Shown here: positions 1 to 64,000 of the stretch, in pieces | Layout: every line of letters starts with the position of its first letter | Position numbering within the stretch: position 1 is the first letter of the stretch | Assembly (NCBI RefSeq): GCF_004352825.1 | Contig: NZ_SJRW01000002.1 | Coordinates: forward strand, 186,001-250,000 | Source of the DNA: Luteimonas arsenica | Lineage (GTDB): Bacteria; Pseudomonadota; Gammaproteobacteria; Xanthomonadales; Xanthomonadaceae | DNA: 64,000 bases | Direction: 5' to 3' | Notes under the pieces: generated by a model | Seen by the model: only the letters and a program-made list of their open reading frames with translations | What the model was told of the DNA's origin: nothing | Databases searched by the model: none | Translations under genes and position numbers: made by a program

Positions 1-3000
1 TGCCGGCCATGACCACGCAGAACTTCTTGCCGCGCATGTCGTAGGTCTTCGTGCGGCCCTTCCACACGCCCTCGATGCGGCGGGTGCCGTCGCACAGCGA
101 GATGAACTTCTGCAGGAACTCGGGATGGGTGTGCTGGATGTCGTCGACATACAGCATGGTGTTGTTGCCCATCTCCAGCGCGAGGTTGAGCTTCTCCAGC
201 TCCTGGCGCGAAGTGGCGTCGGGCGCCTGCTCGGGGTCGAGCGACTTCACCTCGTGGCCCAGCGCCGGGCCGTTGATCTTCATGAAGACCAGGCCCAGGC
301 GGTTGGCCACGTACTCCATCAGCGTGGTCTTGCCGTAGCCGGGCGGCGAGATCAGCATCAGCAGGCCCATCAGGTCGCTGCGCTTGTCCTCGCCCACCGT
401 GCCCATCTGCTTGGCGAGGTTGTCGCCGATGATCGGCAGGTAGACCTGGTCGAGCAGCCTGTTGCGCACGAACGAACTCAGCGGCCGCGCCTTGAACTCG
501 GACAGCCGCAGCGCGTCGCGCTCGCGCGCGGCGATGCGCTGGCGGATCGCCTGGTAGCCCTCGAAGCCGGGGATGAAGTGCCCGCGGTGCTGGCGGAAGC
601 GCAGCAGGAAATCGTCGACCGACAGGGCCATGCGGCCCTCGCGGATGCGCGGGTGTTCGCCGAGCAGGCCCTCGACCCGCGCGATCAGGGTCGCGTCGAC
701 GATGCGGTGGCGCAGCGCGCGCCCGGTGAGCAGCAGGGCGATGGCCTCGGGCACGTAGCCGGCCAGCTCCGCCTGCGTGCCGTCGGCGCACATCGCCTGC
801 AGCCACTGCGCGGCCAGCGCCCACTGCGCCGCGGGGCGGCCGGCGAGCCGTTCCAGCGAACGGTCGAAGGACTCCTCCATGCCGGCGCCCTGCAGCCGGG
901 CGCGCAGGGCGTCGACCAGGTCGCGGGCGTAGTGGCTGAAGCCGAAGGTCGGGTCGCCGCCGCGCAGCTCCTCGACCAGGTAGTCGGCGGCGATGCCGGC
1001 GAGCGCGTCGTCGACCGGGAGCGCGGCCCCGGCGACGAAGGCCGACAGCCGCGTCGAGATCTCCGCGCGCAGTGCGTCCAGCGCCTCGCGCGAGGCGAAC
1101 AGGCGCTGCACGGCGTCCGCGCCGACCGCGCGCTGCGACCAGGCCGCGACCTCGGCGTCGTCCTGCAGCTGCTGCCAGGCGACCAGCGCCAGCGCGCGCG
1201 CGGCCGGCGCGTGCACCAGGGCGCCGGCGCCGCGGTGCAGCGGCAGCAGCGCGCGCAGCAGCAGGGCGGCGTCGTGGTCGTGGATGCCCTTCTCGTAGCC
1301 CTCGCGGTAGCGCGGCGCGGCGAAGTCGCGGACGAGTCGTTCCAGCGCCTCCGGGTTCGCGGCGGCCTGTTCCAGCGCGTCCATGTCGAGGCCGTCACGG
1401 CCGTGCGCCGCGGCGTCCAGCACCAGGCCGGCCAGGTACTCGCCGCGATACAGCGCCGGCGATTCGGATTCCAGCGCGACCTGCCACCAGTCGCGCAGGG
1501 CCTCGAGCTCGGGGTCGTGCAGGGTTTCGTAGTAGTCGGTGCCGGTGAGGTGGATCGCCAGCGCATCGCCGCGCGGCAGGATGGTCAGGTCCAGCGGCTG
1601 GGTGTTGACGCTGAAGCGGTGCCGCGGGCCGAGGCGGATGACGCTGCCGCCGTCCTCGAACAGGTCGCTGCGGTCGCGCAGGCTGCGCACGGCCTGGTCG
1701 CGCACGCCTTTCAGGCGCGCCTCGACGTCGTCGGCCTTGACGCTGTCGCGCAGCTCGCGCAGGCGCCCGGCCAGTTCGCGCAGCTTGAGGATCAGCGGAT
1801 CGCCGGCGAAGAAGGCGTTGAGCTCGTCGGCGCCGGTGAAGCGCTCGGTGCGCCGCGGCAGGCCGTCGAGGATGCGCGCCGCCGCGTCGGCCACCGCCTG
1901 CGCGCGGCGCTGGCGGTCGTCGAGCAGGGTCTGCTTGTGCGCCTCGAAGGTGTCCAGCAGCTCCTCGCGCTTGGCGAGGATGTCGCCCAGGAACTGCTCG
2001 TGTTCGCCGAACTGGCTCTCCAGCTCCTCCAGCTGCACCATCAGCCGCGACAGCTGTTCGTCGGCGCGCTCGGGGTCGGTGGCCAGGCCCAGGGCGCTGG
2101 CGATGGACTGGCCGAACAGGGTGAACTGGGCGCCGAACTGCGCCACCGCTTCGGCCGAGCCGAGCGTCCGCCGCTTCTGGTCGGCGCGCGCGCGGGCCTG
2201 GTTGAGGCGCGCGTAGATCGCCGAGATCGCCTCCACCACCGCGGTGCGCCGGGTGGCGTCGTCGACCTTCAGGCTGGCCATCAGCTCCGACAGCATGTCG
2301 AGCTCGGCCGACATCGCGCGCATGCCTTCCAGGGCCTCGCCCAGCGCGCGCGCGGTGCCCGCGTCCTGCGCGGCCTGGTCGAGTTCCTTCAGGCGCTGCT
2401 GGAACGGCTGCAGCGCCTTGTCGCCGCCGAGGAACTCGCCGGTGGCCACGCCGATGGCGTCGTGCGCTTCCTGCAGTTCGGCGCCCATGGCGTCGATGGC
2501 GTCGGTGTCGATGTAGCGGTAGTCGCGGATGGTCAGCAGCTGGCCGCGCTGGCTGGAGATCTCGCGCAGGGCGTCGACGTACTCGCCGATGGCCGTCCAG
2601 TTCTCCGGGCGCAGGCGGCCGAGCAGGGCCTTGTGCGCCGCGCTCGCCGTGGCCATCGCCGCGTCGGACTGGTGGCGGATGTCCTCGACCTTCTCGTACT
2701 CGTCGAGCACGGACTCGCCGGTGGCGCTGATCGCGTGCAGCAGCGCCGCGGCGCCGTCGCAGTGGGCGTCGTCGATCCAGTGGTGGGCGTCGAACATGCG
2801 CCGCGCGTCGTGGACCAGCAGCTGGTAGCGCTGCAGCGAGGCCCGCGGGTCGTCGATCGCGCGCGCCAGCTCCAGCAGGTCGGAGATGCCGCGCACCAGC
2901 GCCGCGTTGCCGATCCGGCCCATGAAGCTGGTGCCCGGCGGGCGCTGCGCCGCGAACTCCTCGCTGGTGAACGGGGTCTGCCAGACCTGCATCGGGTGGA

Positions 3001-4258
3001 TGCGGGTGGGCGCGTCGCCCTCGGCGTTGAACAGCACCATGCGCCCGTCGGCCAGCAGCGCGTAGCCGTGGCCGAACACCGGGTTCTGCAGCGCACGGCG
3101 GATCGAGTTGTAGACGAACAGCGCCGAGCGCCCGGCCTCGCGGTCGTAGAAGACGTACATCACGTCCTCGCCGTTGGGCGAGCGGAGGCTGCGCTTGTAC
3201 TGCATGCCGTCCATCTGCGCGTCGAAGGCCTTGTGCTCGCCGTTCTGCAGGTAGTAGCCGCCGGGGAAGACGATGCCGTGGTCTTCGGGCAGCTGCACGC
3301 AGGCCTGGACGATGGCGTCGTTGCGCAGCACGGTGCCGGTGAGCGTGTTGTAGACCAGGCCGCGCCACTCGGTCTCGCGGTAGGGCAGGATCTTCAGCAG
3401 CACCAGCGAGCCCACGCGGGCGAAATCGATCGTGGCGTCGTCGAGCGACTGCGTCGCGTCCTCCACCGGCTCGCTGTACACGCCCTGGCCGGTGTCGGTG
3501 TTGTTCTCGACCTTGACCGTGAGGTCGCCGCCGGTGGTTTCGACGAAGACGGTGTCGAGGATGTTGAGGTGCGGGTGGCGGCCGGTTTCCTCGAGGTCGC
3601 GGGTGGCGCGCGTCCACTCGAAGTCGAAGGGCGGCGGCAGGGCGATGTCGCGCTCGCCGCGGGAGTCGATCCAGGTGAGTTCGCCGCTGCTGGAGACCGC
3701 CCAGCGGAACACGCGCACGTCGCTGCTGCGCTCGCCGATCTGGAACGCGGCCAGCAGCCTGCCGTCGCGCACGATCAGCTGCAGCAGCCGGGCGTGCTTG
3801 TAATAGGCGTAAAGCTCGGTGAAGTCGTGGACGAAGCCGGGGTCGGCCAGGAAGCTGCCCTTGAAGTCGACCGGGGTGACGTCGTAGCCGTCCGGCCCTT
3901 CGACCAGGCGGTAGAGGCCGAAGACGTCCTCGATCCGGGTCTGCGTCTTCAGCCCGAGGTAGACGTTGTAGCCGAACAGCAGCAGGTCGCCGCCGACCTG
4001 GACGATGTCGCGGCCGACGCAGTTGTTCTCGGTGCGGATGCGGAAGCGCCCGACGACCTCCATCCGGCTGTCGCCGAACTCCTCGAGCCGGCGCGCGTTG
4101 AGCCCGTCGACGATGCCGCGCAGCTGTGCGCCCTGTTCGGCCAGGCGGCGGCGCAGGACTTCGTAGGCACCGCCCTGCGCGACCGCCCGGTCGACGCCGC
4201 TGTCGCCCGCGTCCGCGGCAGCCTGCCCGGGTGCGCTGGCCTGGTCGGGTTCGGTCAT
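1..4258 (-). CDS. Large AAA+ 'DNA repair ATPase' (3' end outside window)
   Basis: About 1,419 residues are visible from an ATG at 4258. The frame stays open to the window edge, so the C-terminus is missing. A strong Shine-Dalgarno (AAGGAGAGG) precedes the ATG. The N-terminal two thirds carry no nucleotide-binding motif and include long helical, probably coiled-coil stretches. A Walker A loop (PPGYGKTT, Lys about residue 1310) followed by an acidic Walker B-like YVDDIQ marks a MoxR-like AAA+ module near the end. Homologues are annotated as DNA repair ATPases, but I know of no firm biochemical role. It is the last gene of an operon with the flotillin (61-nt gap) and the YqiJ-like protein, so a membrane-linked ATPase role is as plausible as DNA repair. 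Family assignment is good; function is open. Confidence 0.85.
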   Translation of the reverse strand, partial: MTEPDQASAPGQAAADAGDSGVDRAVAQGGAYEVLRRRLAEQGAQLRGIVDGLNARRLEEFGDSRMEVVGRFRIRTENNCVGRDIVQVGGDLLLFGYNVYLGLKTQTRIEDVFGLYRLVEGPDGYDVTPVDFKGSFLADPGFVHDFTELYAYYKHARLLQLIVRDGRLLAAFQIGERSSDVRVFRWAVSSSGELTWIDSRGERDIALPPPFDFEWTRATRDLEETGRHPHLNILDTVFVETTGGDLTVKVENNTDTGQGVYSEPVEDATQSLDDATIDFARVGSLVLLKILPYRETEWRGLVYNTLTGTVLRNDAIVQACVQLPEDHGIVFPGGYYLQNGEHKAFDAQMDGMQYKRSLRSPNGEDVMYVFYDREAGRSALFVYNSIRRALQNPVFGHGYALLADGRMVLFNAEGDAPTRIHPMQVWQTPFTSEEFAAQRPPGTSFMGRIGNAALVRGISDLLELARAIDDPRASLQRYQLLVHDARRMFDAHHWIDDAHCDGAAALLHAISATGESVLDEYEKVEDIRHQSDAAMATASAAHKALLGRLRPENWTAIGEYVDALREISSQRGQLLTIRDYRYIDTDAIDAMGAELQEAHDAIGVATGEFLGGDKALQPFQQRLKELDQAAQDAGTARALGEALEGMRAMSAELDMLSELMASLKVDDATRRTAVVEAISAIYARLNQARARADQKRRTLGSAEAVAQFGAQFTLFGQSIASALGLATDPERADEQLSRLMVQLEELESQFGEHEQFLGDILAKREELLDTFEAHKQTLLDDRQRRAQAVADAAARILDGLPRRTERFTGADELNAFFAGDPLILKLRELAGRLRELRDSVKADDVEARLKGVRDQAVRSLRDRSDLFEDGGSVIRLGPRHRFSVNTQPLDLTILPRGDALAIHLTGTDYYETLHDPELEALRDWWQVALESESPALYRGEYLAGLVLDAAAHGRDGLDMDALEQAAANPEALERLVRDFAAPRYREGYEKGIHDHDAALLLRALLPLHRGAGALVHAPAARALALVAWQQLQDDAEVAAWSQRAVGADAVQRLFASREALDALRAEISTRLSAFVAGAALPVDDALAGIAADYLVEELRGGDPTFGFSHYARDLVDALRARLQGAGMEESFDRSLERLAGRPAAQWALAAQWLQAMCADGTQAELAGYVPEAIALLLTGRALRHRIVDATLIARVEGLLGEHPRIREGRMALSVDDFLLRFRQHRGHFIPGFEGYQAIRQRIAARERDALRLSEFKARPLSSFVRNRLLDQVYLPIIGDNLAKQMGTVGEDKRSDLMGLLMLISPPGYGKTTLMEYVANRLGLVFMKINGPALGHEVKSLDPEQAPDATSRQELEKLNLALEMGNNTMLYVDDIQHTHPEFLQKFISLCDGTRRIEGVWKGRTKTYDMRGKKFCVVMAG

Positions 4259-4319
4259 CGTCTGCGTCCTTCCTCTCCTTCGGCGATGCCCGCGCCACGG
4301 TGGGCGCGGGCGCGTGGGC

Positions 4320-6197
4320 TCAGCCCGCGTCGGCGGCCTTGCCGGCCAGCGCGCGGCCGCCGGCGGACACGCCCAGGTACTTCTGCAGCAGCTCCTGCAC
4401 CACCGGACTCTTGTCGGTCAGGCCCTCGATCGACTTGCCCAGCGAGATCGCCTTGACCAGGCTGTCGAACATGCCGCCGTCGCCACCGACCATGTCGATG
4501 TCGGCGTTGCGCAGCGCGGTGGCGATGACCTCGGCGTTCTCCTTCGACACTTCCTTGCCGGCCTCGATCGAGGCCAGGGCCTGCTTGAGGCTGGTGTCGA
4601 GCGCCATGCGGTACTCCTCGTGGCTGCGCGCGTTGTCGGTCAGCGCGTCGATGGCCTGGAACTTCTTGGTCAGGCCCTCGGCCTCGGCGAACAGCTTCTC
4701 GGCCAGGATCGTGGCCTCGGCCTTGCCCTGCTTGAGGTTGGCGTCGGCCATCACGTCGACCACGCGCGCCTCGGCGGCGCCGACCTTCTCGATCGCGATC
4801 GCGCCGGCCTCCTTGACCTGGGCCTCGGCCAGGCCGGGCGCCGCCTTCTCGGCGCGCACGCCCTCGGCCAGCACCTTCTTGGCCTCGGCCTGCTTGCTGG
4901 CCGCTTCCAGCTCGGCCTGGGCCAGGGTGGTGATCTCGACCGCGCGGTGCTTGGCGGCGGTCTCGCTGGCCTCGGCCTCCTTGACCTGCTCCAGCAGCGC
5001 CTGCTGCGCGCGGGCCTCGGCGTCGAGGATCGCGATCTGCTTCAGGCGGTCGGCCTCGGACACCTCGCGCACCTCCTTGATGCGCTCCTCTTCCTGCGCC
5101 ACCGTCTTGTCGATGGCGATGCGCTCGCGGGTGATGTTGGCCACGTCCATCTTGCCCTGCTCGACCACCTTGTCGCGCTCCACGCCCTGCAGCTGGACCT
5201 CGCGGTCGGTGGTGACCTGCTCGAGCTGCTTGGCGCGGGCGACGCGCTCGGCCTCGATGGCGACCGCGCGCTGGCGGTTCTGCTCGGCCACCTCGACCTC
5301 GCGCAGGCGGTTCTGGTCGCGGATGTCGATCAGCTGCTGGGCCTCGATGCGGGCGTTCTCGGCGAGCTGGCGCTGCTCTTCCTGCACCTTCGCGGTCTCG
5401 GCCTCCTCGCGCGCCTGGATGGTCTCGATCTCGCGCTTCTGGCGCGCCTCGGCCTCGGCCTGCTGGCGTTCCAGGGCCAGCGTCGCCTCGCGGGTCTCGA
5501 CGTTCTTCTTGGTGATCGCCAGGTGCTCGTTCTGCGACAGCTCGTTGGTGATCACGTTCTGCGACGCGGTCAGCTCGGTGATCTTGCGGATGCCTTCGGC
5601 GTCGAGGATGTTGTGCGGGTCGAGCACCTGCTTGGGCGTCTGCTCCAGGTAGTCGATCGCGACGTCTTCCAGCACGTAGCCGTTGAGGTCGTTGCCGATG
5701 ACCTTGATGATCTCGTCGCGGAACTCCTGGCGCTTCTCGAACAGGTCGGTGAACTCGAACTTCTTGCCCACCGTCTTCAGCGCCTCGGAGAACTTGGCGT
5801 TGAACAGCTCGTCCACGGCGTGCTTGTCCGAGGCGCGGTCGGCGCCCAGCGACTTGGCCACGCGCAGCACGTCGGCCGGGGTCTCGTTGACGCGCAGGTA
5901 GAAGGCCACGGCGATGTCGGCGCGCATGTTGTCGCGGCAGATCAGGCCCTCCTTGCCGCGGCGGTCGATCTGCAGGGTGATCAGGCTGATCTTCATCAGC
6001 TCGGCGCGGTACAGCACCGGGATGATCAGCGCACCGGTGAAGCGCACCTTCGGGGTCGAACTGAGGTCGTTGACGATCAGCGCGGTGCCCTGGTCGACCT
6101 TCTTGTAGAAGGCCTTGAACAGGCCGGCGATGCCGACCAGCAGCACCACCAGGATGCCGATGCCGATCAGGAACGGGGCGAACAGTGCGAATTCCAT
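4320..6197 (-). CDS. Flotillin-family (YqiK-like) membrane scaffold protein
   Basis: This 625-residue protein has one N-terminal transmembrane helix (residues about 5-27), then an SPFH/band-7 domain (about 35-210). A very long Glu/Ala/Arg/Lys-rich coiled coil (about 220-500) follows, with a short C-terminal oligomerisation region. This is the layout of YqiK-type flotillins, which form large oligomers at the inner membrane and organise detergent-resistant microdomains. It starts 34 nt after the YqiJ-like gene and is followed by the large ATPase, a conserved trio. Whether it is induced by envelope stress cannot be read from the sequence. Confidence 0.93.
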   Translation of the reverse strand: MEFALFAPFLIGIGILVVLLVGIAGLFKAFYKKVDQGTALIVNDLSSTPKVRFTGALIIPVLYRAELMKISLITLQIDRRGKEGLICRDNMRADIAVAFYLRVNETPADVLRVAKSLGADRASDKHAVDELFNAKFSEALKTVGKKFEFTDLFEKRQEFRDEIIKVIGNDLNGYVLEDVAIDYLEQTPKQVLDPHNILDAEGIRKITELTASQNVITNELSQNEHLAITKKNVETREATLALERQQAEAEARQKREIETIQAREEAETAKVQEEQRQLAENARIEAQQLIDIRDQNRLREVEVAEQNRQRAVAIEAERVARAKQLEQVTTDREVQLQGVERDKVVEQGKMDVANITRERIAIDKTVAQEEERIKEVREVSEADRLKQIAILDAEARAQQALLEQVKEAEASETAAKHRAVEITTLAQAELEAASKQAEAKKVLAEGVRAEKAAPGLAEAQVKEAGAIAIEKVGAAEARVVDVMADANLKQGKAEATILAEKLFAEAEGLTKKFQAIDALTDNARSHEEYRMALDTSLKQALASIEAGKEVSKENAEVIATALRNADIDMVGGDGGMFDSLVKAISLGKSIEGLTDKSPVVQELLQKYLGVSAGGRALAGKAADAG

Positions 6198-6231
6198 CGG
6201 TGCTTCTCCAGTCGTGTCTTGTTCGTTCGTG

Positions 6232-6852
6232 TCAGAGGTGTTCGTAGTCGCGCTCGGGCACGACGTTCCAGGTGTTGCTGTCCAGGGCGTGGGCGACCAG
6301 CACCACGCGGTCGCCGCGCTTCATGCCGGCCGCCGGGTCGCCGCGGACCTGGAGCACCAGGCCGGCGCCGCCGTCGTCGAGGTCGGCCATGCCGTGCGAC
6401 TCGTCGATGTCCGGGGTACGGACCACGGCCACGCGCCCGAGCAGCGAAACCCCGGTCGGCGGGCGCAGCAGGAGCAGGCGGCGCCGCAGCGGCCGCAGCG
6501 CGGCGGCGGTGGCCAGGATCGCCGGCGGCAGCGCGAGCAGGGCGACGCCGGCACCCAGCAGCCAGCGCAGCGGCCCGGGCACGTGCGCCAGCACCAGCAG
6601 GTGGACGAAGTAGGTCGCGACCCAGGCGAAGAAGACCACCAGGGTCAGCACCAGCATCAGCGGCACGCCGTTGAGCCCCAGGCGGCCGAGGATGCCGGCG
6701 ATGCCGTCGGGTTCGGCGTCGAGGTCCAGGTCCAGGCCGTCGATCTCGACCAGGCCGGTGGCCGCGAGCAGCCAGTACACCACGCACACGCCCAGCAGCA
6801 CGCTGTAGACGAGCGTCGGGAAATCCAGCGATGTGGTGAGGAACGCTTCCAT
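6232..6852 (-). CDS. YqiJ-like inner-membrane protein with OB-fold domain
   Basis: This 206-residue protein has about three hydrophobic helices in its first 125 residues. A soluble C-terminal part (about 135-206; SLLGRVAVV and a closing RDYEHL) resembles the NfeD/YqiJ OB-fold. The ATG at 6852 is chosen because GGAGGCGGG sits just upstream; an in-frame extension to 7014 has no signal. NfeD/YqiJ proteins partner flotillins, and the flotillin gene begins 34 nt downstream. It is the first gene of the three-gene operon. Confidence 0.85.
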   Translation of the reverse strand: MEAFLTTSLDFPTLVYSVLLGVCVVYWLLAATGLVEIDGLDLDLDAEPDGIAGILGRLGLNGVPLMLVLTLVVFFAWVATYFVHLLVLAHVPGPLRWLLGAGVALLALPPAILATAAALRPLRRRLLLLRPPTGVSLLGRVAVVRTPDIDESHGMADLDDGGAGLVLQVRGDPAAGMKRGDRVVLVAHALDSNTWNVVPERDYEHL

Positions 6853-7015
6853 CCCGCCTCCTGATCGGCCGGCTCCGCCTGGCCTGGGCCTGCCCCCGGG
6901 GCTGGACATGATGCCAGTCCCGGTTGCCATCCGTTCAGTGACCAGACGCATCCCATGCCGCGGATGTGACGGGAGGCGTACGCGCGGTGGGGTCCGTGGC
7001 CTCTGTTCGCCCACG
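6853..7015. other. Intergenic region upstream of the YqiJ-flotillin-ATPase operon
   Basis: About 160 bp lie between the yqiJ-like start and the rpmG terminator. The promoter for the three-gene operon should be here, but I see no convincing -35/-10 pair. Confidence 0.4.
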
Positions 7016-7041
7016 AAAAAGCCCGCCTTGCGGCGGGCTTT
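7016..7041 (-). terminator. Rho-independent terminator of rpmB-rpmG
   Basis: A perfect AAAGCCCGCC/GGCGGGCTTT hairpin with a 4-nt loop, read on the minus strand, is followed by a run of five T. It sits 25 nt after the rpmG stop and closes the rpmB-rpmG operon. Confidence 0.9.
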
Positions 7042-7065
7042 CGCGGAACATCGGTCGGGCAGGTC

Positions 7066-7230
7066 TTACTTGATCTTGCCTTCCTTGTAGACCACGTGCT
7101 TCCGGACGACGGGATCGTACTTCTTGATCTCCATCTTGCCGGGGGTGTTCTTCTTGTTCTTGTCGGTGGTGTAGAAGTGGCCGGTGTTGGCCGAGGAGAT
7201 CAGACGGATCTTGTCGCGCTTGCTAGCCAT
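7066..7230 (-). CDS. rpmG: 50S ribosomal protein L33
   Basis: This 54-residue protein begins [10 protein letters not shown] and ends YKEGKIK, full length for bacterial L33. It contains the TGHFYTT and [13 protein letters not shown] segments typical of the family. The zinc-binding cysteines of the C+ form are absent, so this is the C- (zinc-independent) type. L33 sits near the E site of the large subunit. It lies 10 nt after rpmB and shares its transcript and terminator. Confidence 0.98.
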
Positions 7231-7240
7231 GGTGTTCTCC

Positions 7241-7477
7241 TCAGACCTTTTCGCCGCGGGCGCGCAGCTCGGCGAGGACGACGTCGATGCCGTTCTTGTC
7301 GATGGTGCGCATGGCAGCCGTGGAAACGCGCAGCTTCACCCAGCGGTTCTCGCTGGCGACCCAGAACCGGCGCTCGTGCAGGTTCGGGAGGAAACGGCGG
7401 CGGGTCTTGTTGTTGGCGTGCGAGACGTTGTTGCCGGTCTGCACGCGCTTGCCGGTGACCTGGCAAACTCGGGACAT
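7241..7477 (-). CDS. rpmB: 50S ribosomal protein L28
   Basis: This 78-residue protein begins [11 protein letters not shown], the invariant start of L28, and carries the [14 protein letters not shown] block. The ATG at 7477 gives the standard length; longer in-frame starts add only low-complexity sequence. It is the first gene of the rpmB-rpmG operon, the usual order in gammaproteobacteria. Confidence 0.98.
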
Positions 7478-7737
7478 AACGCACCTCGATGGTGATGGGG
7501 TGTTCCCCATGGCCTGGGGGACGGCGGCCCCGGCAAGGCCCTTTCGGGGCATGCCATGCGATGCGGGTCGGTGGTCACTGCCGCGAGGCGCCGGATCGCA
7601 TTCCGGGGCCGCGAGGGTCGCCTTGTGGGCGGCCGGACGCAGGGAGCCGGGCATTATGCGGGTTCAGGGCCTGGCCGGCAAGGCCAGGCTTGGTCCGGTG
7701 CGGTCTGGTCTGGCCTTTGGCTTGGTCTTGCCTTGCG
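7478..7737. other. Intergenic region between rpmB and parB
   Basis: About 260 bp with no supportable gene. The rpmB promoter must lie here. The part next to parB (about 7665-7735) is a run of imperfect GGCCTGG/GGTCTGG/CTTGG repeats of unknown meaning. I see no ParB-binding parS site. Confidence 0.5.
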
Positions 7738-7765
7738 AGTGGGAGCGGCTATAGCCGCTCCCACT
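7738..7765. repeat. 28-bp perfect palindrome after parB (REP-like / terminator hairpin)
   Basis: The sequence is perfectly self-complementary around 7751/7752 (arms AGTGGGAGCGGCTA). It lies 15 nt after the parB stop codon. GTGGGAGCGGCT-type arms resemble repetitive extragenic palindromes of pseudomonads and xanthomonads. There is no clear T-run on either side, so a REP-like or mRNA-stabilising hairpin is as likely as an intrinsic terminator. Confidence 0.7.
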
Positions 7766-7780
7766 GTGGGTCCCAGCTGG

Positions 7781-8713
7781 TCAGCGCTGCCCCCGCAGCC
7801 GCTCCAGCACGCCGTCCAGCGCGTCCAGGTCGCTGTAATGGATCACCAGCTTCCCCTTGTTCCCACGGCCGTGGGCGATGCTGACCTTCGTCGCGAGGGC
7901 CTCGGACAGCTCGTTCTCCAGGGCCACGATGTCGGCCTGCGGGCGGGACTTGCCGCCGTTGCCCTTCTTCTTGGCCGTGGCCGGCAGCCGGCCGGCGGCG
8001 AACTGCTGGGCGCGGTGTTCGACCTCGCGCACCGACCAGCCGTGCTCGGCGGCATCCGATGCGAGCTTGCTGGCCAGTTCCGGCGACAGCGTCAGCAGGG
8101 CGCGGGCGTGGCCCATCTCCAGCCGCCGCGCTTCCACCAGGGCGCGGATCGCCGGCGGCAGCTCCAGCAGGCGCAGCAGGTTCGACACCGCCGCGCGCGA
8201 GCGGCCCACGGCCTCGGCGGCCGCGGCGTGGGTCAGGTCGAATTCGTCGATCAGGCGCTGCAGGGCCTGGGCCTCTTCCAGCGGGTTCAGGTCCTCGCGC
8301 TGGATGTTCTCGATCAGCGCCATGGCGACGACCGTGCGGTCGTCGACCTCGCGCACCACCACCGGCACTTCGGCCAGGCCGGCCTCGCGCGAGGCGCGCC
8401 AGCGGCGTTCGCCGGCGATGATCTCGAAGGTGCGGTCGGGCAGCTGGCGGACCACGATCGGCTGGATCACGCCCTGGGCGCGGATCGACTCCGACAGCTC
8501 GGTCAGTTTGGCCGGGTCCATGTGCCGGCGCGGCTGGTACTTGCCCGGCGCCAGCGCGTCCACGGGCAGGGTGCGCAGGGCGTCGCCGGGGCGCGCTTCC
8601 AGCGCCGGGGCCTCCTCGGCGGCCTTGGGGCCGAGCAGGGCTTCCAGTCCGCGGCCCAGGCCGCGCTTCTTGGCCGCGGCCTTCGCCGGCGGTGCCTTCT
8701 TGGCAGCGGTCAT
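7781..8713 (-). CDS. parB: Chromosome partitioning protein ParB
   Basis: This 310-residue protein starts at the ATG whose TGA-overlap couples it to parA (4-nt ATGA). After a basic, Ala/Lys-rich N-terminus come GLGRGLEALLG and the ParB/Srx CTP-binding domain with GERRWRA. The helix-turn-helix (about 170-200, AAEAVGRSRAAVSNLLRLLELP) follows, then the C-terminal dimerisation region. ParB binds parS, loads and spreads as a CTP-dependent clamp, and works with ParA to segregate origins. A longer in-frame extension exists but overlaps most of parA. Confidence 0.97.
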   Translation of the reverse strand: MTAAKKAPPAKAAAKKRGLGRGLEALLGPKAAEEAPALEARPGDALRTLPVDALAPGKYQPRRHMDPAKLTELSESIRAQGVIQPIVVRQLPDRTFEIIAGERRWRASREAGLAEVPVVVREVDDRTVVAMALIENIQREDLNPLEEAQALQRLIDEFDLTHAAAAEAVGRSRAAVSNLLRLLELPPAIRALVEARRLEMGHARALLTLSPELASKLASDAAEHGWSVREVEHRAQQFAAGRLPATAKKKGNGGKSRPQADIVALENELSEALATKVSIAHGRGNKGKLVIHYSDLDALDGVLERLRGQR

Positions 8714-9498
8714 GCCGCTTTCTCCTTCTGTTCGCGTTCGCGCTGGCGGCGCATCAGCTCCCCGGCCAGGCCGAGGTAGGCGATCGCGCCGCGCGAGGCC
8801 TTGTCGTAGCCGACGATGCTCTGGCCGTGGCTGGGCGCTTCGGCCAGGCGCACGTTGCGCGGCACGATGGTGCGGAAGACCTTGTCGCCGAAATGCTCGA
8901 CCAGTTCGGCCGAGACCGCGTTGGCCAGGTTGTTGCGCACGTCGAACATGGTGCGCAGCACGCCCTCGATCTCCAGCGCCGGGTTGAGCTTCTGCTTCAG
9001 CGCCTCGATCGTCTGCAGCAGGGACGTCAGGCCCTCCAGCGCGTAGTACTCGCACTGCATCGGCACCAGCACGCTGTCGGCGGCGGTGAGCGCGTTGAGC
9101 GTGAGCAGCGACAGCGCCGGCGGGCAGTCGATGATGATGTAGTCGTAGCGCTCGCGCAGGGTGTCGAGCGCGCGCTTGAGGCGCTGCTCGCGGCCGTCCT
9201 CGTCCATCAGCTCGATCTCGGCCGCGGTGAGGTCGGTGTTGCCGGGCATCAGGTCGAAGCCTTCCGGCGTGGGCACCACCGCGTCGGCGGCGTGCATTTC
9301 CTCGAGCAGCACGTCGCAGGTCGATGCCGTGAGTTCGCGCTTGTCCACGCCGCTGCCCATGGTGGCGTTGCCCTGCGCGTCGAGGTCGACCAGCAGCACG
9401 CGCCTGGGCGTCTGCGCCAGCGCCGAGGCGAGGTTCACCGCCGTCGTCGTTTTTCCGACGCCGCCTTTCTGGTTGGCGATGGCGATGATGCGGGCCAT
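8710..9498 (-). CDS. parA: Chromosome partitioning ATPase ParA (Soj)
   Basis: This 262-residue protein begins MARIIAIANQ, followed directly by the deviant Walker A box KGGVGKTT (residues 11-18). The Walker B-type segment YDYIIIDCPPAL follows. ParA forms ATP-dependent dimers on the nucleoid and is displaced by ParB. It is placed after rsmG (69-nt gap) and overlaps parB by 4 nt, the conserved rsmG-parA-parB order near many bacterial origins. Confidence 0.98.
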   Translation of the reverse strand: MARIIAIANQKGGVGKTTTAVNLASALAQTPRRVLLVDLDAQGNATMGSGVDKRELTASTCDVLLEEMHAADAVVPTPEGFDLMPGNTDLTAAEIELMDEDGREQRLKRALDTLRERYDYIIIDCPPALSLLTLNALTAADSVLVPMQCEYYALEGLTSLLQTIEALKQKLNPALEIEGVLRTMFDVRNNLANAVSAELVEHFGDKVFRTIVPRNVRLAEAPSHGQSIVGYDKASRGAIAYLGLAGELMRRQREREQKEKAA

Positions 9499-9567
9499 GG
9501 GCTCGGCTGCCTCTGATGCGGGGATGTCGCGGATGTCCCGGCCCTGGAGAGCAGGCCGGATCGGTGA

Positions 9568-10209
9568 TTATGCCCCGCCGGGCGCCGCGCGGCCCACCGT
9601 CACCAGATGACGCTCGGCGTCGAGCCCCGGCACGGCCAGCGGATGCACCGCTTCGACCTGCCAGCCGGCGGGCAGCGCCGCGATCTCGGCATCGGGCCGC
9701 GCGCCCTTCATCGCCAGCAGCCGGCCGCCGGGGGCCAGCAGGTGGCCGCCGACGGCCAGGATGTCGCCCAGGGTGGCCATGGCGCGGGCGGTAATCGCTT
9801 CGAAGGCGCCGGGCTGGTCCACCGCCTCGGCGCGCGATTCCAGCACGCGCGCATTGCCCAGGCCCAGGCTGCGCACGGCCTCGCGCAGGAAGCGCGCCTT
9901 CTTGCCGTTGGATTCCACCAGCGTGACCTGCAGCGCGGGCAGGGTGATCGCCAGCGGGATGCCCGGCAGGCCGGCGCCGGTGCCGAGGTCGGCCAGCGTG
10001 GCGATGCCGCGCACGTGGGCGTGCATCGACAGCGAATCGAGCAGATGCAGGGTGACCATTTCGCCCGGGTCGCGGATCGCGGTCAGGTTGTAGGTGCGGT
10101 TCCAGCGCGCGAGCAGGTCGAGGTAGGCGCGCAGCGGCGCGGCCGGCGCCGGGTCCAGGCCCAGCGTGGCAAGGCCGGCGTCGAGCGCGGCGTGCGGATC
10201 GGTATGCAT
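9568..10209 (-). CDS. rsmG: 16S rRNA (guanine-527 N7)-methyltransferase
   Basis: This 213-residue Rossmann-fold methyltransferase has the SAM-binding motif [17 protein letters not shown] and the RsmG signature [13 protein letters not shown] in its N-terminal part. It methylates G527 of 16S rRNA in the 530 loop; loss gives low-level streptomycin resistance in other bacteria. The ATG at 10209 gives the normal family length. It heads the rsmG-parA-parB group. Confidence 0.97.
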
Positions 10210-10279
10210 CCCGACATTCTGCAGGGGCGGCCGTGGCCGCGGTAGCCGCGGCGGTGGGGCGGGCCGCCGGAACCCGCGG

Positions 10280-10900
10280 TCAAGGCTGTTCCGGCACGGC
10301 CGCGGCCCATCGCGCGCGCCAGGCGACCGTGGCCAGGTAGTCGGGCGCCGGCCGGAAGGTTCGCAGCGACCAGTCGGCGGGCGCGCCCAGGGCGGGATCG
10401 CAGTCGACCAGATGCCAGTCCTCGCCCTCCAGCGCGAAGGCCAGGCGGTGCAGGCCGAAGGAAATGCCCTGGCCATGCGCCTTCAGCACCGCTTCCTTGG
10501 CGCACCACAGGCGCACGAAGGCCGCCTCGCGCAGGGCGTCGGGCATGGCTGCCAGGGCCCTGGCCTCGGTCGGCGCGAAAAAGCGGTTGGCCAGCACCTG
10601 GGCCTTGGGCCGCGGCCGCCTCAGCTCCAGGTCGATGCCCACGCGCAGATTCCGGGCCAGCGCCATCAGCAGGCCCTGGCCGCTGTGGCTCCAGCTGGCG
10701 TCCCAGTCCGCGAACGGCGGGCCGAGCAGGGGCCGGCCCTGCGCCGTGCGCTGGATCGGCAGGGCCTCCGCGGCCGTGCCCAGTTCGCCGGCCAGCCATT
10801 CGCGGGCCAGCGGTTCCGCCGGCCGGCCCGGGCCGTAGGGCCGCCAGGCGCAGCGGACGGGTCCGAGCTGGAGCTGGCCGGCGGCGAGGGCGGGCGGCAT
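10280..10900 (-). CDS. Sfp-type 4'-phosphopantetheinyl transferase
   Basis: This 206-residue protein has the Sfp/HetI-family motifs VGIDLEL (Mg-binding Asp, about residue 105) and [13 protein letters not shown] (W-xx-KEA-xx-K). It transfers phosphopantetheine from CoA to the serine of carrier proteins. It is divergent from the aryl/acyl ligase, with 114 bp between the starts. The likely substrate is the pigment ACP at 40.7 kb; the ligase neighbour supports this, but it is inference. The ATG at 10900 is preceded by AAAGGAT. Confidence 0.92.
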
Positions 10901-11014
10901 CGGCGGCGGGATCCTTTGGAGCGGGCGGCCTGCCAGCGTAAAGTACCGCTTCCGCCGGCGGGGATTCCGGTGGGAGTCACGGGGGGCGCACGCGCGTCTG
11001 GGAGAATCGAGCGC
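10901..11014. promoter_or_regulatory. Divergent promoter region, PPTase / ligase
   Basis: These 114 bp separate two divergently read starts and so must carry both promoters. A TAAAGT element near 10940 could be a -10 box. No operator symmetry is obvious. Confidence 0.4.
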
Positions 11015-12394
11015 ATGTCGGCAGTCATCACCATCCATGGGCGGCAGGACGCCACCGACGGCCCCGCGTCGCCGCTGGCCATCGGAGCCGGGGACAGGCC
11101 CATTGCCTTTGGCGACGTCCAGGGCGTCGCGCTGGCCGATTTCCTCGCCGAGGTCCGCGGCATTGCCGCACTGCTGCCCGACCGCCCCTTCGCGGTGAAC
11201 CTGTGCGAGGACCGCTACCGCTTCCTGGTCGCCTTCGCCGCCGCCGCGGTGCGCGGCCAGGTCACCCTGCTGCCGCCCTCGCGCACGCGCGCGGCGATCG
11301 ACGAGGTTCGCGCCCACCATCCCGACAGCTACTGCATGGGCGATGCCGACGCCTGCGGCTGCGAGGCGCTGTCGCCGCTGCCGCACTACCTGCGCCTGCC
11401 TGCGGTCCTGCCGCGTGCCGACGGCGGGATGTTGCAGGTGGCCGACGATGCCACCGTCGCCATCGGCTACACCTCGGGCAGCACCGGCGTGCCCAAGGCC
11501 AACCCCAAGACCTGGGGCAGCTTCGCCACCAGCACCGCGCAGAACATGGCCGCGCTGGTGGGGCTGCTGCCGGCGGACGGCACCGCCCACGTGGTGGCCA
11601 CGGTGCCGCCGCAGCATATGTATGGCATGGAGATGTCGGTGCTGCTGCCGATGGTGGGTGGCGTGGCCGTGCACCAGGCCAAGCCGTTCTTCCCCGAGGA
11701 CATCGCCGCCGCGCTGGCGGCCGCGCCGCTGCCGCCGCTGCTGGTGACCACGCCTGTGCACCTGCGCGCCCTGGTCGAGTCGGGCGTGTCGCTGCCGCCC
11801 CTGGCCGGCATCGTCGCCTCCACCGCGCCGCTGCCGCAGGCGCTGGCGGCCCAGGCCGAGGCCGCCTTCGGCTGCGAGGTGCGCGAACTGTTCGGCTCCA
11901 CCGAAACCTGCATCCTCGCCCGCCGCCGCACCGCGGTCGACGAGGCCTGGACCCTGCTGCCGGGCGTCGAGCTGCAGCCCCAGCCCGACGGCACCCTGGT
12001 GCGTGCCGCCCATCTGGGCGGGCCGGTGGCCCTGGCCGACATCGTCGAACTGCTGCCCGGCGGATGCTTCCGCCTCCGCGGGCGCCAGACCGACATGCTG
12101 GAGATCGCCGGCAAGCGCGCCTCCCTGGGCGACCTCGCCCATCGCCTGCTGTCGATCCCGGGCGTGCGCGATGCGGCCCTGGTCCAGCTCGACCCCGACG
12201 CCGCAGGCGTCCGCCGGCTGGCCGCGGTGGTGGTGGCGCCAGGCCTGGACGAGGCCACGGTCCGGGACGTCCTGCGCCGCGCCATCGACCCGGTGTTCCT
12301 GCCCCGACCGCTGCGCCTGGTCGAGGCGCTGCCGCGCAACGAGACCGGCAAGCTGCCGCGCCGGGCGCTGCTGGAACTGCTCTCGGCAGTGTGA
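11015..12394 (+). CDS. xanA2: AMP-forming acyl/aryl ligase of the pigment pathway (XanA2-like)
   Basis: This 459-residue adenylate-forming enzyme has the P-loop-like motif YTSGSTGVPKANPK (A3), FGSTET (A5) and a C-terminal catalytic lysine in NETGKLPR (A10). The N-terminal half is short and lacks a strong A1/A2 region, as in ligases of aryl-polyene clusters. XanA2 of Xanthomonas is described as loading 4-hydroxybenzoate onto an acyl carrier protein. Here it is separated from the rest of the cluster (38-54 kb) but paired with the PPTase. Family certain; exact substrate inferred. Confidence 0.82.
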   Translation: MSAVITIHGRQDATDGPASPLAIGAGDRPIAFGDVQGVALADFLAEVRGIAALLPDRPFAVNLCEDRYRFLVAFAAAAVRGQVTLLPPSRTRAAIDEVRAHHPDSYCMGDADACGCEALSPLPHYLRLPAVLPRADGGMLQVADDATVAIGYTSGSTGVPKANPKTWGSFATSTAQNMAALVGLLPADGTAHVVATVPPQHMYGMEMSVLLPMVGGVAVHQAKPFFPEDIAAALAAAPLPPLLVTTPVHLRALVESGVSLPPLAGIVASTAPLPQALAAQAEAAFGCEVRELFGSTETCILARRRTAVDEAWTLLPGVELQPQPDGTLVRAAHLGGPVALADIVELLPGGCFRLRGRQTDMLEIAGKRASLGDLAHRLLSIPGVRDAALVQLDPDAAGVRRLAAVVVAPGLDEATVRDVLRRAIDPVFLPRPLRLVEALPRNETGKLPRRALLELLSAV

Positions 12395-12489
12395 CCATGG
12401 CCGCGGTTTGCCTACATGACCGTCACGGCCCGCCCCCCAGACTTGCGCTCGCGCCGTTCCGGCGATGGCAAGACTCATAGGGAGGAACC

Positions 12490-12747
12490 ATGAACTTCAT
12501 CATCTATCTGATCGTCGGCGGTATCGCTGGCTGGCTGGCCAGCATGATCATGCGTACCGATGGCCAGCAGGGCATCCTGCTGAACATCATCGTCGGCATC
12601 ATCGGCGGCTTCCTGGGCGGCTGGTTGCTGCCCCTGCTCGGCCTTGGCCTGGGCGGTGGCTGGCTCGGCTTCCTGATCACGGCGCTGATCGGCGCGATCG
12701 TGCTGCTGGCGATCATCAACCTGTTCCGGCGCGGCAGCGTGCGCTGA
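12490..12747 (+). CDS. GlsB/YeaQ/YmgE-family small membrane protein
   Basis: This 85-residue protein is almost entirely membrane-embedded, with three Gly-rich helices. It starts MNFIIYLIVGGIAGWLAS, the family signature (transglycosylase-associated protein family). A clear AGGGAGG ribosome binding site lies 6 nt before the ATG, and a terminator follows 25 nt after the stop, so it is probably a single-gene unit. Family members are linked to general stress responses; the molecular function is unknown. Confidence 0.93.
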   Translation: MNFIIYLIVGGIAGWLASMIMRTDGQQGILLNIIVGIIGGFLGGWLLPLLGLGLGGGWLGFLITALIGAIVLLAIINLFRRGSVR

Positions 12748-12772
12748 CGCACCCCCGCGATCGCAGTGATCG

Positions 12773-12798
12773 AAGGCCCGGCCATGCCGGGCCTTCTT
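12773..12798 (+). terminator. Terminator after the GlsB/YeaQ-type gene
   Basis: AAGGCCCGGC/GCCGGGCCTT forms a 10-bp perfect stem with a 3-nt loop, followed by CTTCTT on the plus strand. The T-run is weak but position and stem fit an intrinsic terminator. Confidence 0.75.
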
Positions 12799-12884
12799 CG
12801 TTCGGGCGCCGGGTCGCGTGGGCGTGACCGCCCGCGGCACGCTCCGTTCGCACCCGCATATCGACAGCCTTGCTGCGCCGCAGC

Positions 12885-14147
12885 ATGATGCATCGCATGA
12901 CCTCTTCTTCCTCCCTCCGCGCGGACGCCGCTTCCGCCGCGGCCGCGCCGCTGCTGGCGCCGCGCCAGGTTGCTCTGATCCTGTTCGCGCTGGCGATGGG
13001 CGGCTTCGCCATCGGCACCAGCGAGTTCGTGGCGATGGGCCTGATCAGCGAGATCGCCCGCAATCTCGACGTGACCGAGCCCCTGGTCGGCCATGCGATC
13101 AGCGCCTATGCGCTGGGCGTGGTGGTCGGCGCGCCGGTGCTGGCGATCCTTGGCGCGAAACGCCGCCGTCGCACGCTGTTGCTCGGGTTCATGGCGTTCT
13201 ACGCGGTCGGCAACCTGCTCAGCGCGCTGGCGCCGGGCTATGCGACGCTGCTGCTGGCGCGCTTCGTCGCTGGCCTGCCGCACGGTGCCTACTTCGGCAT
13301 CGCCGCGCTGGTGGCCGCGCACGTCAGCCCGCCGGAGAAGCGTGGCTGGGCCGTGGGGCGGGTGATGCTGGGACTGTCGGTGGCGCTGCTGGTCGGCAAC
13401 CCGCTGGCGACCTGGATGGGGCAGGCCTTCAGCTGGCGCTACGCCTTCGCGCTGGTGTCGCTGATCGCGCTGGCGACGATGGCGATGACCGCGCGGGTGC
13501 TGCCGGCCGGCCTGGGTGCGCCGCGCACCGACGCGCTGCGCGAACTGCGCGACTTCAACCGCGCGCCGGTGTGGCTGGCGCTGGGCACCGGGGCCATCGG
13601 CTTCGCCGGCATGTTCAGCGTGTTCGCCTACCTGCCGCCGACCCTGGTCCACGTCACCGGCACGGGTGAGGGCTTCGTGCCGCTGGCGCTGGCCGCGTTC
13701 GGCGCCGGCAGCATCGCCGGCTCGCTGGCCGGCGGCTGGTTGTTCGACCGCTACGGCTTCGGCGCGGCGGCGCGGATGCTGCTGTGGTCGACGGCGGTGC
13801 TGCTGGCGTACCCGCTGGCGGCGCAGTCGCCGTGGACGGTGCTGCCGGCGATCACGCTGGTCGGCACCATGGGTGCCCTGGCCCCGGTGCTGCAGTCGCA
13901 CCTGATGGACGTGGCCGGCGACGCGCAGACGCTGGCGGCCGCCTCCAACCACTCGGCCTTCAACACCGCCAACGCGCTCGGCCCGTGGCTGGGCGGCATG
14001 GCGATCACCGCCGGCTGGGGCTGGACCAGCACCGGATACGTGGGCGCGGCGACCGCGGTCGCCGGCTTGCTGGTGTACCTGCTGGCGCGGCGCGCAGCGG
14101 AGCCGGCGCGGCGGGCGGCGCGGTGCGGGCTCAGTCCGCCAGCGTGA
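12885..14147 (+). CDS. MFS transporter, DHA1 (AraJ/YdhP-like) family
   Basis: A protein of about 420 residues with 12 predicted transmembrane helices. The first cytoplasmic loop carries GAKRRRRT and helix 1 carries FAIGTSEFVAMGL, both typical of AraJ/YdhP-type sugar or drug efflux proteins of the DHA1 branch. Three ATGs (12885, 12888, 12897) are possible and none has a strong ribosome binding site. The 3' end overlaps the convergent xthA gene by 17 bp. Substrate cannot be predicted. Confidence 0.9.
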   Translation: MMHRMTSSSSLRADAASAAAAPLLAPRQVALILFALAMGGFAIGTSEFVAMGLISEIARNLDVTEPLVGHAISAYALGVVVGAPVLAILGAKRRRRTLLLGFMAFYAVGNLLSALAPGYATLLLARFVAGLPHGAYFGIAALVAAHVSPPEKRGWAVGRVMLGLSVALLVGNPLATWMGQAFSWRYAFALVSLIALATMAMTARVLPAGLGAPRTDALRELRDFNRAPVWLALGTGAIGFAGMFSVFAYLPPTLVHVTGTGEGFVPLALAAFGAGSIAGSLAGGWLFDRYGFGAAARMLLWSTAVLLAYPLAAQSPWTVLPAITLVGTMGALAPVLQSHLMDVAGDAQTLAAASNHSAFNTANALGPWLGGMAITAGWGWTSTGYVGAATAVAGLLVYLLARRAAEPARRAARCGLSPPA

Positions 14148-14904
14148 CCCAGGCAGGCGCGTGGTCGCTGGGCCGCTCCCAGGTGCGCGGCTCGCGGTCG
14201 ATGCCCGAGGCGACGGCGGCGGGGCGCAGCGCCTCGGAGACCAGGGTCAGGTCGATGCGCAGGCCGAGGTCGCGGCGGAACGCGGCCTGGCGGTAGTCCC
14301 ACCAGCTGAAGATCCCGGCCTCGTCGCTGTGCAGGCGGAAGGCGTCGTGCAGGCCGAGGTCGAGCAGGGCGGTGAGCGCGGCGCGTTCGGCGGTGGAGGT
14401 GAGGATGTGGCCTTCGTTCCAGACCGAGGGGTCGTGCACGTCGCGCGCGTCGGGGGCGATGTTGAAATCGCCCATCACCACCAGCTTCGGATGCCGCTGC
14501 AGCTCATCGGCCAGCCAGTCGCGCACCGCGGCCAGCCAGCGCAGCTTGTAGGCGTACTTGTCGGTGCCGATGTCCTGGCCGTTGACGACATAGAGGTTGA
14601 CGATGCGCACGCCGTCGACGGTAGCGGCAAGCGCGCGCTTCTGCTCGTCCTCGAAGCCGGGGATGCCGTATTGCACCTCGCCGATCGCACGGTCGCGGGC
14701 GAGGATGGCGACGCCGTTGTAGGTCTTCTGGCCGAGGAAGACGCTGCGGTAGCCGAGCGCGGCGAGCGCGTCGTCGGGGAAGCGGGCGTCGTCGAGCTTG
14801 GTCTCCTGCAGGCCGACGATGTCGGGCGCGAAGGCGGCGAGCCACTGCTGCAGGTGCGGCAGGCGGACGTTGAGGGAGTTGACGTTCCAGCTGGCGATTT
14901 TCAC
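14131..14904 (-). CDS. xthA: Exodeoxyribonuclease III, start altered by element insertion
   Basis: This 257-residue EEP-family nuclease has the family's N-terminal MKIASWNVNS, the catalytic LQETKLD, the GDFNIAP block and the C-terminal SDHAPAW. It repairs AP sites and 3'-blocked ends in base excision repair. The start codon is a GTG (14902-14904). The original ATG, its GAGGAT ribosome binding site and the upstream aldehyde dehydrogenase gene now lie 17 kb away at 31900, beyond the integrated element. The first codons are part of the attachment site. Transcription must now start inside the element. The coding region is otherwise intact. Confidence 0.96.
   Translation of the reverse strand: MKIASWNVNSLNVRLPHLQQWLAAFAPDIVGLQETKLDDARFPDDALAALGYRSVFLGQKTYNGVAILARDRAIGEVQYGIPGFEDEQKRALAATVDGVRIVNLYVVNGQDIGTDKYAYKLRWLAAVRDWLADELQRHPKLVVMGDFNIAPDARDVHDPSVWNEGHILTSTAERAALTALLDLGLHDAFRLHSDEAGIFSWWDYRQAAFRRDLGLRIDLTLVSEALRPAAVASGIDREPRTWERPSDHAPAWVTLAD
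14888..14903. repeat. attL: 16-bp direct repeat
   Basis: CAGCTGGCGATTTTCA occurs here and, identically, at 31884-31899. On the minus strand it is codons 1-6 of xthA. The two copies bound the integrase-bearing segment, as expected for the crossover region of a tyrosine recombinase. Confidence 0.9.
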
Positions 14905-14951
14905 GGGTCAAGAAATCTCTTTTCGTATCAGTTAGATAGCTGAAAATCGCC
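14893..14951 (-). promoter_or_regulatory. Potential leader hairpin covering the xthA start codon
   Basis: On the minus strand GGCGATTTTCA (14951-14941) is perfectly complementary to TGAAAATCGCC (14903-14893), which holds the last two bases of the GTG start and codons 2-4 of xthA. The loop is 37 nt. The upstream arm is element DNA, so the hairpin exists only after integration. It could lower xthA translation, or the arm may simply be an inverted integrase core site. Confidence 0.5.
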
Positions 14952-14967
14952 GCGGAAAACTTGGCCC

Positions 14968-14993
14968 AGCTACCCGTCTGGCTACCCAAATTT
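14968..14993. repeat. Left-end paired repeats, possible integrase arm sites
   Basis: AGCTACCC (14968-14975) and GGCTACCCAAATTT (14980-14993) are tandem near-copies about 65-90 bp inside attL. The same pair, in reversed order and with closely matching flanks, lies inside the right end. Matched repeats at both ends suggest arm-type binding sites for the integrase or its directionality factor. Confidence 0.55.
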
Positions 14994-15108
14994 AGAGTAC
15001 TGGGCCACGCCTTTGAGCATAGCAGTGAGCCTGAACGAAGAGAGAGCGGGCTTACCTCAAAAGTTGATAGAACTTGATTTCGAGGATGGCCTCCGGCATG
15101 ATCTTCAG

Positions 15109-16230
15109 ATGACAAAGACCCTTCGCATCGATGCAGTAACGGGGAAGATGCAGGAGAGGGGCTGGACTCAGGCCCACTTGGCTGAGCAAGTGGGCGTGAG
15201 CGCCCAGACCGTTACCAACTGGCTCAAGGGGCGGGATTTTCCCCGACCGAGCGCGTTGCTGAAGCTTGCAGTGACGTTGGGCCTCGGATTCGAGAAGCTG
15301 GTTGACTCCGGAGCATCCTCCGAGCCAATCATCGCCTTCCGCAAGAAGGCCGGAGCAAAGACCACTGACCATCACATCAGCAAAGCCCGTGGCATAGGGC
15401 AGTTGCTGAAGCCGCTGGTGCCCGTTCTTCCTGAGACAAGGCAACTTCGGACCCTGATTACTTCTCCGAGTTGTGAATACGGCCAGCTGCGCAAAGCGGT
15501 TGAGCAGACTCGGTCAGAGTTGGGCATCGGGCAGCATGCGGTTCTGTCCTACAACCACCTCATTGGCCAGTTCAAGAAGAACGCTGCCATCTTGGTCCCC
15601 GTGCTCTGGGGGAAGAAGGGCAATCATGAGAATGCCCTTCACATCCGCCTGCCGGAAGAGGATGTGACCTTCATCTTCCTCAACCTAGACGTCAGGTTGG
15701 AGGACTTTAAGTTCTGGATGGCTCACGAACTGGCGCATGTTTATACGCCGGAGCTTGCCGGAACGGAGGAAGGTGAAGACTTCGCGGATGCGTTCGCCGG
15801 CGCATTGCTGTTCCCGCATGAGTGCGCGGAGAGCGCCTATCGCGAAGCTTGCAGCCAGCCAAAGAGTGCGCTCATCGGCGTGCTAGCTGGGTACGCCGAT
15901 CATCACCAAGTGTCTTTGTACACGGTGCATCAGCAAGTTAAGCGCTTTGCGAAGCAGGCCGGCCTTCCGCTCCTGCCAATGGAAGACAAGACCATCCATC
16001 AGGTTCGGAACAGCACCGCAGGCCCTACTGTCAGCGATGCGCTCTTTGACCCGGCACCTCCCGAGGCAAAGAACTACATTTCCATTGCCAGCTCGGTTTT
16101 CCAGTCGGACTTCTTTACTGCACTGGAAAGGTTGGTCAAGGAGCGCGAAGTCGGGGCCGGCTACATCCAGCAGATTCTGGATGCTCCCCTGAAGGACTCC
16201 GTGTCCCTCCATAGAGCGTTGGCTGGTTGA
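15109..16230 (+). CDS. XRE-family HTH protein with ImmA/IrrE metallopeptidase domain
   Basis: 373 residues from the ATG at 15109; a start at 15013 would add 32 residues with no conserved feature. An XRE helix-turn-helix lies at about 15-50 (TQAHLAEQVGVSAQTVTNWLKG). An ImmA/IrrE-type peptidase domain follows, with HELAH (residues 206-210) and a downstream acidic EEGEDFADAFAGALLFP helix. Such proteins act as regulators, or as antitoxins that may be cleaved or cleave on stress. It overlaps the PIN gene by 4 nt (TTGA), the layout of a toxin-antitoxin or regulator-effector pair. It is divergent from xthA. Confidence 0.88.
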   Translation: MTKTLRIDAVTGKMQERGWTQAHLAEQVGVSAQTVTNWLKGRDFPRPSALLKLAVTLGLGFEKLVDSGASSEPIIAFRKKAGAKTTDHHISKARGIGQLLKPLVPVLPETRQLRTLITSPSCEYGQLRKAVEQTRSELGIGQHAVLSYNHLIGQFKKNAAILVPVLWGKKGNHENALHIRLPEEDVTFIFLNLDVRLEDFKFWMAHELAHVYTPELAGTEEGEDFADAFAGALLFPHECAESAYREACSQPKSALIGVLAGYADHHQVSLYTVHQQVKRFAKQAGLPLLPMEDKTIHQVRNSTAGPTVSDALFDPAPPEAKNYISIASSVFQSDFFTALERLVKEREVGAGYIQQILDAPLKDSVSLHRALAG

Positions 16231-16820
16231 CGCTCGTCCTGCTCGATACCAATGCCTACTTGCGTCTGGCCAAGCGGGTCAGGCCGATGCTGGGTGTGGC
16301 ATTCGGAACGAAAGAGTACGTCCTCACCGTTCTGAAAGATGTGGAAGAAGAGGTCCATCGCAATCCGAACCTCCGGTTCAAGTTCCCGTGGTTTGATGAG
16401 CAGGTATTGGCCGATGAGCGGCTTGCCGCTCGGGTTCGGCTGACACAGGAGCAGAAGACCAGTATCGATGCCGCAGCAAGCGTGCTGCGGGCTTCTGTCT
16501 TGGCGGACCCAATGCGATTCATGGCCGGCGGAGGCTCACCTCCCAGTCCGGTGGACTGCCGTGTGCTGGCCCATGGTTTCGTGAGGGGATGCCTTGTCAC
16601 CACCGATGACCTGAGCATGCACAAGCTGGCGGGTGAGTTCGACATCCGCGTCTGGCACGGCTACGAACTGTTGAAAGCGTTGCTCAATGCAAAGGCCGTT
16701 GATTCGGTGTTGGTCAAGGAAATTTTCGACGCCTTGGAGGCCAATGGCGACCTCCCTGCGAGTTGGCGGGCAGCGCGATACACCAAGTTCCCCAAGATTT
16801 TTAGCACCGCCAAGAAGTAG
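16227..16820 (+). CDS. PIN-like domain protein, probable toxin partner
   Basis: 197 residues read from a TTG start that overlaps the upstream stop. The start must be here because the first PIN acidic residue lies at position 7 (LVLLDTNAYLRL). A later acidic pair in CLVTTDDLSMHKLAG matches the second half of a PIN active site. PIN proteins are Mg-dependent ribonucleases and are common toxins. ImmA/IrrE-HTH plus PIN-like pairs occur in mobile elements. Toxicity is inferred from family and arrangement. A convergent hsdR gene ends 152 bp beyond. Confidence 0.75.
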   Translation: MTLVLLDTNAYLRLAKRVRPMLGVAFGTKEYVLTVLKDVEEEVHRNPNLRFKFPWFDEQVLADERLAARVRLTQEQKTSIDAAASVLRASVLADPMRFMAGGGSPPSPVDCRVLAHGFVRGCLVTTDDLSMHKLAGEFDIRVWHGYELLKALLNAKAVDSVLVKEIFDALEANGDLPASWRAARYTKFPKIFSTAKK

Positions 16821-16972
16821 GAACTGGTCTATCCGCACGGCGGCTCGATGCAGCACGACATCGAACCAGATTGGGATGGGCTGTCCGGCGGTGCAGCGAG
16901 ATTTGTCACCTGTGCCTTCAAGTCATCAGTGTCCAACACCGCGATGACGCCGGGCACCTCGAATAAGTGGCC

Positions 16973-19900
16973 TCACGCTCCCGGTTGGGGTGACTCTGGC
17001 GGTTTCGTGCCGGGGCGATAGGTCGAGTCGAACACCATGTCAGCCAGCCAGCGTTTGAAGTTCGGGTTGTCGCTGAACTGCTTGAACAGTTCGGTATGGT
17101 CGTCCAGCAACTCCAGCACAACGCGGTTGAGCGCCTTGTCGTGCTCCAGCCGCGCGTTCTGCTTGCCGGAGTTGGCCTGTGCGTTCTGATACGCCTTGTC
17201 CCGCGCCACGCGCGTGGGGATTTCCTCGGCAATGACCTTCTTGATCTTGTCAGCGTCGTGCCATTCGATGTTGCCGAACAGGTCGTTGAACTGCCTGATG
17301 ACGTTCGAGAGCCTGTCCAAGTCCGGTTCACCGCCCCCTCCGCCGCCGCCGGGAGGAGGAGGCTCGACGACAGCATCCGCGTCGTCCAGCGCCATCTTCA
17401 TGGATGCGAGCGCCTGCGCCCGATAGCTGTCCATGTCGATAGCCTCCAGCACGCCCTTGGAGAGGTCTTCTTCCTTCGGGGCTGGCAGCTTCGGAATCAG
17501 GAAGTTCAGGAAGATCGACAGCTTCTCCCACCCCGGATGCCCGTAAGGCAGGATCGCCGAGAGGAAGGCGTAGCTGCGCACGAACGCCTTCGCCGTACCC
17601 TTGAACTTGACCTGATCGTCCTCGCCGAGCTTGCTGACGTACTCGGCCACGCAGATATCGAGAATGGGATCAAGCTTGTCCCGGTCGGCACCGGACAGAT
17701 ACAGCGCCACCAATTGGTCCACCTGCTGCGCGCTGTAAACCTGCTGCGCATCCAGCTCGCCCTTGAGGTCGTGCAGCTTGTTCGCGTCGGTTTCGCCGTC
17801 CTGAATCGTGGCGCGGTAATACTCCTGAAATGCCGCTTTTACGGCCTCGGCATTGTCGGCGAAGTCGAGCACGAAGGTGTCCTTCTTCTCCGGGTGTGCG
17901 CGATTGAGGCGCGACAGCGTCTGCACAGCCATAACGCCCGCCAGCGGCTTATCCACGTACATCGTATGCAGCAGCGGTTCGTCAAAGCCGGTGACGAACT
18001 TGTTGGCAACGATGAGGAAGCGATACGGGTCATTCTTCAGCTTGTCCGGAATGTCCTTGCTCGGAAAGCCGTTGAGGTCAGCCTCGGTCTTCTTCGACCC
18101 GCCGACCTCGAAGTCGCCCGAATACGCAACAATGGCCTTGTATGGGCTTTTGATCTCCGCGAGGTAGTCCGACACCTCACGGAAGTAGTCGATGGCTCGG
18201 GCGATGCCGTTGCAGACGACCATCGCCCGCGCCTTGCCGCCGACCTTCTTCGCGCCGATCACCTGCGCGGTGAAGTGATCGACCATGATCTCAGCCTTGC
18301 GGCGAATGGCCTTGTCGTGCGACTCGACGTACCGGCGAATTTTCTTCAGTGCCTTGAGCTTGTCTACCTGTGGATCATCCTCGATGGTCTTGGCGACATG
18401 GTAGAAGCTATCCACCGGCGTGTAGTTGGCGATCACATCGCGGATGAAACCCTCCTGTATCGCCTGCTTGGTGGTGTAGGTCAGTTCCTCCGGCGAGCGG
18501 AACTGCACCTTGTCACCCACCGCCACCCGTTCGCCGAACAATTCCAGCGTCTTTGCCTTCGGAGTCGCGGTGAAGGCGTAGTAGCTGACATTGGGCAGCA
18601 GCTTGCGTAACGCAATGCGCTTTTCGATCTCGGCATTCACCGCATCTTGCGTGGAATCTTCTTCGAAGTCTTCCTCGTCCGTCTTGCCGCCGAGGGCCTG
18701 ATGCATCTTGGCCGTGGTCTTGCCGCCCTGACTGGAATGCGCCTCGTCGATGAGCAGCGCGAACTTGCGGTCGCCAAGGTCGCCCAGCTCGTCGAGGATG
18801 AAGGGGAACTTCTGCACCGTGGTGACGATGATCTTCTTGCCCCGGCGCAGGAAGTCGCGTAGCTCTTGAGCGTTGTCCGAATGGCCGAGGATCGAGGCCA
18901 CATGGTCGTAGCCCTTGATGGTCTTGTGGATCTGAGTGTCGAGCGCGCGCCGGTCAGTTATGACGATGACCGAATCAAATAGCGCCTGCGTCTCGTCCGC
19001 CTCCGTCTTCAATTCTACCAACTGGTGCGCCAACCACGCGATGGAGTTGCTCTTTCCGCTGCCCGCCGAGTGCTGGATCAGATAACGCTTGCCAACCCCA
19101 TCTTCACGGCTTCGACGCAACAGGGCGCGCACCGTGCGCAACTGGTGGAAGCGCGGGAATATCGGCTTACGCCGCTTCTTCTTCCTACCGTTTGAATCCT
19201 CCTCCTCTTCCTCCACCACCTGCGCGTAGTTCTCGATGATGTTGGCGAGCGAGTCCTTTATCAGCACCTGCTTCCACAGGTAATCGGTCTTCAGGCCATC
19301 CGGATTGGGCGGGTTTCCCGCGCCACTGTTCCAGCCCTGATTGAACGGCAGGAACCACGATGCCTTGCCCTTCAGTTCAGTGCAGAAGCGCACCTCGGCG
19401 TCATCGACCACCATGTGCGCAATGCAGCGACCCGACTGAAACAGCAACTCCTTCGGATCGCGCGTGGTCTGGTACTGGACGACGGCGTCCGTGACGGTCT
19501 GCTTGGTCAGCGAATTCTTCAGCTCGAAGGTCAGCACCGGCAGGCCGTTGATGAAGACCACCAAGTCAAGTTCGTTGCCCGAATCGTTGCTGTAGCGCAC
19601 CTGCCGGGTGACGCTGAAGATGTTCTTGCCGAAGGCTTCGGCGGCAGCGGCGTTGCCCGGCGTTGGCAGCAGCTTGTAGAGATCGACCGACACCGGCCCA
19701 TGGCTTACACCCTTGCGCAGCACGTCCACCACGCCACGCTTGGCGATCTCGCCTTGCAGCCGGTGCAGGAACTGCGTGCGCTGGATGCCGTCAGCGGCGA
19801 GATTCAGTGTTTCCACCACCTTGGGCTGCGTGGCTCGCAGGAACTCCAGCAGCTTGGCCACATCCAGCGCCACGTCGCGGTTGTAGTCGGAGGTGCGACC

Positions 19901-20041
19901 CAGCACGTAGCCGCCGGCCGCATAGATCGCCCGATCTTCGCCGGCTGCATCCTCCGGAACGGCCGGATGCTCGGTGATGCCCGCCAGATGGCGCACGATC
20001 AGCCGTTCCAGTTCCTTCTCGCTGGTGTCGGTCGGTTTCAT
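16973..20041 (-). CDS. hsdR: Type I restriction endonuclease, R subunit
   Basis: 1,022 residues, normal HsdR length. The N-terminal PD-(D/E)xK nuclease shows Asp159, Glu173 and Lys175 (LDLVVFINGLPVLTFELKN region). The SF2 translocase has Walker A AGSGKS (Lys330) and a DEAH box (Asp432). A proline/poly-glycine linker at about 893-907 joins the C-terminal domain that docks on HsdM. HsdR pumps DNA and cuts at collision sites when the target is unmethylated. It follows the hsdS fusion gene after 58 nt, the only gap in the hsd genes, so it may have its own translation signal. All key motifs are intact. Confidence 0.97.
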   Translation of the reverse strand: MKPTDTSEKELERLIVRHLAGITEHPAVPEDAAGEDRAIYAAGGYVLGRTSDYNRDVALDVAKLLEFLRATQPKVVETLNLAADGIQRTQFLHRLQGEIAKRGVVDVLRKGVSHGPVSVDLYKLLPTPGNAAAAEAFGKNIFSVTRQVRYSNDSGNELDLVVFINGLPVLTFELKNSLTKQTVTDAVVQYQTTRDPKELLFQSGRCIAHMVVDDAEVRFCTELKGKASWFLPFNQGWNSGAGNPPNPDGLKTDYLWKQVLIKDSLANIIENYAQVVEEEEEDSNGRKKKRRKPIFPRFHQLRTVRALLRRSREDGVGKRYLIQHSAGSGKSNSIAWLAHQLVELKTEADETQALFDSVIVITDRRALDTQIHKTIKGYDHVASILGHSDNAQELRDFLRRGKKIIVTTVQKFPFILDELGDLGDRKFALLIDEAHSSQGGKTTAKMHQALGGKTDEEDFEEDSTQDAVNAEIEKRIALRKLLPNVSYYAFTATPKAKTLELFGERVAVGDKVQFRSPEELTYTTKQAIQEGFIRDVIANYTPVDSFYHVAKTIEDDPQVDKLKALKKIRRYVESHDKAIRRKAEIMVDHFTAQVIGAKKVGGKARAMVVCNGIARAIDYFREVSDYLAEIKSPYKAIVAYSGDFEVGGSKKTEADLNGFPSKDIPDKLKNDPYRFLIVANKFVTGFDEPLLHTMYVDKPLAGVMAVQTLSRLNRAHPEKKDTFVLDFADNAEAVKAAFQEYYRATIQDGETDANKLHDLKGELDAQQVYSAQQVDQLVALYLSGADRDKLDPILDICVAEYVSKLGEDDQVKFKGTAKAFVRSYAFLSAILPYGHPGWEKLSIFLNFLIPKLPAPKEEDLSKGVLEAIDMDSYRAQALASMKMALDDADAVVEPPPPGGGGGGGEPDLDRLSNVIRQFNDLFGNIEWHDADKIKKVIAEEIPTRVARDKAYQNAQANSGKQNARLEHDKALNRVVLELLDDHTELFKQFSDNPNFKRWLADMVFDSTYRPGTKPPESPQPGA

Positions 20042-20099
20042 GCGTCGCCTCTCTCATCGCGCATCATAAAAGCCCTTGACGCCGCACTTTCCGCTGAGA

Positions 20100-22187
20100 T
20101 CAATCCTCCCCATCGGGGTTCTCCTCGTCGGCGCTGCCCACGTCATCCTCACTCAGCGCGGCTAGGTCGTCATCGCTGACCACGTCATCCGGGCCGGGCC
20201 GCCAGCCGCGCAGGTCCACCTGCCCGGTGACGGCATCGGCGATCAGGCGGTCGCGGTACTCGCGGATGAGCTTGATTTCGGCCACTGCCTGTTCGATGGC
20301 CGTGTCCAGCGGGGCGCTTTCAGACTGGATGTGCGCGACGATGGCCTGCTGTTCGGCCACGGTAGGCGGCATTGCAATGGGGAAACGCCCAAGCACGGAT
20401 TCTGCGATGGCCGGGTATGCGATGCCGATGGAGTTGGCCGTCACCCGGTTCACGAAGGCGCTGCTCTGGATGACGTAGCCGAGGTATTCCGGCTCTACGC
20501 CGTTGCCGGGCGTGAGCACCGCGAAGCCCGTGGATGCAATCAGATCGTCGGCTTCCTCGTTCACATACCAGATGGCCTTCAAGTACGTCCGCACGGTGGA
20601 GATGATGGTGTCGCCGCGGCGCAGGACGCGGCGCGCGCGGGATGGCGCAGCTTCGAAGCGGATACGCTCCAATTCCTTCGCCAAACGGCCCGTTTTCACC
20701 GAGCCGATGTCCACATAACGGAACTCAAGATCCGGGGCGGTCTTCTCGCCGAGCGTGCTGGCGTTGAGGCGCACCCAACGCTTGAGCGGCTTCGCTTCCC
20801 AATGCCCCGGCACCTCGCCCAGCCACTCGATACCGGAAAGCTTGAGGTGCACGGACGTATCCAGACCGCGCGTGACGGCGTGGTCGATGATGCGCAGCTT
20901 CTGCTCGGTCAGCAGCGCGATTAGGTCGCGCTTGGCCTTGATGAAGCGGGCGATGTGCGCGTCTTGCGCGCGCAGATAGGCGACGATCTGGTCTTGCTCG
21001 GGGCGCGGGGGCAGCGGAATCTCCAACGCCGCAAAGCGATCCGAGTAGAGCCGCAAGAAGCCCGATGTGCCCGTGCCAAGCCCCTTCGATTCGGAGCGGA
21101 ATAATCCGCGCATCGGCCACGAGCGGAACAGGTGGCCGAGGTACTCGGGGTTGTCGTCGCGTAGCAAGCGGAACACCGCGTAGTCCGGGCTGACCAAGCC
21201 GGGCTGACGATTGCGGAAGAACATCGCGTTGCCCGCCTGCATCCGGTTCAACACCAGTTCGTCTGGTTGCGCCTTCTTGTAGCCGATGAGATCTTCCGGT
21301 GCGATGCGCTTGACCGAAACATCGTTGTGCGGAACCAAGCCACGGTGCATACGCATGGACAGCAGCGTTTCGTCGCCCGTTTTTGTGCGGTCGTCGATCT
21401 CTCGCAGAAAGTTCTTGGCACGAAGCAACGACCAATGCTCCGGCACACGCGGAACCCAACGGGAACGAACCGGGCGATACGCTTCATACTTCGTCGTGCC
21501 TGACGGGGCCGCCGCCGGAGGAGCGGGGGTCTCGACGGTGGCGGCAATATCCGCACCGAACAGGGATCCTTGCTCCCGAGTCTCGGCTTCCTGCGGTAGG
21601 GGTGATTCCGAGGTCACTTCAATCGGACGCCCGAACAGCAGGAATTGTGGAATGTCAGGGGGCGCAACATCGAGGGCCGCATCGCGCCCTTGCTGCTTGA
21701 CCTGTTCGCGCAGTTCCATCAGCAGCCGGCCCAAGACGTTCATGCCAACTAGGGTATCCCCGTCGTCTACGACCTTGGCTCCCCAGAAATCGTCCTTGCG
21801 CGACTCTTCGACGATAGGCCGCTCGCCGGTTCTTAACAGCAGCGCGCTGAAGGTGTTCCAGTTGTTGGCCAGCTTCATACGCAGACTCCAGCGCATGATT
21901 CGAACGCGCACCTGCTCCCAATCAGGACGCGAATCCTTGCGATAGGGCATGCTCCGCATCTTGGCCGTTATCGGGCTGATCTGACCGACGATCATCTTCT
22001 GCACATCGGGAAGATGCGGAAAGCGGCAGACCTGATACAGCGCCTCGGAAGTCAGTATCCGCACCCCACTTACATGGATTGGGTAACCCCCGGCCATGTT
22101 GGAGAGTCCCCCAAACGGCTCATCCGTCTTGAGGAAAACGACGCTCTCCTTCCGGCTGTAGGAACGGGTTTGATCTCTTCCACCCAT
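20100..22187 (-). CDS. hsdS: NADAR domain fused to type I specificity subunit HsdS
   Basis: 695 residues from the ATG at 22187, which overlaps the upstream stop by 1 nt (TGATG) and has GGGAGA upstream; a longer frame to 22403 has no support. Residues about 15-165 match YbiA/NADAR N-glycosidases: GGLSNMAGGYPI, TSEALYQ with the expected catalytic Glu at 48, KDDFWGA (Trp135), and LGRLLMELREQV at the end. A proline/alanine linker (about 166-240) leads into a complete HsdS with two target-recognition domains. These are split by the conserved helix PPRPEQDQIVAYL...EQKLRIIDHAVTRGL, with a second PPTVAEQQAIVAHI repeat. The tail is acidic. NADAR enzymes break N-glycosidic bonds in riboflavin intermediates or ADP-ribosylated guanine. 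Physical fusion to a DNA-recognition subunit suggests action at or on DNA; that is inference. Confidence 0.93.
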   Translation of the reverse strand: MGGRDQTRSYSRKESVVFLKTDEPFGGLSNMAGGYPIHVSGVRILTSEALYQVCRFPHLPDVQKMIVGQISPITAKMRSMPYRKDSRPDWEQVRVRIMRWSLRMKLANNWNTFSALLLRTGERPIVEESRKDDFWGAKVVDDGDTLVGMNVLGRLLMELREQVKQQGRDAALDVAPPDIPQFLLFGRPIEVTSESPLPQEAETREQGSLFGADIAATVETPAPPAAAPSGTTKYEAYRPVRSRWVPRVPEHWSLLRAKNFLREIDDRTKTGDETLLSMRMHRGLVPHNDVSVKRIAPEDLIGYKKAQPDELVLNRMQAGNAMFFRNRQPGLVSPDYAVFRLLRDDNPEYLGHLFRSWPMRGLFRSESKGLGTGTSGFLRLYSDRFAALEIPLPPRPEQDQIVAYLRAQDAHIARFIKAKRDLIALLTEQKLRIIDHAVTRGLDTSVHLKLSGIEWLGEVPGHWEAKPLKRWVRLNASTLGEKTAPDLEFRYVDIGSVKTGRLAKELERIRFEAAPSRARRVLRRGDTIISTVRTYLKAIWYVNEEADDLIASTGFAVLTPGNGVEPEYLGYVIQSSAFVNRVTANSIGIAYPAIAESVLGRFPIAMPPTVAEQQAIVAHIQSESAPLDTAIEQAVAEIKLIREYRDRLIADAVTGQVDLRGWRPGPDDVVSDDDLAALSEDDVGSADEENPDGED

Positions 22188-23221
22188 CAGAGATCGTCTC
22201 CCGTCAGATCGGCGAACATCCTTCTCACCGCTGTCTGCGTATTCGTGGTGCGCGGGAACAGGGGATACCATGGCGCATCTACCCAGAACGCCAGCGGGGC
22301 GTTGTTGGGGCAGTTGCGGTAGGTGACGATAAGTGAGCCGAAGCCCAGCGTTTCCAGCGTCATGTGGCCCAGCGGTCGCTGCGTGGTGCCGAGGTTGGGG
22401 CAAATCTGCCGGATGTGGACACCGGCCTTCAGGAACTCCTGCTCCAACAGAATCTTGGCCGTGTCGTTGGAGAACAGACCCGCAGTGCCAGGGTTACCAG
22501 CGGCTCTGAGCGTCGGCTGGTACTGCATAGCAGCCACGTAGGCTTGCACCGCTGGATCGTTCGGGATCACCGTTGGACGCAGCACGTCCGACGACGCGCT
22601 GTAGGCTCGTCTGTCCTCCAGCACGATGGCGTGCCACCAAGTGATGTCGACGCTCTTTCCCGAAGCTCTGATGACTTCCTGAATCTTGGTGTTCGCGTAG
22701 TACTGCCCGCCACTGTGCTGGGCGATGCAGATCACATGCACCTTGGCCTGAGCGGGCGCGTGGTCACGAACCCATCCTTCCAAGTCGCGCCGCACTCGGT
22801 TACCGGTGAAAATGCCGTCATCCAGATAGATGAAGACATCGCCGCCGCGCCCGCAGCCGTCGATGCCGAATCCGAACTCGCCCGTCAGTTGCTCGGAGAA
22901 CAGGGCCAGCATGTCGGTCTGGCTGTCGCCGCCGCCCTGAATGTCGAGGAAGTTAGCGTTGCACCAGAACTGCTGCACATTGTCGCCGGTGAGCTTCTGG
23001 GTACGGATCGCGCCACGCATGAACTGAGATACTTTCTCCTTCGAGAAGTAGATGTTCTTCAGGACGTGGTCGACCTCTTGCAGGATGGGCAACTGCACGG
23101 CTGCGTCGAACTGCTGTACCCAGCGCTCGACGTGGGCGGGAATGGGCTGCGGGAGCGAGCCGTCCCGGTAATCCTGAATCGTGTTGGCGATGGACGCCAG
23201 TAGGTCATCGCGCTGGCTCAT
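22187..23221 (-). CDS. Phosphoribosyltransferase-like protein (PRTase-CE type) inside the R-M operon
   Basis: 344 residues. A helical N-terminus (WVQQFDAAVQLPILQEVDHVL) precedes a type I PRTase core, whose PRPP loop is FIYLDDGIFTGNR (Asp134, Asp135, Thr139, Gly140). The C-terminal part (SNDTAKILLEQEFLKAGVHIR, then LGFGSLIVTYRNCPNNAPLAFW) matches what I recall of PRTase-CE proteins predicted in bacterial conflict systems. It overlaps hsdM by 4 nt (ATGA) and NADAR-hsdS by 1 nt, so it is translated in step with both. It may transfer a phosphoribosyl group to a base or nucleotide. The substrate is unknown, and a regulatory nucleotide-binding role is an alternative. Confidence 0.8.
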   Translation of the reverse strand: MSQRDDLLASIANTIQDYRDGSLPQPIPAHVERWVQQFDAAVQLPILQEVDHVLKNIYFSKEKVSQFMRGAIRTQKLTGDNVQQFWCNANFLDIQGGGDSQTDMLALFSEQLTGEFGFGIDGCGRGGDVFIYLDDGIFTGNRVRRDLEGWVRDHAPAQAKVHVICIAQHSGGQYYANTKIQEVIRASGKSVDITWWHAIVLEDRRAYSASSDVLRPTVIPNDPAVQAYVAAMQYQPTLRAAGNPGTAGLFSNDTAKILLEQEFLKAGVHIRQICPNLGTTQRPLGHMTLETLGFGSLIVTYRNCPNNAPLAFWVDAPWYPLFPRTTNTQTAVRRMFADLTGDDL

Positions 23222-25596
23222 GCGGGAGCGCCTCCCACGATCTTGTTCAGCAAGCCTTCGGTCTGCTGCTCCAGCTTCAGGATGTCGGCGCGAATTTCCT
23301 CCAGCGACCGTAGCGGCGCGGGCTTGTAGAAGTAGCGGGCAAACGAAATCTCGTAGCCGATCTGGGTCTTATCGCCATCCACCCACGCATCGCTGGCGTG
23401 CGGCAGCACCTCGCGCCGGAAGAATGCCTCGATGCCACCCGGTTCCTTCAGCGGCACTTGCTCGGTGTCGCGCAGGTCAGTGTCCGACTCATACCAGATC
23501 ACTTCGCGGCTCTTGCCATCGCCCACGAGGTAGCGCCCGTCGATGACCGGCTCGAAGTCGTCGCTTGCCTTGAGCTTCTGCCGCTTGGCGACTACCGGTG
23601 GCGCGGTTTCGTCGCGCCAGCTCACGGCCTTGAAGATGGCCTTCTTGTCCGTAGCGCCGAGCTTCTGACCGCGTGCCTTCATCGCCATATCAAACCGCTC
23701 GCGGAAGACGTTGTGGTCCTCGAACACAGCGTCGCCCAAATCCTGATGCGCCAGCCACGCCAAGTCGATCAGCGCCTTGTCACGCTGCCACGTCGCGGCG
23801 TCCAGCAGCTTCTTGCGGCGCTTCTCCGGCACGGCCTTTCTCGCGGGAGCGCTGTCTTCACCGTCCTCGGCTTCGTCATCATCGTTGTCACCGTCGCCCT
23901 TGAGCCATGCTTCGATCTCGGGCTTCAACTTGACGAAGTCGGTGTAGAGTTTGTCGCCGTGCTGGGCGTAGATTTCCGCACGCAGTGCGTCGTCGCCGCT
24001 GGCGAAGCGCAGGGTTTCGATGGCGGCGGGCTTCAACTGGCTTTTCAGGCGCAGCGGGCGCTCGACGGTGATCTTCCAGTAGCCGAAGTCCTGCGTGTCG
24101 AACCATTTGGACTGCGACGTTTCCTGTGCCTCACCCAAGTAGAGGTCGAGGATGCGCTGAATGTCGGCCTCCGCCAGTTCGCAGTTCTTCTTGCCGAGGT
24201 TGCGGCGCAGCGGCTGGAACCACTGGCTGGCGTCGATCAACTGGACCTTACCTCGCCGTTGTTCCGCCTTGCGGTTGGCCAGCACCCAGATGTAGGTGGC
24301 GATGCCGGTGTTGTAAAAGATGTTGAGCGGCAGCGCGATGATGGCTTCGAGCCAGTCGTTCTCCAGCACCCAGCGGCGGATGTTGCTTTCGCCTTGCCCG
24401 GCATCACCGGTGAACAGCGCGGAGCCATTGTGGACGAGGGCGATGCGGCTGCCCACGCCATCGGCAGGCGCGTTGTGCTTCATCTTGGACAGTTTGTTCA
24501 CGAGGAACATGAGCTGGCCGTCGCTGGAGCGCGTGATGAGCTTGAGTTCCGGGTTGTCGCCGTGGCTGACGATAAAGCGCGGATCGTTGAAGCCCTTCTT
24601 TCCGCCCATGCGCTCCAGATCGGTCTTCCAACTCTTGCCGTAGGGCGGATTGGAGATCATGAAATCGAACTCGCGCGAACGGAACTGGTCGGCGGACAGC
24701 GTGGATTTGTCCGCGCCGCCAACGATGTTCTCCGCCGAGCCGCCTTCGCCCTTGAGCAGCAGGTCGGCCTTGCAAATGGCGTAGGTTTCGTCGCTGATTT
24801 CTTGCCCGAACAGATGGATGGAGACTTCCTTGCCATGGTCGTCGGCCAGTTCCTGCAAGGTTTCCTCGGCCACGGTCAACATGCCGCCGGTGCCGCAGGA
24901 GCCGTCGTAGAGCAGGTAGGTGCCGGACTGGATGCGCTCGGCCACGGGCAGGAACAGCAGCTTGCCCATGAGCTTGACCACGTCGCGCGGCGTGAAGTGC
25001 TCGCCCGCTTCCTCGTTGTTCTCCTCGTTGAAGCGGCGTATTAGCTCTTCGAACACGGTGCCCATGCCGTGGTTGTCCAGCGGCGGCAGCTTGATTCGCC
25101 CGTCGGCGTCCTTGACCGGCAGAGGCGAGAGGTTGACCTCGGGGTCAAGGAAGTCCTCGATCAGGTAGCCAAGGACGTGGGCATCAACCAGCTTCTGGAT
25201 CTGGTTGCGGAAACTGAACTTGGTGAGGATTTCCTGCACATTCGGCGAGAAGCCATTGAGGTAGGCGATGAAGTCCTCGCGCAGGCGCTGCCCGGCGGCG
25301 CTGGCCTTGAGCTTGGCCAGCGTGAACTCGGAGACGTTGTAGAAAGCTTGTCCCGCCGCCATGCGCAGTGCACCGTCCTGCTCGGCCACGTTGTGCGCGT
25401 CGAGGAACTTCTTGCGCTCCAGCACTTCCTGTTTGGTCGGCTCCAGCACGGCGTCCAGACGGCGCAGCACGGTGAACGGCAGGATCACGTCGCGGTACTT
25501 GCCGCGCACATACACATCGCGCAGGCGGTCGTCGGCGATGTTCCAGATGAAGTCGGCGACCCACTTGATCTGGCTCTGGTCTTGCTGCTTCGTCAT
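23218..25596 (-). CDS. hsdM: Type I R-M N6-adenine methyltransferase, M subunit
   Basis: 792 residues from the ATG at 25596, preceded by AAGGGGGAGG and overlapping the HTH gene by 4 nt. It has the HsdM N-terminal helical domain (residues about 10-160), SAM motif I DGSCGTGG (about 230) and catalytic motif IV NPPY (Asn316). Beyond the usual 500-520 residues it carries a long C-terminal extension with an acidic Asp/Glu-rich stretch (about 560-590). Long HsdMs of this type are known, so the extension is not a fusion artefact. It methylates adenine at the HsdS target and forms M2S/R2M2S complexes. Confidence 0.97.
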   Translation of the reverse strand: MTKQQDQSQIKWVADFIWNIADDRLRDVYVRGKYRDVILPFTVLRRLDAVLEPTKQEVLERKKFLDAHNVAEQDGALRMAAGQAFYNVSEFTLAKLKASAAGQRLREDFIAYLNGFSPNVQEILTKFSFRNQIQKLVDAHVLGYLIEDFLDPEVNLSPLPVKDADGRIKLPPLDNHGMGTVFEELIRRFNEENNEEAGEHFTPRDVVKLMGKLLFLPVAERIQSGTYLLYDGSCGTGGMLTVAEETLQELADDHGKEVSIHLFGQEISDETYAICKADLLLKGEGGSAENIVGGADKSTLSADQFRSREFDFMISNPPYGKSWKTDLERMGGKKGFNDPRFIVSHGDNPELKLITRSSDGQLMFLVNKLSKMKHNAPADGVGSRIALVHNGSALFTGDAGQGESNIRRWVLENDWLEAIIALPLNIFYNTGIATYIWVLANRKAEQRRGKVQLIDASQWFQPLRRNLGKKNCELAEADIQRILDLYLGEAQETSQSKWFDTQDFGYWKITVERPLRLKSQLKPAAIETLRFASGDDALRAEIYAQHGDKLYTDFVKLKPEIEAWLKGDGDNDDDEAEDGEDSAPARKAVPEKRRKKLLDAATWQRDKALIDLAWLAHQDLGDAVFEDHNVFRERFDMAMKARGQKLGATDKKAIFKAVSWRDETAPPVVAKRQKLKASDDFEPVIDGRYLVGDGKSREVIWYESDTDLRDTEQVPLKEPGGIEAFFRREVLPHASDAWVDGDKTQIGYEISFARYFYKPAPLRSLEEIRADILKLEQQTEGLLNKIVGGAPA

Positions 25597-25799
25597 GCCT
25601 CCCCCTTGGGCTTGCCGTCGCCTGTCGTTTCTCGCGCAATCCACTGCTCAAGATCGGCCTTGCGAAACCGCCAAGTGCCGCCGAGCTTGAACGCAGGAAT
25701 CTTCTTGTCCGCCGCAAGCCGATAAACCGTGCGCTTGCCTGCCTTCAGGTAGGCGGCCACCTCGTCAATCGTGAGGATTTCGTCCGGCGGGTCACTCAT
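25593..25799 (-). CDS. Small excisionase/MerR-like HTH protein heading the hsd operon
   Basis: 68 residues with a winged-HTH of the helix_turn_helix_17/excisionase type: ILTIDEVAAYLKAGKRTVYRLAADKKIPAFKLGGTWRF. GAGGTAAAGC precedes the ATG. Its stop overlaps the hsdM start (ATGA). Because it is the first gene of the operon it could act as a controller protein for hsd transcription, or as a recombination directionality factor for the element. The sequence cannot decide between these. Confidence 0.88.
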   Translation of the reverse strand: MSDPPDEILTIDEVAAYLKAGKRTVYRLAADKKIPAFKLGGTWRFRKADLEQWIARETTGDGKPKGEA

Positions 25800-26245
25800 C
25801 TGCTTTACCTCGTCGTCTTGCAGTGCGGCTGGTCTACTGGCGAATCATGGCATAGGACTTCGAGATCTGGCAGACTTGGGCAAACTTGGCAGCATCAGTG
25901 ATGCCTGACCGGCTTGGATGGAGAGCTATGGCATCCGGCTACGAGGCGGCTTGAGAGGCGTTGCCGCTGTACCAAATCCTGTCCATCGCCAAGCTGGCCC
26001 GCATCGCGTGTACGTGACGGAGTCGAGCTAAAATCCGCTCGTCTGGCGGCATGGCGAGCCTTGTCATCCATACCCCTTGAACCGGCGGTGTCCATCGTCG
26101 CGCCGGTTGCCGGACACCCGGTCATCGTGAAAGCCAGAAAAATCGTACTCTGCTGCGCCTCTTTCGGGCGGTTGACGGTGGAGTCTTGGCTTCGGCTTAT
26201 GCGTCCCCCCACGATGACCACTTTTTCACCCAGTTGATGGCGAAC
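25800..26245. other. Upstream region of the hsd operon
   Basis: 446 bp without a supportable gene; short frames on both strands lack family features and ribosome binding sites. It should hold the hsd promoter. Two DNA-binding-like signals sit together: tandem ACTTGG repeats 11 bp apart (25874-25890) and a GCATCA/TGATGC inverted repeat (25892-25904). These are candidates for the operator of the 68-residue HTH protein. Confidence 0.45.
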
Positions 26246-26857
26246 TCAACTGGCCTTCCTCATCTTGATGCCGTGGGGCGAGAAGTTCAGTCGGCTGGCG
26301 AGCTGCAGATAGCGACGGACATGGCGCAGGAACTCCGCTTCGCTCATGCCATCGGGTTCGGCGAGGGAGCCAAGCAACGGCCCTTTGTCGCCCAGCCTTT
26401 CTCGCAGTTCCCAAATCTGACGCATCGTGCGCTTCGCCGCGCTGTCACGCTGGCAGCCGTAAGTGACAGGCTCTGGCAGTCCCTTCCGGCTGCAGAAGTG
26501 CCACAAGCCCGGGTAGCGGTAGAGCTTGCGCGCGAGGCCCCCTGTCACAGGACATACGAAGCACCACCGCTGGCCGCCGCGAGGCATGGCGATGGGTGCA
26601 AGCTCCACGGACTGCTCGATCTTCATGCCATCGGCGCCCCGGTGCTCGATGGTGAGCAAACCGGCCGTAACCCCAACCTCGGCGCGCAGGATCGTCTCCG
26701 CGATGGCGCTGCCGCCGCGCAGGTGGCGAATCCCGACCACCCGCCTCGCCTCACCGCGCCTGTTCCACCCTGCCGGCTGCCGGGCAAGGCTGAGGCTGTC
26801 GATGCCGATGAAGGTTGCCCATTCCAGCGGTTTCCGGTTTCGAGCTTTGCCGGCCAT
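26246..26857 (-). CDS. Conserved hypothetical protein of mobile elements, Cys-rich
   Basis: 203 residues from the ATG at 26857; an in-frame GTG at 26869 is an alternative. The centre has WCFVCPVTGGLARKLYRY followed by WHFC and YGCQRDSAAKRTMRQIWELRERLG. This is a Cys-containing pattern I recall from uncharacterised proteins of proteobacterial islands, perhaps a degenerate zinc ribbon. No enzymatic motif is visible. It lies downstream of the replication genes, and its role in the element is unknown. Confidence 0.65.
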   Translation of the reverse strand: MAGKARNRKPLEWATFIGIDSLSLARQPAGWNRRGEARRVVGIRHLRGGSAIAETILRAEVGVTAGLLTIEHRGADGMKIEQSVELAPIAMPRGGQRWCFVCPVTGGLARKLYRYPGLWHFCSRKGLPEPVTYGCQRDSAAKRTMRQIWELRERLGDKGPLLGSLAEPDGMSEAEFLRHVRRYLQLASRLNFSPHGIKMRKAS

Positions 26858-26883
26858 ACCTAAATCCACATTGGGGCCGCCTC

Positions 26884-27168
26884 TTACCGCTTGCCCTCAT
26901 CGTCGTAGAGCCAGTACCCGGACTCCCGCTTTGCGACAAGTTCGGGCAGGTCATCCCTCTTGGCAATTTCATCCGCAAGGAACGCCCGCAGCCTTGTCTC
27001 TGCATCCAGCGTCAGGATGAACCTGCTTGCCAGAAATACTATTGCGTCCTCCTGATCTTCACCCTTGAAGGAGTACATCTCGCCACACCGTTCAACCCAG
27101 TCCAGCGGCCTGACGTGATTTTGCCAATCAATTTTCGTGCCCTTCGCGGTCTTCTTCTTGGTCATCAT
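26884..27168 (-). CDS. Hypothetical protein, 94 aa
   Basis: A small soluble, charged protein with a Lys-rich N-terminus and mixed alpha-helical content. AAGGAACCC lies 3 nt before the first of two ATGs. It is probably co-transcribed with the neighbouring 203-residue gene (26-nt gap). I do not recognise the family. Confidence 0.6.
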   Translation of the reverse strand: MMTKKKTAKGTKIDWQNHVRPLDWVERCGEMYSFKGEDQEDAIVFLASRFILTLDAETRLRAFLADEIAKRDDLPELVAKRESGYWLYDDEGKR

Positions 27169-27301
27169 TTGGGTTCCTTGTGGTTGGGTTACGCGCCGGC
27201 TATGCGCTTCCAGTCGGCGCGGTCCAGCGAGGTCAGGGGCAAAGGCTCATCGGCACCAGAAGTTCAGATACTCACTCAAGGAGCATCTCCTTCGTTGTGG
27301 C

Positions 27302-28180
27302 CTACTTCGGCTTGCCGGCAGCAACTGCGTGCCCGGCGGAGGACATGAACGGTCGGGGGGCGCTGGTGTTGCGCGCTCCCTTCTTGCCGCGATAGCTCTC
27401 CCAGTCGAAGGCGACCAGTTCGCTGCCGTTGTCGCGGAGGCGGTCGATGACGCGCTCGCCGACATAGGGCGTGAGGTTCTTGATGGACAGGTTGGAGGCG
27501 ACCAGCGTGGGCAGCTTCTCGCGGTAGCGACCGTCGATCACGTTGAAGATGGTCCGGAGCTCGACTTCGCTCCCCGACTGGACGCCGGCCTCGTCGAGGA
27601 TGAGCAGGTCGGCGCCGGTCAGGTCAGCCAGCACCTGCGTTTCGTTCTCGCCTTCGCGACGGCCCCATGTGTCCGTGAATCGCCGCGTCATGTCGCTCGC
27701 GGTGGTCCAGCGGACGCTGGCGCCCATTTTCATCAGGGCCATCCCGATGGCTACGGCGAGGTGAGTCTTTCCGCAACCGGGCTTGCCGGTGAAGAGCAAG
27801 TTACGCCCCGAGTAGACGTGCTCGCCGAAGTTGGCCACGTAGTCTCGGGCAACGCTCAGCGCCTTCTGCTGGCCCGGATTGTCTGCGATGTAGCTGTCGA
27901 GACTTTCTTCGAGGAAGCCCCCGGGAATGCCGGAGGCACGGATTCGCTCATGCAACTTGTGACGCTCCATTTTGGCTTTGTGCTCCTCTTCGCGGCGAAC
28001 GATCTCCGCGACGCACTCGGCACAGTGGCCAGTCCATTTCAGAAATTTCACCACGGTGTAGTCCCCGAACTCGTCCTTGCCGGGGCCGTAGCACTCCTTC
28101 TGGACCTCCTCGTACTCGCCGTGCTTGTTGCAAGTAGCGGTACGGGTCAAGGTGGTGGTGTTCAGCTCTTGGTGTTCCAT
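27302..28180 (-). CDS. DnaC/IstB-type helicase loader ATPase
   Basis: 292 residues. The N-terminus has a CNKHG...CAEC zinc-ribbon-like pattern. A long basic helix follows (about 60-80), then an AAA+ core with Walker A TGKPGCGKT (Lys138) and Walker B LLILDEAG. This is the layout of phage and island DnaC-like loaders that bring the host DnaB helicase to an element origin. It overlaps the replication gene by 19 nt, as in phage replication modules (lambda O-P or DnaT-DnaC analogues). Confidence 0.92.
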   Translation of the reverse strand: MEHQELNTTTLTRTATCNKHGEYEEVQKECYGPGKDEFGDYTVVKFLKWTGHCAECVAEIVRREEEHKAKMERHKLHERIRASGIPGGFLEESLDSYIADNPGQQKALSVARDYVANFGEHVYSGRNLLFTGKPGCGKTHLAVAIGMALMKMGASVRWTTASDMTRRFTDTWGRREGENETQVLADLTGADLLILDEAGVQSGSEVELRTIFNVIDGRYREKLPTLVASNLSIKNLTPYVGERVIDRLRDNGSELVAFDWESYRGKKGARNTSAPRPFMSSAGHAVAAGKPK

Positions 28181-29202
28181 TCGTCTGCGTCCTTCTGGTA
28201 GTCGATGTGGTCGAAGCCGGTGTGCGCGGAGGGTTTCGGGCGGCTACCGCGTGGGGAACTGGCCAGAGCCGGTCGCGCCAGCCAGCCGTTGATGAACTTC
28301 CCGATTCCCTGCCGAGTCTTCCGCTTGGTGGGATTCACGCGGCACCACTGCCTCATCTGCTTCAGTTCGGCGAGCACGTCTTTGCTCGGGTATGCCTCTT
28401 CCCATTCCCGGACTTCGGCGTTCGTGATGACGTGTTCACTGCCGTCCTTCAGGAGGATCGAGATTCCGGTTCCTGCCGCCGGGGTGGTGACAGCTACATC
28501 CTGCTTGCTCTGATGAACCTCATCCTGATGACCATTCCGGCAGCGCGGAGCTTCAGCTCCGGAAAGATGCTCTTGCTCTTTGGTGGTGTTGGTGGTGTTG
28601 GTGGTGGTGCAATCACTCACCGGTGAGTAACCGGTCACTTCGGGGTCAGTCACCATCGCGTCACCGGTCTCTTCATCATCACCTGCGTCCTTCAGCCTCT
28701 GTCGTTCGCGGTAGTCAGCCTGATTTTTCGCCTTCCGGATCTTCCGCTTGGTCATGTCGAAGACCTGCTCAGTGATGACTGGGTGGTAGAGCCGACCGTC
28801 GTTGGCTTTCCACCAGCCGCGCATGAGGACATCCCTGCTGGCCTTGAACTCCGGCAAGGGCATGCCGATGCGGGCCGCGATAACGGCGTCGTTGTCGGGC
28901 AGAGACCCGGCCGGGAGCTGCGTCCACGACACGATCCAGACCATCACCATGAACGGGCGCTGGCGCGGTTCGGCAATCGCCCACGAGTCCGACTGGCACA
29001 CGCGTTCAATGTCCAGCTCGAACCGAAAGCCGCCGGCCTTTGTCGTTGCGGGGTACGGTGGCGCCGGCAGCTCGGAAACTACGGCGACGGCCACCTGCTC
29101 GGTGGCGCCATCATTAACCTGCACGCCGCCCCCGGCCTGTGTGTCTACGAACCCCATAGGCTCCCCACCGGCGGGGTTTTCCTTTTTACCCGGCGCCGGC
29201 AT
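28162..29202 (-). CDS. Phage-type replication protein (YdaU/O-like)
   Basis: 346 residues from an ATG with AGGAGG 7 nt upstream. Residues about 50-165 resemble DUF1376/YdaU winged-helix modules (PLPEFKASRDVLMRGWWKANDGRLYHP). A low-complexity stretch rich in Asn-Thr repeats follows. The C-terminal helical region (EWEEAYPSKDVLAELKQMRQWCRVNP..., GIGKFINGWLAR) is typical of phage replication initiators. With the DnaC-like loader downstream it should open an origin, which may lie in its own coding sequence (repeats at 28573-28670). Confidence 0.8.
   Translation of the reverse strand: MPAPGKKENPAGGEPMGFVDTQAGGGVQVNDGATEQVAVAVVSELPAPPYPATTKAGGFRFELDIERVCQSDSWAIAEPRQRPFMVMVWIVSWTQLPAGSLPDNDAVIAARIGMPLPEFKASRDVLMRGWWKANDGRLYHPVITEQVFDMTKRKIRKAKNQADYRERQRLKDAGDDEETGDAMVTDPEVTGYSPVSDCTTTNTTNTTKEQEHLSGAEAPRCRNGHQDEVHQSKQDVAVTTPAAGTGISILLKDGSEHVITNAEVREWEEAYPSKDVLAELKQMRQWCRVNPTKRKTRQGIGKFINGWLARPALASSPRGSRPKPSAHTGFDHIDYQKDADEWNTKS
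28573..28670. repeat. Iteron-like repeats inside the replication gene, possible origin
   Basis: Tandem GGTGGTGTT units (about 28581-28610) run into a perfect 14-bp palindrome ACTCACCGGTGAGT (28615-28628). Further ACCGGT copies follow at about 28630 and 28663, each next to GTCAC/TCAC. Clusters of repeats within the initiator gene recall lambdoid origins in gene O. The tandem part may only reflect an Asn-Thr repeat in the protein. Confidence 0.4.
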
Positions 29203-29380
29203 CGTTCGCCTCCTGCATCAAGCTCTCGCGGAGGCGCAGCACCGCGCGGCGGGCACCGTTGAGGTTCACGGCGACATCAGCGGCGTAGTCGGCATCGGGG
29301 CGGTTGGCCAGCGCGTGGAGCTGGTTGCGGATGGCGTCACCGATCTCCACGAGGCTTGCTTCGGTGATTGCGGCGCTCAC
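29186..29380 (-). CDS. Small hypothetical protein, 64 aa
   Basis: Read from a GTG at 29380 that overlaps the AlpA-like stop by 4 nt (GTGA), and itself overlapping the replication gene by 17 nt. The sequence (VSAAITEASLVEIGDAIRN...) is helical and acidic, with no recognised family. The tight coupling on both sides supports it being real; a longer frame to 29527 only repeats the alpA region out of frame. Confidence 0.6.
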   Translation of the reverse strand: MSAAITEASLVEIGDAIRNQLHALANRPDADYAADVAVNLNGARRAVLRLRESLMQEANDAGAG

Positions 29381-29733
29381 GAGGCGCCCCCGGCGAACCC
29401 GTCCGCATCGTCGTCTTCGGCGGCTGCTTCCTTCTTCGTCTCGGCAGCTTCCGCCTGCTTCTCCTTGGCGACTACTTCCGCCTTCAAGGCAGCGGCCTTC
29501 GCCCAGCCGACCGGATCGGCCAGCCACGCGCGTACCTCAGCGGCATCCCACACCGTCAGGCGGGGAGTGATGCGGGTGGACTTCGGGAACTTGCCGGCAC
29601 GCTCCCAGCGCCAAATCGTGGAGCGGGACTCGGTTCCGGTCAGGCGCTTGACGGCGCTGAAGCGGATTTTGCCTTCAACAGGCAAATCGGGATTGATGGT
29701 GGTGACGATGGAGTGCGGCACGTGTCGCCTCAT
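29377..29733 (-). CDS. AlpA-type HTH regulator/excisionase
   Basis: 118 residues. A MerR/AlpA-like winged HTH occupies residues about 22-75 (RFSAVKRLTG, STIWRWERAGKFPKSTRITPRLTVWDAAEVRAWL). An Ala/Glu/Lys-rich helical tail with an acidic end follows. AlpA proteins activate integrase or excision in P4-like elements. It stands first in the cluster leading into the replication genes, so it probably controls the switch between integrated and replicating states. Confidence 0.88.
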   Translation of the reverse strand: MRRHVPHSIVTTINPDLPVEGKIRFSAVKRLTGTESRSTIWRWERAGKFPKSTRITPRLTVWDAAEVRAWLADPVGWAKAAALKAEVVAKEKQAEAAETKKEAAAEDDDADGFAGGAS

Positions 29734-29790
29734 TGCTGGTTATTGCCAGCGATTAGGCGTCAGCCACCATCCCCAGAATCTACCGTCCCC

Positions 29791-29813
29791 ACCCGACCCA
29801 AAGCGGGTTGGGT
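29791..29813. terminator. Possible hairpin between the 192-aa gene and alpA
   Basis: ACCCGACCC and GGGTTGGGT can pair with one G-T wobble across a 5-nt loop. It lies just after the 29826 stop on the minus strand. No T-run follows, so attenuation or termination is only a guess. Confidence 0.35.
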
Positions 29814-29825
29814 GCGGTCTGTTGG

Positions 29826-30404
29826 CTAGATCGCTACGAAAGCGACCTCTTGGATTTCCTTGCCATACTCCCAGCCGCGCTTGAATTGCGATGCGCTCAA
29901 GGATTTCTTTCCCACCAAAATTTTGCGGACCGCAGCTTTCGGTGTCGCCTTACCATCTTCGCGGGCTGGGAGCGCTTTGGGTTCAAAGCCCCCAGCCCTG
30001 AGAGCGTCAAGGATCAACCCCAGATGCTTCTCTTTCTTGTAAACATGCCGGTCTGACTGCTGCGACTCGATCTGCTTCGTGGCGTTTTCGACAGGGACAT
30101 CAATCAACAAGCGATTGAGGAGGCCCCAGTCCGCATCTGCACCAATGGCAGCCTTTTCAATCTCAGACCTGACTACCGCTACCGACGTCGCCGGAACGAT
30201 CTTTGGCCCGTAGGCGTCCCTTAGTAGCGCATCCCTCGCCATCGCTTGCCAGCTACTTCCAGACGGCGCGGACGTGACCGTCGTGTACGCCTTCAGCTCA
30301 TCATCCGCAATCTTGCCCATGATGTCGGCACGCGCCTGCGGATTTGCGCTGATGCCGCACTGACGGAAGTATTTGAACAGGGTGGTGGCGTCGGCAATCT
30401 TCAT
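29826..30404 (-). CDS. Hypothetical protein, 192 aa
   Basis: A soluble protein with no membrane segment or recognised motif, rich in Ala, Lys and Ser. It begins 22 nt after the integrase stop in the same direction and probably shares its transcript. I do not recognise the family. Position next to int is compatible with a role in integration control, but nothing in the sequence shows it. Confidence 0.65.
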   Translation of the reverse strand: MKIADATTLFKYFRQCGISANPQARADIMGKIADDELKAYTTVTSAPSGSSWQAMARDALLRDAYGPKIVPATSVAVVRSEIEKAAIGADADWGLLNRLLIDVPVENATKQIESQQSDRHVYKKEKHLGLILDALRAGGFEPKALPAREDGKATPKAAVRKILVGKKSLSASQFKRGWEYGKEIQEVAFVAI

Positions 30405-30426
30405 GTGTTGAGGCTTTCAGAGAGGT

Positions 30427-31701
30427 TCAGGCGGCGGGACGGAAAGGCACGACGTTGGATGCCGGTGTTGGGCTAGGCTCACCCTTTTCACAGGCGACGA
30501 TGAAGTTGGCCCACTTCTCCAGCGCTTCGCGGCGTTCAGGGATTTCTTCGCGCACGTCGTAGACTGCCTCCATTCCCTTCAAGACATGGTTGAGGGCAAC
30601 CTCGGAGATTTCCCGAGAGATGCCCATGTTTCTCAGGTGGCCTTTCGCCGTCGAGCGAGTGTCATGGGGCGTGAACTTGCGGATTTCGATTTCCTTGCGG
30701 TTGAAGGCGCGCTGGATGGCCGCCCACAGCGTGGTTTCGACCGTGTGAGTGTCGCCGCCCTTGTTGCGCCTGCGCCGCTCCTGCCGGGCTGGAAGCAGGT
30801 ATTCCGAACCGCCGGAAAGCTCAATTAGCTCGCGGAACCAGCCGACGACAGTGGGGGTCAGCGGCACCAGAAAGCCGGTACGGGTCTTCACGTTCTCGTC
30901 TGGCACCCACCAGACTCCGCGCTTGAGGTCGATGTCGGCCTTCTTCGCCTTGACCAATTCGCAGGTGCGAACGCAGGTGGCCAGCAGAATGCGGAAGGCG
31001 AGCGCGTTCTCCATGCCGATGATTTCGATGTCCGGAAGGAGCTTCCGCAGTTCGTCTTCGGAGAGCATCACGCGCTTACGAATCGGCGGCCGGGCGCCCT
31101 TGAGGGCGTTCATCTTGATGCCGGTGCAGGGGTTGGCCGAAACGATCCGCAGGGCAATAGCGTGATCGAACAGCTGGGAGAGTGTGGTCTTGACCCGCCG
31201 GGTGATCGTCCATGTGCGCTTGATGTCGATCAGGACCGACACAATGTCGGTCGTGGTGACGCGCTGGACCTCGCGCGAACCGAGGCGGGGAAGCACTACG
31301 TCGTCGAGGTCATACCCCCTGTACTTGATCGTCCCCGACGCGAGACTTGTCTCCGTCAGGCACTTCTCCCGGTAGTCGGCTACCAGCTCACGCATCGTCC
31401 ATGCGGCCATGGCGCGAGTCTTCTGCTCCTGCTTCTCGGCAGCCGGATCGCGCCCTTCGTCGATAGCGACACGGTGGGCGCGAGCCTTTTCGCGGGCGGA
31501 GGCGAGTCCGAGGTCGGGGTAGTTCCCGAGGGTGAGTTCCTTGCGTCGCCCGCCCGTGCGGTAGCGAAGCACCCAAGCAGCGGTTCCACTCTTGGAGAGG
31601 GTGAAAGTCAGACCGTCGCCGTCGGACTTTGCTACCGACTCGCCCTTGGCGATCCAACGCTTGATCTGAATGTCGCTAAGAAGATTAGTGGTCTTTGCCA
31701 T
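30427..31701 (-). CDS. Tyrosine recombinase (P4-type integrase)
   Basis: 424 residues from the ATG at 31701 (MAKTTNLLSDIQIKRW); the frame is open to 31752 but that adds an unconserved stretch. The N-terminal DUF4102-like arm-binding domain contains GLTFTLSKSGTAAWVLRYR and RRKELTLGNYPDLGLASAR. The catalytic set is Arg245 (CVRTCEL), His346-x-x-Arg349 (PHDTR), His372 and Tyr381 (VYDVREE). All are present, so the enzyme looks active. It lies next to attR, and its target is the 5' end of xthA. Confidence 0.97.
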   Translation of the reverse strand: MAKTTNLLSDIQIKRWIAKGESVAKSDGDGLTFTLSKSGTAAWVLRYRTGGRRKELTLGNYPDLGLASAREKARAHRVAIDEGRDPAAEKQEQKTRAMAAWTMRELVADYREKCLTETSLASGTIKYRGYDLDDVVLPRLGSREVQRVTTTDIVSVLIDIKRTWTITRRVKTTLSQLFDHAIALRIVSANPCTGIKMNALKGARPPIRKRVMLSEDELRKLLPDIEIIGMENALAFRILLATCVRTCELVKAKKADIDLKRGVWWVPDENVKTRTGFLVPLTPTVVGWFRELIELSGGSEYLLPARQERRRRNKGGDTHTVETTLWAAIQRAFNRKEIEIRKFTPHDTRSTAKGHLRNMGISREISEVALNHVLKGMEAVYDVREEIPERREALEKWANFIVACEKGEPSPTPASNVVPFRPAA

Positions 31702-31740
31702 GCTGTCGCGCCCCCATGGGTAGCTAGTTGCCAGATGCTT

Positions 31741-31767
31741 CTGGCTACCCACTTAGCTACCCAATTT
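31741..31767. repeat. Right-end paired repeats, possible integrase arm sites
   Basis: CTGGCTACCCA (31741-31751) and AGCTACCCAATTT (31755-31767) match the pair inside the left end. They lie just upstream of the int start, so they could also place int under autoregulation. Confidence 0.55.
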
Positions 31768-31825
31768 CGCTGCAAACATACGAAACAATGAGACACGTTG
31801 TGAAGCACTTTTTCCGGCAGAAACA

Positions 31826-31841
31826 ATTACCTATAGGTAAT
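31826..31841. promoter_or_regulatory. 16-bp perfect palindrome between int and attR
   Basis: ATTACCTATAGGTAAT is perfectly symmetric, AT-rich and isolated in the 180-bp int upstream region. It looks like a dimeric repressor or activator operator for the integrase promoter, or a binding site for the excision factor. Confidence 0.55.
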
Positions 31842-31870
31842 GGCGCAACGACGTGAAACGTCAAGAGGTG

Positions 31871-31900
31871 CTAGAAGAAATTGCAGCTGGCGATTTTCAT
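31871..31900 (-). pseudogene. Displaced 5' stub of xthA with native ATG
   Basis: Read on the minus strand, ATG AAA ATC GCC AGC TG is the authentic xthA start, preceded by GAGGAT and by the aldehyde dehydrogenase stop 46 nt upstream. After these codons the frame enters element DNA and stops (MKIASCNFF, TAG). It is the scar left when the element split the gene's start from its body. Confidence 0.85.
31884..31899. repeat. attR: 16-bp direct repeat
   Basis: Identical to 14888-14903. The base after it (T at 31900) completes a native ATG on the minus strand, whereas the left copy is followed by C, giving GTG. Confidence 0.9.
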
Positions 31901-31946
31901 GCGCCGATGATCCTCGTTCCGCATCGCAAAGGGCAAACCGCTCCGC

Positions 31947-33362
31947 TCACCGCGCCAGCATCCGCACCAGCCGGTCAGCCAGGCCGCGGTACGGCGGCCG
32001 CAGCAGGTCGCTGGCCGCGAGCCGGCGCTGCCACAGCACCGGCACCGCCTTGGTCATGGCATCGAAGCCGGCGCGGCCGTGGTAAGCACCCATGCCGCTG
32101 GCGCCGACGCCGCCGAAGGGCAGGCCGTGGGCGGCGAAGTGCAGCAGGGTGTCGTTGACGGTGACGCCGCCGGCCATCACCTGGCCGAGGACGGCTTCGA
32201 CCGTCGCCCGGTCATGGCTGAAGGGGTACAGCGCCAGCGGCCGGTCGCGCGAACGCACCGCGGCGATGGCCTCGTCGAGCGTGTCGAAGGCGATCACCGG
32301 CAGCACCGGGCCGAAGATCTCTTCCTGCATCAGCAGGGCGTCGTCGCCGGGATCGAGCACCAGGGTCGGCGGGATGATGCGTCCATGCGCGGCCGTGGCC
32401 GGGTCGATGTCCGCCAGTTCGACGACCTGTAGTCCGCGCGCGCGGGCATCGTCGACCAGGGCGAGAAGCCGGGCGTGGTGGCCGCGATTGATGATGCGGG
32501 TGTAGTCGCCGGAGGCGGCGAGGTCGGGGTAGCGCGCGCGCACCTCCGCGCGCAGCGCCGCCACCAGCGCGTCGCGCGAGCTGCGCGCGACCAGCACGTA
32601 GTCCGGGGCGATGCAGGTCTGTCCGGCGTTGAACCACTTGCCGGTGGCCAGGCGCGCGGCGGCCTTGGCCGGCGGGTAGTCGGCGGCGACGATGGCCGGC
32701 GACTTGCCGCCCAGCTCCAGCGTCAACGGCGTCAGGTTGGGGGCGGCGGCGGCCATGACCTTGCGCCCGACGGCGGTGGAACCGGTGAACACCAGGTGGT
32801 CGAAGGGCAGCGCGGAGAACGCGGCGCCCACTTCAGGGCCGCCGAGGGCCACCGCCACGCGATCTTCCGGAAACACCGAGGCCAGCAGCGTGCGCAGCCA
32901 GGCGGCGGTGCGCGGCGCGTGCTCGGAGGGCTTGAGGAAGGCGTGGTTGCCGGCGGCGATCGCGGTGGCCAGCGGCACCAGCGCCAGGACCACCGGGTAG
33001 TTCCAGGGCGACATCACGCCGACCACGCCCAGCGGCTCCCGGCGCAGCTGCGCGCGCGCCGGCCACAGCCGCCAGCCGGCGCCGCCGCGCTCCGGCCGCA
33101 TCCAGCGCCCGAGCGAGCGCTGCAGGCGCTGCACCTCGGACACCGCGCCCATGCCTTCGGCGCGCAGGGTTTCGTGGCTCGAGCGGTGGCCGAAGTCCGC
33201 GCTGACCGCCTCGACCATCGCATCGCGGCCGGCGCGCAGGGCCTCGGCCAGGCGCCCGAGGTCGGCGCGGCGCTGGCGGGCGTCGGGGCGCTGCCGCTCC
33301 CAGGCGCCGCGCAGGCGTTCCAGCGTGGGCCGCAGCGCGTCCACCGGCGTGTCCTCGATCAT
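31947..33362 (-). CDS. Aldehyde dehydrogenase (class 3 / coniferyl-aldehyde type)
   Basis: 471 residues, shorter than the usual 490-500 of class 1/2 enzymes, as in class 3 and coniferyl-aldehyde dehydrogenases. It has the NAD-site segment SPWNYPVVLAL, the general-base Glu in LELGGKS and the catalytic Cys in FNAGQTC. It oxidises aldehydes to acids with NAD(P). Before the element inserted it was directly followed by xthA in the same direction, so the two may have shared a transcript. Confidence 0.9.
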   Translation of the reverse strand: MIEDTPVDALRPTLERLRGAWERQRPDARQRRADLGRLAEALRAGRDAMVEAVSADFGHRSSHETLRAEGMGAVSEVQRLQRSLGRWMRPERGGAGWRLWPARAQLRREPLGVVGVMSPWNYPVVLALVPLATAIAAGNHAFLKPSEHAPRTAAWLRTLLASVFPEDRVAVALGGPEVGAAFSALPFDHLVFTGSTAVGRKVMAAAAPNLTPLTLELGGKSPAIVAADYPPAKAAARLATGKWFNAGQTCIAPDYVLVARSSRDALVAALRAEVRARYPDLAASGDYTRIINRGHHARLLALVDDARARGLQVVELADIDPATAAHGRIIPPTLVLDPGDDALLMQEEIFGPVLPVIAFDTLDEAIAAVRSRDRPLALYPFSHDRATVEAVLGQVMAGGVTVNDTLLHFAAHGLPFGGVGASGMGAYHGRAGFDAMTKAVPVLWQRRLAASDLLRPPYRGLADRLVRMLAR

Positions 33363-33394
33363 GGCCGCGACTATAGCCGGGCTAGAATCGTCGA

Positions 33395-33934
33395 ATGACC
33401 AACATCCGACCGTACCGCGGCCAGCTGCCGAAGCTCGGCGCGCGCGTCTACATCGACCCGGCCGCCACCGTCATCGGCGACGTCGAGCTTGGCGACGACT
33501 GCTCGATCTGGCCCGGCACCGTGGTCCGCGGCGACGTCAACTTCGTGCGCATCGGCGCACGCTGCAACCTGCAGGACGGCACCATCGTCCACGTAAGCCA
33601 CCGCGGCCCGCATTCGCGCATGGATGGCTACCCGACGATCATCGGCGACGACGTGACCATCGGCCACGGCGCTATCGTCCATGCCTGCACGATCGGCAAC
33701 GGCGCGCTCATCGGCATGGGTGCGACGGTGATGGACGGCGCGGTGGTCGAGGACCACGGCTACGTCGGCGCCGGCGCGCTGGTGCCGCCGGGCAAGGTGG
33801 TGCGCAGCCGCGAGCTGTGGCTCGGCAACCCGGCGAAGCGGGTGCGCCTGATCGACGATGCCGCGGTCGAAGGCCTGCTTTACAGCGCGGCGCATTACGT
33901 CCGTCTCAAGGATGAGTACCTCGCGGCCACGTGA
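33395..33934 (+). CDS. yrdA: Gamma-carbonic anhydrase-like hexapeptide protein
   Basis: 179 residues forming a left-handed beta helix, with repeated I-G-D/N-x-x hexapeptides. The zinc-ligand histidines of gamma carbonic anhydrases are at 66, 91 and 96 (TIVHVSH, IGHGAIVH). The proton-shuttle loop of the archetype is absent, as in YrdA/PaaY-type proteins. It is divergent from the aldehyde dehydrogenase across 32 bp (TAGAAT at about 33383) and convergent with aroE, a neighbourhood common in gammaproteobacteria. Confidence 0.93.
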   Translation: MTNIRPYRGQLPKLGARVYIDPAATVIGDVELGDDCSIWPGTVVRGDVNFVRIGARCNLQDGTIVHVSHRGPHSRMDGYPTIIGDDVTIGHGAIVHACTIGNGALIGMGATVMDGAVVEDHGYVGAGALVPPGKVVRSRELWLGNPAKRVRLIDDAAVEGLLYSAAHYVRLKDEYLAAT

Positions 33935-33973
33935 GCGTTTTTGGCGGCGCGCTGCGGAGCAGTGGCGCATGTC

Positions 33974-34813
33974 TCAGTCGGCCGTCACCAGGTGCGCGTG
34001 CTCCGCGCGCAGTTCGCCGTAGATCGCGTCCGTCTCCGGCGCGGTCCCGTGCCAGCGCGCGAACGACAGCGCCGCCTGCTCGACCAGCATGCCCAGGCCA
34101 TCGACCACGGCATAGGCGCCGCTGGCACGGCCCCAGGCCAGGAAGGGCACGGCCGCTTCGCCGTAGTTGAGGTCGACCGCGGCCATGCGCCGCCCGACCA
34201 GCGAGCGCGGCAGCGTCGGCAGGCCGTCGCTGCGCGCGGCCGAAGTGGCGTTGACCACCAGTTCGAACTCGCCCAGTGAGCCGATGTCGCCCAGGTGCCG
34301 TGGATGCACGCGCCCGGGCTGGCCGAGCAGGTCGGCCAGGGCGTCGGAGCGCGAGGGCGTCCGGTTGACGATGTAGAGGTCGCCGATGCCGGCGTCGAGC
34401 AGGGCCGGGGCGACGCCGCGCGCGGCGCCGCCGGCGCCGATCAGCAGCGTGCGGCGCGCGCGCAGGTCCAGGCCGTGGCGGCCGGTGAGGTCGCGCACCA
34501 GGCCTTCGCCGTCGGTGTTGTCGCCGTGCCAGTCGTCGCCGTTGCGGACCAGGGTGTTGGCGGCGCCGGCGCGGCGCGCGCGCTCGGTGACGTCGGCGCA
34601 GAGCGCCAGCGCGGCCTCCTTCAGCGGCAGGGTGACGTTGGCGCCGGCGCCGCCACGGGCGGCGAATTCGGCCAGCAGCCGGGCGAAGTCGTCAGGCCCG
34701 GCGTCGATGGCCTGGTAGTCGATGGCGATGCCGGCGTCGCGGCCGAAGCTGGCGTGGATGCGCGGCGACAGCGAGTGCGCGACCGGATGCCCGAACACGG
34801 CGTAGTGCTTCAT
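33974..34813 (-). CDS. aroE: Shikimate dehydrogenase
   Basis: 279 residues. The shikimate-binding N-terminus has [12 protein letters not shown] and the catalytic Lys in [10 protein letters not shown]. The NADP-binding Rossmann part has [15 protein letters not shown], followed by NRTPSR. It reduces 3-dehydroshikimate to shikimate. The pathway leads to chorismate, the substrate of the XanB2-like enzyme at 38 kb, though no co-regulation is visible. Confidence 0.97.
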
Positions 34814-34925
34814 GACTGCCTCCCGGATGCGTGGCGGCGCGCGGAGCGCCGGCCCGTGCCATGGAGTCTACGCCCGGGCCGTGCCGGATGGCGTCATTCG
34901 CGCCGGGTGCCGGCCCGCGGCCGGC

Positions 34926-35924
<999 letters not shown>

Positions 35925-35945
35925 CTACGCCCGCCGCAGGCATGG

Positions 35946-35974
35946 AAAGGCCGGCGCCCCGAAGGACGCCGGCC
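35946..35974 (-). terminator. Terminator of the metalloprotease operon
   Basis: GGCCGGCG and CGCCGGCC form a strong stem around a CCCCGAAGG-containing loop. On the minus strand TTTCC follows. It lies between the metalloprotease stop (35997) and the hemB start (35915). Confidence 0.8.
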
Positions 35975-35996
35975 CCGTTTCACCGCACCGGCGCGA

Positions 35997-37601
35997 TCAG
36001 CGCTTGGTGCAGAGGGTCACGCCGTTGGCCTTGGACCTCGGCACAAAGCCCAGCTCGCTCAGCTTGGCGACGAACGGCGCGATGCAGCCGCGGTAGCCCG
36101 CGGTGCCACTGCCGTGGGTGTCGCGGCACATCGCGTCCGCGGCCTGCAGGTTGGCGCCGCCGATCAGGCCGGGCTCCAGCACGGCGGGCACGCCGGTGTT
36201 GCAGCTGCCGCCATTGGTGGTGGCATTGCCCGGGTTCAGCACCCAGCCCAGGTCCTGGAACAGGGCCGGGGTCAGGTCCAGGCGCAGGTTGGCGTCCAGG
36301 TCCTGGTTGATCGACGGTTCCATGATCGCGTTCGGCGAATGGCTGATGTCGAAGTGCGAGAACGAGGAGCCCTGGGCCAGCGGGGTCGGCGAATACATCA
36401 GCGCGCGGCCCGAGGCATCGGTGCCTGCATAAGCGTTCGGGTCCTCCAGCAGCGCCACGGTCGCGCCGGGGATGCCGGCCTTGAGCGTGTTGCCGTCGGC
36501 CAGCGAGACCATCAGCGTCGGCACGGTGGCCACCACCGTGGCGTCCTCCGCCATGTTGATCACGCCGGCGGCGTTGTTGGCCACCAGGACCGCGATCGCG
36601 CCGGCATCCTCGGCGAACTTCGCCTTGATCTCGAACGCGCAGGTGCCGCGGTCGACGACGGCGATCTTGCCGGCGTAGGCATTGGCCGGCGATGCCGCGC
36701 AGCCTTCGGACGGAGCGCCGCTGCCATCGTTGACCAGCACCAGCTGGCCGTTGAAGTTCGCCGGCGTGGCCGGGGCGCCGAATGCCGCGGTGCCGAACAC
36801 GTAGGTGCCGGCGACGGTGCCGCCGCCGTTGAGCGTGACCTTCGGTGCGAGGGCCACCGGCACCTGGTCGTTGACGTTGGCGCCGGTCCAGGCGAGGCCG
36901 CCGGCGGTCGCCGCCGCCACGCGCTGGGCGTTGCTCATGCTGGTCCAGGCCAGGCCGGAGACGTTGTCGAACACGAAGCTGGAATAGATGTCCGGGTAGC
37001 CGCTCTGCGGCGCGCCGGTGGCCAGGTTGTAGAAGCCCTGGAAGTTCAGGCCGTGGCCGATCTCGTGCATCACCACGTCGAGGAAGTTGATCATCCCCGC
37101 CGGGGTGTTGCCGTCCAGGCCGTAGTACCAGCCGGAGGTCTCCATGCAGCCCGGGGTGCCGAGGTTGGCGTTGAAGTTGCTGTTGATCTCGTCTTCGCCA
37201 GGGCTCAGGTCGGTGCCGGTGATCGAATTCGCGAGCGCTTCGCCGTACCAGTGGCCGGCCAGGGCGCCCTCGAAGTCGCGCTGGATGAAGCGGGCGCCGG
37301 CCGAGCCGAGCACGCCGCTGGTGGCGGTGCAGCTGAGCGCGGTGAACTGGGCGCGGACGCGGATGTCCTCGTCGCTCTCCAGCACGGCGCCCCAGAGGTC
37401 GGCGGCGAACTGGTAGGCGATCTGGCGCTGTTCGCCGACGGTGGTGCCAGGGTTGCCGCCGACGGGGCTGGCCGGGGTCGGGTCGTTGAGGCCGACGTCG
37501 GGGGCGTTCATGTTGACCAGGATGACGTTGGCCGCATCGGCGCTGCCGATCGCGAAGGTCGAGGCGGCCGCGAGGGCGCAAGCGAGAAGGGTCTTATTCA
37601 C
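35997..37601 (-). CDS. Secreted metalloprotease-like protein with PA domain
   Basis: 534 residues from a GTG that overlaps the upstream gene by 8 nt. A Sec signal peptide covers residues 1-23 (ACALAAASTFAIGSADA). A zinc-binding HEIGHGLNF (HExxH, about 180) lies in the first half. A PA-type protein-binding insert follows (GKIAVVDRGTCAFEIKAKFAEDAGAIAVLV). A second His-bearing segment (FDISHSPNAIMEP) may supply the remaining ligand or Met-turn. A short Cys-containing C-terminus resembles tails seen in secreted Lysobacter proteases. Substrate unknown. Confidence 0.85.
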   Translation of the reverse strand: MNKTLLACALAAASTFAIGSADAANVILVNMNAPDVGLNDPTPASPVGGNPGTTVGEQRQIAYQFAADLWGAVLESDEDIRVRAQFTALSCTATSGVLGSAGARFIQRDFEGALAGHWYGEALANSITGTDLSPGEDEINSNFNANLGTPGCMETSGWYYGLDGNTPAGMINFLDVVMHEIGHGLNFQGFYNLATGAPQSGYPDIYSSFVFDNVSGLAWTSMSNAQRVAAATAGGLAWTGANVNDQVPVALAPKVTLNGGGTVAGTYVFGTAAFGAPATPANFNGQLVLVNDGSGAPSEGCAASPANAYAGKIAVVDRGTCAFEIKAKFAEDAGAIAVLVANNAAGVINMAEDATVVATVPTLMVSLADGNTLKAGIPGATVALLEDPNAYAGTDASGRALMYSPTPLAQGSSFSHFDISHSPNAIMEPSINQDLDANLRLDLTPALFQDLGWVLNPGNATTNGGSCNTGVPAVLEPGLIGGANLQAADAMCRDTHGSGTAGYRGCIAPFVAKLSELGFVPRSKANGVTLCTKR

Positions 37602-38022
37602 GGGCGGCCTCCACGGTGGTCACGGGGGCGGCGTGGCCGTCGGCGTCGCCGTGGCTGATCACGATCGAACCATCCTCGAGCCGGGTGGCGGTGACGAAGG
37701 ACATCATGTCCTCGGACACCTGCATGCTGACGCGGCCGTCGGGGTGGCGCTTCATCGTGCGCTCGGCCTCGGCGCGGGTCTTCGGGCCGGGCTTTGCGAT
37801 CGACATCGGGTCGGCCGTGCGCAGGCGCGAGGACACAGCGGTGCGCAGCTGCGCCTGTTCGGCCGCGGTCGGCGCGCGCAGGCGGCCGGTGGCGGGGTCG
37901 ATGGCGACGGTGGCGCCGGCATAGCTGCCGGTGGCGGTTTCGGTGGCGTCCACCGGTTCGGCGGCGTGCGCGGCGAAGCCCGCGGACAGGCCCGCGAGCA
38001 ACAGCAAGGTAGTGCGATTCAT
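37594..38022 (-). CDS. Small secreted protein of unknown function
   Basis: 142 residues from the ATG at 38022. A signal peptide (LLLLAGLSAGFAAHA) ends near residue 21. The mature part contains a TGSYAGATVAIDPATGRLRAPTAAE-type segment and a C-terminal beta-rich region. It overlaps the metalloprotease gene by 8 nt, so the two are made together. It may be a chaperone, inhibitor or co-secreted partner of the protease; no domain proves this. Confidence 0.75.
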   Translation of the reverse strand: MNRTTLLLLAGLSAGFAAHAAEPVDATETATGSYAGATVAIDPATGRLRAPTAAEQAQLRTAVSSRLRTADPMSIAKPGPKTRAEAERTMKRHPDGRVSMQVSEDMMSFVTATRLEDGSIVISHGDADGHAAPVTTVEAARE

Positions 38023-38226
38023 CTGGGTGTGGTCCTCGAAATGAGGCACCCGGAAAGGCTGTGGCCGTAGCCACCGTCCCCCCCGAACGGTGCCTCCATG
38101 GTCAATGCGAAGGTGGTGTTGCCGACAGGCCGTGTCCCCTTGGCCCTTGCCGAGTCTGCATCGTGTCGGGGTGTTTGCTCAATCTTGCAGCGCAACACCC
38201 GGCGGACGCATGCTGGGTGGCTTCCT

Positions 38227-39246
38227 TCAGCCGGCCGGACGGCCATGCACGCCGTCGATCTCCACGGCGAGCTCGCGCCGGCAGATCGCCGCGTGCAGCA
38301 GCAGCCGGGGCACGGCGTCGCCGAAGCGGCGCTCGAGTGCGTCGGCGACCAGCGGCAGGTCGTGGTGGTCGCGCACGTAGACCTTCAGGCGGGTGCCGGC
38401 GCCGAAGCGTGCGGGCAGGGCGTCGTCGTGCGCGCGTGCCGCAGCCACCAGCGCATCGAAGTTGGCGAAGGTCTCGTCGAGCTGCGCCAGCAGTTCGCCG
38501 TCGTGCATCGAGGCATGGCCGACCACGGCCGCGGTGCCCGACAGCAGCAGCGGCATCGCGCTGCCTGCGGGCGGCAGCATCGCGCGCGCGAAGCTGGGCG
38601 GCTGCGGGCCATATTGGCGCGGATAGCGGTAGGCGCTGACCTGGCGCGGGTTCTCCACCGGCGTCCCCGGTGCCACCGAGGCGAGCCAGTAGACCTGCAC
38701 CACGCGCTGGCCGTCGCAGCGGCCGATCGCGGTGGCCGCCGGCAGGCTGCGCACGTCGAAGTCGCCCAGGCCCTGGGCGCGGCCGACGCAGAAGGCGCGG
38801 TAGCGCTCGTCGTCGCCCTCGCCGAAGGTGATGGCATCGACGTAGTTCCAGACCCGCAGCAGGTGCGGGGTGCGGCTGCCGCGAGTGAACCCGGCCAGAC
38901 GGGAATAGGCGTGGCGCGAGGCTTCCTGGATATCGCCCTGGTCCGCGCCCTCCGCGACCTCGATCGCGCCGAACAGCAGCTGGCCGTCGCTGGCCCAGCG
39001 CACGTCGCCCTCGCGGCCGCGCATCACCGGCGCGTTGGTGTGCCATACCTCGAACGGGGCCTCATCGTGCGGCTCAAGCGGCACGCGCAGGTAGCGCGGG
39101 TCGTCGAGCACCGGTGCCCGGCTGCCGAAGCCGAACACCGCCAGCACGTCGTCGCCGAGCAGGGCCTCGGGACCGTCGGAATGCACGTATTCGACCGCCA
39201 GTCGCGGGGTGGCATCGACGGGCGACATGGGCAGTGGACGGCTCAC
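38227..39246 (-). CDS. xanB2: XanB2-like chorismatase (hydroxybenzoate synthase)
   Basis: 339 residues from a GTG that overlaps the halogenase-like stop (GTGA); an internal ATG at 39228 is an alternative. The sequence (VWNYVDAITFGEGDDERYRAFCVGR, NPRQVSAYRYPRQYGPQPPSFARA) matches the chorismatase/XanB2 family, often mis-annotated as pteridine-dependent deoxygenase. XanB2 splits chorismate into pyruvate and 3-/4-hydroxybenzoate, giving the aryl starter of xanthomonadin and precursors for ubiquinone. It belongs to the minus-strand unit that starts at 40.6 kb. Confidence 0.88.
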   Translation of the reverse strand: MSRPLPMSPVDATPRLAVEYVHSDGPEALLGDDVLAVFGFGSRAPVLDDPRYLRVPLEPHDEAPFEVWHTNAPVMRGREGDVRWASDGQLLFGAIEVAEGADQGDIQEASRHAYSRLAGFTRGSRTPHLLRVWNYVDAITFGEGDDERYRAFCVGRAQGLGDFDVRSLPAATAIGRCDGQRVVQVYWLASVAPGTPVENPRQVSAYRYPRQYGPQPPSFARAMLPPAGSAMPLLLSGTAAVVGHASMHDGELLAQLDETFANFDALVAAARAHDDALPARFGAGTRLKVYVRDHHDLPLVADALERRFGDAVPRLLLHAAICRRELAVEIDGVHGRPAG

Positions 39247-40619
39247 GGATTGCCGTCCTGGAGGGTGTCGCCGGCGAAGCTCTCGCCGACCTGGCGGCGG
39301 CGGCGCAGCCAGCCGCGCACCGCGCTGGGCGCGATCGCGATCGCGTTGGCGGCATAGACCAGGCGGAACAGGCGCAGCCGGCGCAGCACCTTGCGATTGT
39401 CGAAGACGTCGCCGGCCAGCATCGAGATCACCGCCTGTTCAAGCTGGAAATCGTTGCGCGGCGCGGCGAACAGGCGCTGCATCACCGGCGTGGTGAAGCG
39501 GTGGATGAACCAGGAGAAATGCTTCAGGCCACGCCGGAGGCGGGTGTCCATCGCGCGCTGCAGCGCGGCCTCGCGAGCGGGCTCGCGCAGCGCGCCATCG
39601 ACCACGTCCACCGCGTGCTCGGCGCTGTTCATGCCGAGGTAGACGCCCGAGGAAAACACCGGGTCGATGAAGGCGTAGGCGTCGCCGGCCATCACCCAGC
39701 CCGGGCCGGCCATCCGCGTGCAGCTGTAGGAGTAGTTGCCGGTGACGTGCACCGGTGCCACGCGCTCGGCCTGGCCCATGCGCTTCCACACCGTGGGCGC
39801 CAGGCGCAGGGTCTGCATCAGGAAGGCCTCGGTGTCGCCGCGGCGGGTCTTCAGGTATTCGGGGAAGCACACCGCGCCGACGCTCATCACGCCGTCGGGC
39901 AGCGGGATCAGCCAGTACCAGCCGTGCTCGAAGCGGTCGACGGTGATGTTGCCGGCGTCCTCGCCGTCGCGGCGGACCACGCCGGTGAAGTGGCTGAAGA
40001 TCGCCGCCGACTGGTGCGCCTGGCTCTTGCGCTTGAGCTTGAGCTTGCTGCCCAGGAACGTGTCGCGGCCGCTGGCGTCGACCAGGTAGCGGAAGCGGAC
40101 CTCCAGCGCGCCGCCGTCGGCATCGCGGGCATGGGCCACGCGCGGCCGGCCGTCCACGAAGTCGACCCGCTCGACCTTGACCTGCTGGCGGGCATCGACG
40201 CCGGCGGCCTGCGCATTGCGGAACAGCAGCAGGTCGAGGTCGGCGCGGCGCACCTGGAAGGCGTGGTCGAACTTCGGGTCGATCGCGCGGTTGAAGCGGA
40301 ACACGTGGGTAGTGTCGGCCTCGTCCTGGACCGGGAAGTCGGCGCCGGCCTTGTACACGCCGATGTCGCGGACCTGGTCGAGCACGCCCAGGCGCTCGAA
40401 GATCGGCAGGTTCATCGGCAGCAGCGATTCGCCGATGTGGAAGCGCGGGTGGGCGTCCTTCTCCAGCATCACGACCCGCCAGCCGCGGCGGGCGAGGAGG
40501 GCGGACGCGGTGCTGCCCGCGGGCCCGCCGCCGATGACCAGGACGTCGCAGTCCATGGCCTGGGGGCAGGCGGGTGTGTCGTTCGCGGGGTTCTGCATTT
40601 CGCTGCGCGCGCTGGCCAT
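39243..40619 (-). CDS. FAD-dependent halogenase-like oxidoreductase (pigment cluster)
   Basis: 458 residues if read from the ATG at 40619; ATGs at 40598 and at MDCDVL are alternatives. The FAD-binding GGGPAGSTAS follows MDCDVLVI. The flavin-halogenase signature WYWLIP (W-x-W-x-I-P) and a GDAYAFIDP FAD motif are present. Similar genes in aryl-polyene clusters are called tryptophan halogenase-like, and in Xanthomonas brominate the polyene. Divergent from the ACP gene with 45 bp between. Halogenation or hydroxylation of the aryl ring is inferred. Confidence 0.82.
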   Translation of the reverse strand: MASARSEMQNPANDTPACPQAMDCDVLVIGGGPAGSTASALLARRGWRVVMLEKDAHPRFHIGESLLPMNLPIFERLGVLDQVRDIGVYKAGADFPVQDEADTTHVFRFNRAIDPKFDHAFQVRRADLDLLLFRNAQAAGVDARQQVKVERVDFVDGRPRVAHARDADGGALEVRFRYLVDASGRDTFLGSKLKLKRKSQAHQSAAIFSHFTGVVRRDGEDAGNITVDRFEHGWYWLIPLPDGVMSVGAVCFPEYLKTRRGDTEAFLMQTLRLAPTVWKRMGQAERVAPVHVTGNYSYSCTRMAGPGWVMAGDAYAFIDPVFSSGVYLGMNSAEHAVDVVDGALREPAREAALQRAMDTRLRRGLKHFSWFIHRFTTPVMQRLFAAPRNDFQLEQAVISMLAGDVFDNRKVLRRLRLFRLVYAANAIAIAPSAVRGWLRRRRQVGESFAGDTLQDGNP

Positions 40620-40664
40620 GCGATCATCCGGGCCAAGAATGATAGCCGCAACGGATGCCGCCGC
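40620..40664. promoter_or_regulatory. Divergent promoter region of the pigment cluster
   Basis: Only 45 bp separate the halogenase-like start from the ACP start, so at least one promoter must overlap coding DNA. AATGATAGC in this gap could be a -10 region. No operator is evident. Confidence 0.4.
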
Positions 40665-40931
40665 ATGTCCAGCCAGTCCCCCGCCGAACGCGAACTCGCC
40701 GAACTCCTGGTCGAGGCCCTGAACCTCGACGACGTCGATCCGGCCTCCATCGATCCCGAAGCGCCGCTGTTCAATGCCGGCCTGGGCCTGGATTCGATCG
40801 ACGCGCTGGAGCTGGCGCTGGCGGTGGGCAAGCGCTACGGCTTCCAGCTGCGCTCGGACAGCGAGGAGAACCGCCGCATCTTCGCCTCGCTGCGGGCCCT
40901 GTCGGCGCACGTCGAAGCCCACCGCGCCTGA
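40665..40931 (+). CDS. xanC: Acyl carrier protein of the aryl-polyene pathway
   Basis: 88 residues with the phosphopantetheine site GLDSIDALEL (Ser44). Net acidic, four-helix ACP layout, full length. It carries the growing polyene and needs the Sfp-type transferase at 10.3 kb. First gene of the long plus-strand unit. I equate it with XanC from position and family. Confidence 0.88.
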   Translation: MSSQSPAERELAELLVEALNLDDVDPASIDPEAPLFNAGLGLDSIDALELALAVGKRYGFQLRSDSEENRRIFASLRALSAHVEAHRA

Positions 40932-40951
40932 GGCGCGGCCCGGTGCCGGCC

Positions 40952-41635
40952 ATGGGCCTGGCCCTCACGGTCGCGATGGCGGTGGCCTATGCGGCCTTCG
41001 CCCACCTGGCCAGCGCCACCCATGACGACCGCTACGCCTACGCCGCGCTGCTGGCGCTGGTGGCGATGATGCTCGCCGCAGGCCTGGTGGCGCGCCGGGC
41101 CTGGGCCTGGGTGGCACTGCCGCTGGCGCTGGGTGCCTGCCACCTGCTGTATGCCTCGGGACATGCCGGCCTGCCCCTGCTGCTGGTGCCGGTGGCCTTC
41201 GTGGCCGCGATCGCCTGGCTGTTCGCGCGCAGCCTGTGGTCGCCGCACGGGGCGCTGATCACCCGCATCGTGGCCGCGCTCGACGGCAGCACCCCGGCCA
41301 CCCTGGCCCCGGACCTGCTGGCCTACAGCCGCGGCCTGACCGCCGCCTGGGCCCTGGTGCTGGGCGTACTGGGGCTGGCCAACCTGGTGCTGGCCATGGT
41401 CGCGGAACCCGGTGGCCTGCTGTCCAGCCTCGGCCTGCGCGCGCCGCTCACCATCACCCGCGAGCAGTGGTCGCTGTTCGCCAACATCCTCAACTACGGG
41501 CTGGTGGGCGGTTTCTTCCTGGTCGAATTCGCCTACCGCAAGCGCCGCTTCCCGGGGCGCTACAGCAGCTTCGCGGCCTTCCTGCGCCAGATGGCGGGGC
41601 TGGGGCCGGCGTTCTGGCGCGATTTCCTGCGCTGA
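40952..41635 (+). CDS. COG4648-type membrane protein of the pigment cluster
   Basis: 227 residues with about six hydrophobic helices and a short basic C-terminus (FAYRKRRFPGRYSSFAAFLRQM). An in-frame GTG nine bases upstream is an alternative start. This family is a regular member of aryl-polyene clusters but has no established activity; a scaffold or a transport accessory in the inner membrane is likely. Confidence 0.82.
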   Translation: MGLALTVAMAVAYAAFAHLASATHDDRYAYAALLALVAMMLAAGLVARRAWAWVALPLALGACHLLYASGHAGLPLLLVPVAFVAAIAWLFARSLWSPHGALITRIVAALDGSTPATLAPDLLAYSRGLTAAWALVLGVLGLANLVLAMVAEPGGLLSSLGLRAPLTITREQWSLFANILNYGLVGGFFLVEFAYRKRRFPGRYSSFAAFLRQMAGLGPAFWRDFLR

Positions 41636-41673
41636 ACGGGGGCCGGGACCCGGCCATTGGGTATGCTTTGCCG

Positions 41674-42450
41674 ATGCAGCAGCGCGTCGACAACATGGAA
41701 GTGGCCGAATCGGCCCTGCAGCGGCTGGCCTGGGGCGTCCACAACGCCGTCGGCTTCGCCTTCACCCTGGCCTGGACGGCCTTCTGGATCAGCCTCGCGC
41801 TGCTGGTGCTGCTGGTCACCCGGCGCCGGGACTTCGCCCTGCGCATGGCGGCGCGCTGCTGGGCGCCGGCGCTGATCGCCGGCACCTTCGCCCGCCTGGA
41901 GGTCGAGGGTGCCGACCGCATCGACTGGTCGAAGCCGCGGCTGCTGGTGTCCAACCACCAGTCGATCATCGACATCTGCGCGCTGTTCCGCGCGGTGCCG
42001 GTGCCGCTGCACTTCCTGCTCAAGCAGGAGATGACGAAAGTGCCCTTCGTGGGCTGGTACGCGCGCGCCTGCGGCATGCTGTTCATCGAACGCGACAACC
42101 CGCGCGCCGGCCCGCGCCTGCGCCGCGAGGCCGCGGCGCTGCTGCGCGACGGCCACACCCTGTGCCTGTTTCCCGAGGGCACGCGCAGCCGCACCGGCGC
42201 GGTGGCGCCGTTCAAGGGCGGCGCCTTCCAGTCGGCGATCGACGCCGGCGCCGAGGTGCTGCCGGTGGCGATCGAGGGCGCCGGCGCGGTGCTGCCGCCC
42301 GACGGCTTCCGCGCCCGCCCGGGGGTGATCACGGTGCGCTTCGGCACGCCGCTGCCGACCGTGGACGCGGGCCCGGGCGCGTCGGCCCGCCAGGCGCTGG
42401 CCGATGCCGCGCATGCTTCGGTGGTGGCGCTGCTGCGCGGCCAGGCCTGA
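41674..42450 (+). CDS. 1-acyl-sn-glycerol-3-phosphate-type acyltransferase
   Basis: 258 residues. An N-terminal hydrophobic helix (about 20-40) precedes the PlsC motifs NHQSIID (H-x4-D), KVPFVGWYARACGMLFIER and FPEGTRS. A later ATG (41695) is possible. In aryl-polyene clusters such enzymes attach the polyene to a lipid or sugar-lipid anchor. It lies 38 nt after the COG4648 gene. Confidence 0.92.
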   Translation: MQQRVDNMEVAESALQRLAWGVHNAVGFAFTLAWTAFWISLALLVLLVTRRRDFALRMAARCWAPALIAGTFARLEVEGADRIDWSKPRLLVSNHQSIIDICALFRAVPVPLHFLLKQEMTKVPFVGWYARACGMLFIERDNPRAGPRLRREAAALLRDGHTLCLFPEGTRSRTGAVAPFKGGAFQSAIDAGAEVLPVAIEGAGAVLPPDGFRARPGVITVRFGTPLPTVDAGPGASARQALADAAHASVVALLRGQA

Positions 42451-42468
42451 GGCGCGCAGGGCAGTCCC

Positions 42469-42747
42469 ATGGAGTTCGTTGTCGAGCACGACCATCCCTG
42501 CCTGCCGGGGCATTTCCCCGGCCATCCGCTGGTGCCCGGCGTGGTTGTCCTGGACCACGTGCTGGCCGCGATCGAGGCCGGGCACGGGCCGCTGGGGTCG
42601 CTGCGGCTGCCGCAGGTGAAATTCGCCAGCCCGCTGCGTCCGGGCGAACCTGCCCGCGTGGAGCTTGATGGCGCCGCGCCGCGCTGGCGCTTCCGCGTGC
42701 TGCGCGGTGCGACCCTGGTCGCCTCCGGCGAGGTCGCGCTGGCATGA
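42469..42747 (+). CDS. Hotdog-fold dehydratase (FabZ/ApeI-like)
   Basis: 92 residues, with the FabZ/FabA-type HFPGHPLVPGVV motif. It is shorter than FabZ (about 145), as is usual for ApeI-type members. It removes water from 3-hydroxyacyl-ACP to build conjugated double bonds. It overlaps the following acyltransferase gene by 4 nt (ATGA), within the continuous plus-strand operon. Confidence 0.85.
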   Translation: MEFVVEHDHPCLPGHFPGHPLVPGVVVLDHVLAAIEAGHGPLGSLRLPQVKFASPLRPGEPARVELDGAAPRWRFRVLRGATLVASGEVALA

Positions 42748-43748
42748 GCGGCCACTGGAAGCAGCGCCGCGAGGGCGGGGGCTGGTTCGCGCTCTGGCTG
42801 CTGCGCAGCGTCAGCCTGCGCGGCGGGCGCGGGCTGGCGCGGCTGCTGCTGTACCCGATCACGCTGTATTTCCTGGCGCGCCGCACCGAGGAGCGCCGCG
42901 ATTCGCGCGCCTACCTGCGCCGCGTGCTCGGCCGCCCGGCGCGCCTGGGCGACGTCGCGCGCCACATCCACACCTTTGCCGCCACCATCCTCGACCGCGT
43001 GTTCCTGCTCGGCGGCGACATGCGCCGCTTCGACATCCGCGTCAGCGGCCTGGAATCGCTGCACGCCGCGCTGGACCGCGGCCAGGGCGTGCTGGTGTTC
43101 GGCTCGCACCTGGGCAGCTTCGAGGTGCTGCGCGTGCTCGGCCGCCAGCGTCCGGAACAGCAGATCCGCGTGGTGCTGGACAAGGCGCACAGTCCGGCGG
43201 TCACCCAGCTTCTGGACGCGCTCAACCCCGATATCGCGGCCTCGGTGATCGACGCCAGCCAGGACGGCCCGGCGATCATGTTCGAGATCCAGAAGGCGGC
43301 GTCCGAAGGCGCGCTGGTGGCCCTGCTGGTCGACCGCATCCAGCCGGGCGAGGCCTCGCTGGGCGTGCCTTTCCTGGGCGACGAGGCGCCGTTCCCGGTG
43401 GCGCCTTGGCTGCTGGCGGCGGTGCTGCAGGTGCCGGTGCAGCTGGCCTTCGGCCTGTACCGCGGCGGCAACCGCTACGATCTGGTGTTCGAACCGTTCA
43501 GCGATGGCGTGGCGATCCCGCGGCGCGAGCGCGCCGCGGCGGTGCCGGCGCTCATCCGGCGTTATGTCGCGCGACTGGAACATCATGTGCGCGATGCGCC
43601 GTACAACTGGTTCAACTTCTACGATTTCTGGGGCGACCGTGAGCACAGCCGAAATCCGCACGAATCCATGCCCGACGCTGGCGCTGCTGGCGCTGCTGGC
43701 GGCGACGATCGCGCTGCCTTCCAGCGCGCAGCCGGCGGCGGTCGATAG
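42744..43748 (+). CDS. LpxL/HtrB-like acyltransferase
   Basis: 334 residues. The LpxL-family motif HLGSFE (H-x4-E) lies at about residue 118 and a conserved NWFNFYDFW near 292-300. The last 35 residues after that motif are low-complexity and read across the start of the next gene, so the functional protein may end near 43640. It probably transfers the aryl-polyene chain to a lipid or sugar. Confidence 0.85.
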   Translation: MSGHWKQRREGGGWFALWLLRSVSLRGGRGLARLLLYPITLYFLARRTEERRDSRAYLRRVLGRPARLGDVARHIHTFAATILDRVFLLGGDMRRFDIRVSGLESLHAALDRGQGVLVFGSHLGSFEVLRVLGRQRPEQQIRVVLDKAHSPAVTQLLDALNPDIAASVIDASQDGPAIMFEIQKAASEGALVALLVDRIQPGEASLGVPFLGDEAPFPVAPWLLAAVLQVPVQLAFGLYRGGNRYDLVFEPFSDGVAIPRRERAAAVPALIRRYVARLEHHVRDAPYNWFNFYDFWGDREHSRNPHESMPDAGAAGAAGGDDRAAFQRAAGGGR

Positions 43749-44316
43749 CGACTGGATCCTGCAGCGCCTGGCGCGGCCGGCGCCGGTGACCACGCCCTTT
43801 GTCGAACTTCGCGGTTCGGCGATGCTGAAGGCGCCGCTGCGCATCGAGGGCGAGTACGCCCGCCCCGACGCCGACACCCTGGTGCGCCAGGTCCGCGTGC
43901 CCTACGCCGAGACCACCACCATCCGCGAAGGCGAGGCCACGATCGCGCGCGGCAACCGCTCGCCGCGCACGTTCTCCCTGTCGCGCGCGCCGGAGCTGGC
44001 CGGGCTGCAGGCCAGCTTCGGGGCCCTGCTCGCCGGCGACACCGCGGCGCTGTCGCGCGACTACCGCATCACCTCGCACGGCAGCCGCGAGGACTGGCGC
44101 CTGGAGCTGGTGCCGCGCGACGCCGCGCTGGCCGCCAGCGTCCGCGACATCACCCTGCGCGGCCGCGGCGCCGAGCTGCGCTGCATCGAAACCCGCCCGG
44201 TCGAAGGCGAGCTGCAGCGCACCCTGCTCGCCGGCGCCGCCCGTGCCGCGATCGCCACCGGTGAGGCCGCCGCCTACGAGTCCCTGTGCCGCGAGCCCGG
44301 CGCCGCGGCGCAATGA
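43639..44316 (+). CDS. LolA-like periplasmic carrier of the pigment cluster
   Basis: 225 residues from a GTG at 43639; signal peptide LALLALLAATIALPSSAQ. The mature beta-rich part resembles LolA-related outer-membrane lipoprotein carriers present in aryl-polyene clusters. It overlaps the acyltransferase by 110 nt in another frame, longer than the usual coupling overlap. It ends in an ATGA overlap with the MMPL exporter, pointing to joint transport of the product across the periplasm. Confidence 0.82.
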   Translation: MSTAEIRTNPCPTLALLALLAATIALPSSAQPAAVDSDWILQRLARPAPVTTPFVELRGSAMLKAPLRIEGEYARPDADTLVRQVRVPYAETTTIREGEATIARGNRSPRTFSLSRAPELAGLQASFGALLAGDTAALSRDYRITSHGSREDWRLELVPRDAALAASVRDITLRGRGAELRCIETRPVEGELQRTLLAGAARAAIATGEAAAYESLCREPGAAAQ

Positions 44317-46661
44317 GTCCTGCGCGCCGCACCGCGTTCGCGCTGCTGTGGCTGGCGGCGCTCCTGGCCGCGGGCTGGCTGATCGGCCAGCGCCTGGAGC
44401 TCAGCGGCGACCTGCGCCGCTTCATGCCCGAGCCGCGCACGCCGGCGCAGAAGCTGCTGGTCGACGAACTGGGCGAAGGCCCGGGCTCGCGCCTGCTGCT
44501 GGTGTCGCTGTCCGGTGCGGATCCCGAAGCGCTGGCCGACCAGTCGCGCGCGCTGGCCGCCGCGCTGGCCGCCGATCCAGGCTTCGAGTTCATCGCCAAC
44601 GGCATCGACGCCGGACTGGAGGCGGTGCCCGAATCGCTGCGTCCCTACCGCTACCTGCTGTCGACGGCGCTGGACGGGCGCCGCCTGGATGCCGACTACC
44701 TCGGCGAACAGCTCGATGAGCGCCTGCAGGACCTGGGCTCGCCGATGGCGGGCCTGGTGGAACCGCTGCTGCCCTCGGACCCGACGCTGGAGATGCTGGC
44801 CCTGGCCGAGGCCTGGCAACCGAAGGCCGCGCCGCGGCGCCTGCACGGCGTCTGGTTCGACGCAGACGGCACCGAAGCCCTGCTGCTGGCGCAGACCGCC
44901 GCCGGCGGCTTCGACCCCACCGCGCAGCAGCGCGCCTACGACGCCGTGTATTCCGCCTTCGCCGAGGCCGCGGGCGACAGCGGCGCGCAACTGCGGATGA
45001 CCGGCCCGGGCGCGTTCTCGGTCGAGATCGGCGGCCGCACCGCGCGCGAGGCGCAGTGGATCGGCACCGTCGACACCATCGGCCTGGTCCTGCTGCTGCT
45101 CATCGCCTACCGCAGCTGGCGGGCGCCGCTGCTGGGCGTGCTGCCGCTGGCCACCGCCGGGCTGGCCGGCCTCGGCGCGGTGGCGCTGGCCTTCGAGGCC
45201 GTGCACGGCATCACCGTCGCCTTCGGCTTCACCCTGATCGGCGTGGTGCAGGACTATCCGATCCACTTCCTGAGCCAGCAGCGCGCAGGCATCAGCCCGC
45301 GCGACAACGTGCGTGCGCTGTGGCCGGCGCTGTTCACCGGCGTGGTCGCGACCTGCATCGCCTACCTCACCTTCCTGTTCTCCGGCGTCGACGGCCTGCG
45401 CCAACTGGCGGTGTTCACCATCTCGGCGCTGGCGGCGGCGGCGCTGGCCACCCGCTTCGGCCTGCCGGCCCTGGTCGATCCCGCGCCGCGCGACCTGGCG
45501 GATTCGCCGCGACTGCAGGCGCTGTGGCGCGGCATCGAGCGCCTGCCGCGACCGCGTGGCTGGCTGCTGCTGGCAGTCGCCGCTGCCTGCGTGGCGGTGC
45601 TGGCGAGCGTGCGCGGCCCGTTCTGGGAGAACGACCTGTCGAAGCTGACCCCGGTGCCGGAAGAGGGCATGGCGCTCGACGAACGCCTGCGCCAGGCGCT
45701 GGGCGCGCCCGACGTGCGCTATGTGGTGGTGCTTCGCGGCGCCGACGCCGATGCCGCACTGGCGGCGACCGAAGCCCTGCACCCGCGCCTGGACGCCCTG
45801 GTCGCCGAAGGCGCGCTCGACGGCTGGGACAGCGCGGCGCGCTACCTGCCCTCCGCGGCCACCCAGCGCGCGCGGCAGCAGGCCCTGCCGCCGCCGGACG
45901 AACTGCGCGCGGCGCTGGACGAAGCGGTGGCCGCCTCGCCGTTCCGCGCCGATGCCTTCGAAGCCTTCCTCACCGACGTCGAGCGCGCGCGCAACGCCGC
46001 GCCGCTGCGGCCGGCGGATCTGGCCGGCACGCCGCTGGCCGCCACCGTCGAAGGCCTGCTGCTGCCGGCCGCCACCGCGCTGGTTTCGCTCAGCGGCCTC
46101 ACGGACGTCGAAGCCGTGTCGCGCGCCGCGGCCGAAGCCGGCGGCGAGCTGCTGGACATGAAGCAGGCCTCCGAATCGCTGGTCGCCGAGTACCGCGGCC
46201 GCGTGCTCGCCGCGCTGGCGGTGGCGGCGCTGCTGCTGGCGGCCACCGTGTGGTTCTCGCTGCGCACGCCCGGCCGCGTCGCGCGCGTGCTGCTGCCGAT
46301 GGCGCTGACCACCCTGGTGATCCTGGCGGTGCTGCGCGGCTTCGGGGTCGAGCTGAACCTGTTCCACCTCGTCGCCCTGATCCTCGCCGCCGGCCTCGGC
46401 CTGGACTACGCACTGTTCTTCGAGCACGCCGGCGACCGCCGCGACGACCAGCTGCGCACCCTGCACGCGGTGCTGGTGTGCAGCCTGATGACCCTGCTGG
46501 TGTTCAGCCTGCTGGCGCTGTCCTCGATCCCGGTGCTGCGCGCGATCGGCAGCACGGTGGCGATCGGCGTGTTCTCCAACTTCGTGCTGGCGCTGCTGGT
46601 GTCGCGCCACGCCGCCTCCGATCGCGACGTGCCTTCCCCGCCTGCGGGAGCGTCCGCATGA
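44313..46661 (+). CDS. MMPL/RND-type exporter
   Basis: 782 residues with 12 transmembrane helices in two sets of six and two large periplasmic loops. The first membrane block carries a GVVQDYPIHFL segment, the MMPL signature. It exports the lipid-linked polyene from the inner membrane. It starts inside the LolA-like stop codon (ATGA) and ends inside the start of the next gene, so production is tightly balanced. Confidence 0.9.
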   Translation: MSPARRTAFALLWLAALLAAGWLIGQRLELSGDLRRFMPEPRTPAQKLLVDELGEGPGSRLLLVSLSGADPEALADQSRALAAALAADPGFEFIANGIDAGLEAVPESLRPYRYLLSTALDGRRLDADYLGEQLDERLQDLGSPMAGLVEPLLPSDPTLEMLALAEAWQPKAAPRRLHGVWFDADGTEALLLAQTAAGGFDPTAQQRAYDAVYSAFAEAAGDSGAQLRMTGPGAFSVEIGGRTAREAQWIGTVDTIGLVLLLLIAYRSWRAPLLGVLPLATAGLAGLGAVALAFEAVHGITVAFGFTLIGVVQDYPIHFLSQQRAGISPRDNVRALWPALFTGVVATCIAYLTFLFSGVDGLRQLAVFTISALAAAALATRFGLPALVDPAPRDLADSPRLQALWRGIERLPRPRGWLLLAVAAACVAVLASVRGPFWENDLSKLTPVPEEGMALDERLRQALGAPDVRYVVVLRGADADAALAATEALHPRLDALVAEGALDGWDSAARYLPSAATQRARQQALPPPDELRAALDEAVAASPFRADAFEAFLTDVERARNAAPLRPADLAGTPLAATVEGLLLPAATALVSLSGLTDVEAVSRAAAEAGGELLDMKQASESLVAEYRGRVLAALAVAALLLAATVWFSLRTPGRVARVLLPMALTTLVILAVLRGFGVELNLFHLVALILAAGLGLDYALFFEHAGDRRDDQLRTLHAVLVCSLMTLLVFSLLALSSIPVLRAIGSTVAIGVFSNFVLALLVSRHAASDRDVPSPPAGASA

Positions 46662-47104
46662 TCGGCCGCCAGGACATCCTCACCCTCGTCCCGCACCAGC
46701 ACACCATGTGCCTCTGGGATGAGGTCATCGTCCACGACGAGAACCGCATCGTCCTCCGCGCCCACAACCACCGCGATCCCGAGCACCCGCTGCGCAGCAA
46801 TGGCCTGCTGCGCGCCGTCCACCTCTGCGAATACGGCGCACAGGCGATGGCCGTGCACGGCGGCCTGCGCGGGCGCGCTTCCGGCGCCGCGGTGCGCCCG
46901 GGCATGCTGGTCGCGCTGCGCGGCGTCGAACTGCACTGCGCGCGCATCGACGACCTGCCCGGCGCGCTCGAGGGCGAGGCCGAGCTGCTGATGGAGGGCG
47001 AGTCCAGCCAGCAGTACACCTTCCGCATCCGCCACGACGGCCTGCTGCTGGCCGAAGGCCGCGCCGCGGTGGTGCTCGCCGATGCCGCGAAGATGCCGGG
47101 ATAA
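46658..47104 (+). CDS. Hotdog dehydratase (ApeP-like)
   Basis: 148 residues: VPHQHTMCLWDEVI, then HCARIDDLPG and SSQQYTFRI, as in the 3-hydroxyacyl-ACP dehydratases of aryl-polyene clusters. Together with the 92-residue protein at 42.5 kb it probably forms the heteromeric dehydratase known for E. coli ApeI/ApeP. It begins by ATGA overlap with the exporter. Confidence 0.85.
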   Translation: MIGRQDILTLVPHQHTMCLWDEVIVHDENRIVLRAHNHRDPEHPLRSNGLLRAVHLCEYGAQAMAVHGGLRGRASGAAVRPGMLVALRGVELHCARIDDLPGALEGEAELLMEGESSQQYTFRIRHDGLLLAEGRAAVVLADAAKMPG

Positions 47105-47111
47105 TCGACGC

Positions 47112-47864
47112 ATGAACCAGAACACCACTCCATCCTCCGCCGCGCCGCGCCGCGCGCTTGTCACCGGCGGCAGCGGCGACCTCGGCGGCGCGATCTGCCG
47201 CCAGCTCGCCGCCGACGGTGTCCACGTCATCGTCCACGCCAACGGCAACCTCGCACGCGCCGAAGCGGTGGTCGCCGATATTGCCGCCGCGGGCGGCAGC
47301 GCGGAGGCGATCGCCTTCGACGTCGCCGACGGCGAGGCCACGGCCGCCGCCATCGCCGCGCTGCTCGAGTCCGGCCCGGTGCAGGTGGTCGTCAACAACG
47401 CCGGCATCCACGACGACGCGCCGATGGCCGGCATGTCCGAAGCCCAGTGGCGGCGCGTCATCGACGTGTCCCTGCACGGCTTCTTCCATGTTACCCAGCC
47501 GCTGCTGCTGCCGATGGCGCGCACGCGCTGGGGCCGGATCGTCAGCGTGTCGAGCGTGGCGGCGGTGCTCGGCAACCGCGGCCAGGCCAACTACGCGGCC
47601 GCCAAATCGGCGCTGCACGGCGCCTCGAAGTCGCTGGCGCGCGAGATGGCCAGCCGCGGCATCACCGTGAACGTGGTCGCGCCGGGCGTGGTCGCCGGGC
47701 GCATGGCCGAAGAAGCCTTCCCGCCCGAAGTGGTGAAGCAGATGGTGCCCGCCGGCCGCGCAGGCACCCCGGACGAGGTCGCCGCCGTGGTGCGCTTCCT
47801 GTGTTCGGACGCCGCGGCCTACGTGACCGGGCAGGTGATCGGCGTCAACGGCGGCATGGGCTGA
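47112..47864 (+). CDS. 3-oxoacyl-ACP reductase of the pigment pathway (FabG-like SDR)
   Basis: 250 residues with SDR motifs: TGGSGDLGG cofactor loop, NNAG, catalytic Ser in VSSVAAV and YAAAK (Tyr/Lys). The glycine pattern is slightly altered from TGxxxGIG but intact in spacing. It reduces the 3-keto group made by the ketosynthase at 54 kb. Last enzyme of the plus-strand operon. Confidence 0.93.
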   Translation: MNQNTTPSSAAPRRALVTGGSGDLGGAICRQLAADGVHVIVHANGNLARAEAVVADIAAAGGSAEAIAFDVADGEATAAAIAALLESGPVQVVVNNAGIHDDAPMAGMSEAQWRRVIDVSLHGFFHVTQPLLLPMARTRWGRIVSVSSVAAVLGNRGQANYAAAKSALHGASKSLAREMASRGITVNVVAPGVVAGRMAEEAFPPEVVKQMVPAGRAGTPDEVAAVVRFLCSDAAAYVTGQVIGVNGGMG

Positions 47865-47945
47865 ATACCCGGGCCGCGGGAGGTGACGCCGGATTCATCC
47901 GCCGTGGAGGATGATCCGGGTTCGTACCCACCCTCAGGTGACGCC

Positions 47946-48434
47946 ATGACGCCCGCCCGCATGTTCCGCATCGCCGCCGCCAGCGCCGTGCTGCTGCTGG
48001 CCGGCTGCGCCTCGTCGCACATCCTGACCGGCACGCCGCGCGCGCCGATCGATCCGGCCCAGGTGCGCGTGTACTACGGCGCGCCCGGCGTGCCCTACGA
48101 AGAGGTCGCGCTGCTCGAGACCTCCAGCGGCGCGTTCACCTATGGGGAGCAGAACAAGACCAATGCGGTGATGCGCAAGCTGCGCGAAGAGGCCGCGTCG
48201 CTGGGCGCCAACGGCATCCTGTTCCAGGGCACCGCCGACGGCTACGGCGGCGGTGGGGTCAGCGTCGGTGCCGGTGGCGGCCGCATCGGTGGCCGTGGCT
48301 TCAGCAGCGCCGGCGTGGGCGTGAACATCAGCCCGCGGCAGAAGGAGGGGCGCGGCGTGGCGATCTACCTGCCCCATCCGCCGCCGGAGCAGGCAGCGCC
48401 GCCGGCGCCGGCGCCGGTGCCTGAAGAGGACTGA
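47946..48434 (+). CDS. Lipoprotein of unknown function
   Basis: 162 residues. A signal peptide ends at the lipobox LLAGC (Cys about 22). The middle has VRVYYGAPGVPYEEVALLETSSGAF and a long Gly-rich stretch (about 98-125), then a Pro/Ala-rich tail. It lies 81 nt after the reductase in the same direction and at the convergent end of the cluster. A link with pigment placement in the outer membrane is only positional. Confidence 0.82.
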   Translation: MTPARMFRIAAASAVLLLAGCASSHILTGTPRAPIDPAQVRVYYGAPGVPYEEVALLETSSGAFTYGEQNKTNAVMRKLREEAASLGANGILFQGTADGYGGGGVSVGAGGGRIGGRGFSSAGVGVNISPRQKEGRGVAIYLPHPPPEQAAPPAPAPVPEED

Positions 48435-48467
48435 ACGCGGCGGACCGGGGTCGGAAGGGCCCCGGGC

Positions 48468-49721
48468 TCACGCCGGCGACGACGAGCGCCGGGCGGCATC
48501 GGCGGCGGCGCGCCCGCCGAACAGGATCAGCAGCGGCCCGGTCATCACCGTGGTCAGCAACGCCATCACCAGCAGCATGGTGAACAGCTCCGGGCCGATC
48601 AGGCCCGCGTCCAGGCCGACCTTCATCACGATCAGCTCCATCAGCCCGCGCGCGTTCATCAGCGAGCCCGTGGCCAGGCTGTCGCGCCAGCCATAGCCGG
48701 CGATGCGCGCGCCCGCGGTGCCGCCGGCCAGCTTGCCGGCGACCGCCACCGCCACGATCACCGCCATCACGCCGAGGCTGGCCGGGCTGAAGGCGTCGGC
48801 AGTGGTGCTGAGACCGGCCAGCGCGAAGAAGATCGGCAGCAGGAGCACGATCGCCAGGGTCTCGATGCGTTCGACCAGGAAGCGCAGCAGGCGATCGTCG
48901 CGCGGCAGGCAGGCGCCGAACAGGAAGGCGCCGAACACCGCGTGCAGGCCCAGCCACTCGGTCGCCGCGGCGCAGGCGAAGGCACCGCCCAGGATCACGG
49001 CGAGCATGCCGGCCGAGGGCCGCCCGTCGGGTGCATGGCGGCGAAGCAGGCCCGCGTACAGCGGCCGCAGCAGCCCGAACACCACCACCGCCAGGGCCAC
49101 GATGCCGGCGATGATGCGCGGGAAGCCGTGCGCATCGCCGGCGCCGACCAGGGCCACCACCAGCGCCAGCATCACCCAGGCCATCACGTCGGCCAGCGCC
49201 GCCGCGCCCATGGCCAGCTGGCCGACGCGGCTCTGGCTCATGCCGCGGTCCTTGAGGATGCGTGCCATCACCGGGAAGGCCGTGATCGACAGCGCCACCG
49301 CCATGAACAGCGCGAACGGCCAGAAGGCGACGCCCTCCGGGGCCACGCGCGCATGCAGCCACGGCGAGATCGCCAGGCCCAGCGCCATCGGCAGCAGCAG
49401 GCCGAGCAGCGCCACCGCGCCCGCCGCCCGGACCTGGGCGCGGACGCCGTCGGGCGCGCGCAGCTCGGCGCCGACGATGAGCATGAACAGCACCAGCCCG
49501 AGGTTGGACAGCGCCGCCAGCGGCGGCAGCGACTCCGCTGCGAACAGCACGCCGTGGGTATCCGGAAACAGTGCGCCGGACACGACCGGCCCGAGCAGGA
49601 TGCCGGCGGCCATCTCACCGACCACCGAGGGTTGGCCGAAGTGGCGCAGCACCCAGCCGCAGGCGCGGGCGGTGGCGACGATCACCACGAGCTGCAGGAG
49701 CAGGATCGGCAGCGGTTCCAT
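48468..49721 (-). CDS. Cation:proton antiporter (CPA2 family)
   Basis: 417 residues with about 12 transmembrane helices and the CPA2 pattern (FGQPSVVGEMAAGILLGP at the start, LFMLIVGAEL in helix 3-4). It is the last gene of the minus-strand pigment unit, 25 nt after the halogenase-like gene. Antiporters are not core aryl-polyene genes; ion balance during pigment export or halide use is conceivable but unproven. Confidence 0.9.
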   Translation of the reverse strand: MEPLPILLLQLVVIVATARACGWVLRHFGQPSVVGEMAAGILLGPVVSGALFPDTHGVLFAAESLPPLAALSNLGLVLFMLIVGAELRAPDGVRAQVRAAGAVALLGLLLPMALGLAISPWLHARVAPEGVAFWPFALFMAVALSITAFPVMARILKDRGMSQSRVGQLAMGAAALADVMAWVMLALVVALVGAGDAHGFPRIIAGIVALAVVVFGLLRPLYAGLLRRHAPDGRPSAGMLAVILGGAFACAAATEWLGLHAVFGAFLFGACLPRDDRLLRFLVERIETLAIVLLLPIFFALAGLSTTADAFSPASLGVMAVIVAVAVAGKLAGGTAGARIAGYGWRDSLATGSLMNARGLMELIVMKVGLDAGLIGPELFTMLLVMALLTTVMTGPLLILFGGRAAADAARRSSSPA

Positions 49722-49746
49722 GCTGGAGGCAGGCGGCGCGCCCGGC

Positions 49747-51399
49747 CTATGCCAGGGCGGCCTCGCCGCGGACCGCGTGCGCGGTCGTGCCCAGCCAGCG
49801 TGGCGGCAGCGCGGCCCCGGCGTGGGCGCATCCTTCGAGCAGCGCGTCCAGGCCGTGGTCGTCGATGCCGGCGTGCATCGCGCGCGCCTGCGCCAGCAGG
49901 TCGCTGGCGAGGTGCTCCATCCAGCCGACGTAGCGTTCGGCACGGGCGACGAAGGCATCGTCGTCGAGGGTGTCGGTCAGCGCGCGGTTCATTTCGCGGC
50001 ACCAGTCGAGCTGGTACTGGTCCAGCGGGCGCAGGCCGGTGGCCGCCGGGCCGCTGTTGCGCAGCCCCCAGTCGCGCAGCAGGGCCTGCACCGCCAGGTT
50101 CAGCGCGCGGCCGCGCTGGAACGCCGGGCGCAGACGGTTGAGCAGGCTCAGCTCCGCCTGGCGCCCGCCGAAGAACAGCGGCGCCAGCAGCGCCCAGTAG
50201 TAGGCGTAGTCCCAGAGCACCTTCAGCGGCATCACCTGCGGATCGCCGAAGATCGGGTACTGGTCCTGGTAGAGGGTCAGCGTGTTTTCGTAGAACGAGA
50301 AGTACAGCTGCTGGTAGACGTCTGCATAGGGCGCGATGCGCTCGCCGGCGCGGTCGCGCTCGACCAGTTCGCAGACGTAGGTGTTGCTGATCGCGATGAA
50401 GTCGCTGCCGGGCGAATAGAAGGGGTCGAGGAACACGCCGGCCTCGCCGGTCAGCGCCCAGCGGTCGCCCGAGTACACCTGCTTGCAGCCGTGCGAGAAG
50501 TGGCGCAGGAACAGGAAGTCCTGCAGCGCGTGCTCGGGCCGGTCGATCGAGGCGTAGACCCGCGGCTGGTGCTCGCGCAGCCAGGCCATGGCCTTCTCGT
50601 GGGTGTTCATCGTGTCCAGCGGGTGCATCTTCGCGTCGCAGACGATGCCCAGCGAATGCGCGCCCGAGGCCAGCGGGATCAGCCAGAACCAGTAGCCGGG
50701 GCCGCACATGTGGTTGGTCGAGCGCCAGCGCTCGGCGGGCGCGAAGGCCTCGTGCCAGGCGGGGTCGTCGGACCACGAGGAGAAATCGATGAAGCCGTCC
50801 ACCCGCCACCAGGCCGCATTGGCGTCGTGGTCGTTGGACTCGGCCAGGCCCAGCTTGCGCTTGACCAGGCCGGCGCGGCCGGAGGCGTCGGCGAGGAAGC
50901 GGGCCCGCAGCGTGTGCGTCGCGCCTTCGCGCTCGTAGCCGACCTGGTGGTCGCCGTCGCCCTCGGCGAGGTCGATGGCGCGCACCACGGCACCGTCGAG
51001 GAAGGTGATGCCCAGCGCCAGCGCCTGTTCGCCGAGGAAGTTCTCGAAGCGTCCGCGATCGAGCTGCCATGACGGCGTCGGCAGCAGCCGGCTGACGCCG
51101 AGCTCGGTGCAGCGGCCGATGTCGCCCTCGCCCTCGCTGAAGAAGTAGCGCAGGCCGTACTTGCGGATCTGCTCGTTCTCCAGGTGTTCGCGGAAGCCCA
51201 GTACCTCGGCGAAGTAGTGCGCCCCGATCTCGACCGTCGACTCGCCGACCTTGAAGGCCGCCTCGCGCACCGGATGCCCGCGACGCTCCACCACCGCGAC
51301 CTCGATCCCCGGATTGCGCTGCCTGAGCTGGATGGCGAGCGTGAGCCCCGCAAGGCCCCCGCCCAGGATGGCGACGTCGTAGCGCGGTGTTTCAGTCAT
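49747..51399 (-). CDS. Flavin-dependent halogenase-like enzyme
   Basis: 550 residues from an ATG overlapping the glycosyltransferase stop (TGATG). FAD-binding GGGLAGLTLA, then FKVGESTVEIGAHYF and the halogenase signature WFWLIP. TGEAGVFLDPFYSPGSDFI closes the FAD site. It is the second W-x-W-x-I-P protein in the cluster and the larger, closer to true tryptophan halogenases. It most likely halogenates the polyene head group, as in brominated xanthomonadins. Confidence 0.85.
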   Translation of the reverse strand: MTETPRYDVAILGGGLAGLTLAIQLRQRNPGIEVAVVERRGHPVREAAFKVGESTVEIGAHYFAEVLGFREHLENEQIRKYGLRYFFSEGEGDIGRCTELGVSRLLPTPSWQLDRGRFENFLGEQALALGITFLDGAVVRAIDLAEGDGDHQVGYEREGATHTLRARFLADASGRAGLVKRKLGLAESNDHDANAAWWRVDGFIDFSSWSDDPAWHEAFAPAERWRSTNHMCGPGYWFWLIPLASGAHSLGIVCDAKMHPLDTMNTHEKAMAWLREHQPRVYASIDRPEHALQDFLFLRHFSHGCKQVYSGDRWALTGEAGVFLDPFYSPGSDFIAISNTYVCELVERDRAGERIAPYADVYQQLYFSFYENTLTLYQDQYPIFGDPQVMPLKVLWDYAYYWALLAPLFFGGRQAELSLLNRLRPAFQRGRALNLAVQALLRDWGLRNSGPAATGLRPLDQYQLDWCREMNRALTDTLDDDAFVARAERYVGWMEHLASDLLAQARAMHAGIDDHGLDALLEGCAHAGAALPPRWLGTTAHAVRGEAALA

Positions 51400-52232
51400 C
51401 AGGCAGGTCCGTTGCTGTGGTTGCTGAGCGGATCGTACAGGGGCGCGGATGCGCTGCCAGCGTCGTCGATCACGGGGGGATGCGCGCGCGCGCGGCGGTA
51501 CTCGCGCACGACGTCGCCATGGGTCCAGACCTGCGCCACCACGTGCGACGTGATCGCCCACAGGTCGCGGAACAGGCGGAAATGGCTCTTGCGGAATTCC
51601 AGGCCCGGCTCGCCACCCGCGTAGCGGGTCTCGATCGGCACCGCGACCACGCCGGCACCGGCTTCGCGCGCGGCCGAGATCAGCATCTGCGCCTCGAACA
51701 CGAAGCCCTCGCCGGGCACGTCGGGCAGGGTGAACACGGCGCGCGGGTAGAGCCGCTGGCCGCTCTGGCTGTCGACCACGCGGAAGCCGCAGCCCCAGCT
51801 GATGCCCCAGTCGCCGAAGTCGTTGCCCAGTCGCCGGTGCGGCGGCTGCGAGGCGCGCTTGCGCAGGCGCGCGCCCACGATCACGCAGCCGGGATGGCGG
51901 TTGGCGGCGGCGACCAGGCGCGGGATGTCGGCCGCGTCGTGCTGGCCGTCGCCGTCCATGGTGACCACGGCGCGCGCGCCCAGGCGTTCCGCCTCGGCGA
52001 AGCCGCTGCGCAGCGCCGCGCCCTTGCCCATGCGCCGCGGGTGGCGCACCACGCGGGCGGGCAGGTCGGCGATGCGTTCGACGGTGTCGTCGTCGGAGCC
52101 GTCATCGACCACGATCACGGTCGACGCCTGGGTCAGCGCTTCCTCGACCACGCCGCGGATGCGCAGGGATTCGTTGAGTGCCGGGATCACCACCGCGACG
52201 TCTTCGCGGGCCAGCGGGACCTGCTCAGGCAT
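51399..52232 (-). CDS. Family 2 glycosyltransferase
   Basis: 277 residues. GT-A fold motifs VVIPALNE, VVDDGSDDDT and MDGDGQHD (DxD) lie in the first 110 residues. It resembles the DPM1/polyprenyl-phosphate sugar transferases found in aryl-polyene clusters. It may add a sugar to the polyene or to its lipid anchor. It overlaps both neighbours (8 nt and 1 nt). Confidence 0.9.
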   Translation of the reverse strand: MPEQVPLAREDVAVVIPALNESLRIRGVVEEALTQASTVIVVDDGSDDDTVERIADLPARVVRHPRRMGKGAALRSGFAEAERLGARAVVTMDGDGQHDAADIPRLVAAANRHPGCVIVGARLRKRASQPPHRRLGNDFGDWGISWGCGFRVVDSQSGQRLYPRAVFTLPDVPGEGFVFEAQMLISAAREAGAGVVAVPIETRYAGGEPGLEFRKSHFRLFRDLWAITSHVVAQVWTHGDVVREYRRARAHPPVIDDAGSASAPLYDPLSNHSNGPA

Positions 52233-53022
52233 GCGCGAGTTCCACCCGCAGGGTGCGGCCGGGGCCGGCGTGCAGCAGGGCGAGGTCGCCCAGGCCGGCG
52301 AGGGCATCGAACAGCGGCAGCATGGGCGCCATCGCGTTGCCGGCGCCCAGGCGTGCCAGCGGCCCGTGGCGCTGCGGCGCATCGCCGTCCAGCAGGGTCG
52401 CGCGCAGGCGGATGCCGGCGCCCGGTCCGCGGCGGTCGTCGTCACAGCGGCCCAGCACCAGGGCGCCGCCGAGCAGGCCCCGGCTGCGCGAGACCGCACC
52501 CAGCGGCCCGGTGCCCTCGGTGTCGTAGGCCGCCAGCAGCACCGCCTCGTCGCCGCAGGCGATCTGCGCCAGCGCTTCCAGCAGGCCCTGGGCGAAGCTG
52601 GCGCGGTGCGCGCTCAGCGCCGTGGCCGGGCGCAGGCAGCCGGCGCCGATGGTCCAGTAGCCGGCGGCGGCGTTGTGCACCGAGTTGTGGAACTTCGTCG
52701 GCGAGATCGCGCGCGGGTCGTCGGCGAGCGTCGCGCACATGTAGTCGGTGATCGCGAGGTCGCCGTGGGTGGAGGCGAACACCGAGGGTAGCGCCGCGGG
52801 CTCGCGTCCGGCGGCCTCGCAGGCGGCCAGTGCGACGTCCAGCGCCACCGCCACCGAAGGCGGTGCCCGGCGGCGCTCGTTCGGGGCCAGCAACTGCGGC
52901 GAGGGCTTGCCGCCATCACCCGTCGGCGTGCCGTTGGCGACGTGGTCGACCGCGGCCTGCCACGAGGGCAGGCCCGGGGCCCAGAAGCCGATGCCTTCGA
53001 TGTCCGCGCAGAGCGTGTTCAT
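52225..53022 (-). CDS. Ketosynthase-like chain-length factor
   Basis: 265 residues, about two thirds of a normal ketosynthase. At the place of the active-site Cys the sequence reads TALSAH rather than TACSSS, so it cannot condense by itself. This is the short Ketoacyl-synt_2-type partner that pairs with the full ketosynthase and sets chain length in aryl-polyene synthesis. It overlaps the ketosynthase gene by 4 nt. Confidence 0.87.
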   Translation of the reverse strand: MNTLCADIEGIGFWAPGLPSWQAAVDHVANGTPTGDGGKPSPQLLAPNERRRAPPSVAVALDVALAACEAAGREPAALPSVFASTHGDLAITDYMCATLADDPRAISPTKFHNSVHNAAAGYWTIGAGCLRPATALSAHRASFAQGLLEALAQIACGDEAVLLAAYDTEGTGPLGAVSRSRGLLGGALVLGRCDDDRRGPGAGIRLRATLLDGDAPQRHGPLARLGAGNAMAPMLPLFDALAGLGDLALLHAGPGRTLRVELAHA

Positions 53023-54215
53023 GCGCGTCCGAAGACCAGGGCGGCGTTGTTGCCGCCGAAACCGAATGAATTGTTCATCGCGTAGCGGATGCCCGCGTCC
53101 TCCGCGTTGTCGAAGCGGATCTGCGGTCCGCAGGCGGGGTCCGGGGATTCGCTGTGCAGGATGCCCGGCAGCAGGCCGTGCTCGAGCGCGAGCAGGGCGA
53201 ACACCGATTCCACGATGCCCGCCGCGCCGAGCGTGTGCCCGGTCCAGCCCTTGGTGGAACTGGCGTGCAGCGTGTCCGGGAACATCGTGGCCACCGCCGC
53301 GGCCTCGACCGCGTCGTTGGCCGGGGTCGAGGTGCCGTGCAGGTTGAGGTAGCCGACTTCGGCCGCAGCGATGCCCGCGCGCGCCAGCGCATCGCGCATC
53401 GCCAGGCTTGCGCCCAGGCCTTCGGGATGCGGCGCCGACATGTGGTGGGCGTCGCTGGATTCGCCGTAGCCGCGCAGCTGCAGGCCGGTGTCGCCCGGGG
53501 CCGCGCGTTCGAGCACGGCGAAGCCGCCGGCCTCGCCCAGCGACAGCCCGTCGCGGTCGCGGTCGAAGGGCCGGCAGGGATTCGCGGACACCAGTCCCAG
53601 CGAATTGAAGCCGAACAGCACGCTGCCGCACAGCGTGTCGACGCCGCCGACCAGGGCTGCGTCCACCAGCCCGGCGTGGATCAGCCGCGCCGCCTGCGCG
53701 AACACCTTGGCGCTGGACGAACAGGCGGTGGCCACGGTCGCACACGGGCCGCGCAGGCCGGTGGCGGCCTGCACGAAGTCGCCGAGCGAGTGCGGGGTGT
53801 GGATCATCGGCCGTGCCAGGTCGGCCGGGAAGGCGGGCGCGCCATCAGTGCCGGGCACCAGGCGCGCATAGGCCTCCTCGCTGGCGCCGATGCTGGAGGT
53901 CGAGGTGCCGATGACCACCGCGACGCGCTCGGCGCCGTGGCGTTCGCGGACGGCGGCCACGGCGTCCATCAGCCCGTCGTGCTGCAGCGCCATCCAGGCC
54001 AGGCGGTTGTTGCGGCAGTCCCAGTCGGCGAATTCCGCCGGCAGCGCCTCGTCCTCCAGCCCGTCGACGCGGCCGATCCAGGCCGGCAGCGGGTCGGGCC
54101 CGAAATCGTTCGGGCGCAGGCCGCCGCGGCGCGCGCGCAGCGCCTCGAGCTGGGCGCTGCGGCCACGGCCGAGGGCGGTGGTGGCTGAGTAGGCGGTGAT
54201 CGCCAGCGCCGACAT
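53019..54215 (-). CDS. 3-oxoacyl-ACP synthase II of the pigment pathway
   Basis: 398 residues from the ATG at 54215; a TTG 12 codons upstream is possible. Active-site Cys165 in ATACSSSAK and His residues in NLHGTSTPAND and KGWTGHTLGAAG make a complete Cys-His-His ketosynthase. It extends the aryl-ACP starter with malonyl units and begins the five-gene minus-strand unit that includes its chain-length partner. Confidence 0.94.
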   Translation of the reverse strand: MSALAITAYSATTALGRGRSAQLEALRARRGGLRPNDFGPDPLPAWIGRVDGLEDEALPAEFADWDCRNNRLAWMALQHDGLMDAVAAVRERHGAERVAVVIGTSTSSIGASEEAYARLVPGTDGAPAFPADLARPMIHTPHSLGDFVQAATGLRGPCATVATACSSSAKVFAQAARLIHAGLVDAALVGGVDTLCGSVLFGFNSLGLVSANPCRPFDRDRDGLSLGEAGGFAVLERAAPGDTGLQLRGYGESSDAHHMSAPHPEGLGASLAMRDALARAGIAAAEVGYLNLHGTSTPANDAVEAAAVATMFPDTLHASSTKGWTGHTLGAAGIVESVFALLALEHGLLPGILHSESPDPACGPQIRFDNAEDAGIRYAMNNSFGFGGNNAALVFGRA

Positions 54216-54341
54216 GGGGGGCGGCAGGGACTGCGACTGCGACGACGGCAAGGCGGGGGTCCGGCGGTGGAAAGGGGGCGAGTATAGCCATGGCGGTGGA
54301 AGGGCCGGATGATGCCCCGGCCTTCCGCCTTCCGGGCGGGC

Positions 54342-56823
<2,482 letters not shown>

Positions 56824-57525
56824 TCAGGCGGGGCGGGGGCCCTGGCCGAAGAGCAGCGCCTTCTCCTCTTCGCTCATCGGCTTGCCGGCGTCGGGATTGA
56901 CCTGCTTCGACAGCGCATAAGCCCGCTGCGTGGCTGGGCGCGCTGCGATCGCGGCCTGCCAGCGGCGGACTTCCGGGAAGGGTCCCAGATCCAGCGGCGC
57001 CTTGTCGTAGACGTTGATCCAGGGATACGCCGCCATGTCGGCGATGGTGTAGTCGTCGCCGGTGATGAACGCGCGGCCGGCCAGGCGCTTGTCGAGCACC
57101 CCGAGCAGGCGCTGCACCTCCTTCGTGTAGCGCTCGATGGCGTACGGGATCTTCTCCGGCGCATAGACGTTGAAGTGGCCGTACTGGCCGGTCATCGGCC
57201 CGAGGCCGGCCATCTGCCAGAACAGCCACTCCAGCGTGGCGGTGCGGCCGCGCGCGTCGGCGGGCAGGAAGCGGCCGGTCTTCTCCGCGAGATACAGCAG
57301 GATCGCGCCGGACTCGAACACGCTCTGCGGCGCGCCGGCGTCGGCCGGTGCGTGGTCGACGATGGCCGGCATCTTGTTGTTGGGCGAGATCGCCAGGAAG
57401 TCCGGCTCGAACTGCGCGCCCTTGCCGATGTCGACCGGGTGGATGCGGTACTCGAGCCCGGCCTCCTCCAGGAACAGGGTGACCTTGTGGCCGTTGGGGG
57501 TGGGCCAGTAGTGGAGGTCGATCAT
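56824..57525 (-). CDS. Glutathione S-transferase (YfcG/Nu-class-like)
   Basis: 233 residues. N-terminal thioredoxin-fold domain with [15 protein letters not shown], the cis-Pro in NNKMPAI and the glutathione-binding [14 protein letters not shown]. The C-terminal domain is all-alpha. TPNGHK is the hallmark of the Nu class, which acts as a disulfide-bond reductase. Preceded by a divergent gene at 57688. Confidence 0.93.
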
Positions 57526-57687
57526 GCCGGGGCTCCGGGGATTGGGGCCCACGAGTCTAGGCCGCGACGGCCCGGGCGGGGCCCGTGCTCCCGCAACGCC
57601 GTGTTGCAGCCGGCCCGGAAAGCGCTTGGCAGCTGCAACCTGCGCCCATTAACCTTCCGCCGGTTTTCCGCCCGCCAAGGAACCCCC

Positions 57688-58332
57688 GTGTCGAACCCGC
57701 CCGTGCAGGCCCAGGCCCCCCGTCTGGGGCTGCTTCCCGCCCTCATCTTCAGCTCGCGCTGGCTGCAGCTGCCGCTCTACCTCGGCCTGATCGTGGCGCA
57801 GTGCGTCTACGTGTTCCTGTTCGGCAAGGAGCTCTGGCACCTGATCCACGAGACCCCGTCGCTGGGCGAGCAGGACATCATGCTGATCGTGCTCGGCCTG
57901 ATCGACGTGGTGATGATCTCCAACCTGCTGGTGATGGTGATCGTGGGCGGCTACGAGACCTTCGTCTCGCGCCTGGGCCTGTCCGGCCATCCCGACCAGC
58001 CGGAGTGGCTGAGCCACGTCAACGCCAGCGTGCTCAAGGTCAAGCTGGCGATGGCGATCATCGGCATCTCCTCGATCCACCTGCTCAAGACCTTCATCGA
58101 GGCCGGCACGCTGGGCAGCGGCCTGCCGCACTGCACCTCGGCCGAGGGCATCGCCGCGGCCGCCGCCGCCACCGCCGCGGGGCTGAAGGGCAAGGCCTGC
58201 ACCAACGCCACCGAGATGGGCGTGCTGTGGCAGACCATCATCCACTTCGCCTTCATCCTTTCGGCCATGGGCATCGCCTGGACCGACAAGCTGATGACGG
58301 GGTCGGCGAGTCGTCGCGAACACGCGCACTGA
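57688..58332 (+). CDS. UPF0114 family (YqhA-like) membrane protein
   Basis: 214 residues from a GTG with AAGGAA upstream. Three to four hydrophobic helices: [47 protein letters not shown] and the terminal [12 protein letters not shown]. The family is conserved but uncharacterised. An Ala-rich insertion (about 150-162) is longer than usual. Confidence 0.9.
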
Positions 58333-58402
58333 CGCAGCAGGCCGGGCCCCATGGCTGCGGGGCCGCCGGGTGGGGCGGCCCTGCCTCGCGTAAAATGCGC
58401 CA

Positions 58403-60583
58403 ATGGATGTCTCCCACCTGCTCGACGGGCTCAACGACGCCCAGCGCGAGGCTGTCTCCGCGCCGCCGGGCCACTATCTGGTGCTGGCCGGCGCCGGCTC
58501 CGGCAAGACCCGCGTCCTCACCCACCGCATCGCCTGGCTGAACGAGGTCTTCGGGGTGCCGGTGCACGGCATCTTCGCGGTCACCTTCACCAACAAGGCC
58601 GCGGCCGAGATGCGTCACCGTGCCGACGCCCTGCTGCGCCACGGCGCGCGCGGACTGTGGATCGGCACCTTCCACGGCCTGGCCCACCGGCTGCTGCGCC
58701 TGCACTGGCAGGACGCGAAGCTGCCCGAGGGCTTCCAGATCCTCGACTCCGACGACCAGCTGCGCCTGGTCAAGCGCGTGGTGCAGCAGCTGGAACTCGA
58801 CGAGGCGCGCTTCCCGCCGCGGCAGATCGCCTGGTGGATCAACGCGCAGAAGGACGAGGGCCGGCGCCCGGCGCACATCCAGGACGGCCAGGACGAGTGG
58901 GGCTCGGTGATGCTCAAGGCCTACGCGCTTTACCAGGAGCGCTGCGACCGCGCCGGCCTGGTCGATTTCGCCGAGATCCTGCTGCGCGCGCACGAGCTGC
59001 TGCGCGACACGCCGGTGCTGCTGGCGCACTACCGGCAGCGCTTCGCGCACCTGCTGGTCGACGAATTCCAGGACACCAACGCCATCCAGTACGGCTTCAT
59101 CCGGCTGCTGGCCGGGGATTCGGGCCAGGTGTTCGTGGTCGGTGATGACGACCAGGCCATCTACGGCTGGCGCGGCGCCAAGGTCGAGAACGTGCAGCGC
59201 TTCCTGCAGGACTTCCCGGGTGCGCAGACCATCCGCCTGGAGCAGAACTACCGCTCCACGGCGGCCATCCTGGATGCCGCCAACGCGGTGATCGCGCACA
59301 ACCCGGGGCGCCTGGGCAAGAAGCTGTGGACGGAGAGCGGCGCGGGCGACCCGATCGACCTGTTCGCCGCCTACAACGAGATCGACGAGGCCGACTACAT
59401 CGTCGGCCGCGTCCGAGAATGGGTGCGCGATGGCGGCAGCTACGGTGACTGCGCCGTGCTCTACCGCAGCAACGCGCAGTCGCGGATCATCGAGGAGAAG
59501 CTGCTGGACGCGCAGGTGCCCTACCGCGTCTACGGTGGCGTGCGCTTCTTCGAGCGCGCGGAAGTGAAGGACACCCTGGCCTACCTGCGCCTGGTCGCCA
59601 ACCGCGACGACGACGCGGCCTTCGAGCGTGCGGTGAACACGCCCACGCGCGGCATCGGCGGGCGCACGCTCGACGAGGTGCGCATGCGTGCCCGCGCCGA
59701 CGGCGTTGCGCTGTGGGAAGCCTCGCTGCGCTGTGCGCAGGGCACGGACCTTGCGGCGCGCGCGCGCAACGCGCTGGCGGCCTTCCATGCGCTCATCGAC
59801 GCGATCGATGGCGAACTTGGTGACCTGCCGCTGAAGGACAAGGTTGACCACGTGCTGCTGCGGTCCGGCCTGCGCGAGCACTACGCGCGCGAGTCGAAGG
59901 GCAGCCTGGATTCGCGCGTCGACAACCTCGACGAGCTGGTGTCGGTGGCCTCGCGCTTCGTGCGCGGCGACGACGACGAGTCGGCCGCGCTCACCGAGCT
60001 GGTCGCCTTCCTCGCCTATGCCGCGCTCGAGGCCGGCGAGGGCCAGGCCCAGGCGGGCGAGGACGGCGTGCAGCTGATGACGCTGCACAGCGCCAAGGGG
60101 CTGGAGTTCCCGCTGGTGTTCCTGGCGGGGCTGGAGGAGGGCCTGTTCCCGAACGCGCGCTCGATCGAGGAGAGCGGGCGGCTGGAGGAGGAGCGCCGGC
60201 TTGCCTACGTCGGCATCACCCGCGCCCGCCAGAAGCTGGTGCTCAGCCACGCCGAGACCCGGCGCCTGCACGGCCAGGATATGTACGGCATGCCCTCGCG
60301 ATTCCTGCGCGAGATCCCGCCGGCCCTGCTCAACGACGTGCGGCCGAAGGTGCAGGTCTCGCGCTCGCGCTACGCGCAGGCACCGCGCCGCGACCCGGGC
60401 CACGCAGTGCTCGAGGAAATTCCGGGCATCACCATCGGCCAGGACGTGGTCCATCCCAGCCTCGGCAGCGGCGTGGTCACCGGCATCGAAGGCGCCGGCG
60501 CGCACGCGCGCGTGCAGGTCAATTTCGAAGACGCCGGCAGCAAATGGCTGGTGCTGGCCTACGCGAAGCTGCAGCCGGCCTGA
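58403..60583 (+). CDS. uvrD: DNA helicase II (UvrD/Rep superfamily 1A)
   Basis: 726 residues. Motif I AGAGSGKTR (Lys35), motif II VDEFQDTN, motif III GDDDQAIYGWRGA, motif V HSAKGLEFP, VI YVGITRARQK. The C-terminus (GITIGQDVVHPSLGSG...) is the UvrD Tudor-like RNA-polymerase-binding domain. It unwinds DNA 3'-5' in nucleotide-excision and mismatch repair. TAAAAT before the start may be a -10 box. Confidence 0.97.
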   Translation: MDVSHLLDGLNDAQREAVSAPPGHYLVLAGAGSGKTRVLTHRIAWLNEVFGVPVHGIFAVTFTNKAAAEMRHRADALLRHGARGLWIGTFHGLAHRLLRLHWQDAKLPEGFQILDSDDQLRLVKRVVQQLELDEARFPPRQIAWWINAQKDEGRRPAHIQDGQDEWGSVMLKAYALYQERCDRAGLVDFAEILLRAHELLRDTPVLLAHYRQRFAHLLVDEFQDTNAIQYGFIRLLAGDSGQVFVVGDDDQAIYGWRGAKVENVQRFLQDFPGAQTIRLEQNYRSTAAILDAANAVIAHNPGRLGKKLWTESGAGDPIDLFAAYNEIDEADYIVGRVREWVRDGGSYGDCAVLYRSNAQSRIIEEKLLDAQVPYRVYGGVRFFERAEVKDTLAYLRLVANRDDDAAFERAVNTPTRGIGGRTLDEVRMRARADGVALWEASLRCAQGTDLAARARNALAAFHALIDAIDGELGDLPLKDKVDHVLLRSGLREHYARESKGSLDSRVDNLDELVSVASRFVRGDDDESAALTELVAFLAYAALEAGEGQAQAGEDGVQLMTLHSAKGLEFPLVFLAGLEEGLFPNARSIEESGRLEEERRLAYVGITRARQKLVLSHAETRRLHGQDMYGMPSRFLREIPPALLNDVRPKVQVSRSRYAQAPRRDPGHAVLEEIPGITIGQDVVHPSLGSGVVTGIEGAGAHARVQVNFEDAGSKWLVLAYAKLQPA

Positions 60584-60586
60584 GGC

Positions 60587-60832
60587 TCAGTCGCGCAGCC
60601 TGAAACCCGGCGACTCGTTGAGCGAGCCATCGGATTCGAGCACCGCCCAGCGCTCCCCGGTGCGGTCGAACACCACCGGGATCGGATCCACGAACATCGG
60701 CCGGCGCACGAACTTCAGCGTCCACTTGAACTGCTCCAGCGTCTCCAGTGCCTTGAGCTGGCCTGGCGTCAGGCCGGCGCGCAGGGCGGCGGGGTCGAGT
60801 GGCGTGTCTCGGCGGCGTTCGCGTCCGTACAT
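60587..60832 (-). CDS. Small conserved hypothetical protein, 81 aa
   Basis: Contains LTPGQLKALETLEQFKWTLKFVRRPMFVDPIPVVFDRTGERWAVLESDG. I recall similar short proteins beside other genes in xanthomonads, but no function. It converges on uvrD, stops 3 bp apart, and follows mntP in the same direction after 98 bp. Confidence 0.75.
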   Translation of the reverse strand: MYGRERRRDTPLDPAALRAGLTPGQLKALETLEQFKWTLKFVRRPMFVDPIPVVFDRTGERWAVLESDGSLNESPGFRLRD

Positions 60833-60930
60833 CGAGGATCTGGCAGGTCGTGGTGCAATGCACGATGTTGGCCCGTGTGCCGACGCGGCGGTGTGAACGC
60901 GCGCCGGTTTCCGGACGCCCGCCGTGCCGA

Positions 60931-61533
<603 letters not shown>

Positions 61534-61579
61534 GTGCTGTCCAGAGTCGGGCGTGCGGACGACGGCATGCCGCGCGCCC

Positions 61580-61706
61580 AACCCTGAAGTTGCGCCGGCA
61601 CGCCGATGGTCTCGCCAACCTGGACTGGTGTCGCGCGCCACGGCAAGGGCTGCCGAGTGTGTTGACGCGGACGCTTCCGGCTACGGAAGCAGGCTACTCC
61701 CCAACG
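61580..61706 (-). promoter_or_regulatory. yybP-ykoY manganese riboswitch
   Basis: On the minus strand upstream of mntP: GGGGAGTAGCC (61702-61692), then GCGTCAACACACTCGGC (about 61668-61652) and GGCGAGACCA (61616-61607). These are the three conserved blocks of the yybP-ykoY aptamer, in order and spacing. Mn2+ binding should raise mntP expression. The 5' block overlaps the DUF502 stop codon. Confidence 0.87.
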
Positions 61707-62428
61707 GGAACACCCATTCTACCACGCGCCGCGGACGCGTTCCCCGGCCTGGGCGGAGTGATGCCCATCGACAGGTAGACGCTGGTCAGGGTGTCGATGC
61801 CGATCTCGGCCGGCTTCACCCAGTCGATCGGCACGTACAGCAGACCGCCACCGACCGGGATCGGCGCCGTCGGCACCAGTACGGTCAGGTGCATGCGGCC
61901 GTCGATCTCGATCGGCTCCGGATTGGGCAGCAGGCCGAGCACGGCCACGCCGTCGCCGCCGAAGAAGCACCACACCGGGCTCATCGCGGCGATGTCGGCA
62001 TGCTGGCGGTCGCCGATCACCGAGACGAAGCGCTCGGCCAGCGCGTACACGCTGCCCACCAGCGGAATCCTGCGCATGGTGTTGCCGACCAGGGCCTTGA
62101 ACGGCGCCTTCAGCCGCGACTGCACCAGCAGGCCGAGCAGGTAGACCAGGCCGATGGTCAGCGCCGTGCCCAGCAGCCAGGCCACCATCGGGTGCGCCTC
62201 GAACCACTCCCCGAACACGGTGAAGGAACGCCCGAACAGGCTGCTCGGGCCGAGGAAGCGGTTGACCAGGCCCACCGCCCAGCCCAGCAGCACCAGGGTG
62301 AGCACCAGCGGCAGCACCGCCAGCAGTCCGGTCAGCCAGGTGGTGATGACCGGCTGCAGGTGGCGGCGCAGGCCGACGTAGCCTGCGTCGTCACCGCGGT
62401 CGTGCCCGGGTGGCGTGATCAGTTCCAC
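61694..62428 (-). CDS. DUF502 family membrane protein
   Basis: 244 residues from a GTG at 62428. Two transmembrane helices (about 28-55 and 80-105), followed by the DUF502 soluble part (IPLVGSVYALAERF, GLLPNPEPIEIDGRMHLTVLVPTAPIPVGG). Function unknown. It overlaps the lipoprotein gene by 10 nt. Its last codons, GGG GAG TAG, form the first conserved block of the mntP riboswitch. Confidence 0.9.
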   Translation of the reverse strand: MELITPPGHDRGDDAGYVGLRRHLQPVITTWLTGLLAVLPLVLTLVLLGWAVGLVNRFLGPSSLFGRSFTVFGEWFEAHPMVAWLLGTALTIGLVYLLGLLVQSRLKAPFKALVGNTMRRIPLVGSVYALAERFVSVIGDRQHADIAAMSPVWCFFGGDGVAVLGLLPNPEPIEIDGRMHLTVLVPTAPIPVGGGLLYVPIDWVKPAEIGIDTLTSVYLSMGITPPRPGNASAARGRMGVPVGE

Positions 62429-62712
62429 TCGAAGAGCTTGAAGTAGACCGGCGAGACGCCGTCGCGTTCGCCATCGACCACGCCGTCGCCGTCGCGGTCG
62501 TAGAGGTAGTAGGTGGGACCGCGCGAAGGCTCCACCTTGAGCGCACGCAGGCGACCATCGATGCGGTACTCGGTGACCACGTCGCCATTGGCCTCGGTGC
62601 GGATGGTTTCGTCCGCGCCTTCCGGGATCTGGTCGTAGGGGTCGCTGGCGGTGGCGCAGGCGCCCAGCAGCAGGGCGGTGGCGACCAGCGTGGGGGCGGC
62701 GAAGCGGTTCAT
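62419..62712 (-). CDS. DUF2782-like lipoprotein
   Basis: 97 residues. Lipobox LLGAC (Cys19). The rest has TIRTEANGDVVTEYRIDGRLRALKVEPSRGPTYYLYDRDGDGVVD, matching small DUF2782 proteins found beside polA in gammaproteobacteria. A DRDGDGVVD loop looks Ca-binding-like. Divergent from polA with 76 bp between. Confidence 0.82.
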   Translation of the reverse strand: MNRFAAPTLVATALLLGACATASDPYDQIPEGADETIRTEANGDVVTEYRIDGRLRALKVEPSRGPTYYLYDRDGDGVVDGERDGVSPVYFKLFEWN

Positions 62713-62788
62713 GGCGGTCTCCCGGGGAGCTGCCGCCGATTATGCGCCAGTGCCGTGACCACGGGCGGTGAGGACGTAGAATCCGGGC

Positions 62789-64000
62789 ATGAAACGCCTG
62801 GTTCTGATCGACGGTTCCTCCTACCTCTACCGCGCCTTCCACGCGCTACCGCCGCTGTCCAATGCCGATGGCGAGCCGACCGGCGCGCTGTTCGGCGTGG
62901 TCAACATGCTGCGCTCCACGCTCAAGGAACGGCCCGAGTACGTCGCCTTCGTGGTCGACGCGCCGGGGAAGACCTTCCGCGACGACCTGTATCCCGAGTA
63001 CAAGGCCAACCGCCCGCCGATGCCCGACGACCTGCGCGCGCAGGTGCAGCCGATGTGCGACGTGGTCGAGGCCCTGGGCATCCCGATCCTGCGCGTGCCC
63101 GGGGTGGAGGCCGACGACGTCATCGGCACCCTCGCACTGCAGGCGGCCGGCGACGGCATCGACGTCACCATCTCCACCGGCGACAAGGATTTCGCCCAGC
63201 TGGTGCGCCCGGGCGTGGGCCTGGTGAACACCATGAGCGGCACGCGCACCGACTCCGACGAGGCGGTGGTCGCCAAGTTCGGCGTGCGGCCCGACCAGGT
63301 GGTCGACCTGCTGGCGCTGATGGGCGACAGCGTCGACAACATCCCCGGCGTGGAGAAGTGCGGGCCGAAGACCGCCGCCAAGTGGCTGGCCGCCTACGAC
63401 AGCCTCGACGGCGTGATGGCCTCGGCCGGCGAGATCAAGGGCAAGGTCGGCGACAACCTGCGCGCCGCGCTCGACCGCCTGCCGCTGAGCAGGGAGCTGG
63501 CGACCATCCGCACCGACGTCGAGCTCGAGGTCGGCGCCACCGATCTCGCGCTGCGCGAACCCGACGTGGACACGCTGCGTGCGCTGTACGCGCGCTACGG
63601 CTTCGTGCAGGCGCTCAAGGAGCTCGATGGTGGCAGCGCCGCGAACGGGAATGTGCCGGCGAAGGCGACGATCGCGCGCGCGGGCAGCGGCTTCGTCGCG
63701 CCGGCGGCGGCCGCGGATGGCGTTGCGCCGGATCCCGCGCTGGCGGCCGAAGGCCGCTACGACACGATCCTCGACGCCGCGGCGCTGGAAGACTGGATCG
63801 CACGACTGCGCGAGGCCGGCCTATTCGCGGTCGACACCGAGACCGATTCGCTCGATCCCCTGCGCGCCAACCTGGTCGGCATCAGCTTCAGCGGCGAGCC
63901 CGGCCGCGCCGCCTACCTGCCGCTGGCCCACGACTATCCCGGCGCGCCGGCCCAGATCGACCGCGCGCAGGCGCTGGACCTGCTGCGCCCGCTGCTGGAG
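62789..64000 (+). CDS. polA: DNA polymerase I (5' part; gene continues past window)
   Basis: 404 codons visible. The N-terminal 5'-3' exonuclease domain has LVLIDGSSYLYRAFHALPPL, VEADDVIGTL, TGDKDFAQLV, and the helix-hairpin-helix DSVDNIPGVEKCGPKTAAKWL. The start of the 3'-5' exonuclease domain (FAVDTETDSLDPL) retains its DxE. The polymerase domain lies outside. TAGAAT 7 nt before the ATG may be a -10 box. Confidence 0.97.
   Translation, partial: MKRLVLIDGSSYLYRAFHALPPLSNADGEPTGALFGVVNMLRSTLKERPEYVAFVVDAPGKTFRDDLYPEYKANRPPMPDDLRAQVQPMCDVVEALGIPILRVPGVEADDVIGTLALQAAGDGIDVTISTGDKDFAQLVRPGVGLVNTMSGTRTDSDEAVVAKFGVRPDQVVDLLALMGDSVDNIPGVEKCGPKTAAKWLAAYDSLDGVMASAGEIKGKVGDNLRAALDRLPLSRELATIRTDVELEVGATDLALREPDVDTLRALYARYGFVQALKELDGGSAANGNVPAKATIARAGSGFVAPAAAADGVAPDPALAAEGRYDTILDAAALEDWIARLREAGLFAVDTETDSLDPLRANLVGISFSGEPGRAAYLPLAHDYPGAPAQIDRAQALDLLRPLLE

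Follow-up and report, generated by a model that had tools for sequence, protein, structure and literature searches.

A DS-32 anti-phage pair inside a type I restriction-modification operon, with its NADAR domain fused to HsdS

What is a NADAR N-glycosidase domain doing at the front of a type I specificity subunit? The question is raised by one gene in a 64-kb stretch of the Luteimonas arsenica genome (hereafter the window, meaning the whole stretch of DNA analysed). The first-pass annotation had read its product as a complete NADAR domain joined to HsdS and had taken this to suggest a sequence-directed glycosidase or a sensor of modified bases. The fusion, the active site and the two target-recognition domains (TRDs) of that interpretation stood; the NADAR domain, which had been treated as an orphan, is the NADAR of the anti-phage system DS-32, and its partner phosphoribosyltransferase (PRTase), left unmentioned, lies directly upstream. 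The features on which the analysis rests are as follows.

14131-14904, minus strand: xthA-like gene (named by eye), its 5' end holding the left repeat
14888-14903, no strand: 16-base direct repeat, copy 1, left island end, at the start of the xthA-like gene; GC step at ~15.0 kb
16973-20041, minus strand: hsdR, type I restriction/translocase subunit, 1022 aa (HSDR_N, SWI2_SNF2, T1R_D3-like)
20100-22187, minus strand: NADAR-HsdS fusion gene, 695 aa (Pfam, PADLOC, NCBIfam, AlphaFold2, Foldseek)
20193-21491, minus strand: HsdS part, residues 233-665, as TRD1, coiled coil, TRD2, coiled coil (PADLOC Specificity_I; AlphaFold2; Foldseek 1yf2, 7vs4, 5ybb)
21492-21698, minus strand: C-terminal NADAR helix and linker, residues 164-232, disorder predicted from 193 (AlphaFold2)
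21699-22136, minus strand: NADAR domain, residues 18-163 (PF08719, E 6e-22; the NF053876 profile spans residues 8-189)
22187-23221, minus strand: PRTase-CE phosphoribosyltransferase, 344 aa, DS-32 protein 1 (PF24390, E 3.2e-61; NF053875)
23218-25596, minus strand: hsdM, type I methyltransferase subunit, 792 aa from the ATG at 25596 (Pfam N6_Mtase and HsdM_N; PADLOC MTase_I, E 1.7e-255)
30427-31752, minus strand: tyrosine integrase of the operon-bearing island (Phage_integrase, Arm-DNA-bind_3)
31884-31899, no strand: 16-base direct repeat, copy 2, right island end; GC step at ~32 kb

The fusion protein, its operon and its island

The NADAR-HsdS fusion is real. The frame running from 22187 to 20100 on the minus strand holds 695 residues with zero internal stops and opens at an ATG with GGGAG upstream, as the first-pass annotation had claimed in giving the gene one frame, its own start and a ribosome binding site. 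Pfam matched NADAR at residues 18-163 (79.1 bits against a cut-off of 35.1) and two Methylase_S stretches in the same product, and PADLOC recognised residues 232-665 as a type I specificity subunit (E 2.6e-96). The AlphaFold2 model (mean pLDDT 77.7, pTM 0.57) consists of a NADAR fold, a disordered linker (pLDDT below 50 over residues 193-232), TRD1, a coiled coil, TRD2 and a second coiled coil. When searched against the PDB with Foldseek, the HsdS part matched HsdS structures (1yf2 at E 2.9e-17), and the N-terminal part matched YbiA 2b3w (TMt 0.70), the ADP-ribose-bound NADAR 8bau (TMt 0.67) and Esub1, a structural neighbour that was not traced in the literature. Profile search with the NADAR domain likewise gave YbiA 2b3w (E 1.1e-15) and 8bau (E 9.7e-5). 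The structural match to NADAR that had been proposed as a check was thus obtained, both TRDs behind the domain are intact according to PADLOC, AlphaFold2 and Foldseek, and alignment places Glu48, Trp135 and the LLMELREQ helix where they had been assigned. A frame join or sequencing artefact is ruled out, because the fusion recurs in 37 of the 75 relatives and in 5 of the 34 viral-contig loci; the suspicion that the domain might always be a separate gene elsewhere fails on the same counts.

The four genes hsdM, PRTase-CE, NADAR-hsdS and hsdR form one operon on the minus strand, from 25596 to 16973. The hsdM and PRTase genes overlap by 4 bases (ATGA), the PRTase stop and the NADAR-hsdS ATG share 1 base at 22187 (TGATG), and 58 bases separate the end of hsdS from the start of hsdR. 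The type I set is complete, with hsdM, a two-TRD hsdS and hsdR all open, and the genome holds a single NADAR and a single HsdS. Pfam identified no riboflavin or nucleotide-pathway gene in the operon. No Rfam match was obtained at gathering scores between 14000 and 33000, promoter and terminator scans yielded no more than in shuffles, and no tRNA was found within the 64-kb window. GC content is 57-64% between 15 and 32 kb versus 69-74% outside. Judged by this composition, the flanking repeats and the integrase gene, the type I operon and its DS-32 pair are carried on a mobile island.

DS-32 identity, gene pairing and cassette-free relatives

The PRTase passes NF053875 (DS32_1_antiphage) with 417.3 bits against a cut-off of 250, and residues 8-189 of the fusion pass NF053876 (DS32_2_antiphage) with 268.4 bits against a cut-off of 240. 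Since both curated cut-offs are passed, we assign the locus, on profile evidence, to DS-32, placed within a type I restriction-modification (R-M) operon and having its NADAR joined to HsdS. The earlier statement that no characterised system has this design therefore holds for the fusion, in the literature searched, and fails for the pairing of PRTase and NADAR, already named as an anti-phage system. No description of a NADAR fused to HsdS was found among the open-access matches listed, and an earlier mention in the subscription literature is possible; "hsdS" in PMC11543638 refers to strain genotypes in the key resources table (3 occurrences). The name DS-32 probably derives from DefensePredictor (PMC13092281), the available text of which numbers systems as DS-n and mentions NADAR and PRTase; "DS-32" itself is absent from the main text. 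Among 53 clinical isolates of P. aeruginosa, DS-32 was reported in 11.32% (available part of PMC12735699). The accessible parts of the literature searched yielded no statement on a toxin-antitoxin character of DS-32, the term "PRTase-CE" was not found in the open-access literature searched, and no mention of PRTase or NADAR was found in PMC7159879.

The PRTase was modelled with high confidence (AlphaFold2 pLDDT 92.5, pTM 0.89). Its sequence contains YLDDGIFTGNR, which we take to be a PRPP-binding motif with paired acids, and residues D134, D135 and G140 are invariant in 70 of 70 sequences (70 of 72 rows, omitting the PRTase stub of L044 and the broken PRTase of L063). Foldseek comparison of the model to solved structures gave no match at E 0.001, the top matches being uracil PRTases with weak support (E 3.8e-3 over 74 columns). 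Profile search reached PyrR weakly, at E about 0.1 and over the PRPP loop; an EF-hand protein stood ahead of it (E 0.0047) over another part and was taken as a chance match.

Relatives were gathered by scanning genome contigs with the NADAR part of the fused protein, which gave 72 loci, and by searching a class sample of 369 genomes, in which 28 had some NF053876 match and 4 exceeded the cut-off, namely the window's own genome and three that were added. The resulting set (n=75) excludes the window's own copy, and sub-cut-off NF053876 matches (24 of the 28 genomes) were left unclassed. The NADAR is followed by HsdS in 37 relatives, by a tail of ~1000 aa in 9, by an extension of ~130 aa in 8 (7 of them cyanobacterial) and by a DUF4365 tail in 1, and stands alone in 20; these shares are no census, because many viral loci nearly duplicate one another and the NADAR of a fused protein served as the query for the 72 genome loci. 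A DUF1156 methyltransferase was recognised in all five of the nine ~1000-aa tails that were tested. The order hsdM, PRTase, NADAR-hsdS, hsdR on one strand is found at 34 of the 37 fusion loci (32 directly; L074 and L075 in longer DNA), and the remaining three (L002, L009, L032) end at contig ends. Among the 75 relatives, an unfused NADAR between hsdM and hsdS occurs 0 times and a fused one 37 times. On the NADAR tree, 5 changes are needed to place the HsdS label, and well-supported branches require at least 4 of them, gains and losses being indistinguishable.

Pairing with the PRTase is close throughout. A PRTase is present in 71 of 75 relatives and ends right at the NADAR, except in L063, where both proteins are in pieces; L044 retains only a PRTase stub. 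The four relatives without a PRTase match comprise L009 and L032, both at contig ends, L043, with only ~0.75 kb upstream, and L073, which has none. The NADAR directly follows the PRTase in 34 of 34 viral-contig loci at PRTase identities of 25-94%, many of these loci being near-copies, and the two genes adjoin in all three genomes that exceeded the PRTase cut-off (398 genomes searched). In one case (L097), a PRTase-CE below the cut-off is joined to an OLD-like TOPRIM domain, and the short locus has no NADAR. Pfam searches of neighbours of the unfused pair covered L035, L042, L050, L054, L064, L072 and L073; the PRTase of L035 contains PRTase-CE only, and the stand-alone NADAR of L049 has no further Pfam domain. 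Of two NADAR-DUF1156 loci scanned for neighbours (L030 and L047), both have a DrmD-like helicase upstream and a DUF499 gene downstream of the PRTase and NADAR-DUF1156 genes, with other genes between in L047.

The pair was also sought outside this set. Of 5,426 E. coli genomes, 63 matched a prophage-type pair (L119), with coverage of 80% or more in 43. Among the best 30 of these 63 matches, 2 were named "anti-phage protein", and the others were mostly "phosphoribosyltransferase-like" or hypothetical together with "NADAR family protein". Four E. coli loci were opened: the pair was whole in two, the PRTase was split by an IS beside a whole NADAR in one, and in one a PRTase fragment remained at IS1 with the NADAR absent. 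All four lie after phage replication gene P, one with a further gene between. For a second prophage-type pair (L128), megablast against E. coli genomes gave no match. The window's PRTase gave nothing at E 1e-5 by tblastn against 50,697 phage records and was matched in 3 of 72,556 plasmid records, with a separate NADAR gene in both of the two that were opened. The full fusion was absent from all 60 other relatives searched, a group that includes 36 members of the same genus.

Type I operons without the pair were obtained by an HsdM search of the class sample, in which 40 of 274 genomes matched at E 1e-60, two of them being the window's own genome and the fusion-bearing G200. Twelve of the 40 match regions were examined, leaving out the window's own, G200, G196, G209 and lower scorers. 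PRTase and NADAR are absent from all 12 regions; in one (L180), HsdM alone was recognised, and one of the 12 genomes (G217) has a stand-alone NADAR of the window's family on another contig. L176 is 82% identical to the window in HsdM, 85% in HsdR and 62% in HsdS, and its hsdM runs directly into hsdS. TRD1 is 91% identical and TRD2 27%, the L176 HsdS starts where the window's linker stops, and the hsdM/hsdS joint differs by the PRTase gene, the NADAR domain and the linker. L177 (HsdM 82%, HsdR 83%, HsdS 45%) also lacks PRTase and NADAR at the locus. Because these two relatives do without the pair at the same place, we regard the PRTase-NADAR pair as an optional cassette.

Across the window and 11 close relatives (66 pairs), mean identity is 90% for NADAR, 59% for TRD1 and 38% for TRD2, with a minimum of 11% in the last. 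The median dN/dS of the NADAR is 0.08 (Nei-Gojobori, 45 pairs, window and 9 relatives). These values indicate that the NADAR is under strong purifying selection and is maintained while specificity varies around it.

The NADAR active site and what the cassette may do

YbiA enzymes cleave the phosphoribosylamine bond in riboflavin intermediates. Their signature is present in the window's NADAR, with a last-strand Glu (E127), the Glu of the SE motif (E48) and the phosphate-contacting Trp residues W90 and W135, in 76 of 76 aligned sequences (the window and 75 relatives); R87 and D132 are equally invariant. The R55 position is Arg in 74 and Lys in 2 of the 76, R94 is Arg in 72, Lys in 2 and Asn in 2, and position 49 is Ala in all 76, the corresponding YbiA residue being His. 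In the alignment to 8bau, E48, R55, W90, R94, E127, D132 and W135 correspond to E43, K50, W89, R93, E125, D130 and W133 of the P. nicotianae NADAR, residues that touch ADP-ribose or matter for catalysis according to the available text of PMC11543638. On this alignment, the predicted catalytic residues are conserved. The phosphate-contacting Lys (K50 in P. nicotianae) is replaced by Arg55, which calls for caution about function, because the K95R variant of the E. coli C7 NADAR is reported in the same text to have kept in vitro hydrolysis and lost cell rescue. Assignment to the DarT1-linked (BC4488) NADARs was ruled out, since the last strand carries Glu127 instead of Asp and the partner is PRTase-CE instead of DarT. 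The riboflavin-intermediate N-glycosidase family TIGR02464 was also rejected for the window's protein, which scored 66.7 bits against a cut-off of 73.7.

That a transferase with a PRPP motif nearly always sits beside a NADAR fits a writer/eraser pair whose mark would be a ribosyl-5-phosphate. We tentatively favour, as a reading that is quite possible, a DS-32 cassette in which the PRTase writes and the NADAR erases a ribosyl-type mark, the eraser being tethered to HsdS so that the R-M complex becomes a guarded trigger. As the best explanation, it draws on the domains, layout, pairing, catalytic residues, selection, repeated fusions and cassette-free relatives described above; from these we infer the chemistry, the toxicity and the guarding. 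The cassette would have entered the hsdM/hsdS joint of a mobile type I operon, and the second DS-32 protein would have turned into the N-terminal domain of HsdS. The PRTase would move phosphoribosyl from PRPP, or ribosyl from a related donor, onto a nucleobase or nucleic acid and would be harmful when unopposed; the NADAR would hydrolyse that N-glycosidic bond and so restrain the PRTase. With the NADAR on HsdS, the restraint would be present on each assembled R-M complex, one per HsdS, its amount and position thereby tied to the complex. A phage that occupies, inhibits or titrates the complex would then tip the balance, and the PRTase would halt infection as an abortive layer behind restriction. 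A broader form, which we consider somewhat unlikely, holds that R-M complexes carry an eraser of base or nucleic-acid phosphoribosylation that restrains a toxin, that phage interference frees the toxin, and that both type I and BREX-related systems use this device.

Alternatively, PRTase and NADAR could be joint effectors that make or destroy a nucleotide-type metabolite, such as PRPP, a modified base or a riboflavin-like intermediate, and that are switched on by the HsdS complex on unmodified phage DNA. The close pairing of the genes and the weakly PyrR-like PRPP motif would suit such a role, as would the NADAR of L047, which exceeds the TIGR02464 cut-off at 77.1 bits. For NADARs, cleavage of N-glycosidic bonds is reported both in riboflavin intermediates and in ADP-ribosyl-guanine (available text of PMC11543638), and type III-A retrons typically have a PRTase-like gene as their effector (available text of PMC12548924). 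The score of the window's protein and that of L067 (58.6 bits) fall under the same cut-off, however, and the operon has no gene of a riboflavin or nucleotide pathway. We hold this explanation to be unlikely. A steering role, in which the TRDs bring the NADAR to DNA sites as a sequence-directed glycosidase, an eraser protecting host sites or a sensor of ribosylated bases, is close to the original proposal and strikes us as quite improbable. It can draw on the hydrolysis of ADP-ribosyl-guanine in DNA by NADARs (PMC11543638 and PMC11125620, in the text available), on the predicted disorder of the linker and on the DUF1156 proteins as another fusion of NADAR to a DNA-methylation protein. Against it, the NADAR stays ~90% identical in 12 close sequences while TRD2 falls to 11%, and therefore shows no tuning to a single site; the pair also exists without DNA-recognition domains, given that the L049 NADAR and the L035 PRTase have no other Pfam domain; and this reading offers no account of the PRTase. 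None of the present results speaks for a sequence-directed glycosidase or sensor rather than for a writer/eraser pair of anti-phage function that is docked on the R-M complex. Highly doubtful is an absence of functional coupling, in which DS-32 landed in the operon, a stop was lost and two independent defences were co-inherited: the cassette-free type I relatives, the unfused pairs elsewhere and the mobile island would allow it, but all 37 NADARs at the hsdM/hsdS joint are fused and none is unfused there, fusion to different modification proteins recurs, and the NADAR is under strong purifying selection, though the last is expected of an uncoupled useful domain too.

An anti-phage pair known in free-standing form is plugged also into DNA-methylation defences, through HsdS in type I systems and a DUF1156 methyltransferase in BREX-related ones, and some proteins annotated as plain HsdS or DUF1156 methylase would conceal a second defence. 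Since the R-M complex is an obvious choice of sensor, the trigger of DS-32 is now open to direct tests, and the window and L176, with closely similar TRD1 and with or without the cassette, offer a nearly ready-made natural comparison. If the chemistry is base phosphoribosylation, it would be a new modification beside the known ADP-ribosyl ones; should the broader form given above be true, it would bring a new base modification into phage defence together with a general wiring of a killer to self/non-self DNA recognition.

Comparison with known systems

The operon resembles an ordinary type I R-M system in having hsdM, a two-TRD hsdS and hsdR in one unit, and differs by two added enzyme parts, one of them fused to HsdS, both of which L176 and L177 lack. 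PrrC, an anticodon nuclease found within type I loci, is a second, abortive defence linked to the R-M complex. Our proposed abortive layer within a type I operon is alike in this respect, whereas the enzymes are different and HsdS itself is fused.

In the available texts of PMC11543638 and PMC11125620, NADARs remove ADP-ribosyl-guanine, in DNA, and serve in DarT1-NADAR and YarT-YbiA as the antitoxin that counters a base-modifying transferase. The window shares with these a NADAR with a conserved active site adjoining a putative base-modifying transferase, but its partner has a PRPP-type phosphoribosyltransferase motif instead of being an ADP-ribosyltransferase, and its NADAR is fused to HsdS. 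The last-strand residue is Asp in the DarT1-linked NADAR and Glu in the window, as in the YbiA family. The BREX-related (BR) systems of PMC12839542 combine, in the text available, a DUF1156 methyltransferase with a DUF499 ATPase, and the two NADAR-DUF1156 loci appear BREX-related in layout; their helicase, methyltransferase and DUF499 proteins fall below NCBIfam cut-offs, while Pfam DUF1156 and DUF499 are above theirs. Neither NADAR nor PRTase is mentioned in the main text of that paper.

The closest likeness is to DS-32 itself, as both proteins exceed the curated cut-offs and the order PRTase to NADAR is kept, the two directly adjoining. In three E. coli loci opened, DS-32 consists of separate PRTase and NADAR genes that follow replication gene P of a lambdoid prophage. 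In the window, by contrast, the pair sits inside hsdM-hsdS-hsdR and the NADAR is the N-terminal domain of HsdS rather than a separate small protein; the locus is therefore best described as a DS-32 variant, and not the type form.

The gene pair beside hsdR and its island

In the Luteimonas arsenica window, the restriction subunit gene of the operon is adjoined by a pair of overlapping genes on the opposite strand:
15013-16820, plus strand: a gene for a helix-turn-helix (HTH) protein with an ImmA/IrrE-type peptidase, overlapping a 197-aa gene; adjoins hsdR
The HTH-peptidase gene was identified as RmrA-like by PADLOC, and the 197-aa gene had no match in the Pfam search. In L011, a related locus, an HTH-peptidase gene that appears similar by eye lies between NADAR-hsdS and hsdR. 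A GC step, a tyrosine integrase and a direct repeat mark an integrative island of ~17 kb (14888-31899), one boundary sign being:
5' end of an xthA-like gene: 16-base direct repeat

The hsdM/PRTase joint and the NADAR fold

One relative, L013, carries an additional gene within the operon:
L013, 6105-7898: gene encoding a GmrSD_N domain (598 aa), placed after hsdM and before the PRTase gene
Genes of 598-600 aa were found at this joint in 11 fusion loci, a count made by size, with the domain scan covering the L013 gene. The GmrSD_N gene is possibly a third defense module at the joint. The model of the NADAR domain (21699-22136) was also matched in Foldseek by Esub1 (8vsq, 8vsr; TMt at most 0.72), for which no paper was found in the open PMC literature; 8vsr is a co-crystal of Esub1 with a protein named Prx.

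Damaged copies and other architectures

Two copies, L044 and L063, occur in a single cyanobacterial genome, of which one consists of an intact NADAR and a PRTase stub only, while both genes are broken in the other. In the prophage of E. coli L73, a disrupted MT-A70 methyltransferase gene immediately precedes the PRTase-NADAR pair (L191, 3437-5865). Two further loci are arranged as follows:
L067, 6891-10656: two tandem PRTase genes, then NADAR fused to DUF4365
L072, 10643-14188: gene for an nSTAND3 NTPase, lying downstream of PRTase and NADAR genes that form an unfused pair
Among loci found starting from the PRTase, L097 has an OLD-like TOPRIM domain fused to PRTase-CE, and the locus is without NADAR. 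In L111, on a viral contig of 90 kb, the gene after the PRTase encodes a NADAR protein of 1360 aa, a length like that of the DUF1156 fusions.
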